Of a stretch of 37,414 nt of DNA, positions 1 through 37,414 are shown one piece after another (position 1 is the first letter of the stretch; each line of letters starts with the position of its first letter). The notes under the pieces are model-generated. The model made no database searches, had not been told where the DNA came from, and saw only the letters and a program-made list of their open reading frames with translations. The stretch comes from Bacteroidaceae bacterium (GTDB lineage: Bacteria > Bacteroidota > Bacteroidia > Bacteroidales > Bacteroidaceae): the NCBI GenBank assembly GCA_017483765.1, contig JAFUVE010000051.1, positions 1 through 37,414 on the forward strand, in the 5' to 3' direction. The position numbers were made by a program, and so were the translations under genes.

Positions 1-91
1 CAAGCGCGCTGCCTTGTCTTTCTCTTCTCTGTTCCAGTCTCTCAAAGAACGATTTTTTATCGTGTGCCTTCCGTTTTTCGGAAAGCGAGTG

Positions 92-123
92 CAAAGTTAC
101 AACCTTTTTCCGAACCCACCAAA
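92..123 (-). promoter_or_regulatory. Strong Bacteroidota-type promoter reading left out of the window
   Basis: On the minus strand TTTG (123-120) is followed after 20 bp by TAACTTTG (99-92), which matches the Bacteroidota -33/-7 pattern. The DNA upstream (about 124-185) is rich in A and T tracts, like an UP element. The transcript would run left through a leader containing GTTCTTTGAGAG and a small hairpin (ACGAT/ATCGT). That leader style resembles those before rRNA operons in this phylum, so a 16S gene may lie just outside the window. The promoter match is seen directly; the rRNA link is inference. Confidence 0.6.
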
Positions 124-242
124 TATTCACGCAACTTTTTTGCGAAAATATGCGATTTTTTTGAAAAGGGAGGAAAAAAATGACATAATGGAAAGTGAAA
201 AGTAAAGGGTAAAGAGTGAAAAGCGGGGATTTTTATGGATTT

Positions 243-305
243 TCTAGATGATCTATATTTTCTAGACGTTCTAGATATTCTAGACTTTCTAGATGTTCTA
301 GATTT
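243..305. repeat. 9-bp minisatellite, unit TCTAGAnnn, 7 units
   Basis: TCTAGA begins at 243, 261, 270, 279, 288 and 297, with a degenerate TCTATA at 252, giving an exact 9-bp step. The six-base palindrome is fixed and the three following bases vary (TGA, TTT, CGT, TAT, CTT, TGT, TTT). CTAG is usually rare in bacterial DNA, so the cluster is striking. The sequence differs from the other arrays in the window but the period is the same. Confidence 0.85.
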
Positions 306-433
306 CTTATGCTATGGACACCCGACACGGGGGACGGCTTACGGCTAAGGAAGGACGCGACACACTAGAGGGCGCGGGGATGAGGGGAGGTTTATGGGAA
401 GAATGGGCGGGAGGTACCAAATCAAAAAGAGGA

Positions 434-460
434 CCTCCATGAAAAATAATTTCATGAAGG
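434..460. other. Inverted repeat (hairpin)
   Basis: CCTCCATGAAA (434-444) faces TTTCATGAAGG (450-460) across a 5-nt loop, with 10 of 11 positions pairing. No gene can be tied to it and its role is unknown. Confidence 0.45.
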
Positions 461-545
461 CCCTGCAAGGCGTGATTAGGTTTTTGTTTTGTGCCTATAT
501 TAATATATATAATGTAGGATGGCACTTTCCTGACATTATTTTGAA

Positions 546-698
546 GATGTCGGACGGGGCGGACAAGTCAGACGGGTCAGACGGGTCGGACAGGTCGGAC
601 AGATCGGACGGGTCGGACAGGTCGGACAAGTCGGAGGGGTCGGAGGGGTCGGACGGGGCAGACGGGTCGGACAGGTCGGACAAGTCAGACGGGTCGGA
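546..698. repeat. 9-bp minisatellite array A, 17 units of the GTCGGA family
   Basis: Seventeen consecutive 9-bp units follow the plus-strand consensus C-(A/G)-(A/G)-GTC-(G/A)-GA, without any indel from 546 to 698. The same unit in the same orientation recurs at 15781-15888, 16481-16615 and 25173-25352. Here the array is intergenic. Translation would give Ser-Asp-x repeats, but there is no sign of a gene around it. Confidence 0.9.
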
Positions 699-819
699 CA
701 GCATCCGCATGGCAAATCTCAAACTTCAATTTTCGTGCAAACGAACACAGAGCCAAGCTTGCTTGAGCTATGTTGAGTGCAGCCGAAAATCATGTCAATA
801 AACCTCAAATTTCAAAATA

Positions 820-2085
820 TCAAAGGCTGATGGTCTGGTCGCGGTCGGGACCGACAGAGACGATGACGATCGGAGTCTCGAGTTCTTTCTCGAGGAATGC
901 GATGTAGTCCTTCAGCTGCTGAGGGAACTGCTCCTTGGAGGTGACATGCGTCAGGTCGGTGTTCCAGCCGGTCAGCTCCTCATATACGGGTGTGATGCCG
1001 TCGCTGATGTCGAAGGGGAAGTCACGTGTGACGCTGCCGTCCTTGAGCTGGTATGCGGTGCATGCCTTGATGGTAGGGAAAGAGTCCAGCACGTCGCTCT
1101 TCATCATGATGAGCTTGGTGACTCCGCTGACCATGATGGCATAACGTAGTGCCACGAGGTCGATCCAGCCACAACGGCGCTCCCTGCCGGTGACGGCTCC
1201 ATACTCATGACCCAGGTCGCGGATTTTCTTTCCTGTCTCGTCGAAGAGCTCGGTCGGGAACGGCCCTGCCCCCACCCGGGTGCAATAAGCCTTGATGATG
1301 CCGAAGACATCGCCAATCTTGTTCGGTCCCACACCCAGTCCCACGCAGGCTCCTGCGCATATAGTGTTGGACGAGGTCACGAAAGGATAGCTTCCGAAGT
1401 CCACGTCGAGCATCGTGCCCTGTGCCCCTTCGCACAAGACGGACTTTCCCTCCTTGAGCAACTTGTTGATCTCATGCTCGGAGTCCACCAGCTGGAACTG
1501 GCGGATATACTCGATGCCCTCCATCCACTTTTTCTCTACTTCCGTGATGTCGTAGTCGGTGTAGTTCAGCGCCTTGAGCATCTGCTCATGACGGGCCTTG
1601 TGTGCGGCATATTTCGATTCGAAATTCTCGAGGATGTCCCCCACTCGCAAGCCGTTGCGCGACACCTTGTCGGTGTAAGTGGGTCCGATGCCCTTGCCAG
1701 TGGTCCCCACCTTGTTCTTTCCCTTTGCAGCCTCGTAGGCGGCGTCGAGAATACGGTGGGTAGGCATAATCAGGTGGGCCTTCTTGGAGATGTGAAGACG
1801 GTTCTTCAGGTCGTGTCCGCTCTTCTCCAGGTCCTTGGCCTCGTCCATGAAGAGGTCGGGCGCCAGTACCACTCCGTTGCCGATGATATTGATTTTGTTG
1901 CCCTGGAAGATACCGGACGGTATGGACCGCAGCACATATTTCTGTCCTTCAAACTCGAGGGTGTGTCCGGCGTTCGGTCCGCCCTGGAATCGTGCTATCA
2001 CATCATACTTCGGGGTGAGCACATCCACCACCTTGCCTTTTCCCTCGTCGCCCCACTGGAGGCCTAAAAGTACGTCGACTTTCAT
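820..2085 (-). CDS. purA: Adenylosuccinate synthetase
   Basis: This enzyme joins IMP and aspartate using GTP, the first committed step from IMP to AMP in the cytoplasm. The 421-residue length fits the family. Visible motifs are the GTP-binding GDEGKGK loop (residues 12-18), the GGPNAGHT motif with the catalytic histidine (35-42), and GTTGKGIGPTYTDK (about 128-141). The start at MKVDVLLGLQWGDEGKG gives the usual short N-terminus. The gene follows the Fur-like regulator by 27 bp on the same strand, so the two are probably co-transcribed. No damage is seen. Confidence 0.97.
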   Translation of the reverse strand: MKVDVLLGLQWGDEGKGKVVDVLTPKYDVIARFQGGPNAGHTLEFEGQKYVLRSIPSGIFQGNKINIIGNGVVLAPDLFMDEAKDLEKSGHDLKNRLHISKKAHLIMPTHRILDAAYEAAKGKNKVGTTGKGIGPTYTDKVSRNGLRVGDILENFESKYAAHKARHEQMLKALNYTDYDITEVEKKWMEGIEYIRQFQLVDSEHEINKLLKEGKSVLCEGAQGTMLDVDFGSYPFVTSSNTICAGACVGLGVGPNKIGDVFGIIKAYCTRVGAGPFPTELFDETGKKIRDLGHEYGAVTGRERRCGWIDLVALRYAIMVSGVTKLIMMKSDVLDSFPTIKACTAYQLKDGSVTRDFPFDISDGITPVYEELTGWNTDLTHVTSKEQFPQQLKDYIAFLEKELETPIVIVSVGPDRDQTISL

Positions 2086-2112
2086 TCTTTTTTTAAGATA
2101 TTATGGATTAAA

Positions 2113-2625
2113 TTATGATTTTTTCTTCTTGTTCAGAGCTTTGAGCTCGTCCTCTTTCTCTAATTTCTTACGGATTCTCGTCGCTTTCGACTGACAGGAG
2201 GAACAGACGCCATACACCGATGCCACAATCTGCTCCATATGGAACCGCTTGTACTTCACTCCGTCGAAAGCAAGAGCCAGGTTCGGCGCGACAAAACGCT
2301 GAATACGTCCGCAGCGGGTGCATACAGTTCTGAAAAACTCACGCTCGCCGAAGCATGCCTTGTATTTCAGCTGGTTGTCCTCCTCGACACGTATCACCAG
2401 CCCGAGTGCATAGAAGAGCTGAAGGTTGTTGTACACCGTGGCACGGCTCACGACGAACCGCTCTTTCATGATGTCGTAAACCTCCTGCGCGGTCAGCAGC
2501 TCCTCTTGAAGATAGAACATCTCGAGGATGGCAAGCCGCTCGGGCGTGTTGCGCATACGGTTTTCCTGTATATAGCGGGCCAGGATGGCCTTCACTGCCT
2601 GGTAGCGTTCTTCCTTCTCCATCAT
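2113..2625 (-). CDS. Fur-family transcriptional regulator, divergent
   Basis: A 170-residue Fur-like protein. The N-terminal winged helix (about residues 25-80) includes LTAQEVYDIM and the recognition helix SRATVYNNLQLF. Two CxxC pairs (Cys102/Cys105 and Cys141/Cys144) would hold the structural zinc of the dimerisation domain. The histidine-rich regulatory metal site usual just before the first CxxC (the HHDH type) is absent; the sequence there is CFGEREFFRTVC. The tail is rich in Lys and Glu. It is the first gene of a likely two-gene unit with purA. The target and signal are unknown, and loss of the sensory histidines suggests it does not sense iron in the standard way. Translation may start at the first or second Met. 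Confidence 0.88.
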   Translation of the reverse strand: MMEKEERYQAVKAILARYIQENRMRNTPERLAILEMFYLQEELLTAQEVYDIMKERFVVSRATVYNNLQLFYALGLVIRVEEDNQLKYKACFGEREFFRTVCTRCGRIQRFVAPNLALAFDGVKYKRFHMEQIVASVYGVCSSCQSKATRIRKKLEKEDELKALNKKKKS

Positions 2626-2686
2626 ACGAGCAGGGGGTTAAATCACGAAAATTCAGGCTTTTTTACCTCAAAAATTAAAACTTCTG

Positions 2687-2718
2687 CAAAATTAACGAAA
2701 AAAAACGAGAAGAGCAAT
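2687..2718 (-). promoter_or_regulatory. Candidate promoter of the Fur-like / purA unit
   Basis: On the minus strand TAATTTTG (2694-2687) is preceded 20 bp upstream by ATTG (2718-2715), one base off the TTTG consensus. It lies about 60 bp before the regulator start codon in a very AT-rich segment. Confidence 0.5.
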
Positions 2719-2774
2719 TAATTTTCGACTTACTATTCACAAATTACTGTTTATTTGACTATTTGGCCATTTGG

Positions 2775-3365
2775 CTACCCCAAAGCGGCGAGGACAGATT
2801 TCACTTTTCCTGCGATCAGCCTCAGCTGATAGTTGCCGGACTGCAGCGCCGCGTCGGACTGGTCCAGCAGTTCATCTGCCGCACGTCCGGACAGTTCTCC
2901 CGTCCGTACGAGGTGGTACATGGTGTAGAATCCAGCGGTTTGCTTCATCTCGTCCTCCCCTGCGATCCAGCGGAAAGCGAGCGTGGAGGCTTGGGGGATT
3001 CTGGAGAAGAGGTTGAGGGCTGCAATCTGCGCCAGCTCCACCGTCCGTATGCCGTCGCACCATATATCGGCCAGTTCGATGTCCATGCGCTGTGGTGGAT
3101 AGAGCATGGTGGCGAGAATGCGACATTCCCTCACCGACTCTTTCCACAGTTGCTGGGCCAGGCCCGCCAGTGTCTCCTCGCGCTCCCCGTCGGCGGGCAG
3201 CATGCCGCCTGCCACGTCGGAGGCAAGTTCCCGAAGACGTGGCAGTTCCACGCCGAAATTCACGCGGTAGTCGGCCGTCATGCCGGCATCGCGCATGGCT
3301 TTCGACGCGATGCCGTTCATGTTGGCACGAAGTTCTTTCTTTATGTCAGATATGATGGTTTTCAC
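2775..3365 (-). CDS. AlkD-like DNA alkylation repair family protein
   Basis: A 196-residue, mostly helical protein that looks like the HEAT-repeat DNA alkylation repair family (AlkD/AlkC type), whose members excise alkylated purines. Support is the N-terminal pattern with GVELPRLRELA and the repeats LWKESVRECRILATMLYPP (residues about 73-91) and ELADIWCDGIRTVELAQIAA, where W and D fall in the region that holds active-site residues in AlkD. Bacteroidales commonly carry short versions of about this size. It stands alone on the minus strand, about 190 bp from the next gene upstream. The family call is from sequence pattern only; activity is not proven. Confidence 0.7.
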   Translation of the reverse strand: MKTIISDIKKELRANMNGIASKAMRDAGMTADYRVNFGVELPRLRELASDVAGGMLPADGEREETLAGLAQQLWKESVRECRILATMLYPPQRMDIELADIWCDGIRTVELAQIAALNLFSRIPQASTLAFRWIAGEDEMKQTAGFYTMYHLVRTGELSGRAADELLDQSDAALQSGNYQLRLIAGKVKSVLAALG

Positions 3366-3557
3366 AAAAATATTGAAATCTGAGATTTGAGGTGTATTGT
3401 CATGATTTTGACAGCCGCTTTCGTATGATCTTGACAGCCGCCTCGGGCATTGAGCCCTCGACGGCTGGCACGGACGAGACGTCCATGCCCCCAGTGCGGA
3501 TGGGTTCAGTGCAGTTTCAGCAAAGAAACAGTTTTTTTTAGGAGTTTCGATGGAGGT

Positions 3558-5627
3558 TTATTCATTCACCAACGGAAGAGTGGCGTACTGCTTTGAATAG
3601 CGGAGCATCTGATCGGCATAGCCCTCGCTGTAGGTCACCTTCACGTCGGTGATGTTTCCTGCAGCGTCCTTCACGGCCGTGTAGACCGGGTTGATGAAGC
3701 CTTTGTAAGGCGCGAGGTTGAGTTTCTCGTAGCGTTCGAGCACCTCCTTATGCAGTTCCGGGTCAATCTTCACGCCGTAACCTTCGATAAGGGCCTGTGC
3801 GGCAGCATAGTCTCCAGTGCTCTTGATGCGCTGCACCTCGGCGAGCAGCTGTCCGAAGAGTCCGCGCAGCTTCTCGTAGTCGTTGATGCGCACATAGGTC
3901 TTGCCGTTTTTCTTCACGAGTTCCACCACCTTCTCGGCCTTACCCTTCTCATAACACCAGCGTGCCACGAACGCGCGGTTGCGCATATGCGCCTCCTCGA
4001 TGTCGTTGCCCAGCTGTATGCGCACGAGCTGCGTCATCAGTCCGTTCATCATATAGGTGTAGTACTGCGCCTTATAGGCCTCCATGTCGGGGGTGAGTCC
4101 CAGCTCCACCATCTTCGGGTCGGCCACGTAGTAGAGTCCGAAGAGGTCTGCCCTGCCCTCCTCCAGCGCCGATCCGTAGGCTTTGAGGCTGTCGGGGCTC
4201 ACGCCGTCGAGCAGTTTTCCGCTGCCATGTCCCAGACACTCGTGAAGGTCGGTGTGCAGGTCGTCGGTGACGTCGGCATATTTGTCCACCAGCTTGATCA
4301 CCTCCGGGTCGTCGATGAACTCGTCGCGGAATCCGTTTCCTTTTGCCGCCAGGTTGTATGCCTCCGTGAGGTTGCCGATGGTGACGGACTTGCTGCCGTG
4401 CTCCTTACGCACCCAGTCGCTGTTGGGCAGGTTGATTCCGATGGCTGTAGAAGGATAGAGGTCGCCTCCGAGAATGGCAGCTGTGATGACTTTGGCGCTG
4501 ATGCCCTTCACCTTCTCTTTCTTGAAGCGGCTGTCCACGGGCGAGTGGTCCTCAAACCACTGTGCGTTGGCCGACAGCGTCTCCGTGCGTTTGGTTGCGC
4601 CGAGGTCCTTGAAGTTGACGATGCTCTCCCACGACGCCTTCATGCCCAGCGGGTCGCCATAGCTCTCGGTGAAACCGTTGACGAAGTCCACCTGCGGCGC
4701 GGTGTTGGCTGCCCAGAGAATGGTGTAGTCGTCGAAAGTGCGCAGGTCGCCTGTTGTGTAGAACTCCACAAGCTTGTCGATGACAGCCTGCTGGTCCTTG
4801 TCCTCGGCGAAGGGTCTTGCCTTCTTCAGGCAGTCGACGATGCGTGTGAGTGCCTGACCATAAAGTCCGCCGGTCGTCCACACGAGTTCCTGCACCTTGC
4901 CGTCCTTCTTCACCAGCCTGCTGTTCATGCCGTACATCACGGGGTGCGGGTCGTTGGCGTCGCGCTGCTGCTCGTAGAATGCCTCGGCCTCGGCCTGCGT
5001 CACGCCCTGGTAGTAGTTTCCGGCGGAAGTGAGTACGAGGTCCTCCCCGTCAGCCAGGTTCACGCGTTTCTGCATGATGTCAGGGTTGAACATCACGTCA
5101 GCGATCTCGCCAAGCTGCTGCTGGTAAGGCTTCAAGGCATCGTCCTCGAGCATCACACGGCCGGCTTCCCTCATGAACCAGTCCCTGGAGAAGCCAGGCA
5201 CGAACTTCTCGCTGCCGTAGTGGTGGTGTATGCCGTTGGAGAACCACACGCGCTTCAGATAGGTGACGAAGGCGTCGTAGTCATTCATCTCCTTGATGGC
5301 CACGTCGGGGTTCTGGTTCAGGCAGTTGCCCAGCGGGTTGTCGTAGCTGGTGTAGATATCCTCGAGTATGCGTCGTATCCTCAGGTTGTAACGTCCGTTC
5401 TGGTCGTAGAGGATGTCGCGTCCGTACATCGCCGCCTCTGTGAGGTAATATATAAAGGTCTTCTGCTTCAAGGAAAGCTGGTCGAACCCCTTCACCTGGT
5501 AGCGGAGCATCTGCAGGTCGGCAAACCGCTCGTTGTTGTACTCGAAATTGTCGTTCTGGGCGGCAGCGTCGCTGGTCGCTCCCGCCATGATTGCGCTGAA
5601 AGCCATGATTTTTATGATTTTTCTCAT
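3558..5627 (-). CDS. Exported M49-family dipeptidyl peptidase (DPP III-like)
   Basis: A zinc metallopeptidase of family M49, which removes dipeptides from the N-termini of short peptides. The zinc motif HECLGH begins near residue 462, and the third-ligand motif EEGRAD follows about 37 residues later. I place the start at 5627 (MRKIIKIMAF) rather than the longer in-frame start at 5651. The longer start would fall inside the promoter -7 element, and the shorter one gives a clean signal peptide ending near DAAAQ. The product is then 689 residues and probably periplasmic. It has its own promoter, and no partner genes adjoin on this strand. Confidence 0.9.
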   Translation of the reverse strand: MRKIIKIMAFSAIMAGATSDAAAQNDNFEYNNERFADLQMLRYQVKGFDQLSLKQKTFIYYLTEAAMYGRDILYDQNGRYNLRIRRILEDIYTSYDNPLGNCLNQNPDVAIKEMNDYDAFVTYLKRVWFSNGIHHHYGSEKFVPGFSRDWFMREAGRVMLEDDALKPYQQQLGEIADVMFNPDIMQKRVNLADGEDLVLTSAGNYYQGVTQAEAEAFYEQQRDANDPHPVMYGMNSRLVKKDGKVQELVWTTGGLYGQALTRIVDCLKKARPFAEDKDQQAVIDKLVEFYTTGDLRTFDDYTILWAANTAPQVDFVNGFTESYGDPLGMKASWESIVNFKDLGATKRTETLSANAQWFEDHSPVDSRFKKEKVKGISAKVITAAILGGDLYPSTAIGINLPNSDWVRKEHGSKSVTIGNLTEAYNLAAKGNGFRDEFIDDPEVIKLVDKYADVTDDLHTDLHECLGHGSGKLLDGVSPDSLKAYGSALEEGRADLFGLYYVADPKMVELGLTPDMEAYKAQYYTYMMNGLMTQLVRIQLGNDIEEAHMRNRAFVARWCYEKGKAEKVVELVKKNGKTYVRINDYEKLRGLFGQLLAEVQRIKSTGDYAAAQALIEGYGVKIDPELHKEVLERYEKLNLAPYKGFINPVYTAVKDAAGNITDVKVTYSEGYADQMLRYSKQYATLPLVNE

Positions 5628-5648
5628 TATATAAAAGATTTGTTTGTG

Positions 5649-5680
5649 CAAAATTAGTCAATCCTGCCGCAAATTCCAAA
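5649..5680 (-). promoter_or_regulatory. Promoter of the M49 peptidase
   Basis: On the minus strand TTTG (5680-5677), a 20-bp spacer, then TAATTTTG (5656-5649). The start codon at 5627 lies about 20 bp further on. This is a full match to the Bacteroidota -33/-7 consensus and supports the shorter protein start. Confidence 0.7.
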
Positions 5681-5706
5681 TTATTTGCATGCAAAATAGC
5701 AAATAT

Positions 5707-5738
5707 GAGAAGACAAGAAGACGAGAAGACAAGAAGAT
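5707..5738. repeat. 16-bp tandem repeat, two units
   Basis: The unit GAGAAGACAAGAAGAC (5707-5722) is repeated at 5723-5738 with one change. It runs into GATAGTCTGCTATG; a near copy (GATAGTCTGCCATG, again preceded by GAAGACAAG) occurs at about 35508-35533, so this is part of a dispersed repeat. Confidence 0.6.
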
Positions 5739-5968
5739 AGTCTGCTATGGCTGACTTTTTTGCCTGGCAAACAGAAAAGGCCAAAACCCAAAATAACCAT
5801 TTTTCATCTTTTTTCCTTTTTTCTGCACCCTAACTCCACACGTCAAAATGTCAAAAATCAAAATGCAACAAAAAAATGCAGTTTTTATTCAAAGAATATG
5901 CAGAATAAACAAAAAAACGTCAAAAATGTTGCAGATTCATCAAAAAAGAGCTTTTATTGTTAATTTAT

Positions 5969-5999
5969 TTTGTTTTTTAAATAATATTTCATAAATTTG
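5969..5999 (+). promoter_or_regulatory. Promoter of the SusC/SusD locus
   Basis: TTTG (5969-5972), a 19-bp spacer and TAAATTTG (5992-5999) form a perfect Bacteroidota promoter. The SusC start is at 6200, so the mRNA would have an untranslated leader of about 190 nt. The rest of the 5652-6199 intergenic stretch is AT-rich and shows no gene. I see no adjacent sigma/anti-sigma pair or hybrid two-component regulator. Confidence 0.75.
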
Positions 6000-6199
6000 C
6001 ACGAATAACTAAAAATCTTTAAGAAAATTGGGCTTTTTGCAGACAAAATGCAAAGAAATCCAAAAATTAATGGTGGATTAGTAAGGAATATGGTATTTAC
6101 GACAAAGCCGCGACGGTGTTCATTCAATCCATACAAAAGATAACCCTGAAAATAAAAGAAAAAAATACAATTATTAATTATTAACTAAAACTAAAAGGA

Positions 6200-9100
6200 A
6201 TGGGAAAAAAATTATGCTTGATTCTTACCCTCTGCTTCTTGTCAGTGGGTATGGCATTCGCCCAGAAGACCGTTAACGGTACCGTTTACGAGGAAGAGAC
6301 GGGCGAACCCATCATGGGAGCTACCATCCGCGTAGACGGCACCAGCATGGGAGCCACATCTGACGTGAACGGTAACTTCGTGATTCAGAATGTGCCAAAC
6401 AGCGCAAGCGCTGTGACAATCACCTACCTCGGCATGGAGGACCTCAACGTGGCCATCCGTCCGGGCATGAAGGTGTACATGAAGACAGACCACAAACAGC
6501 TCGACGAGGTGATGGTCATCGCCTATGGTACTGCCAAGAAGTCGGCCTTCACCGGTTCCGCCGCTGTGGTGGGCTCTGAGGAAATCGACAAGACCCAGGT
6601 GACCAACGCCATCGACGCTCTCAAGGGTAAGGCATCCGGTATCCAGATCAACACCGCATCCGGCCAGCCGGGTTCCACCCCGACCATCCGCATCCGTGGT
6701 GTCAACTCTATCAACGCCGGCCTGTCTCCGCTTATCGTGCTCGACGGTTCACCATTCGACGGCGACCTCAACCAGATCAACCCGATCGACGTGGAGAGCA
6801 TGACCGTGCTGAAGGACGCTGCTTCCTCTGCCCTCTATGGTGCACGTGGTGGTAACGGTGTCATCCTCATCACCACCAAGAAAGGAAAGCGCGGCGAGGC
6901 AGCCAAGATCACTGTGGACGCCAAGTGGGGTTCCAACAGCAAGGCCATGCCTGAGTACAAGGTCATCAAGAGCCCGGCAAAATACTATGAAGTATGGTAC
7001 AGCGGTCTGAACCGCTATGCCCAGAACGGCCTCGGCTACACTCCTGAAGAAGCATGGAAATGGGCCAACGACGTCCTGATTGACGACAACGTGTTCGGTC
7101 TCGGATATAATGTATATAATGTGCCTGCAGGACAGTATATGATCGGTGCTGACGGCAAGCTCAACCCGAACGCCACCCTCGGAAACGTGGTGACCCGCGG
7201 CGGCCAGCAGTATTACCTCACTCCCGACGACTGGGAAGACGAGATTTACAGCAACGCGCTTCGTCAGGAATACACCGTTTCTGCAACGGGTAGCACAGAC
7301 AAGAGCAACTACTACGCTTCTTTCAACTACCTCGACAACGAGGGTATCGCAGCCGCTTCAGACTACAAGCGTCTCACCTCACGACTGAAGGCCGACTACC
7401 AGATCAAGCCTTGGTTGAACGTGGAGATGAACGCCGCTTACTCTCACTACAACCAGAACGCCCTCGGAGATGATGGTAGCTCAGGCTCATCGGGCAACGC
7501 ATTCGCATTCTCCAACATCGCACCTATCTACCCGATGTACATCCGCGATGCCAACGGAAACAAAATATACGACCCCACCTCACGCATGATCCGCTACGAC
7601 TATGGTGACGGTACGGTCACTTCGTTCCGTCCTTACCTCAGCCAGGCCAACCCGATTTCCGCCAACAAACTGAACATCAACAACACCGAAGGCAACACCT
7701 TCAACGGAACTGGAACCATCAAGCTCTCCCTGCCGCTCGGATTCACCGTTTACTCCATCAATAACGTATATCTCGACGAATACAGAGGCACAGAGACCAC
7801 CAACCCGTTCTTCGGTCAGTACTCCGACCTGAGGGGTCAGGCCTACAAGAGCCACAGACGTACCTGGAGCGTGAACTACCAGCAGCGTGTGAACTGGAAC
7901 CACTCATTCGGTCTGAACAACTTCGACGTGATGATCGGTCATGAGTACTACAACACCTACGGCTACGGACTGAGCGCTTACAAGAACAACCAGTTCTCTG
8001 TATACAACACCGAGTTGAACGGAGCTGTGATCATGGGTTCTGCAAACTCAAGCAAGTCGCGCTACAACACAGAGTCTTGGCTCGGACGTATCATGTACGA
8101 CTACGACACCCGCTACTTCGGTTCCTTCTCTCTCCTTCGCCAGGGTTCATCCCGCTTCGACCCGTCTGACCGCTGGGGTACCTTCTGGTCAATCGGTGCC
8201 GGATGGCTCATCAACAAGGAGAAGTGGTTCAACGCCAAGTGGGTGGACGAGCTGAAGCTCAAGATGAGCTACGGTGAGAACGGTAACGACTACATCGGCT
8301 CATACCAGTACATCAAGACTTACACCATCGTGAACTCCAACGACAACGTGGCCATCGTTCCAGCAGACCACGGTAACCCAAAAATCTCCTGGGAGAAGAA
8401 CGGTAAGTTCAACGTAGGTATCGACTTCAGTTTCTGGAACGGACGTCTCAGCGGTACTGTGGAGTACTACAACAACACCACGAAGGATATGCTCTCATGG
8501 GTACCGTTCCCTGTCACTTACGGATGGAGCGGACAGTACGACAACGTGGGTAACATGAAGAACAACGGTATTGAGTTCGACCTCAAGGGCGACATCATCC
8601 GCAGCCGCGACTTCACATGGTCGGCCTACCTCAACTTCACCACCAACCACAACGAGATCACCAAGCTCGCTGAGCAGCGCAAGTCTTGGTACGACGAAAT
8701 CCAGCGCTACGGATATTCTTCCGGCAGCTACTTCTACACAGAAGGCAAGTCACGCTACTCTTACTGGACAAAGAAATATGCGGGCGTGGATAAAGAGACT
8801 GGTGAGACCCTCTTCTTGATGAACGTTTACGAGAAGGACGAGAACGACAACGATATTTACTACGACAAGAAGGGCAACAAAATTGAAGACCCTGCAACCT
8901 TCAACGGCGAGAAGCACCGCAAGATTATCGGCACCACCACTACCACCACCTACAACGACGGTGACTACTACATCTGCGGCGACATGCTGCCTGACGTATA
9001 TGGTGGATTCGGTACAGCCCTGAAGTGGAAGGGCATCGACTTCTCCGTCGACTTCCAGTATCAGCTTGGCGGTAAGGTGTACGACGGCACATACGCCGGA

Positions 9101-9469
9101 CTCATGGACGCCAGCGCGGGTCACGCCCTCCACAAGGACATCCTCAAGGCATGGACAGAGACCAACACCAACTCCAACGTTCCCCGCTTCCAGGTGGAAG
9201 ACTCTTACATGGCAGCCGGAACAGACCGCTGGCTCACCAGCGCCTCTTACCTCTCACTGGCCAACATCACACTCGGCTACTCCTTCCCTAAGAGCGTACT
9301 TCGCGCCATCGGTCTTGAAGGCCTGAGAATCTACGGCGTAGCCGACAACGTATGGCTCTGGTCGAAGCGTCAGGGTCTCGACCCTCGTCAGAGCATCACA
9401 GGAAGTGTGACCAACACCTACTACAAGCCCATCCGCACCATCTCTGGCGGTATCACTGTTACATTCTAA
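6200..9469 (+). CDS. SusC-like TonB-dependent outer-membrane transporter
   Basis: A 1089-residue protein with a signal peptide ending at GMAFAQ. A carboxypeptidase-regulatory-like domain follows (about residues 23-105, starting KTVNGTVYEEETGEPIMGA), then the plug domain (about 110-225, with GSAAVVGSEEIDKTQV, IRGVNSI and VLKDAASSALYGARGGNGVI), and a long beta-barrel ending in aromatic GGITVTF. This is the SusC layout: the transporter takes nutrients captured by the SusD lipoprotein across the outer membrane using TonB energy. No N-terminal STN domain is seen, so control by an anti-sigma partner is unlikely. It is first in a run with SusD, a lipoprotein and an M6 protease. The substrate is not readable from sequence. 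Confidence 0.95.
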   Translation: MGKKLCLILTLCFLSVGMAFAQKTVNGTVYEEETGEPIMGATIRVDGTSMGATSDVNGNFVIQNVPNSASAVTITYLGMEDLNVAIRPGMKVYMKTDHKQLDEVMVIAYGTAKKSAFTGSAAVVGSEEIDKTQVTNAIDALKGKASGIQINTASGQPGSTPTIRIRGVNSINAGLSPLIVLDGSPFDGDLNQINPIDVESMTVLKDAASSALYGARGGNGVILITTKKGKRGEAAKITVDAKWGSNSKAMPEYKVIKSPAKYYEVWYSGLNRYAQNGLGYTPEEAWKWANDVLIDDNVFGLGYNVYNVPAGQYMIGADGKLNPNATLGNVVTRGGQQYYLTPDDWEDEIYSNALRQEYTVSATGSTDKSNYYASFNYLDNEGIAAASDYKRLTSRLKADYQIKPWLNVEMNAAYSHYNQNALGDDGSSGSSGNAFAFSNIAPIYPMYIRDANGNKIYDPTSRMIRYDYGDGTVTSFRPYLSQANPISANKLNINNTEGNTFNGTGTIKLSLPLGFTVYSINNVYLDEYRGTETTNPFFGQYSDLRGQAYKSHRRTWSVNYQQRVNWNHSFGLNNFDVMIGHEYYNTYGYGLSAYKNNQFSVYNTELNGAVIMGSANSSKSRYNTESWLGRIMYDYDTRYFGSFSLLRQGSSRFDPSDRWGTFWSIGAGWLINKEKWFNAKWVDELKLKMSYGENGNDYIGSYQYIKTYTIVNSNDNVAIVPADHGNPKISWEKNGKFNVGIDFSFWNGRLSGTVEYYNNTTKDMLSWVPFPVTYGWSGQYDNVGNMKNNGIEFDLKGDIIRSRDFTWSAYLNFTTNHNEITKLAEQRKSWYDEIQRYGYSSGSYFYTEGKSRYSYWTKKYAGVDKETGETLFLMNVYEKDENDNDIYYDKKGNKIEDPATFNGEKHRKIIGTTTTTTYNDGDYYICGDMLPDVYGGFGTALKWKGIDFSVDFQYQLGGKVYDGTYAGLMDASAGHALHKDILKAWTETNTNSNVPRFQVEDSYMAAGTDRWLTSASYLSLANITLGYSFPKSVLRAIGLEGLRIYGVADNVWLWSKRQGLDPRQSITGSVTNTYYKPIRTISGGITVTF

Positions 9470-9501
9470 TATAAAAACGTTACATAAAAAAGTATAGACG
9501 T

Positions 9502-11142
9502 ATGAAATACTTCAATAAAATATTAGTTTTCGCGGCACTTGGCATCGGGGCAACCGCACTCACCGGCTGTCTTGACGAAACCGAGCCTGAATCAGCAACC
9601 GTCACACAGAAACAGGTGGAGAACTCCACTTTGGCAACTGAGGCTGCCGTTCTGGCCATGCCAGCCTATTTCAATCATTTCGACGATGCCATCGTCGACC
9701 GTGGATGGCACTATCCGTTCGGATATGGCGCCAACATGTACATCCGCGACCTGATGACCGGTGACATGGGACACGACAAGACAAACTATGCATCCCACTT
9801 CTACTACTGGGCTCAGAACAAATACCAGGGCGACGGATATGTGTTCTGCCAGTACGTGTTCAACTACTACTATGGCTTCGTGCTCACCATCAACACAGCA
9901 ATCGGCGCAGTGGATCCTGAAAACGCCACCGACCAGCAGCTGGGATGGCTTGGTGCCGCCTACGCGTTCCGTGCCCTCGCCTACCTCGACCTTGCTCGCA
10001 CCTATGAGTTCCTGCCAAACGACAAGTTCCCTGACGGCAAGAACAAGGACGGCAACATAGTGACCAACCTGACTGTTCCAATCGTGACCGAGAGCATGGC
10101 AGTGGAAGAGACGATGAACAACCCGCGCGCCAAGCGTGAGGACATGTTCAACTTCATCCTCTCCGACCTCGACAACGCAGAGAAGTACATCGTGAACCTC
10201 CACAACTACGTAAACAACACCCTGCCTGACATGGCTTGTGTATACGGACTGAAAGCCCGTCTGTACATGTGGGTGGAAGACTATGCCAACGCTCAGAAAT
10301 ATGCCCGTCTGGCCATCGACAACGCCCGCGTGCAGCCGATGACAGAGGATGACTGCCTCGACCCGGCCACAGGCTTCAACACGATCAGCAAATGGATGTG
10401 GGGTTCTCAGCAGACGAAGGAGGACGACACCGTTTCTTCAGGTATCATCAACTGGACCTCATGGCTCTCGAACCAGACCACATTCGGATACACCGGATTT
10501 GCAGAGGCCAACATGCCTTACAACGTTATCGACCAGCGTATGTACGACCGCATCAGCAACACGGACTTCCGTAAGCTTGAGTTCCTCGCGCCGGAAGATT
10601 CTCCGCTCAGGGCTCTGAACCGTCTGATTCCTGGCACCGAGGCGGCAATCAACGAGAACATGACACCGCTCGCTGCGCTGAAGTTCCGTCCGAACGCAGG
10701 AAACTACAAAGAATACACCACTGGTGCCGCTTCCGCATACCCCGTGATGCGCGTGGAGGAGATGTACTTCATCGAGGCTGAGGCAGCAGCACACCAGAAC
10801 CCTGAGCAGGGAAAGCAGCTCTGCATCGACTTCATGAAGAACTACCGCGACCCGAACTACAACATCGGCCAGGCAGTCGATCTCATCGACGAAATCGTGT
10901 TCCAGAAGCGCGTGGAGCTCTGGGGCGAAGGACAGACCTTCTTCGACATCAAGCGACTCAACATGTCTGTGACCCGTGGATATTCAGGCACCAACTTCTA
11001 CAGCACCGCACGTCTGAACACCGTGGGACGTCCGGCATGGATGAACTTCGTGCTTATCCGCAGCGAGGAGAACGTGAACAAGGCCGTCGTGGGATGGAAC
11101 AACCCCGACCCGTCAGACCTCTACACGCCTTGGACTGAGTAA
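9502..11142 (+). CDS. SusD-like nutrient-binding outer-membrane lipoprotein
   Basis: A 546-residue partner of the SusC protein, 32 bp downstream. The N-terminus has a lipoprotein signal with lipobox ALTGC (Cys23), followed by acidic DETEPES, which fits surface export. The SusD/RagB pattern is present: helical TPR-like segments such as GAAYAFRALAYLDLARTYEF, then the C-terminal PVMRVEEMYFIEAEAAAH and FQKRVELWGEGQTFFDIKRL motifs. It would sit as a lid over the transporter and bind substrate. No glycoside hydrolase is nearby, so a sugar substrate is not indicated. Confidence 0.95.
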   Translation: MKYFNKILVFAALGIGATALTGCLDETEPESATVTQKQVENSTLATEAAVLAMPAYFNHFDDAIVDRGWHYPFGYGANMYIRDLMTGDMGHDKTNYASHFYYWAQNKYQGDGYVFCQYVFNYYYGFVLTINTAIGAVDPENATDQQLGWLGAAYAFRALAYLDLARTYEFLPNDKFPDGKNKDGNIVTNLTVPIVTESMAVEETMNNPRAKREDMFNFILSDLDNAEKYIVNLHNYVNNTLPDMACVYGLKARLYMWVEDYANAQKYARLAIDNARVQPMTEDDCLDPATGFNTISKWMWGSQQTKEDDTVSSGIINWTSWLSNQTTFGYTGFAEANMPYNVIDQRMYDRISNTDFRKLEFLAPEDSPLRALNRLIPGTEAAINENMTPLAALKFRPNAGNYKEYTTGAASAYPVMRVEEMYFIEAEAAAHQNPEQGKQLCIDFMKNYRDPNYNIGQAVDLIDEIVFQKRVELWGEGQTFFDIKRLNMSVTRGYSGTNFYSTARLNTVGRPAWMNFVLIRSEENVNKAVVGWNNPDPSDLYTPWTE

Positions 11143-11155
11143 TAAATTGCATCAA

Positions 11156-11192
11156 GGGGGATTCCATTGCCCCGATGGCAATGGAATCCCCC
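11156..11192 (+). promoter_or_regulatory. Perfect 16-bp intergenic hairpin after SusD
   Basis: GGGGGATTCCATTGCC (11156-11171) pairs fully with GGCAATGGAATCCCCC (11177-11192) around a 5-nt loop. No T-run follows, so it is not a standard terminator. It lies between the SusD stop and the next start codon at 11226, and may protect the upstream SusCD mRNA or lower downstream expression. Confidence 0.75.
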
Positions 11193-11225
11193 ATCATAAA
11201 CAAACTAATTAATAAACCACAGCAT

Positions 11226-13247
11226 ATGAAAAAATATTTCAATTACAGTCTGATGCTGATGCTTGTAGGCCTGCTCTTCGCATCCTGTGCGGATGAATAC
11301 AAGAGCTACACGCCTGCAAAGATTGACACCGACCAGGTGTATTTCAGCAAAGATCTCAGCCATGACTTCGACCTCGAAGACTTCGACGAGACGGAAATCA
11401 CCATTCCTGTTTCCCGTCAGAAGACAGACAACGAGCTTACCGTACAACTGGGACTCATAGACCCTCAAGACACCGTCTTCACCCTGAAGACCAAGACCAT
11501 CACATTCCCGGCTGGCGCAGCCACTGCCAACGCAGTCGTCACTTTCGACGCCAGCGAATGGGACTACGACGAGTTCAAAACAGGATCCATCTATATCGTA
11601 GACGATGTAATCGAGCCGGAAGAGCTCGTGCTGCCTGAAGACCCAACTGCAACCGACTCCACAAAAACTGAGAATGGTGCAGCAAGAAGAAAGGCACAGG
11701 AGCAGACGAACACTCCCAACCCTCAGTACACCACACAGTGGGGTGACCACAGCTTCTACTTCATTGTTGGCGTGCCTGCACCGTTCGAGACTGTAGGTAT
11801 TGGTACATTCACAGATGCATTCTGGGAAGAGGGAACGTGCGACGTGCAAATCCTGCGCAACACCGTTAACCCGAACATCTACCGCATCGTTGACCCTTAC
11901 GGAAGCTTCGGACAGTCATACTACGACGACAACCGTACAATGAACCTTGACATCGAGATCCTCAAGCCGGGCGACAAACTCGGTGATGTTGAGATCACAC
12001 AGGAAGACCTCATATTCTACTCACTTTTCAACACAGGATATTACCACAGCACATACGGAGATTATATACAGCTTGTACACCCGTACTACTTCGGATTGGC
12101 AGAGTCTGACTTCGTTTACAACAAAGTCGTGGCATACCAGGAAGATGGAACTCCAGGAGAGATCAACATCGCTCCATTCTACTACATTGCCAAGATTCGG
12201 AATGGATGGGACAACATGAGCTCAATGGGCGTCATGAAAGTGGTATTCCCGGGATACGAGCCGAAAGACTTCTCGCTCGAGATTCTGCATAAGGGTATCT
12301 TCACCAACCTTGAGGAAAAACCGTATGCAGTGGTTGCTGCAACATTGGGTGAGGATGTCGAAACTGTCAAGGCTGTCGTAATTGGGGCCGATGCCGATCC
12401 CGACGCAGTGGCTGACGCCATCGAGGCCGGAGAACTTGAGGCGGCTGACATCGACATCACGAACCTCGACAACATCCTCGTAGAGATTCCTGAGGACCTT
12501 ACTGGAAAACTCCAGGTTATCCTCGTTGTTATCGACGCGGACGGAAAGACTCAGAATTTGGCTTCTGCCAACTTCGAGTACTACGGCAATGGAGACGCCA
12601 ACCCTTGGGTTTCACTTGGTAAGGGTCTCTATACCGACAACTTCGTCGCACCACTTTTTACTTCTACTGGTGAAACGCCGGTAGCAGTTGGTCCATACGA
12701 AGTGGAAATTCAGGAAAGCAAAGAGATTCCGGGACTTTATCGATTGATCAACCCGTATGCCATCGGAGTACACCCTTGGTGCACAGAAGAAGACTCTTAC
12801 ACGCCTACTAACATCGAAATCAACGCAACCGACCCGGAAGCAGTCTACATCCTGCCTCAATCTACAGGACTTGACTGGGGTAAAGGAGTTATGACCATAG
12901 CCTCTGTCGGTGGAGACGATCTTCAGGCAGGCGAAGACAAGGAGGCTCTGAAAGCAGACGGCAAATTTGGCAAGCTCGAAAACGGAGTGTTCTCGCTGCC
13001 TAATTTCCAACTCGAAAGTGGAAGGATTTATCAGGGATACATCTATATGGGAACGAGTGGATATTACGCTGGTGTTGAAGACGGATTCAGCCTTGTATTG
13101 CCTGACGCCGTCACTGCTGACGCACGCAAACGCGCCGCTGCCATTAACAGCTGGACGTCTATGGTTCGTCAATTCAGCGGAAAGAAAGTGTTGAAGAGAG
13201 ACCGCTGTCCTTTAACTTCCATTCAGATCACCAGAACAGAGAGATAA
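11226..13247 (+). CDS. Surface lipoprotein of the SusCD locus, function unknown
   Basis: I choose the ATG at 11226 because MKKYFNYSLMLMLVGLLFASC is a clean lipoprotein signal with Cys21; the upstream in-frame start at 11175 would begin inside the intergenic hairpin. The 673-residue product is acidic. A region near residues 145-165 is rich in Thr, Glu and Pro. After it come two related blocks (around GIGTFTDAFWEEGTCDVQIL and LGKGLYTDNFVAPLF), each continuing to YRI/YRL-x-(D/N)-PY, which look like tandem beta-sandwich modules. The position after SusD suggests an auxiliary substrate-binding or surface protein, similar in role to SusE/SusF. I do not recognise a specific family. Confidence 0.75.
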   Translation: MKKYFNYSLMLMLVGLLFASCADEYKSYTPAKIDTDQVYFSKDLSHDFDLEDFDETEITIPVSRQKTDNELTVQLGLIDPQDTVFTLKTKTITFPAGAATANAVVTFDASEWDYDEFKTGSIYIVDDVIEPEELVLPEDPTATDSTKTENGAARRKAQEQTNTPNPQYTTQWGDHSFYFIVGVPAPFETVGIGTFTDAFWEEGTCDVQILRNTVNPNIYRIVDPYGSFGQSYYDDNRTMNLDIEILKPGDKLGDVEITQEDLIFYSLFNTGYYHSTYGDYIQLVHPYYFGLAESDFVYNKVVAYQEDGTPGEINIAPFYYIAKIRNGWDNMSSMGVMKVVFPGYEPKDFSLEILHKGIFTNLEEKPYAVVAATLGEDVETVKAVVIGADADPDAVADAIEAGELEAADIDITNLDNILVEIPEDLTGKLQVILVVIDADGKTQNLASANFEYYGNGDANPWVSLGKGLYTDNFVAPLFTSTGETPVAVGPYEVEIQESKEIPGLYRLINPYAIGVHPWCTEEDSYTPTNIEINATDPEAVYILPQSTGLDWGKGVMTIASVGGDDLQAGEDKEALKADGKFGKLENGVFSLPNFQLESGRIYQGYIYMGTSGYYAGVEDGFSLVLPDAVTADARKRAAAINSWTSMVRQFSGKKVLKRDRCPLTSIQITRTER

Positions 13248-13270
13248 TCCAACTATTCTAATCTGACAAT

Positions 13271-13308
13271 AAGGGGGTGTATCGTCTTTTCTGACGGTAC
13301 ACCTCTTT
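13271..13308 (+). terminator. Hairpin between the lipoprotein and protease genes
   Basis: AAGGGGGTGTATCG (13271-13284) pairs with CGGTACACCTCTTT (13295-13308) with three G-T pairs; two further pairs can close the loop. A T-rich stretch (TAAATCTTTC) follows. It resembles an intrinsic terminator or attenuator 24 nt after the lipoprotein stop. The next gene starts at 13326 with no visible promoter between, so read-through is likely. Confidence 0.6.
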
Positions 13309-13325
13309 AAATCTTTCTAAAAAAG

Positions 13326-15776
13326 ATGAGAAAAAACATACTTTTAGCTATCTTACTGGCCTTCGCTGCCGACTGCATGGCCGTTCCCGCCTTCCCCGCC
13401 AAATCGAAAATGAGGAAGAAGGACGGAACCACCGTTGAGCTCACGCTCCGCGGCGACGAGCATTTCGCATTCTACAGCAGCAATGACGGACAGTACTACG
13501 TGAAACGCGACAAGAAATTTTTCGACATCACTGCTGAGCAGATAACTGAGCAATGGACAGCCCGCAAGCAAACCCACGAGCAACAGGAGAAGTCATCGCG
13601 ACGGAAAATTAAGAGACTGCCCGAGGTGCGCGAGTATAAAGGGAAGAAGAAGGGCGTGGTCATTCTCATTGAGTTCGACGAACAGAAATTCTCAGTCTCT
13701 AATCCGGCAGCCCTCTACAAGCAGGTGTTCAACCAGAAAGGCTACAAGGGCAACGAGATGACAGGATCCGTACGCGACTACTTCCTCGAGCAGAGCTACG
13801 GACAGCTCGACATCGAGTTCGACGTGGCCGGTCCGTTCAAGGCAGAGAAGTCTATGTCGTACTACGGCGCCCCCAACGGCAGCAACAACGACACCCGCCC
13901 TTGGGAAATCGTGATTGAAGGATGTAAGGCTGCTGACAAGGAACTCAATTTCGCCGACTACGACTGGGACGGCGACGGCGAAGTGGACCAGGTGTTCGTC
14001 ATCTACGCAGGATACGGACAGAACTACGGCGCATCGGAATACACCATCTGGCCCCATGAGTACTTCCTTGGCGCCAGGGCCCTTCAGTTCAAGCTCGACG
14101 GAACACTCATCAACACCTATGCCTGCAGCTGTGAGCTCTATGGAAACGAAGGAACGCAGCTCGACGGCATCGGAGCCGCCTGCCATGAGTTCAGCCACTG
14201 CCTCGGACTGCCCGACATGTACAACACCTCTGCCGGGACCGCCAACGGGATGATGGACTGGGACGTGATGTGCCAGGGCAGCTACAACAACTACGGACGG
14301 ACTCCTGCCGGATTCACCGCCTACGAGCGGATGTACAGCGGATGGCTCACACCTGTGGAGCTCAAGGAAAGAACGTCGGTGACAGGCATGAAGCCCCTCG
14401 CCACCACGCCTGAAGCATACATCCTCTACAACGACAACCACCCCGATGAGTTCTACATGCTCGAGAACCGACAGCTCGTGGGATTCGATGCCGGACTTAG
14501 CGGACACGGGCTCATCATCACCCACATCGACTACGACCACGACAGCTGGGCCAGCAACGATGTCAACTCCAACAGTGCACACCAGCGATGCGCGGTGGTG
14601 CCGGCAGACAACCAGTCCATGCTCACCGCAGAGTCATTGGCCGCCGACCCCTTCCCGGGGACAAAAGGGGTGACGCAGTTCAGCCGGTTCACCTCGCCGT
14701 CCATGACCCTCTTCAATGAGGATGCCGACGGCAACAAATATCTCAAGAAGCCGATTGACAGCATCACGGAGGACGGAGAGCTCATCTCATTCGTGGCCTG
14801 CAGGCCGGAGCTGGGAAAACCGACAATCACTGACAGCAAGACAGCAGGCGACTACAGCTGGACCGTCAAGTGGGACGCCGTGGCCGACGCCGTGGGCTAT
14901 GAGCTGGAACTGACGGAACAGCCGGTGGCCAGACACGACCTCGAGACATGCCGGATGCTCGAGGAGGACTTCTCTGGATTCTACTCCAAGTCGAACGGAC
15001 TGAGCGACGTGTCCTCCAAAATTGCCACCTACATCACAAACAGCAAAGGATGGGCAGGAAGCAAACTGTTCACATCACCGAACCTCCTGCGTATCGGAAC
15101 GAGCACGGCTACGGGATATATCAACAGCCCGACTTTCGATTTGCCTACAAGCGGAGAAATCACCGTCGTCATCGGTGTGGAACCCTTCGACGCCAACACC
15201 AAGGCTGAAGGGAGTGTCAGATTCATCACCAACTCAGGAACCACGGCTGAAGCATTCAGTTTCGAGAAAGCGGGAAAGCAAGTCTTCCACTTCAATTCAC
15301 GCGACACTCGATTCCGTGTCGGAGTCTCACCTGTTGCACGTATCTACCTCAACTACCTCGCCATCTACGAAGGCACCTTCACGGAGGAGGAGCTGGGCAT
15401 CGAAACTTCCGAGCCCGCCGAGGCGAAGAGCCGCATCGGCAGACGCAAGGCGATGGAGACCCTCACCTACTCCACTTCCGACACGCAGTACACCTTCAAC
15501 GGACTGACTCCGGGCAGCACCTACTTCTGCCGCGTGCGCACCGTGGGAGAGGTCAACAAGTCGGAATGGTGCGAGGAAATCAGCTTCGTGCCTGAAGGAG
15601 AGCTTCTCAAAGGTGATGTCAACTGCGACGGAAAAGTCGACATCAGCGACATCGTCGCCATCATCAACTGCATCGCCGGAACGGCATCCTATTCACGTGC
15701 CGACGTCAACGACGACAAGAACGTCGACATCTCCGACATCGTGGCGGTCATCAATATCATTGCAAACCAGAGTTAA
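13326..15776 (+). CDS. Secreted M6-family metalloprotease with C-terminal dockerin-like repeats
   Basis: An 816-residue exported protease. The signal peptide ends near DCMAVPAFPA. The M6 domain includes GVVILIEFDEQKFS, RDYFLEQSYGQLDIEF and the zinc site HEFSHCLGLPD (around residue 288). A fibronectin-like part follows (with YTFNGLTPGSTYFCRVRTV). The last 55 residues hold two calcium-loop repeats, GDVNCDGKVDISD and ADVNDDKNVDISD, which is the dockerin type I pattern seen at the C-terminus of many Prevotella secreted enzymes. It is last in the SusCD run, so it may cut proteins whose fragments the transporter imports. A 9-bp minisatellite begins four bases after its stop codon. Confidence 0.9.
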   Translation: MRKNILLAILLAFAADCMAVPAFPAKSKMRKKDGTTVELTLRGDEHFAFYSSNDGQYYVKRDKKFFDITAEQITEQWTARKQTHEQQEKSSRRKIKRLPEVREYKGKKKGVVILIEFDEQKFSVSNPAALYKQVFNQKGYKGNEMTGSVRDYFLEQSYGQLDIEFDVAGPFKAEKSMSYYGAPNGSNNDTRPWEIVIEGCKAADKELNFADYDWDGDGEVDQVFVIYAGYGQNYGASEYTIWPHEYFLGARALQFKLDGTLINTYACSCELYGNEGTQLDGIGAACHEFSHCLGLPDMYNTSAGTANGMMDWDVMCQGSYNNYGRTPAGFTAYERMYSGWLTPVELKERTSVTGMKPLATTPEAYILYNDNHPDEFYMLENRQLVGFDAGLSGHGLIITHIDYDHDSWASNDVNSNSAHQRCAVVPADNQSMLTAESLAADPFPGTKGVTQFSRFTSPSMTLFNEDADGNKYLKKPIDSITEDGELISFVACRPELGKPTITDSKTAGDYSWTVKWDAVADAVGYELELTEQPVARHDLETCRMLEEDFSGFYSKSNGLSDVSSKIATYITNSKGWAGSKLFTSPNLLRIGTSTATGYINSPTFDLPTSGEITVVIGVEPFDANTKAEGSVRFITNSGTTAEAFSFEKAGKQVFHFNSRDTRFRVGVSPVARIYLNYLAIYEGTFTEEELGIETSEPAEAKSRIGRRKAMETLTYSTSDTQYTFNGLTPGSTYFCRVRTVGEVNKSEWCEEISFVPEGELLKGDVNCDGKVDISDIVAIINCIAGTASYSRADVNDDKNVDISDIVAVINIIANQS

Positions 15777-15780
15777 AAGA

Positions 15781-15888
15781 CTGGTCGGACTGGTCGGACT
15801 TGTCGGACTTGTCGGACTGGTCTGACAAGTCGGACGGGTCGGACGGGTCGGACGGGTCGGACTGGTCGGACTGGTCGGACGGGTCGGA
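15781..15888. repeat. 9-bp minisatellite array C, 12 units of the GTCGGA family
   Basis: Twelve units of C-(T/G/A)-(G/T/A)-GTC-(G/T)-GA run without indels, starting just after the M6 protease stop and ending about 40 bp before the four-helix-bundle start at 15931. The orientation is the same as arrays A, D and F. It is intergenic, but the unit is open in most frames. Confidence 0.92.
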
Positions 15889-15930
15889 CTATAATAATCT
15901 AAAACAAAAAAACAAAAACAAAAAAACACT

Positions 15931-16641
15931 ATGCAAACAACTTTTCTTCAGAACAATGGCGGATACCGGAAGCTTAGAGTATATAAGGTAGCTGAAATCA
16001 TTTACGATATAACTTTCTATTTCACTCAGAATTACCTGAACCATGGTGACAGAACAATAGACCAAATGCTGCAGTCAGCACGTTCCGGTAAACAAAACAT
16101 TGCTGAAGGAAGTAAAGCATCTACAACATCCCGAGAAACAGAGATAAAACTCACAAACGTGGCAAAAGCAAGCCTGGAAGAACTTCTCATTGACTACGAA
16201 GATTATCTAAGAACAAGACAACTCACTCAATGGGACACAAACCATCCTCGATATGCTCCAATGAGAGAATATGCAAAAGGCAATCGCATTGAAAACGAAT
16301 ATAACAACCTTCTCCAAAAACTTGATGACGAAGAAATTGCAAATCTTTGCATTACACTTATCAACCAAGCTACATATATGCTTAGAAAATTGATTGAAAA
16401 ACAGCAACAACAATTTCTACAAAATGGAGGCATACGAGAACAAATGACAAAAGCAAGAGTCGAGTATAGAAAGAATCAGACGGGTCAGACGGGTCAGACA
16501 AGTCAGACGGGTCAGACGGGGCAGACTGGTCAGACAAGTCAGACTGGTCAGACAAGTCAGACAAGTCAGACTGGTCGGACAAGTCAGACTGGTCGGACTG
16601 GTCAGACTGGTCCGACAAATCACAGCCTTCCCCAAAACTAA
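15931..16641 (+). CDS. Four-helix-bundle (S23/Avd-like) protein with repeat tail, paralog 1
   Basis: A 236-residue protein. Residues about 12-170 match the four-helix-bundle family that includes 23S rRNA intervening-sequence proteins and the Avd accessory protein of diversity-generating retroelements: GDRTIDQMLQSARSGKQNIA, then KLTNVAKASLEELLIDYEDY, then LINQATYMLRKLIEK. Residues about 185-230 are a Gln-Thr-Gly/Ser repeat encoded by 9-bp array D. The gene is bracketed by array C upstream and array D inside its 3' end. Its closest relative in the window is at 21707, with a quite different tail. I see no promoter match; it may depend on read-through from the protease. No reverse transcriptase is near. 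The function is unknown; related proteins form basic pentamers that bind nucleic acid. Confidence 0.85.
   Translation: MQTTFLQNNGGYRKLRVYKVAEIIYDITFYFTQNYLNHGDRTIDQMLQSARSGKQNIAEGSKASTTSRETEIKLTNVAKASLEELLIDYEDYLRTRQLTQWDTNHPRYAPMREYAKGNRIENEYNNLLQKLDDEEIANLCITLINQATYMLRKLIEKQQQQFLQNGGIREQMTKARVEYRKNQTGQTGQTSQTGQTGQTGQTSQTGQTSQTSQTGRTSQTGRTGQTGPTNHSLPQN
16481..16615. repeat. 9-bp minisatellite array D inside the four-helix-bundle gene, 15 units
   Basis: Fifteen units of C-N-(G/A)-GTC-(A/G)-GA, mostly the GTCAGA variant, give the Gln-Thr-Gly/Ser tail. The DNA orientation equals arrays A, C and F, but the reading frame differs: array F in the phage gene is read as Ser-Asp-Gln on the other strand. 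Confidence 0.92.
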
Positions 16642-16711
16642 AACAAAAGACACTCTTTTAGCTCTTTACCTGTTAATTAAAGTTAACAAACTAAACAAAA
16701 CAATCAAATAG

Positions 16712-16743
16712 TTTGTCAACTATAATTATAGTTGCTATATTTG
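16712..16743 (+). promoter_or_regulatory. Promoter with embedded BlaI-type operator
   Basis: TTTG (16712-16715), a 20-bp spacer and TATATTTG (16736-16743) form a Bacteroidota promoter. The spacer holds a perfect 18-bp palindrome, CAACTATAATTATAGTTG (16717-16734), between the -33 and -7 elements. A repressor bound there would block RNA polymerase, and the first downstream gene encodes a BlaI-family repressor, so autoregulation is the natural reading. Confidence 0.8.
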
Positions 16744-16805
16744 CAGCGTAATTTCATTTATCGCTAAAAAAAGCGGACTTTGTTCCGTCAGAAAGAACAC
16801 AAATT

Positions 16806-17207
16806 ATGAGCAACAAAGACTACAAGGAACTGACCCCGGCAGAACTCGCCGTCATGCGCATACTTTGGGACAAGAAGCAGGCACTCGCCCGCGACATACT
16901 CAACGAGATGCCGGAACCCAAGCCAGCCTACAACACGGTGTCAACTGTCATACGGGTGCTGGAAAAGAAAGGATTCGTAGGACACAAAGCCTACGGAACG
17001 ACCTACGAGTACTTCCCCCTCGTACCCAAGCGTGAATACACGTCCAACTTCCTGCAGAGCATGATGCACAACCTCTTCGGGGGGTCAAAAGCCGCCTTCA
17101 TGTCGTTCTTCGCAGAGGAAGAGTCCATGACGCAGGAGGAAATCTCCGAGCTCGAGCAGCTCATGCAGAAAGTGGAGGAAAGAAAGAAAGTGAATAGTGA
17201 ACAGTGA
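16806..17207 (+). CDS. BlaI/MecI-family transcriptional repressor
   Basis: A 133-residue winged-helix repressor. The DNA-binding domain is in the first 75 residues (LTPAELAVMRILWDKKQALA, and the recognition helix AYNTVSTVIRVLEKKGFV). A helical dimerisation part follows, with EEISELEQLMQKVEERKK. In this family a membrane M56 peptidase responds to a signal and inactivates the repressor by cleavage. The next gene encodes such a peptidase. Its likely operator is the 18-bp palindrome in the upstream promoter. No beta-lactamase gene is present, so the regulated process may be envelope-related rather than antibiotic resistance. Confidence 0.92.
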   Translation: MSNKDYKELTPAELAVMRILWDKKQALARDILNEMPEPKPAYNTVSTVIRVLEKKGFVGHKAYGTTYEYFPLVPKREYTSNFLQSMMHNLFGGSKAAFMSFFAEEESMTQEEISELEQLMQKVEERKKVNSEQ

Positions 17208-17240
17208 ACAGTGTGGTTACCAAAGCACTCTGTTTTTTTT

Positions 17241-17272
17241 AAGTTACAAGACGCCCCACGGGGCGTCTCTAC
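17241..17272 (-). repeat. REP-like palindromic element, copy 1
   Basis: A 32-bp element with core AGACGCCCCAC/GGGGCGTCT. Its reverse complement is identical to copy 2 at 19128-19159, so the M56 gene sits between perfect inverted copies. Further copies are at 29647, 31968 and 32297. Confidence 0.85.
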
Positions 17273-17292
17273 TCAACTTTAAACTAAAAAAA

Positions 17293-19125
17293 ATGCTCAC
17301 ATACGAACTGAAAGCCGCATTGCTCTTAGGGGTGTTCTACGGCCTTTATGCCCTGCTGATGCGCCGTGACACCCTCTTCCGTCAGCGCAGACTGGCACTG
17401 CTGGCATCCGTCATACTCTCCGCGCTGCTCCCACTCTGCCAAATCGAATGGCACGTGGAGGAAATCATCTCTCCCGAGGCTGCCGGCAACCTGCCCGTCA
17501 TCTCAGACAAAGCAGCGGAAGAGCCGATGTCAGACGGCATCTGGACGCATTACGCCACCATCGCCGCCACCAGCCTCCTCTTCTTAGGCATGGCTGTGAT
17601 GGCGATACGTTCAATCAAAGAGCTGGTCAGCCTGCAACGGTTCATCCGTCAGCATCGTTCCCACAAAACATCCGACGGCACCACCATCGTCGTGAGCAGC
17701 CACCCCACACGGCCGTTCTCCTATCTGAACTACATCGTGATGTCGGAAGCGGATTTCGAACGCAACCACGACGCACTCATCATGCACGAGCAGGCACACA
17801 TCCGTCATCACCACACCATCGACCTCTTCCTCATGAACCTCCTGCTCACACTCCAATGGTTCAACCCCGTGGCATGGAAACTGCGCAAAGAGCTGACGAT
17901 GGTACATGAATACGAGGCGGATGAGGACGTGCTCAACGCAGGGATAAACTCCACGGACTACATACAACTGCTCATCAGCAAGGCCACGGGCAGAGGCCGA
18001 TTCTCTTTGGCCAACACGCTCAGCGAGAAGCGTATGCTCAGGCAGCGGGTAGAGATGCTGGCACGCAGACGCACTACAAAATGGGCGAAACTCAAGACAC
18101 TGTCACTGTTGCCGGTCATCGCACTCAGCCTGGGAATGTCGGCGAAAGTGGTGAAAGACTATACCTACCTGGAGCAGCCAACCGCACTTCAGAGTCAAAA
18201 CGGACAGGAGAAGAACAAACGCATACAGCAGAAAGACCGGCAGACCGTCCCTGCAGGCAAAGCCGGAGAACATACGGCGGACGACGACTCCGTGGAATAC
18301 AAGGTGAACGGCATACAAGTGGCAAAACCGGACGTTGACAACATCAACCCGGACAAGATCAAGCAGGTCACCATCATCAAAAGTCCGACAAGCGATAATG
18401 ATAATAGTACTGACAAACCACTGAAACATAGGGTGTATGTGGACATTAACGACACCATCATTAAAAAGGTGGACGACAACACCTACATCATGTTCGACAG
18501 CCAGGAAGACTACGACGAGTTCCGGCAACAAAGCGACGACATCTCAATCGAAGTCGAGCGTGCACGAAGTGAGGCTGAGGCAGCACAACAAGAAGCACGA
18601 AAAAAAGCCGATGAGGCACGAAGCAATGTGAACGAAGCCCGCGCAAAACGTCACAGAGACGCGGAAAGGGTGCAAGAGCATGCAGAGAAAATGCGTGAAG
18701 GCGCATTGATTGAAGCCGACAAGGCACGAAAATACAAAGACCAGGCACATCAGCTGAAAACACAAATGAAAAAGGACAGGGAAGCCATCGAGCAGCAGGC
18801 CAAGGAAGCAAGAATCGCAGCAGAAACAGCTAAGCGCAAAGCACAAGTAGAAGCAATGGAGGCACGGAAAAAAGCCATCACCGAGCGTGAAAGGGCAAGA
18901 AGAATGAAGGACATAAAAGAAAAAAGCCAAAAGCAATATGACTCAACGCTGCACTCTTTCAACCATCAGAACCCCGACAGCACCTTTATGCTCACCGTGG
19001 AAGGTGACGGAACTATCACTAACATTACTGCCTACCAGACGGACACCACCAGCAACGAAACCAACCTCATGCTCATCTGCAAGAAAGAAGGGCAAGACCT
19101 CATCGTTATCTACAAAAGAATTTAG
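17293..19125 (+). CDS. M56-family (BlaR1-like) membrane metallopeptidase sensor
   Basis: I start at 17293 (MLTYELKAALLLG) because the longer frame from 17197 would translate the REP palindrome. The product has 610 residues. Transmembrane helices occupy the N-terminal third (for example AALLLGVFYGLYALLM and IAATSLLFLGMAVMAI). The zinc motif HEQAH starts at residue 165, and the downstream helix has HEYEADEDVL. A further hydrophobic helix (SLLPVIALSLGMSAKVV) precedes a long periplasmic part. That part holds a highly charged coiled coil (about residues 415-550, rich in Ala, Glu, Lys and Arg) and no penicillin-binding domain, so beta-lactam sensing is not indicated. It is the probable signal-transducing partner of the BlaI-like repressor. 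Confidence 0.9.
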   Translation: MLTYELKAALLLGVFYGLYALLMRRDTLFRQRRLALLASVILSALLPLCQIEWHVEEIISPEAAGNLPVISDKAAEEPMSDGIWTHYATIAATSLLFLGMAVMAIRSIKELVSLQRFIRQHRSHKTSDGTTIVVSSHPTRPFSYLNYIVMSEADFERNHDALIMHEQAHIRHHHTIDLFLMNLLLTLQWFNPVAWKLRKELTMVHEYEADEDVLNAGINSTDYIQLLISKATGRGRFSLANTLSEKRMLRQRVEMLARRRTTKWAKLKTLSLLPVIALSLGMSAKVVKDYTYLEQPTALQSQNGQEKNKRIQQKDRQTVPAGKAGEHTADDDSVEYKVNGIQVAKPDVDNINPDKIKQVTIIKSPTSDNDNSTDKPLKHRVYVDINDTIIKKVDDNTYIMFDSQEDYDEFRQQSDDISIEVERARSEAEAAQQEARKKADEARSNVNEARAKRHRDAERVQEHAEKMREGALIEADKARKYKDQAHQLKTQMKKDREAIEQQAKEARIAAETAKRKAQVEAMEARKKAITERERARRMKDIKEKSQKQYDSTLHSFNHQNPDSTFMLTVEGDGTITNITAYQTDTTSNETNLMLICKKEGQDLIVIYKRI

Positions 19126-19127
19126 TT

Positions 19128-19159
19128 GTAGAGACGCCCCGTGGGGCGTCTTGTAACTT
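19128..19159 (+). repeat. REP-like palindromic element, copy 2
   Basis: A 32-bp element starting two bases after the M56 stop codon. It is the exact reverse complement of copy 1. It can fold into a GC-rich hairpin and may act as a terminator or mRNA stabiliser between this gene and the outer-membrane protein gene. Confidence 0.85.
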
Positions 19160-19220
19160 AAAAACCACTAATAATCAGACAATTCCATTGCCTGACCAGC
19201 CATAACTATGCCTAAAAAAA

Positions 19221-21437
19221 ATGAACAAGAAACTGATTACCGCCATCATCTGCCTGCTTGCAGCCACCTTCTGCCACGCACAGGACAACACAACCAACCC
19301 CGACTCCATAGCCACCGAATCCGACTCCCTGCGATGGGAGAAGATGCTGGAGGGAGTGACCGTCAAGGCGCAGCGCCAACTCATCAAGACAGAAATCGAC
19401 CGCATTGGCTATGACGTGCAGGCCGACGAGGAGTCGAAGACCGACAACATCCTGGATATGCTGAAAAAGGTACCGTTCGTCAGCGTTGACGCACAGGAGA
19501 ACATACGGGTGAAAGGCAGCAGCCAGTATAAAATCTACCGAAACGGCCACTACGACCCCAACCTCAGCAAGAACGCAAAGGAGCTCTTCCGGTCCATGCC
19601 GGCATCCATGGTGAAACGCATCGAGGTCATCACCGACCCTGGAGCCAAGGAAGACGCCGAAGGAGTCAACGCCATCCTCAACATCGTGATGATGGAAAAC
19701 CAGGCCATCAAAGGACTTACAGGGACTGTCAGCACGAGGGCAACCACGAAAGGGAGCGGAAACATCAACGCCAGCCTCACCACACAGATCGGGAAAGTCA
19801 TCACGTCAGTGGATTACGGCGCACAGAGAATGTCTGAGAGTGTCACGAAACACGAAGACATCGCCGAAGACAACTTCATCGACTCCGGCAACACGATCCG
19901 CTCCGAGTCGGAAGGGAGCAATCCCGGCTACTTCCATTTCGCCGACATCAGCGCCAGCTACGACATCGACTCGCTCAACCTCCTTTCGGCTTCGTTCGGA
20001 GGATATTTCTACGATATGGATGTCAAGGGAAGCAACACATACATCAGCACTGACCCATCCGACAATCCGATATACAGCTACGGACGGACCTACAACTTGC
20101 CGTCGTATGCCCACCAGTCGTGGAACGGCAGGGCTGACTATGAGCACAGAACCCGCCGAAAGGGCGAGACACTCACCCTCTCCTACATGCTCGCCTTCAC
20201 CCGACAGCGAACCGTGCAGAAAAACCAGTTCTACGAATTGGTGAACGCCCCCTTCGACTACACACAGAACGAGGAGAACACCCTGGAACGGTTCACCGAG
20301 CACACCTTCCAGCTGGACTGGACACGGCCCCTGTGGGAAGGGCACACGCTGTCCACAGGACTCAAGTACATCGAGCGCCGCAACAGCAGCCACACACTTC
20401 AGGACTTCAACGACGAACCGAAATTCACGTCGTACGACAACAAGTTCAACCACAACACGCATATCGCGGCGGCTTACGCCGACTATATGTACACACACGG
20501 AAAATGGTCGGCACGGGCAGGACTGCGTTATGAGCACAGCTATATGAGCGCACACTATCCTGACGGAAATGGAGAGGACTTCGGGCGGCACATCAACGAC
20601 TGGGTGCCGCAAGCCAGCATGAAATACCAGTTCAACGACCGGCAGTCGCTGAAGCTCACCTACTCCACCAGCATCAGCCGGCCGGGAATCGGTTACCTCA
20701 ACCCGGCGGTCATCATCAACCCCAATGCCGTGCAAAGCGGAAATCCAAGCCTCAAGAGTGCCCACTCACAGTCCGTATCCTTGAACTACCTCCTCACCGG
20801 CGAGCGGATCACACTGCAGATCGCACCCTCGTTCGACTTCTGGAACGGAGGAATCGGAAGGGTGGTCAACGCCAGGGAGGACGTACGTTACCTCACCTAC
20901 GGAAACATCGAGCGGATGCGACGATTCTCGACGGAGGGCTACATTCAGTGGAAACCGTTCGGCAAAACCACGGTCATTGCCAACGCCACGCTCATGTACG
21001 ACCACCTGGAGAACCGCAACGCAGGACTCTCACAGCACGGATGGTCGGCTTACTTCTTCGCATCGGCCAGCCAGCAGCTCCCCTGGAGACTACGCCTCTC
21101 CGCCAACGCATGGGGCAACTTGGGGAACCAGCCCAACAATGTCTACAGCTACAGCCGGCCGTACACCATCTACGGTATCTTCCTACAGCGGTCTTTCCTC
21201 GACGAGAACCGTCTCACGGTCAGCCTGCGGGCCATATCGCCCTTCAACAAGACCAACCGCCAGATCACCATCACCAACCACGGCGACTACACCGGCTTCG
21301 ACAAGCAAATCATGAACATACGCCGCTTCGAAATCGCAGTCTCCTTCCGCTTCGGCAAGCTGAAGGCCAGCGTGAAGAAAGCCGGGCGATCCATCGAGAA
21401 CTCCGATGTCGTGGGCGGCATCCAGAAAGGGAACTGA
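19221..21437 (+). CDS. Outer-membrane beta-barrel (TonB-receptor-like) protein
   Basis: A 738-residue exported protein with signal peptide MNKKLITAIICLLAATFCHA. A plug-like domain follows (about residues 45-165: ILDMLKKVPFVSVDAQENI, VKRIEVITDPGAKEDAEGV, NAILNIVM), then a barrel of aromatic-rich strands with KYQFNDRQSLKLTYSTSISRP. This is the outer-membrane beta-barrel family related to TonB receptors. The carboxypeptidase-like N-terminal domain common in this group is missing, so the protein begins close to the plug. It follows the BlaI/M56 pair, with no promoter of its own that I can see, and may be part of the same regulated unit. Its cargo is unknown. Confidence 0.85.
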   Translation: MNKKLITAIICLLAATFCHAQDNTTNPDSIATESDSLRWEKMLEGVTVKAQRQLIKTEIDRIGYDVQADEESKTDNILDMLKKVPFVSVDAQENIRVKGSSQYKIYRNGHYDPNLSKNAKELFRSMPASMVKRIEVITDPGAKEDAEGVNAILNIVMMENQAIKGLTGTVSTRATTKGSGNINASLTTQIGKVITSVDYGAQRMSESVTKHEDIAEDNFIDSGNTIRSESEGSNPGYFHFADISASYDIDSLNLLSASFGGYFYDMDVKGSNTYISTDPSDNPIYSYGRTYNLPSYAHQSWNGRADYEHRTRRKGETLTLSYMLAFTRQRTVQKNQFYELVNAPFDYTQNEENTLERFTEHTFQLDWTRPLWEGHTLSTGLKYIERRNSSHTLQDFNDEPKFTSYDNKFNHNTHIAAAYADYMYTHGKWSARAGLRYEHSYMSAHYPDGNGEDFGRHINDWVPQASMKYQFNDRQSLKLTYSTSISRPGIGYLNPAVIINPNAVQSGNPSLKSAHSQSVSLNYLLTGERITLQIAPSFDFWNGGIGRVVNAREDVRYLTYGNIERMRRFSTEGYIQWKPFGKTTVIANATLMYDHLENRNAGLSQHGWSAYFFASASQQLPWRLRLSANAWGNLGNQPNNVYSYSRPYTIYGIFLQRSFLDENRLTVSLRAISPFNKTNRQITITNHGDYTGFDKQIMNIRRFEIAVSFRFGKLKASVKKAGRSIENSDVVGGIQKGN

Positions 21438-21510
21438 CCAGCACCAACCAGACTATTCAACCCATCAAAAGAAAACTTTTAGGATTAGTAATAATTAATA
21501 GCATGCAGCG

Positions 21511-21544
21511 ACTTCCCCGGTCGTTGAGAAACGGCCAGGGAAGT
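21511..21544 (+). terminator. Long hairpin after the outer-membrane protein gene
   Basis: ACTTCCC-C-GGTCGTT (21511-21525) pairs with AACGGCC-A-GGGAAGT (21530-21544) around GAGA, with one mismatch and one G-T pair. No T-run follows directly. It lies 73 nt past the stop and is the best terminator candidate in the 269-bp gap before the next gene. Confidence 0.5.
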
Positions 21545-21615
21545 ATCACACATTCGAAGAGTTATGTTTCAAAAAACTTTTATCTACCCATCCCGAATTA
21601 TTTTCTTATGAAATA

Positions 21616-21646
21616 TTTATCATGTCCTTTATTTTTCATAAATTTG
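21616..21646 (+). promoter_or_regulatory. Promoter of four-helix-bundle paralog 2
   Basis: TTTA (21616-21619, one base off consensus), a 19-bp spacer and TAAATTTG (21639-21646). The start codon is at 21707. Unlike paralog 1, this gene has a good promoter. Confidence 0.6.
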
Positions 21647-21706
21647 CACCATGAGAAAAAACTAAAAATTCTTTTACTATAGTTCTCAATCTTAACCATA
21701 CCAAAA

Positions 21707-22411
21707 ATGAACACATTTCTGAAACCTAAAGGGGATTACAAAAAACTGATCGCATTCCAAAAAACAGAATGTATTTACGACATCACAATTTACTTTATCA
21801 ATCATTATCTTCCAAAAATTGGTGACAGAACCGTAGACCAAATGAGACAATCGGCAAGGTCGGGCAAACAAAACATATCCGAAGGAAACGAAACTGGTAC
21901 GACATCGACTGAAGCATGTATCAAGTTAGTGAATGTCGCCAAAGCCAGTCTGAAAGAACTACAAGAAGATTATGAAGACTATCTTCGCAACCACGGCAAT
22001 CAAATTTGGCCAGTGGACAGTGTCCAATGCAGAAATGCCAGGGAATGGTGTAAGCAACGCTCTTCTCCAGAAGATTATAGAGTCGTATGCGAAAAAAGAG
22101 ATGACATCACACTTGCCAACATAGCCTTGATACTCATCCATCAAGCCGATTTCCTGTTGAAACGCCTTCTTGACAAATACAAGAAGGAGTTTTTGGAACA
22201 AGGTGGAATCAAAGAACAAATGTCACAAGCCAGGCGACAATGGAGAGCTAACCACGGAATGGGAGGCTATAATAGAAAGAATGGGAGCTATGGGAACTAT
22301 GGGAATAATGGGAATGATGGGAACTATGGGAATAATGGGAATGATGGGAATAATGGGAATAATGGGAACTATGGGAATGATGGGAACTATGGGAATAATG
22401 AGCATTCATAG
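21707..22411 (+). CDS. Four-helix-bundle (S23/Avd-like) protein with repeat tail, paralog 2
   Basis: A 234-residue paralog of the protein at 15931. The folded part (about residues 10-180) is clearly related: GDRTVDQMRQSARSGKQNIS, KLVNVAKASLKELQEDYEDY, LIHQADFLLKRLLDKYKKEF, GGIKEQMSQAR. The tail is different: about 40 residues of Gly-Asn-Tyr/Asn/Asp triplets encoded by a 9-bp array (GGGAAnnAT). So the two paralogs kept the domain and exchanged the repeat. The central region has a Cys and charged insert (CRNAREWCKQRSS). A 10-bp array of complementary sequence begins 10 bp after the stop. No reverse transcriptase or template repeat is nearby. Confidence 0.85.
   Translation: MNTFLKPKGDYKKLIAFQKTECIYDITIYFINHYLPKIGDRTVDQMRQSARSGKQNISEGNETGTTSTEACIKLVNVAKASLKELQEDYEDYLRNHGNQIWPVDSVQCRNAREWCKQRSSPEDYRVVCEKRDDITLANIALILIHQADFLLKRLLDKYKKEFLEQGGIKEQMSQARRQWRANHGMGGYNRKNGSYGNYGNNGNDGNYGNNGNDGNNGNNGNYGNDGNYGNNEHS
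22283..22399. repeat. 9-bp minisatellite array E, 13 units of GGGAAnnAT
   Basis: Thirteen units (GGGAACTAT, GGGAATAAT, GGGAATGAT, first GGGAGCTAT) run without indels and encode the Gly-Asn-x tail of paralog 2. The unit sequence is unrelated to the GTCGGA arrays, but the period and the position at the gene end are the same. Confidence 0.92.
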
Positions 22412-22420
22412 TGGCTTATC

Positions 22421-22510
22421 CATTCCCATCAACTCCCATCAACTCCCATCCATTCCCATCAATTCCCATCAACTCCAATCAACTCCCATCAATTCCCATC
22501 AACTCCCATC
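22421..22510. repeat. 10-bp minisatellite array G, 9 units of (A/C)A(A/C/T)TCCCATC type
   Basis: Nine exact 10-bp units (AACTCCCATC, CATTCCCATC, AATTCCCATC) plus a partial unit to 22517. On the minus strand the unit reads GATGGGAATT, which shares GATGGGAAT with array E, so arrays E and G form an inverted pair with periods of 9 and 10. The TGA stop of the minus-strand phage gene (22511-22509) lies inside the last unit. Confidence 0.9.
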
Positions 22511-25500
22511 AACTCCCTTCCACCACCATTCCCTCTACCCGCTCATAGTCATTCATCTCCGTAAACAGCGCGATGCGGAACCAGCGGTAGGAATGTCCGT
22601 GGAGCGAGCGCATACGCCACCACACCCGGCGGTTGTTCGAGGCAAAGACCGCCACACGCACGGAGGAGGCCGCATCCGTCTGACGCCACAGCACACGCAA
22701 GTCGGTCATCCGCCTCAGACCCAGGATGCTGCCAAAAGAAAGCGGACGTGTGAGCAACAGCCCCTTGCGACGCACAAAACCACAGCCATTGGAGAACCGC
22801 AGGAGATGCCCACCTTGCTGCACAAGCGTGTCAGGATAGTCGTTGACCACCGCAGACGGACGGCTCACCGCTGAGGAGAGCGTCACCTCGCCGTTGCTGA
22901 GCGAGACAACATAATGAAAAGCACTCTCACCCACATACACATGCAGTAGCCCATTCGGATAGTCGTAGGCCACGACCGCCCCGGCCAGCGACTGACGGAA
23001 GTCGGGCGGGACCTCCGCCACGAGGCTGTCGAACGACTCGTCCACCCCGCTGAGCAACGACACGTCGGCCGACAGGCCGTCGAGCTGCGAGGCAAGCACA
23101 CGGATTTCCGATCCTGCAATCTGCTTCAGCCCCTGGTCCGTGGCAAACACCACGGAGCGGTCTGCCTGCACGATGCCCCTGGGCGACAGGCAGCGGTCGC
23201 GCGACACGGGATGGACCGCCACAAACGCGCCGTCCTGAGCCAGCGAGAGCGCCCAGATACCGTCGTGGCAGAAGGCGTAAAGCGGAAACTGGCCGAACTG
23301 ACCCTGGCTGAGCGCCTGCGTCGCCGCCGCCATGCCCACCACCGTGGTCTCTCCCACCCGGTTGGTCTGCTCGGCGGAGAACGCAAACGGATTGTTCACA
23401 CCGCTCTGATGCACCTTATTGGGATAACGGACTGTGGCATACGTGTCCGCCATGTCGGCCTCCGCCTTCTCTGCGGCCGTAAGCGAGGCATAGGAAGTCC
23501 AGTCCGTCCACTCCGGCTCGTTGAAGTTGTCGAACCAGCAGGCGCCGCTGAGCAGCGGGTGAGGCTGCAGACGCAGTTCGGCACGGCGCCACCGGTTCGT
23601 CAGGTCGTTCTGCCAGAGACGCACGCTCTGGGCGTTCGACGACGGATAGTAGAACCAGAAGAACGGCGCCTCGTTGGTATGGCGCGGCAGGTCGCCGACG
23701 CAGAGCGTGCGCGCCTCCCCGTCCTCCGCGTAGCGGACTATGGCTTTCGTCAGGTTGAGAGTGGCACGCTGCGCAGAGTTGTTCACATACGTGCCCGACA
23801 GCCCCTGCAGCAAGGCAGGCAGATGGCCGTGGAATTTCCGGTCGGTCACGTCGGCGATGACCAGCCGTCCGTTGTAGACCGTCATGCATGCCCCGCTGCG
23901 GGGAGAGAGCGAGAGCGGGTTGTCGGGCAGCCGGCGGCGGTTCTCCAGTGTCGACAGCGTGTTGGAGTCCATCTCCACGTCGCTCCATTCGTCCACGTCC
24001 GGCAGCTGGTCCACCGCTATCTCCTTCACGATATAAAAATTGGCCTTGCCCGTCAGGCTCTCCGCCTGCTGGCGTTCCGTGAAGGAGGGAAGGCGGATGG
24101 AGAAGAGTTGCGGGGCCGAGGTCGTGCTCAGGCTGTTGTGCTGTTTGAACAGCCACGTGCCGCTCGACGTGCCGTCGCCGTTGTCGAAATAGCCGTAGCT
24201 CCAGGTGTCGTCGGCGCGGCGGTCGTCAGCGGCGTCTATACGCCTCAGCTCCACGAGGTTCTCACCCGCCTTCCATTCCGCACCCTGATTGTACGACCAC
24301 ACAGGCGACGAGACAGCTATCGCCACGTCCGTCACCAGGTCTTTCCAGGCGTCCAGCGCCGTCTTCCTCAGCAGACGGTATTTCAACTGCGACACCACCG
24401 CCGACACGTAGGTGTCCCACGGACGGCCGTCTGTCCCGCCCAGTGTCCACACCATCGGGGTCAGTCCCCGGTTGGGCAGCATCAGGCAGGGAGGCGACGG
24501 GCAGACGTAGGTGCCGTCGTACATCTTCAGCGCATAACGGACGAAAAACGGATACATGAACTTGTTCTCCTGTGTGGCATATTTGCTGATGAAGGCATTG
24601 GCCAGGCCGGTAAGCGCCGTGAAGTTCTCCGGGGTGTCGGCAAAGAGGTGGCCCGTGGCGGTGGCTGTGCCCTTCAGCAGTGTCACGGAGAGCGACTTCG
24701 TCTGCTTGCCGTTGGCCCAAAGCACAAGTTCCAGGTGGTCCACGGTCTTGCTTCCGTCGGTGGTGAACACGGCGTAAGGATGCAGGTCGTTGGCGGCAGT
24801 AGAGAAGGCGGCATAGACGCGGGTGGAGTCGGTGTAGCAGAGATAGACGGAGAAGGGTGTGGACTGCTTGCCAGTCACGCGGGTGGTCACCACCTTGTAG
24901 GTGGTGGACTGCTCCAACGGACGTGAGGGAGAGAGGGCGAACACCGTCTCATGGGAGAACTCAGGTGTGGTCACCGGCGTGGGTGCCACCACCTCTGCGA
25001 ATTCCGTCGTCTCCGTCCGGTCGGAGGGCTCGATGAGGATGCCGGTCTCCTCTCCGGGATTGAAGGTCTGCACATAGATGTTGCGCAGCCGGAACTGGAT
25101 GTCCACCTGCGGAAAGCTGCTGCCCAGGAAAGCATAGGCTCCTTCCCGCCAGATGGCGTAGGCAGTGGAGAAATTGTCGGACAAGTCGGACTGGTCGGAC
25201 GAGTCGGACTGGTCGGACTGGTCGGACTGGTCGGACGAGTCAGACTGGTCGGACAAGTCAGACTGGTCGGACTGGTCGGACTGGTCGGACGAGTCGGACT
25301 GGTCAGACTGGTCAGACTGGTCGGACAAGTCAGACTGGTCGGACAGGTCTGACCTCTCTGCCCCACGAATCCTGAAGACCAGCACATTACCCATCGCAGT
25401 CATGCCATCCACACGTCCCTCAGTCAGCGTGGTGATCAGGATTTTTGTGCCGTTCTCGTTGTAATAAGCCAGCGAGCGTCCGTCATCGCTGCTGACGACA

Positions 25501-25694
25501 TAGTGTTTTCCGGCATCCACGTGGTGGATGCCAAGCAGCCTGTCGCCATCATCAAGTGTGAGGTCAAGCGGCTCGGGGGCTGGCAGGTTGCGCAAGTCGC
25601 CGTCGCGTGGCAGGAGGTCCATCATGTAGTCGAGCTCACCGTCGGCGGAAAGCGACGGACTGCGGTGAATGCCTTTGTTCAATGTTATGTTCAT
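22509..25694 (-). CDS. Large phage-like virion/tail accessory protein with inserted Ser-Asp repeat
   Basis: A 1061-residue protein. I do not recognise a named family with certainty. The C-terminal third has segments such as [19 protein letters not shown] and [20 protein letters not shown], which resemble head-completion or DNA-stabilisation tail proteins with propeller-like folds. The middle has [19 protein letters not shown], also seen in phage structural proteins. It lies 45 bp downstream of the large terminase on the same strand, which supports a virion role. Residues about 115-174 are a pure Ser-Asp-(Gln/Ser/Leu) run made by a 20-unit 9-bp array, placed in frame between ordinary sequence, so it is probably a late insertion. 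There is no signal peptide. Its stop codon is inside array G. Confidence 0.6.
25173..25352. repeat. 9-bp minisatellite array F inside the phage structural gene, 20 units
   Basis: Twenty units of C-(T/G/A)-(G/A)-GTC-(G/A)-GA with no indel, on the plus strand, in the same orientation as arrays A, C and D. The gene reads the other strand and translates it as Ser-Asp-Gln/Ser/Leu. The length of 180 bp keeps the frame open. Confidence 0.93.
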
Positions 25695-25739
25695 GGTTTT
25701 TCTGGATTTTTTCCGGAGATTCCGGGCTTTCCGGTTTTT

Positions 25740-27872
25740 CTAAAACATACTGCTTTCGTTGACTGTGCCGTAGGAGCGTCTTGGCGCAGACCGTCTTTCT
25801 GTGCATGGCGTGCTGCGCGGCATCTCCTCGTGCACCACGCAGGCTATCATGTTTGTCATCACGATGTCGTCGTGGTTGTTGTGGCCGGGGATGTTGCCGT
25901 AGCTGCCGTCCGTACGCTCCTCGTAGATGGACAGCTCCTTATAGAACGCCTCGTCGGGGTCGTGAAACAAGCCGTCTTCGAAGCATTTCGTAAAACGGTC
26001 CACCATCAGCTGTTTGGTACGGCGGTTCGTGTGGAAGCCCACCTTGCGGTGAATCCCCTGACTGATATCCTCGGGGTCTGTGGATGGGCGGGTGTACAGG
26101 TTGCGGTATATGGCTTTCAGCTCCTCTATCACGCTCACGGCATGGTCCGTATTTTCCAGGAACTCGACGGATTCGGCCTTTTTCTTGTCGAACGTGTTGC
26201 TCTCGAACACGATTTTCGCCTCGTCGTACCACCACCCCATCTGAGCGGCTTTCCGGGCCAGGTCATCGAACCGGCAATGGCCTCGCCAGCGGGCCACGAC
26301 CCTCAGCCCTTCAGCCACCTGCTTTCCATAGCATTTCCTGTGGATGCCGTTGCTGAGTTCGTCCTGGAGGGTGTCAGCCCCGATGCGGTCAATCACCGTG
26401 ATGACGGAATAGTCCGACTGCTCCCGGCGGCCTCCCACATCCACCGTGATCATGTAACGATCCTGGAACACCTGCTTCTCCGGGTATTCCCACACCTTCA
26501 GGGCACCCTCCTCGTCTGCCACCTCATGCTCCACCTCGCCGTCTTTCAACGTCATGTCGCCCCGGAAGAGGGGAAATTGCGTCTCGCGTTTCGCTGCTTC
26601 CTCCACCTTCTCCGGGTCTATGATCAGGTGGCCGCTGAAGGTGAAGCACTCGATGTCGTCGCTCGGTGCCTCGCTCGCCATCTGGGCATGGGAATGGAAG
26701 GACTTGCGCCGCTCCACATACCATTTGATATGCTCGAGCGTGGCCCCTTTCACCCACAGTTTCCACAAGTAGTCGCCCGGCTCTGCCGTCTTCTCCGTCG
26801 TCACGCTGTTGTTCTTACGCTCCAGCAGACGGGCTGCAAACGCGTCGCGTTCAGCATCATCGTCGAACGGCAGCATGTCGTGCTCGATAAAGAAGAACGG
26901 GATGAAAAGAGCCTGACGGGCAGAATGATGTGCTTTAGCTTCCTGGTATTCGTCATAGAAATAGCCGCTCTTGCCGTTCGCCGTCGACTCCATCACCTCC
27001 ATCGTGTAGGGCACTCCCTCGGCAATGCCGCTCGTCACGGCCCGGATCAGTCCTGCCGCGCTTTTCTGAGGGGTCTGCCTCCAGTAGGCCACTTCCGAGA
27101 AGTGTGCCATGGCGATGTCGCAGCCGCGCGTGCTTTCATAGTTCTCGTAGGAGCTGACCGTGATGACGTTCGTGCGGACGGGCTTGCCGTGCTTGTCGGC
27201 TATCACGCAGTCGGAAGCCGAACGCTCGTAGGGTGCGAATTTCAGCTCTCCTTGGCCAAACACGTCTTGAGGGAAAAACTGAAGCACTTTCGTGTACATC
27301 GCCTTGATCCGGCGTGCCGTGTCCTTCGTCTGGGCAACGATAAGAGAGTTCCACCCTTCCTTCACGAACAGCTGGATCCAGGCCATATAGAGCTGCACGA
27401 GCGTGGACCCTCCCCACTGGCGGGCTTTCAGCAGGATGAGGCGGATAGGCTTGGATGCACGGCGCATCCCCTCCAGCTTGTCGAGCAGCACGCGCTGGGC
27501 ATAGTTCAGCTTGAACGGCATCAGCCGGCCGCTCACCTTGTCCTTGATATGGAAGGCGCGGACGAAGGCGAACGCCGGGTCGTGGGCCATCCGCAGGCGG
27601 TTCAGCTCACGGGAGAGGCGCTGGCGCTCGTCTGCTTTGTCTTTCCCCTGGGCCTGCAGGTAAGCGCCGATACTCCCGGCATCAATCACCTTCTTGTAGT
27701 CTGTCAGTTCCGTCACTTCCCGCGTCAGCCACTGCTCAGGCAGGTCGTGGTCGGGGATATGCACATAGGTGCGGTCGTCGCCCATCCCACGGCCAGTCAG
27801 CTGGTCGGCCTCAGCGAAAAAAGCGGCTTTCCTCCGTATGTTTTCTTCGATTAGTTCTTCTGTTGTCATCAT
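25740..27872 (-). CDS. Phage terminase large subunit (TerL)
   Basis: A 710-residue packaging motor. The ATPase part has Walker A LKARQWGGST (residues 148-157), a Walker B-like strand CDIAMAHFSEVAYW (251-264) and a coupling motif near MEVMESTANG (291-300). The nuclease part, an RNase H-like fold, shows the acidic residues expected: VDVGG with Asp478, FESNT with Glu557, and HDD at 667-669. The enzyme would cut concatemeric phage DNA and pump it into a prohead. Its neighbours are the portal upstream and a structural protein downstream, all on the minus strand. The frame is intact. Translation can start at either of two adjacent Met codons. Confidence 0.9.
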   Translation of the reverse strand: MMTTEELIEENIRRKAAFFAEADQLTGRGMGDDRTYVHIPDHDLPEQWLTREVTELTDYKKVIDAGSIGAYLQAQGKDKADERQRLSRELNRLRMAHDPAFAFVRAFHIKDKVSGRLMPFKLNYAQRVLLDKLEGMRRASKPIRLILLKARQWGGSTLVQLYMAWIQLFVKEGWNSLIVAQTKDTARRIKAMYTKVLQFFPQDVFGQGELKFAPYERSASDCVIADKHGKPVRTNVITVSSYENYESTRGCDIAMAHFSEVAYWRQTPQKSAAGLIRAVTSGIAEGVPYTMEVMESTANGKSGYFYDEYQEAKAHHSARQALFIPFFFIEHDMLPFDDDAERDAFAARLLERKNNSVTTEKTAEPGDYLWKLWVKGATLEHIKWYVERRKSFHSHAQMASEAPSDDIECFTFSGHLIIDPEKVEEAAKRETQFPLFRGDMTLKDGEVEHEVADEEGALKVWEYPEKQVFQDRYMITVDVGGRREQSDYSVITVIDRIGADTLQDELSNGIHRKCYGKQVAEGLRVVARWRGHCRFDDLARKAAQMGWWYDEAKIVFESNTFDKKKAESVEFLENTDHAVSVIEELKAIYRNLYTRPSTDPEDISQGIHRKVGFHTNRRTKQLMVDRFTKCFEDGLFHDPDEAFYKELSIYEERTDGSYGNIPGHNNHDDIVMTNMIACVVHEEMPRSTPCTERRSAPRRSYGTVNESSMF

Positions 27873-27892
27873 TGTGTGTGTGTTTCATGGTT

Positions 27893-27935
27893 TCTCAACT
27901 AATATTCCCCTCAACTCTAAACTCTCAACTAATAT
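27893..27935. repeat. Short direct repeats between portal and terminase genes
   Basis: TCTCAACTAATAT occurs at 27893-27905 and again at 27923-27935, with further CTCAACT pieces between and up to the portal stop codon. This is another low-complexity array at a gene end. Confidence 0.5.
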
Positions 27936-27939
27936 CACT

Positions 27940-29631
27940 CTAAATACTCAACTGGCTTCCCCCTGGCAAATACAGATTCTGGAGCAGCTGCTCGGTGGTG
28001 ATGGCGTTCTTCTGCCACATCTGCATCACCAGGTCGTTGGTCATCATGCGTGCCACCGGCGTGTCGCCGTTATCCTGAATGCTCACCTTGAAGTCGATGT
28101 CCGCCACCTGCTGCGGCTCATACGTGAGGTAGCGGCCGTACTCCTGCTTGCGGGCCGGCGCCACAAGCCGCGGCTTCTGGTAGTACTGGTGGATCACCTT
28201 CATCTTCTTACGCGCCAGACTGCGCTCAAACTCCGTGAACTTGCCCGTCAGCGCTGCCACGCTCGTCGAAGAGTTCTCCATCTCCATGGCATAACGGGCG
28301 TAACCGGTGTTGCCGGAGGGAGGAACGCCCTGGAGCGAGGAGTTCACACTCGTGATCTCGTTGATGCTGGAGAGTTGCAGCTGCAGCATCTCCGACACCC
28401 CCAGGTTCAGCGCGTTCTGCGTGATGATCTCGGGCTTCGCACCCGTGGGGTCTGGCTCGTACACAATCCAGCCGCCCACCTCCACTGCCTGCCGGGCAAA
28501 CTCGTCTATCGTCATGTTTCTCGGGATGGACCGCTTCGGAATCATCTTCAGTCCTTTGATGGACGAGTTGATATACATGTCGTTGAGCGTGATGAGGCGG
28601 TTCACGTAGCGTTGCTGGTCGATGACGGAGCTCATGAACGGATAAATTCGCCCGTTCACGAAGTGGTAGGCGGCCATCACGTAAGGATGGTCTTTATGTT
28701 CGTAAGGCGAGTCATACTCCCGGAGCACGGTTCCGTCGGGGGCGAGGAGCGTGAAATGCCAGGTCTCGTCGTAGGCGGGCTCCACCATGATGGGATTTCC
28801 CTTCCTACGGCGGTTTTCCGCCTCGATCTCAGCCAGCTCGGATGCCTCGACGAGGAAGACGGGCTGAGACTTGTCCTCACGGTCCACACATCGGTAGCGC
28901 ATTCGGGGCTGGCGGGTCCAGACGTGGTAGGTGCGGAGCAGCGTCTCGTCGGCGGCATGCCAGAAGTCAAGGTTGTCGTGCTGGTCGGTCAGCTGTGTGG
29001 AGCCAGAAAGGAATCTCGCATAAGGGGCGTAAATCTCTTTGAGGTTGACACCGACCACGCCACGCAGCATCGACGTCAGCTCAGGATAGGTGTAGTCGCG
29101 GATCTCGCCGATGAGGGCGACGTCCCACAGGCGCGGGTCGTTCATCTTGCTCTCGAAAAAGAAATAATCAGGGTTGACGGGAAACGTGTAGGCGTCGTCC
29201 TGCCCGTTCGTGCTGCCCCACTCCTCGCACACCACGCTCAGCCCTCCTTGCATCAGCTCCTCCATCTGGCTGACCAGTAGCTCTTTCATGCTGTTCGTTT
29301 CCCAGTTCGACTGCAAGGCATTCGTCATCATGCGGCTTTTCTCGTCGGCATCCTCGCTCCGGGCATAGCACACGGGCATCGTGCTCCGCTTCGCAATCAG
29401 TCCCGTCAGCGCATGCACAATCTTGATCAGGTGGTTGTTCTGAAGGGGCACCGCACCGCTATGGCGGGCGATACGCTCCCGTTCTGTCACCAACCGGCCG
29501 TCGTCGTCAACCACCAGGTCGCCCCACTGGTCGCCATAGATGTAATTGATATTCCTTCTGCGGGTCTGGCGGAAGTCCTCCAGCCCCAGCCACGCACGCT
29601 CAGCGCGCAGCAACAAATTCATGTTTTTCAT
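27940..29631 (-). CDS. Phage portal protein
   Basis: A 563-residue protein from the chosen start at 29631 (MKNMNLLLRAERAW). The open frame extends to 29706, but that part would translate the REP palindrome and a direct repeat, so I reject it; 29622 (MNLLLRAERAW) is an alternative. Features of portal proteins are NYIYGDQWGDLV near the N-terminus, NNHLIKIVHALTGLIAKR, the central helical part with YVNRLITLNDMYINSSIKGL, and the clip/crown-like helices LALTGKF-type near residues 470-500 (VAALTGKFTEFERSLARKK). It would form the ring through which TerL packages DNA. It lies 67 bp upstream of the TerL gene. No scaffold or capsid gene follows, so the prophage is incomplete here. Confidence 0.8.
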   Translation of the reverse strand: MKNMNLLLRAERAWLGLEDFRQTRRRNINYIYGDQWGDLVVDDDGRLVTERERIARHSGAVPLQNNHLIKIVHALTGLIAKRSTMPVCYARSEDADEKSRMMTNALQSNWETNSMKELLVSQMEELMQGGLSVVCEEWGSTNGQDDAYTFPVNPDYFFFESKMNDPRLWDVALIGEIRDYTYPELTSMLRGVVGVNLKEIYAPYARFLSGSTQLTDQHDNLDFWHAADETLLRTYHVWTRQPRMRYRCVDREDKSQPVFLVEASELAEIEAENRRRKGNPIMVEPAYDETWHFTLLAPDGTVLREYDSPYEHKDHPYVMAAYHFVNGRIYPFMSSVIDQQRYVNRLITLNDMYINSSIKGLKMIPKRSIPRNMTIDEFARQAVEVGGWIVYEPDPTGAKPEIITQNALNLGVSEMLQLQLSSINEITSVNSSLQGVPPSGNTGYARYAMEMENSSTSVAALTGKFTEFERSLARKKMKVIHQYYQKPRLVAPARKQEYGRYLTYEPQQVADIDFKVSIQDNGDTPVARMMTNDLVMQMWQKNAITTEQLLQNLYLPGGSQLSI

Positions 29632-29643
29632 CGTATTATGTAT

Positions 29644-29800
29644 TTTGTAGAGACGCCCCGCGGGGCGTCTTGTAACTAAAAACCCCAACCGTATTTTCAA
29701 AATCACTCCTCCAACAAACGTCCAACTCCTTCAAATTCCTTGCAAAATTACATGAAAAAGCAACATCTTTCCCACGTTTTCGGAAAAAATGAAAAATTTT
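29644..29800. repeat. 157-bp direct repeat, left copy
   Basis: It begins with the REP-like palindrome and runs to GAAAAATTTT at 29791-29800. The five differences from the right copy are clustered at 29683-29684, 29703, 29705 and 29753. The endonuclease promoter starts right after it at 29811. Confidence 0.93.
29647..29678 (+). repeat. REP-like palindromic element, copy 3
   Basis: The core AGACGCCCCGCGGGGCGTCT is a perfect 20-bp palindrome, flanked by GTAG and TGTAACTA. It is identical to copy 5 and forms the outer end of the left direct repeat. Confidence 0.85.
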
Positions 29801-29810
29801 TAAAATATAT

Positions 29811-29841
29811 TTTGTTATTTTCTTAAAATAAAGTAATTTTG
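29811..29841 (+). promoter_or_regulatory. Promoter of the restriction-modification genes
   Basis: TTTG (29811-29814), a 19-bp spacer and TAATTTTG (29834-29841) match the consensus fully. The site is inside the island, just past the direct repeat, so the genes bring their own promoter. It also argues for the ATG at 29866 as the endonuclease start. Confidence 0.75.
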
Positions 29842-29865
29842 CAAATCATAAAAAAGAATCAGTAT

Positions 29866-30930
29866 ATGAAAAACAAACCTGCATTATTTGGACAAAAGTA
29901 TTCAAGCAGAGATTATACAAAAGCTGAATGCTGGGGAAAGAATCAATTCAATAGTTCTTTTCCAGCATCACTTGTCGCCTATATGTATTCCAAAGGTATA
30001 AAGCCTGTTTATATAAAAACAACTTCTGAGAACAAAATAATCCACACATTAATTAATGCAGATGAATTATTTGGAATCAATCCTTTAAGTGAGGAAACTT
30101 ACTATAACTACGAGGCAGGCTTTGCACCATACGAAAAATTTTATCAAGGAGAAAGAGAAAAGATTGATCTTGTCATGATGAATAGAAAAACAAACCAGTT
30201 ACTAACAGGATTGGAAATAAAACTCACAGCTATTCCTGACAATACCACAAAAAACTATCAAGAATCTGAATGGGGCACAGAAATCGTGATGCGTCCACCA
30301 ACTATATGTTTTCTCGCTTGCAGCATTTGCAATAGTTACACATCATTAAAAGAAAAAGAAAGACTTCGTTCGTTTTTACGACAAGTCCCACAAATAAACC
30401 ATTGGGAAGAGATGGATGAAGTTATACCATATTACGAAAAGATTTTGTCTTCTCTATTAGCCATATCAAAAGACTTAACAAAAAAGCAACGTCCCCTAAT
30501 AATACAGCCAATATGGAAGACAGAAGGAAACAAAATGCGACTGAAAGATGATTGTTTAGACGTGTTTGTTTGGTCTAATTTGTCAATCATACAAATGTGT
30601 TGCACAGAAGACAATACAACTATCTCTCGAATAAACAGATTTCATAGAACAATCATATGGATTTACAAGATGCTTCTTGATTACGTTACATATGACACTT
30701 TTGATTATAAGCGAATAATAAGATTACAGTCTTACAATTTGGCCAATGATAAAGCATTTGCATTGCCAGGCACGAAATCACTAAAATTCATCAAAAACGA
30801 CATCATAATTAAACCTCGAATTTCTAAATTCGAGATAAAAAACATCATATTGGGAGGAGGCCAAGATCTATTAAGTCCCGAAAGAAGATTTGATGCAGTT
30901 TTAGTAAATAGTCCAGATATTTTTGATTAA
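29866..30930 (+). CDS. Type II restriction endonuclease, HindVP-like
   Basis: A 354-residue protein that I assign to the HindVP restriction endonuclease family from the N-terminal pattern (LFGQKYSSRDYTKAECWGKN and NQFNSSFPASLVAYM) and the segment TGLEIKLTAIPDNTT. The probable nuclease centre is Asp101 (KIDLVMM) with Glu117 and Lys119 (LEIKL), the PD-(D/E)XK layout. HindVP cuts GRCGYC; whether this protein shares that target cannot be read directly. The start at 29866 follows the promoter; an upstream TTG at 29839 would overlap the -7 element. The methyltransferase begins 5 bp after the stop, so the two form a tight operon with the nuclease first. Confidence 0.78.
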   Translation: MKNKPALFGQKYSSRDYTKAECWGKNQFNSSFPASLVAYMYSKGIKPVYIKTTSENKIIHTLINADELFGINPLSEETYYNYEAGFAPYEKFYQGEREKIDLVMMNRKTNQLLTGLEIKLTAIPDNTTKNYQESEWGTEIVMRPPTICFLACSICNSYTSLKEKERLRSFLRQVPQINHWEEMDEVIPYYEKILSSLLAISKDLTKKQRPLIIQPIWKTEGNKMRLKDDCLDVFVWSNLSIIQMCCTEDNTTISRINRFHRTIIWIYKMLLDYVTYDTFDYKRIIRLQSYNLANDKAFALPGTKSLKFIKNDIIIKPRISKFEIKNIILGGGQDLLSPERRFDAVLVNSPDIFD

Positions 30931-30935
30931 TAGAA

Positions 30936-31934
30936 ATGAAAGTTGTAGATTTATTTTGCGGATGTGGAGGCTTAAGTTTGGGATTCCAGCTTGCCGGATA
31001 TGAAATAGTTGCAGCATATGACAAATGGGAGGCTGCAATAAACGTTTATCGTCAAAATTTCAGCCATATTGCTGAAATATTAGACCTAAGTAATGTTGAA
31101 TCGTGCAGTGAAGTTATTAGAAGACTAAATCCTGACATGATTATCGGAGGTCCACCATGCCAAGATTTTTCCTCAGCGGGGAAGCGGAATGAAAATGGTG
31201 GTAGAGGAGATTTGACGATTAGTTATGCCAATATCATCCATCAGGTTAGGCCAAAATGGTTTGTAATGGAAAATGTTGCCAGAATTACAAAAACCCAAAA
31301 ACTTGTTGAGGCAAAAGAAATATTCAAAAGCGCAGGATATGGACTTACTCAGCAAATTCTTGACGCATCACTTTGTGGAGTTCCACAACAACGCAAGAGA
31401 TTTTTCCTCATTGGAAAACTCCATGAGATGGATGGTTTTATGGAGCCATTCATTCTAGAAAAACTGGCAAAAAAGCCTATGACTATGCGTGATTATTTTG
31501 GAGACAGTCTTGGAATAGAATTTTACTACAGACATCCACGCAGTTATGTGAGAAGAGGTATTTTCAGCATAGATGAACCTAGTCCAACAGTAAGGGGTGT
31601 CAATCGTCCAATGCCAGATGGATATCAAATTCATGCTAATGACCCTGTTAATTCAAAAGAAGGAATTCGTCCATTAACAACTCTTGAGCGTAGCTACATT
31701 CAAACATTTCCCAAAGATTTTATTTTTTCAGGAAATAAAACCAACATGGAACAAATGATAGGAAATGCTGTTCCCGTAAATCTTGGAAAATTTGTAGCTG
31801 AGGCTATCAAACGATATATCGAAAATCCACATCTAAAGAGGAATTTAGAGATAGACTTTGATTTATGGGATCCTGCCAGCAGAATAGCATATTATGCTAG
31901 CGAACCTTCGTTATATAATCCGAAAAACGAATAA
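30936..31934 (+). CDS. C5-cytosine DNA methyltransferase of the type II system
   Basis: A 332-residue enzyme that adds a methyl group to cytosine C5 using S-adenosylmethionine and protects host DNA from the paired nuclease. All key motifs are present: motif I DLFCGCGGLSLGF (residues 5-17), motif IV GGPPCQDFSSAGKR with catalytic Cys75, motif VI MENVARI (Glu112), motif VIII QQRKRFFLIG (151-160), motif IX SPTVRGVNRP and motif X MIGNAVPVNLGKFVAEAI. The target-recognition part between VIII and IX is short. The frame is intact and codon use is AT-rich like the nuclease, unlike the neighbouring phage and surface genes. It appears functional. Confidence 0.95.
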   Translation: MKVVDLFCGCGGLSLGFQLAGYEIVAAYDKWEAAINVYRQNFSHIAEILDLSNVESCSEVIRRLNPDMIIGGPPCQDFSSAGKRNENGGRGDLTISYANIIHQVRPKWFVMENVARITKTQKLVEAKEIFKSAGYGLTQQILDASLCGVPQQRKRFFLIGKLHEMDGFMEPFILEKLAKKPMTMRDYFGDSLGIEFYYRHPRSYVRRGIFSIDEPSPTVRGVNRPMPDGYQIHANDPVNSKEGIRPLTTLERSYIQTFPKDFIFSGNKTNMEQMIGNAVPVNLGKFVAEAIKRYIENPHLKRNLEIDFDLWDPASRIAYYASEPSLYNPKNE

Positions 31935-31967
31935 GTAACCGTAGTCAAATATTTTTATCACTTAGTT

Positions 31968-31999
31968 GTAGAGATGCCCCACGGGACATCTTGTAACTT
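31968..31999 (+). repeat. REP-like palindromic element, copy 4 (degenerate)
   Basis: The same flanks (GTAGAG and TTGTAACTT), but the core reads GATGCCCCACGGGACATC. Both GACGCC and GGCGTC boxes found in the other four copies are altered. It lies 34 bp after the methyltransferase stop, inside the island. Confidence 0.8.
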
Positions 32000-32008
32000 T
32001 TAACTTCT

Positions 32009-32289
32009 ACGTTAACGCGAGTTCGATGAGATTAAGAATATGTCTAATTACTTGATTATTTGACGAATAGTGGGTCACTAATATACTTTGACTTTTAACA
32101 CAAATGTCCATGAATGTCCATGAATTATACATAAATAGTGTGAAGAAAAAATTATTTATGGCGCATTCGTGGGCATTCATGAATATTCATGTGAAGAAAG
32201 AATTATTAAAAGAAGCCATGCGTCTATAAGGAAAGTGCTGTAGACAACCAACTTAGTCTATTCTAAAATTTGTCGAACTCACGTTACGT
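32009..32289. mobile_element. Candidate MITE with terminal inverted repeats
   Basis: ACGTTAACGCGAGTTCGA (32009-32026) is matched in inverted form by TCGAACTCACGTTACGT (32273-32289), with one mismatch and one gap. The 281-bp interior has no gene but holds AATGTCCATG twice in tandem (about 32103-32122), further CATTCATGAATATTCATG, and GTGAAGAAA-GAATTATT twice. The size and ends fit a small non-autonomous element. Target duplications are not clear. The rest of the 31935-32599 gap is the degenerate REP copy, the right direct repeat and the BspA promoter. Confidence 0.45.
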
Positions 32290-32293
32290 TATG

Positions 32294-32450
32294 TTTGTAG
32301 AGACGCCCCGCGGGGCGTCTTGTAACTAAAAAGACCAACCGTATTTTCAAAACCTCTCCTCCAACAAACGTCCAACTCCTTCAAATTCCTTGCAAAATTA
32401 CAAGAAAAAGCAACATCTTTCCCACGTTTTCGGAAAAAATGAAAAATTTT
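32294..32450. repeat. 157-bp direct repeat, right copy
   Basis: Matches 29644-29800 at a constant offset of 2650 bp. It ends where the promoter region of the BspA-like gene begins, so it is probably the copy that was originally next to that gene. Confidence 0.93.
32297..32328 (+). repeat. REP-like palindromic element, copy 5
   Basis: Identical to copy 3 over 32 bp and located at the same place inside the right direct repeat. Confidence 0.85.
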
Positions 32451-32485
32451 GACGAGGCAACTTTTTCTATTTACGAAATTATTCG

Positions 32486-32493
32486 TATATTTG
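32486..32493 (+). promoter_or_regulatory. Candidate -7 element for the BspA-like gene
   Basis: TATATTTG lies about 107 bp before the start codon at 32600. A T-run at 32462-32466 is near the -33 position but lacks the G of TTTG, so the promoter call is moderate. Confidence 0.45.
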
Positions 32494-32599
32494 TGCCATC
32501 TTTATCATTGAACCTGAATAAAACGCAAGAATTATTCGTTTTTGTTTTCTGACGAGACACAACATCTTCTTTTCCATAACTAACAAACCTAATGACAAC

Positions 32600-35080
32600 A
32601 TGAAAGTCAAGACTATTTTTTCCTGCCTCACGGCAAGAGCGGCAACTACCATGCTCGCCATGCTACTCACCACCTTGTCCGCCTGGGCTGATTACAGTGG
32701 CAGGTGCGGAACGAATCTATGGTACGCATATCACACCTCCACCCAGACACTGGACATCTATATTGGAGACCAAGGTTCAACGGGTTCTATGATCAACTAT
32801 TATCCAGATGATGATTATTATCACGTCAAAGCCCCGTGGAAAAACAGCAGAGCGCAAATCAAGAGAGTCAATATCGGCGAGGGAGTGACGAGTATCGGCA
32901 ATTGTGCCTTTTATGGCTGCACCGCGCTGACCGAGGTCAATATCGCCAGCACCGTGACGGACATCGGAAACGAGGCGTTCTATAACTGCACCAGCCTGAC
33001 CAGCATCGATATCCCCGGCGACGTGACACGCATCGGAACCGGGGCTTTCGAAAACTGCTGGCAACTGGCGGACATCGCCCTGCCCGAAACGATGCAGACC
33101 ATCGAGAACTTTGCATTTAAAGGCTGCAAGGCACTGACATCTATCGACTTTCCTTCGGGAGTGACAAACATCAGTAGAAGTGTTTTTAGGGACTCCGGGC
33201 TGACCAGTTTCACCATCCCCGAAGGCGTGACGAATATCAGTGACTATGCTTTTTATGGTTGTTCCTCACTGACGAGCGTTTCTATCCCCGAAGGCGTGGA
33301 AGGCATCGGCATCAGTGCTTTTCAAAGATGTTCATCTCTGACGAGCGTCACCATCCCCGAAGGCGTGACAAGCATCGGTGACGCTGCATTTAGGGGTTGT
33401 TCCTCCCTGACGAGTGTCACCAGTCCCGGCAGTGTGACAAGCATCGGCATCGATGCTTTTCGAGACTGTTCATCTCTGACGAGTGTCACCATCCCCGGCA
33501 GTGTGACAAGCATCAGTGAAGGTGCATTTTTTGTTTGTTCATCCCTGACGAGCGTCACCATCCCCGAAGGCGTGACAAGCATCAGTGAAGCTGCATTTTT
33601 GGGTTGTTCATCCCTGACGAGCGTCACCATCCCCGGCAGCGTGACAAGCATCAGTGAAGATGCATTTTTGGGTTGTTCCTCCCTGACGAGCGTTTATTGC
33701 TATGCTGCCACACCTCCAAATTATGACACAAGTGCGTTCTTGGGCAACGCTGAAAACCGCAAAATCTATGTGCCGACAGACTGTGTGGACGACTACAAGA
33801 ACAACTGGAGCAAATACCGCGATGAGATCATAGGCATACCCGTCTATACCATCACACTTGCCGTTTCGCCCGACAACACGTTCGGAACCGCTACAGTCTC
33901 TTCCAATGCCGCAACTCAGGGCGACGTGGTAACACTGACTGCCAAACCCAAGCCTGGGTACCGCTTCGTATGGTGGGACGTGACGGGAGGAGCAGTCATC
34001 ACAAGGCCGTCCGACGAACAGACCACGCTCACCATGCCCAATAAGAACATCACACTCACGGCGTTGTTCCGGGGAACGGAGGACAACCCTGAAACCTTCA
34101 CCCTGACGCTCGACGACAACGACGGAAACCCATTCGGCATGGCAGAAATACGCCAGGGAATCAAGTCCTGCAAGCTCCCTACACGAACACGAACAGGATA
34201 TCACTTCCTCGGATGGGCCACATCGGCCACGGGAACGCCTGCATACCAAGCAGGAGAGACCATCCTGCTGGAGCACAACCTGACACTCTATGCCAGATGG
34301 CTGCAGACACCGGTGGAACTGCAAACCAACGCACCGAACACCAAAACCCTGTCCTTGCTCAATGAGATCGGTCCCATCGACGTGACGCTGAAAAACCGCT
34401 CGCTCCTCAAAGACGGTTACTGGAACACCTTGTGCCTGCCTTTCGACGCCGAACTCCCAGGATCACCGCTCGAAGGAGCCACAATGATGGAGATGGACGC
34501 AAGTAAAACTTATTTCGACAGCGCAACCGGTACGCTCCACCTCTATTTCGAATCAGTGGACAAGATAGAGGCGGGAAAACCGTACATCATCAGATGGGGT
34601 GAGCCCATTACCGACCCCGACACACCCACGGATGCCATTTTCAATCCCACATTCAGCGGAGTCAGCGTCAGCAGGGTTGGACCCGGCTCTGTCGTCAGCG
34701 ACGACGGGATCGTAACATTCACCGGAGCCTTCGCGCCGGTACGATTCGAAAATGGCAACTCATCCTGCCTCTACATGGGAAATGCCAACACCATCCGTTA
34801 TTTCGGAACCAGTTCAAGCCTCAGCGCATTCATGGCATTCTTCTCACTGACAGACGGAAACCAGACGGAGGATCTGCCTACCGGCCACGAGGTCAAGGCA
34901 TTCATGATCAACGTCGAAGGAGAGAGTCCCGCCACGGGCATTTTGGACATCAGCCAAGAAGGACGACTGAACATCATTCCCAATGAGGGATGGTACGACC
35001 TGAGCGGACGACGCATCAACGGAAAACCGTCCATGCCGGGCATCTACATCAACAACGGACGCAAATTGGTCATCAAATAA
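32600..35080 (+). CDS. BspA-like leucine-rich-repeat surface protein
   Basis: An 826-residue exported protein. The signal peptide is at residues 1-30 (ending TLSAWA). About 12 LRR_5 repeats of 23 residues follow between residues 90 and 370 (pattern VTSIxxxAFxxCSSLTSVTIP), the family of Bacteroidales and Treponema adhesins such as BspA. Next come an InlB-type B-repeat (about 415-495, with KPGYRFVWWDVTGG) and a Listeria/Bacteroides-type repeat (about 515-570, TRTGYHFLGWATSATG and LYARW). A beta-rich part leads to a C-terminal tail WYDLSGRRINGKPSMPGIYI ending in GRKLVIK, a common sorting-type end in Prevotella. The last LRR units are nearly identical at DNA level, a sign of recent duplication. 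A role in adhesion is likely from the family. Confidence 0.9.
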   Translation: MKVKTIFSCLTARAATTMLAMLLTTLSAWADYSGRCGTNLWYAYHTSTQTLDIYIGDQGSTGSMINYYPDDDYYHVKAPWKNSRAQIKRVNIGEGVTSIGNCAFYGCTALTEVNIASTVTDIGNEAFYNCTSLTSIDIPGDVTRIGTGAFENCWQLADIALPETMQTIENFAFKGCKALTSIDFPSGVTNISRSVFRDSGLTSFTIPEGVTNISDYAFYGCSSLTSVSIPEGVEGIGISAFQRCSSLTSVTIPEGVTSIGDAAFRGCSSLTSVTSPGSVTSIGIDAFRDCSSLTSVTIPGSVTSISEGAFFVCSSLTSVTIPEGVTSISEAAFLGCSSLTSVTIPGSVTSISEDAFLGCSSLTSVYCYAATPPNYDTSAFLGNAENRKIYVPTDCVDDYKNNWSKYRDEIIGIPVYTITLAVSPDNTFGTATVSSNAATQGDVVTLTAKPKPGYRFVWWDVTGGAVITRPSDEQTTLTMPNKNITLTALFRGTEDNPETFTLTLDDNDGNPFGMAEIRQGIKSCKLPTRTRTGYHFLGWATSATGTPAYQAGETILLEHNLTLYARWLQTPVELQTNAPNTKTLSLLNEIGPIDVTLKNRSLLKDGYWNTLCLPFDAELPGSPLEGATMMEMDASKTYFDSATGTLHLYFESVDKIEAGKPYIIRWGEPITDPDTPTDAIFNPTFSGVSVSRVGPGSVVSDDGIVTFTGAFAPVRFENGNSSCLYMGNANTIRYFGTSSSLSAFMAFFSLTDGNQTEDLPTGHEVKAFMINVEGESPATGILDISQEGRLNIIPNEGWYDLSGRRINGKPSMPGIYINNGRKLVIK
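33210..33695 (+). repeat. 69-bp repeats within the BspA-like gene
   Basis: Seven consecutive 69-bp units encode the LRR copies from about residue 204 onward. Units 33480-33690 share long identical blocks such as CATCCCTGACGAGCGTCACC and GTGACAAGCATCAGTGAAG. This is strong material for slippage or recombination that changes repeat number without breaking the frame. Confidence 0.8.
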
Positions 35081-35262
35081 AGCCATCCCCTTCAGGGGGA
35101 AATCCCCCTACAGTTTAGGAAAAAACCTACCCGCTTTTAGTGATTTTTCCCCTTCATCCTTGGAAGATTATGCCTAACTTTGCATCGTGAAACAAAAGAA
35201 CTTCATAAAGCACAAGAATAAAACTTTCCATATTAGAATAATTAGTTAGTATTTTTTTCATG

Positions 35263-35296
35263 ACATTGAAGCCCGCTGGGAAGCGGGCTTCAATGT
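35263..35296 (+). terminator. Perfect 15-bp stem hairpin, likely terminator
   Basis: ACATTGAAGCCCGCT (35263-35277) pairs fully with AGCGGGCTTCAATGT (35282-35296) around GGGA, followed by GTTT. A smaller hairpin (AGGGGG-AAAT-CCCCCT, 35095-35110) lies just after the BspA stop. Between them no gene is seen. Confidence 0.7.
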
Positions 35297-35300
35297 GTTT

Positions 35301-35478
35301 AGGCATGTTCTAATAATTAATAAATCCAAGAGAATTATCTTTGCCTGTGTTTGCGTCTTTTTGGCAGCTTTGTCCTTAACCTCTTGAACCGTAGCTCGCT
35401 ACGCTTCTGCGAGTTTGCGGGCAAATCTGCTCAAAAATAGTCTAAACACAGCCTAAAGCTAATTTTTAGAACCTGCCT
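35301..35478. mobile_element. MITE-like element, complete copy
   Basis: AGGCATGTTCTA (35301-35312) and TAGAACCTGCCT (35467-35478) are inverted ends with 11 of 12 positions matching. The 178-bp interior has no gene but includes GTAGCTCGCTACGCTTCTGC. At least the first 136 bp are repeated at 37279-37414 with three differences. It begins 4 bp after the terminator hairpin. Confidence 0.6.
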
Positions 35479-35493
35479 TTACAGCAATATAGG

Positions 35494-35566
35494 TTGCCTC
35501 ATTTTCATGAAGACAAGACGATAGTCTGCCATGACAAGCATGCCAATGGCGCAGAAACTGAGGCAA
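35494..35566. repeat. Inverted repeat enclosing a dispersed GATAGTCTGC motif
   Basis: TTGCCTCATTTTC (35494-35506) and GAAACTGAGGCAA (35554-35566) are inverted with one mismatch. The enclosed DNA carries GAAGACAAG and GATAGTCTGCCATG, near copies of DNA at about 5725-5751. The function is unknown. Confidence 0.5.
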
Positions 35567-35592
35567 GTTTCTTTTTTACTCTCACGTAAAGC

Positions 35593-35734
35593 AACCACAT
35601 CTATACAAAAATTCATAGATATGGTTATTTTATTATAAGTAAAAGCAACCACATCTATATAAACATTCATAGATATGGTTATTTTATATTAAATAAAAAC
35701 AACCACATCTATATAAAAATTCATAGATATGGTT
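35593..35734. repeat. Three 34-bp hairpin repeats with a 54-bp period
   Basis: Copies at 35593-35626, 35647-35680 and 35701-35734 each start AACCACATCTATA and end CATAGATATGGTT, two arms that pair with one mismatch. The two 20-bp spacers are AT-rich and alike (starting ATTTTAT). The block sits directly before the ATPase promoter, so it may be a regulator site, an mRNA or DNA structure, or a protein-binding array. Confidence 0.8.
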
Positions 35735-35751
35735 ATTTTTCAACAAAAATA

Positions 35752-35783
35752 TTTGCACAATATCCATAAAATACATAAATTTG
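35752..35783 (+). promoter_or_regulatory. Promoter of the AAA ATPase gene
   Basis: TTTG (35752-35755), a 20-bp spacer and TAAATTTG (35776-35783). The ATG at 35805 follows by 21 bp. The match shows that the in-frame TTG at 35781 cannot be the start, since it lies within the -7 element. Confidence 0.75.
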
Positions 35784-35804
35784 CATATCAAAAAACCAAT
35801 CAAT

Positions 35805-37238
35805 ATGAAGAAAATAATAGCACGTAAAGAGGAAATCAAAGAACTGGAAAGACTCTACCAGTCCGACCGTTCTGAACTTGTCATTGTTTTCGGACGTCGG
35901 CGAATCGGCAAAACGTTTCTAATCAATCATTTGTTTGGCGACCGTTTCACATATACTTTTGTAGGAGTGAGAGGCCAATCTCAAAAACATCAGTTGGAAA
36001 TGTTTGCCAGGCAATTACAAGCTTACAGCGGGTCTACCTTCACCCCTAATCCCCAGACTTGGGATGAGGCTTTCTATCTGTTAAGAGATTTGATTAAAGC
36101 AAAACCGAAGCAAGAGCGAAAAGTAATATTCTTTGATGAAATGCCTTGGATAGACCGTCCCAGAAGCAACTTTGTCGCAGCTTTTGAGTATTTTTGGAAT
36201 GCCTGGGCTGCTCAGAGAGACGATATTTTTTTTATCGCTTGCGGGTCTGCCACCTCATGGATGGTGGACAAACTGGTAAAAAACAAAGGCGGACTTTACA
36301 ACCGAATTACCGGACGCATCTATCTGCGGCCCTTTAACCTTTCTGAATGTGAAGAATATCTTCACGCACACGACTGCACATGGGACCGCTACACCATACT
36401 CCAATGCTATATGGCGATGGGAGGAGTACCATATTATCTCAGTCAGATTAACCCTCAACAAAGTCTGGCACAAAACATCGACAGGTTATTCTTCACGAAA
36501 AACAGCATCATGTCAAATGAATTCGATGAGTTGTTTACTGCATTATTCAATAAAGCGGAACACTATATCGAAGTCATCAAGATGATGGCAGAAAAGAGAG
36601 AAGGTTTTCTCAGATCTGAGATTTCTGAGAAAACAAAACTTACTGGAAGCCACCTGACCCACATACTGGAAAATCTGGAACGATGCGATTTCATTATGAC
36701 CTATCAAAAATACAAAAGCAAGAAAAGGAATATGATTTACAGGATTTCCGACCCATATATCCTCTTTTACTTCAAATTCATCAAAAACTACGACTATAAG
36801 GATCCCCAATTCTGGTCTCACAACCTCATGAGCCCATCCCTTTCTTCTTGGCAAGGATTCAGTTTCGAGATGCTATGTCTGCTACATCTTCAGCAAATCA
36901 AGAAAGCACTCGGAATCTCCGGTATTGCCACTTATTCCACAGCATGGAGAAAAACGGGAGACACAGACCAAAAAGGTGCTCAAATCGACTTGTTAATTGA
37001 GCGGGCAGACCGTTTCATCAACCTGTGCGAGATAAAATTCTGTTCCGGCGCCTATAACATCACCAAACAATATGAAGACAAACTCAGGGAAAAGATGAGA
37101 ATATTCAGAGACGACACACATACCACAAAACCACTACTGCTCACGATGGTCACCACCTTTGGCGTGGCAAGAGGTATACATTCCGGCATTGTGACAAACG
37201 AAGTCCTTATGGACAGTCTATTTGAAAACGACAAATAA
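35805..37238 (+). CDS. AAA ATPase with C-terminal DUF234 (PD-(D/E)XK-like) domain
   Basis: A 477-residue protein of the ATPase_2/DUF234 type common in Bacteroidales. Walker A is GRRRIGKT (residues 30-37) and Walker B VIFFDEMPW (107-115). A sensor-like strand IFFIACGSATSWM follows, and a winged-helix part lies near residues 250-310 (with SHLTHILENLERCDFI). The C-terminal domain has GAQIDLLIERADRFINLCEI and EIKF, the acidic-EIK arrangement of PD-(D/E)XK nuclease folds. Its cellular role is not established; mobility or defence roles are often proposed. It lies between copies of a MITE-like element and behind a hairpin array, with its own promoter and no partner gene. Base composition is more AT-rich than the surface genes to the left. 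Confidence 0.88.
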   Translation: MKKIIARKEEIKELERLYQSDRSELVIVFGRRRIGKTFLINHLFGDRFTYTFVGVRGQSQKHQLEMFARQLQAYSGSTFTPNPQTWDEAFYLLRDLIKAKPKQERKVIFFDEMPWIDRPRSNFVAAFEYFWNAWAAQRDDIFFIACGSATSWMVDKLVKNKGGLYNRITGRIYLRPFNLSECEEYLHAHDCTWDRYTILQCYMAMGGVPYYLSQINPQQSLAQNIDRLFFTKNSIMSNEFDELFTALFNKAEHYIEVIKMMAEKREGFLRSEISEKTKLTGSHLTHILENLERCDFIMTYQKYKSKKRNMIYRISDPYILFYFKFIKNYDYKDPQFWSHNLMSPSLSSWQGFSFEMLCLLHLQQIKKALGISGIATYSTAWRKTGDTDQKGAQIDLLIERADRFINLCEIKFCSGAYNITKQYEDKLREKMRIFRDDTHTTKPLLLTMVTTFGVARGIHSGIVTNEVLMDSLFENDK

Positions 37239-37278
37239 AGCAGATTATCCGTACTTTGTCGCCTTAAGAAATCAGTAA

Positions 37279-37414
37279 AGGCATGTTCTAATAATTAATA
37301 AATCCAAGAGAATTATCTTTGCCTGTGTTTGCCTCTTTTTGGCATCTTTGCCCTTAACCTCTTGAACCGTAGCTCGCTACGCTTCTGCGAGTTTGCGGGC
37401 AAATCTGCTCAAAA
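37279..37414. mobile_element. MITE-like element, second copy cut by window end
   Basis: Matches 35301-35436 at offset 1978 with 133 of 136 positions identical. The right end lies outside the window. With the first copy it brackets the ATPase gene in direct orientation. Confidence 0.7.

Follow-up and report, generated by a model that had tools for sequence, protein, structure and literature searches.

In plasmid centromeres such as parC, to which ParR binds, tandem units of about one helical turn lie beside the gene for the binding protein, whose fold differs from that of the proteins considered below. A more scattered gene-repeat association is described for REPtrons, in which TnpA-REP (RAYT) genes occur with cognate REP palindromes (PMC8266576). 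The window analysed here, a 37,414-nucleotide stretch of DNA from a Bacteroidaceae bacterium, contains two genes of the TIGR04258 family accompanied by short tandem arrays. In the literature searched, we found nothing that links TIGR04258 to arrays or assigns it a function, and no description of its pairing with arrays; this looks like an apparently undescribed gene-and-repeat partnership in gut and oral Bacteroidales.

Two paralogs and their arrays in the window

The two open reading frames given in an earlier note on this DNA, paralog 1 (15931-16641, plus strand, 236 aa) and paralog 2 (21707-22411, plus strand, 234 aa), were confirmed. Paralog 1 consists of an S23-type four-helix core, a 4helix_suffix domain (16327-16473, plus strand, TIGR04258, 88.7 bits) and an array-encoded QTG/QTS tail. 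Paralog 2 has the same domain pair (4helix_suffix domain at 22109-22246, plus strand, 72.3 bits) and a GN-rich array-encoded tail, and the two cores are 49% identical. The shared domain was recovered in both proteins by TIGR04258 ("four helix bundle suffix"; 84.8 and 71.2 bits for paralogs 1 and 2, curated cut-off 40) and TIGR02436 (four helix bundle protein; 28.0 and 27.7 bits, curated cut-off 24), while PF05635 (23S_rRNA_IVP) scored 25.8 and 27.8 bits, below its gathering cut-off of 33.8. The predicted structure matched solved S23-family structures, the best being 2gsc and 2rld. The domain had been called Avd-like: S23 proteins were closest in the structure comparison, and Avd, also a four-helix bundle, did not stand apart from unrelated bundles. 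There was no Rfam match at gathering score anywhere in the window, so the gene is not inside a 23S rRNA gene. Neither window protein matched a transposase family, and the profile searches and motif scan made revealed no signature of the nuclease, recombinase or HUH type.

Analysis by TRF located the tail of paralog 1 in an in-frame array (GTCAGACNN, 16476-16616, period 9), which is shorter by 90 bp (10 units) in a near relative. Array C (15779-15890), built of 9-bp units GTCNGACNN and sharing its unit with this tail array, lies directly upstream of the gene and begins immediately 3′ of the stop codon of an M6-peptidase/dockerin gene. In paralog 2 the tail array (unit ATGGGAANN, 22281-22400) also has the 9-bp period previously reported, but array G (unit TCCCATCAAC, 22424-22517), which follows this gene and carries the word ATGGGA reversed as TCCCAT, has a period of 10; no array was detected by TRF directly upstream of paralog 2. 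The array-encoded tails therefore exist, but not as isolated gene ends, since both have a counterpart array outside the gene.

The window holds two further GTCNGAC arrays beyond the paralog 1 locus, both of GTCNGACNN units by TRF. One (549-699) is distant from the family genes and overlaps a 135-aa ORF (394-801) with no Pfam match. The other (25176-25353) lies in a prophage-type ORF (22509-25694, minus strand), where it is translated in frame as SDQ/SDL, and it has 20 units in the window versus 11 in the near relative G402; no usable homolog of this prophage gene without the array was found. Paralog 2 and array G are missing together from the corresponding site in G402, where another small ORF takes their place, so that the difference is a replacement rather than an empty site. 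No clean array-free site was found among 57 candidate rows, most of which were arrays at the gene itself; the five rows viewed as alignments showed unit-number changes or diverged flanks.

Arrays and unit classes across the family

Homologs were drawn as set A (80 of the 545 relatives of P0001, retained for their likeness to it) and set B (the better-scoring part of the TIGR04258 matches listed), with identical cores counted once and 7 partial cores excluded. G012 and G402 have identical match places and were treated as one assembly, so that loci L021 and L062 are the same; L064 (G404) is apparently L034 (G176), with equal match counts and the same blast row. The sampled cores are 38-75% identical to P0001. 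Conservation reaches at least 97% at 37 core positions (186 cores), 22 of them polar; no histidine is among the core columns conserved at 90% or more, and an HxH-type motif (HUH signature) occurs in only 1 of the 186 cores. The distribution of the family is patchy, with genes present in 141 of 399 genomes.

A 9- or 10-bp tandem array was found on at least one side (upstream, downstream or both) in 68 of 76 and 76 of 96 homologs, compared to 12 of 401 control ORFs upstream and 13 of 401 downstream (~3% each side). Chance or low complexity was ruled out by these controls and by mononucleotide shuffling (0 of 1110). Arrays were undetected at 26 of 186 genes. The contiguous 9-10 bp units, with no unique spacers of tens of bases, are not CRISPR arrays. 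Both sides carried the same unit class in all 48 genes with two classed arrays (shuffled maximum 21), and the median profile similarity of arrays was 0.90 within genes versus 0.47 between genes. Terminal inverted repeats were rejected as a general design, the ATGGGA class (L197, L215, L246) excepted, because 40 of 59 two-sided genes favoured direct orientation by more than 0.1 (inverted in 2, undecided in 17). All five orthologous arrays that were compared across near relatives differed in unit count.

In the GTCNGAC class (n = 28) the downstream array is read in the QT frame in 5 genes and the SD frame in 5, follows the stop codon in 16 and is absent in 2. With two frames and non-coding arrays, the tail peptide was rejected as the selected feature of this class, in which the DNA is conserved rather than the encoded peptide. 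The expectation that 3′-terminal repeats are general holds insofar as arrays at homologs far exceed those at control ORFs, but they are not specifically coding 3′ tails (10 of 28 in this class). Homologs mostly without repeat tails, the outcome that the earlier note had set against itself, is thus what the class shows for coding tails, but not at the level of DNA.

The unit cores are mostly palindromic (GTCNGAC, CTCNGAG, TCNGA, CCTAGG, TCTAGA, ACTAGT, CTATAG and TTTAAA-like), with ATGGGA as a non-palindromic class. These classes were defined post hoc, after the arrays had been viewed, and leave 59 of 186 genes as 'other' and 26 as 'none'. The unit tracks the protein clade, with 12 changes over 101 genes versus at least 56 in 200 shuffles. 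Because units were classed post hoc and genomes and genes are related, the p-values of the analysis overstate independence. Clade mostly predicts unit for genes outside the labelling set and, with clade judged by eye, in annotated P. nigrescens. Genes of a single clade from differently named families retain one unit despite fast array change. Many columns differ between classes because the classes are clades; these columns are spread over the core, and no single reading helix stands out.

Genome-wide testing covered two units, GTCNGAC and CCTAGG, and for both the repeat was found elsewhere in its own genome, a check proposed in the earlier note. The three-unit pattern GTCNGACNNx3 gave 255 matches per strand in the window's assembly and 0 in a backwards-read control. 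GTCNGAC arrays were present in 5 of 5 genomes with the matching clade versus 6 of 394 others, and CCTAGG arrays in 15 of 20 versus 14 of 379 (5 of the 20 having the clade but no strict array matches); some of the others may hold a matching gene, because the full core was read in only 75 genomes of the family draw. Further overlaps among the genomes are likely, so some of the genome-wide counts are not independent of one another. No matching gene was found in 6 genomes with GTCNGAC arrays and 14 with CCTAGG arrays. Matches number hundreds in some genomes and few in others, and the counts take in the gene's own arrays, to which every listed place in G209 belongs. Among the first places listed, and by simple ORF calls, GTCNGAC arrays were mostly intergenic (21 of 25 and 7 of 9). 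The prediction, fixed beforehand, that a gene array of period 10 is accompanied by period 10 genome-wide was borne out in G415, G417 and G418; a further genome with a period-10 gene array, G425, gave genome-wide period-10 matches too, and the other 46 of 50 genomes gave 0.

Each neighbour family was confined to 6 or fewer of the 76 loci, and no operon partner recurred within 4 kb. The search for phage or plasmid carriage turned up no phage record, one large P. nigrescens replicon and one viral contig.

Proposed pairing and alternative explanations

We hypothesize, with a probability of roughly 0.55, that TIGR04258 proteins have cognate short tandem arrays, whose unit they bind and which they sustain or seed in a selfish, REPtron-like manner. 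The protein would bind its own unit on double-stranded DNA, one copy per approximately one helical turn. This binding, or an uncharacterised activity of the strongly conserved polar residues, may help arrays persist and grow, and new copies could be seeded in intergenic DNA. Gene and arrays would then behave as a selfish REPtron-like element, gained or lost possibly via recombination between flanking direct arrays. Against this reading stand the genomes that have the clade without strict array matches or such matches without a matching gene, the 26 genes at which arrays went undetected, the failure to find a clean array-free site among the rows viewed, the missing nuclease, recombinase or HUH signature, and the spread of class-differing residues over the core. 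More tentatively, the gene might be a single-gene selfish element, encoding an S23-fold protein that recognises its own tandem repeat and multiplies it across Bacteroidales chromosomes, with recognition diversified into at least nine unit classes. Of the repeat-spreading idea in the earlier note, the pairing of gene and repeat stands and the protein may still be what spreads the repeat, but the 3′ tail is not an essential part, and a crude motif scan showed no recurring reverse transcriptase beside the gene.

The intergenic position of most GTCNGAC arrays examined, a near-helical-turn period and palindromic cores fitting cooperative dimer binding, and the strongly conserved core would also suit a host regulator or chromosome organiser, with arrays at its own gene as autoregulatory operators and scattered arrays as binding sites of benefit to the host. 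We consider this unlikely given the patchy presence of the gene, the joint loss of gene and array from one site in a near relative, the uneven number of array matches between genomes, the arrays within reading frames (a prophage-type gene included) and their placement, which may be to one side of the gene or to both. Still less probable is that the gene is a passenger and the arrays are ordinary minisatellites, lengthened by slippage and dispersed by homologous recombination, with the unit-clade match arising from inherited flanks and the scattered arrays being copies. Unit-number changes between relatives do resemble slippage or unequal exchange, mostly direct flanking arrays permit recombination, and no activity is known for the protein. 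However, such arrays are rare at control ORFs and were absent by TRF from both suffix-less four-helix loci examined, which belong to the same genome; moreover, genes of one clade hold their unit across differently named families despite fast array change, and the genome-wide period switch accompanies the gene.

An Avd-like cofactor acting with a reverse transcriptase in trans, as a relative of diversity-generating retroelements, might copy repeats into neighbouring loci; we regard this as very improbable. A crude [YF]xDD motif scan of 413 neighbour ORFs gave 13 scattered matches, none convincing by eye, and no recurring reverse transcriptase next to the gene. Several unit cores are well-known hexamers that serve as restriction sites, and arrays as restriction-site decoys were also considered.

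The cognate pairing, if true, would explain where many of the minisatellites dispersed through gut and oral Bacteroidales come from, and would suggest what a named protein family of hitherto no known function does. Matched protein-DNA pairs in series would allow study of how recognition changes. Selfish arrays would make this a gene-repeat system that lacks a recognisable transposase, and arrays serving the host would make it an unrecognised chromosome-wide regulator.

Comparison with known systems

The window proteins are members of NCBIfam TIGR04258 and TIGR02436 by score, but these models name a domain only. The S23 family (PF05635, 23S rRNA intervening-sequence protein) shares the fold; in contrast, the TIGR04258 pair falls below the PF05635 cut-off, lies outside rRNA and has an extra suffix domain and arrays. 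The Avd protein of diversity-generating retroelements is also a four-helix bundle, similar in fold but no more so than unrelated bundles; here no recurring reverse transcriptase was seen next to the gene in the crude motif scan, and arrays take the place of template and variable repeats. Unlike parC/ParR, the arrays here occur across the chromosome, and the gene has no recurring partner. The likeness is closest to REPtrons: a gene lies beside copies of a short palindromic repeat, more copies are scattered in the genome, and repeat and protein match (here genome-wide for two units). The differences are that TIGR04258 proteins are S23-fold four-helix bundles without the conserved HUH signature and with no known cleavage activity, and that 9-10 bp units in tandem take the place of REPs. 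The system is best read as a gene-repeat pair resembling REPtrons, with a protein of S23 fold that is unrelated to theirs.

Family genes and arrays in the window

Paralog 1 (15931-16641) and paralog 2 (21707-22411) both encode proteins that pass the NCBIfam cut-offs of TIGR02436 (four helix bundle) and TIGR04258 (four helix bundle suffix), and neither protein reaches the Pfam cut-off of PF05635. Paralog 1 carries arrays of GTCNGACNN units on two sides, namely array C before the gene (15779-15890) and an array in the gene's own 3' end (16476-16616). The end of paralog 2 is made of ATGGGAANN units; after it come TCCCATCAAC units, the reversed word of ATGGGAANN, with a period of 10. No array lies directly upstream of this gene in the window sequence. 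GTCNGAC arrays are also found at 549-699 and at 25176-25353, the latter in frame inside a prophage-type gene. The source genome is a 3.13 Mb draft (completeness 69.9%) and holds a third TIGR04258 gene on a different contig, with an ACTAGT-type array downstream.

Several other features were observed. The prophage-type gene with the host-type GTCNGAC array in frame (22509-25694, minus strand) stands in a prophage-type module (22509-29706, minus strand) with a phrog_32516 protein, a terminase large subunit and a portal. A TCTAGA-type 9-bp array lies at 238-307, and a similar CTAGAT array at 2691-2741 of the fetched locus L293; the same locus has 7/14-bp repeats (GTTGAGAGTTTAGA, TTTGAAG) at 1267-1309, 4289-4319 and 10437-10467, with many matches in G402, a near relative of the window's genome. 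Longer repeats of 69 bp occur at 33210-33693, within an ORF at 32600-35080; a tandem repeat of 54 bp stands apart from them at 35588-35739. The segments at about 35298-35479 and 37276-37369 both have matches in numerous G402 contigs, in part at the ends of those contigs, and flank an ORF (35781-37238), which together with them is perhaps an insertion sequence.

Family genes are associated with arrays of matched unit

Homologs were gathered from two sources: a search of genome contigs with the paralog 1 protein, of which the best 80 of 545 relatives were kept (set A), and the TIGR04258 model alone, blind to tails, which gave 80 further stretches from the better-scoring part of the listed matches (set B). 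A conserved-core profile yielded 186 distinct full cores, with 7 partial cores excluded, and arrays of period 9 or 10 were sought within 300 bp on each side. In set A (76 genes with full flanks) 68 genes had such an array on at least one side: 54 upstream, 41 downstream and 27 on both; the corresponding values for set B (n = 96) were 76, 45, 62 and 31, and 7 of 10 own-genome or genus genes had an array on at least one side. Among 401 control ORFs from the loci gathered by then, with windows set from ORF ends rather than from core ends as for the homologs, a period-9/10 array was the best upstream match of 12 and the best downstream match of 13; 87 had an array of some period from 6 to 13 on one side or both, most commonly 7. 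None of 1110 mononucleotide-shuffled windows passed the array criterion, and neither of the two suffix-less four-helix loci of the window's genome had a period-9/10 array according to TRF. Tandem repeats beside the gene are general in the family and not specific to the 3' end, for which the earlier note had proposed to test their generality.

Classing by unit motif, with classes defined after the arrays had been seen, placed 101 of the 186 genes in nine classes and 59 in "other"; 26 had no array. In all 48 genes with a classed array on each side the class was identical on both (2000 shuffles: mean 11.5, maximum 21). On a core tree built without the tails, 12 class changes sufficed for the 101 genes (200 shuffles: mean 63.8, fewest 56). 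Loci of the GTCNGAC class carry the labels Prevotella, Porphyromonas, Barnesiella and Muribaculaceae. In Capnocytophaga, a GTCtGAc unit stands upstream of two of the three genes, though these were classed "other", and the one gene scored is nearest by protein to the GTCNGAC class.

The match of clade and unit was checked on genes fetched later, outside the labelling set. Those with clear arrays carry the unit predicted by clade, for example GTCNGAC at L237, CTATAG at L255, L259 and L262, and ATGGGA at L246, and the predicted word was matched in part only at L239, L240, L248, L249 and L257. L245, which the set already contained as L202, and L247 have CTAG-type units with close profile scores; L263 has an ACTAGT-like unit and almost tied CCTAGG and ACTAGT profiles, and shows no clear agreement. 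No array was found at the later-fetched L238, L256, L258, L261 and L264. An annotated P. nigrescens gene, assigned by eye to the CCTAGG-unit clade from its suffix-helix sequence, has a short degenerate CCTAGG-like run just past the stop codon, which TRF did not report. A diverged family gene (42% identity) with several TCGGAC-type arrays was also seen on L305, an IMG/VR viral-collection contig.

What is conserved at GTCNGAC-class genes is DNA, not peptide: among 28 genes, 5 read the downstream array in a Gln-Thr frame and 5 in a Ser-Asp frame, 16 have it past the stop codon and 2 lack it. The upstream array of some other genes is apparently translated as an N-terminal extension.

Matching arrays are scattered through the genome and turn over fast

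The earlier note had also proposed to test whether the repeat of a family gene recurs elsewhere in the same genome, and such recurrence was seen for the two units searched genome-wide. Three consecutive GTCNGACNN units were present in 11 of 399 genomes of the family: in all 5 from which a gene of that clade had been fetched (13-255 matches) and in 6 of 394 others (1-6 matches; p = 6e-9, kinship ignored). The window's whole assembly accounts for 255 matches per strand, against 0 for the backwards control. Three CCTAGGN4 units occurred in 29 of 399 genomes, 15 of 20 clade carriers and 14 of 379 others (p = 2e-15, kinship ignored).

A further set of 49 genomes, which overlaps the first, gave 4-927 matches in 22 of 25 GTCNGAC-class carriers and 2-21 in 5 of the 24 remaining genomes. 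Of these five, G439 and G429 hold another GTCNGAC-clade gene by protein profile, and one has the Capnocytophaga gene nearest that clade; in G437 and G445, of which only part of the genes were read, no matching gene was found. The three zero-match carriers are those of loci L079, L081 and L083, whose own arrays have period 10. Period-10 arrays were predicted for these genomes before testing, and were found as predicted (24, 15 and 17 matches in G415, G417 and G418). G425, whose own array at L128 has period 10, had 11 period-10 and 4 period-9 matches, and the remaining 46 of 50 genomes had no period-10 match. Backwards controls gave 1 match in each of two genomes in the 399-genome GTCNGAC search; in the 49-genome set three genomes had control matches (5, 1 and 1), and there were 0 in the window's assembly, the CCTAGG search and the period-10 search.

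Simple ORF calls place 21 of 25 GTCNGAC arrays between genes, 3 within an ORF and 1 in the tail of paralog 1. These 25 are the first places listed for the window, its genome, P. conceptionensis and P. ihumii rather than a random sample; in G402, 7 of 9 (again the first listed) are intergenic. G402 is about 95% identical to the window's genome, and unit number was unequal at all five orthologous arrays compared (12/10, 14/5, 20/11, 15/5 and 21/7), each time higher in the window's genome. Paralog 2 and its array are missing from G402, with another small ORF at that site. The stretch at 29800-32294, with a C5-cytosine methyltransferase gene (30936-31934), is also missing there between matching flanks. 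In one orthologous intergenic gap, an ACTAGT array in L063 (9612-9666) faces a GTCCGAC array in L066, as if one unit class had taken the other's place. No clean array-free site was found among the orthologous sites compared.

Possible mechanism and known systems

Of 59 genes with arrays on both sides, the orientation was direct in 40 and inverted in 2, each by a margin above 0.1, and undecided in 17; given this mostly common orientation, the gene is placed as if inside one array. We hypothesize that the protein binds its repeat unit and that this binding would aid persistence and spread of the array. The gene itself may be gained or lost by recombination between its flanking arrays.

A literature search found no papers for the model names TIGR02436 and TIGR04258, and no link between array and protein among the matches listed on Prevotella/Bacteroidetes minisatellites, palindromic repeats and four-helix bundle proteins (including parts of PMC5524665), with subscription papers and preprints mostly outside its scope. 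The nearest printed system known is the REPtron, whose TnpA-REP and REP have co-evolved, according to PMC8266576. The REPtron has an HUH enzyme, whereas the TIGR04258 cores here have no conserved HUH signature, and both the protein fold and the form of the repeat differ. At most, the family may work like a REPtron, rather than being one.
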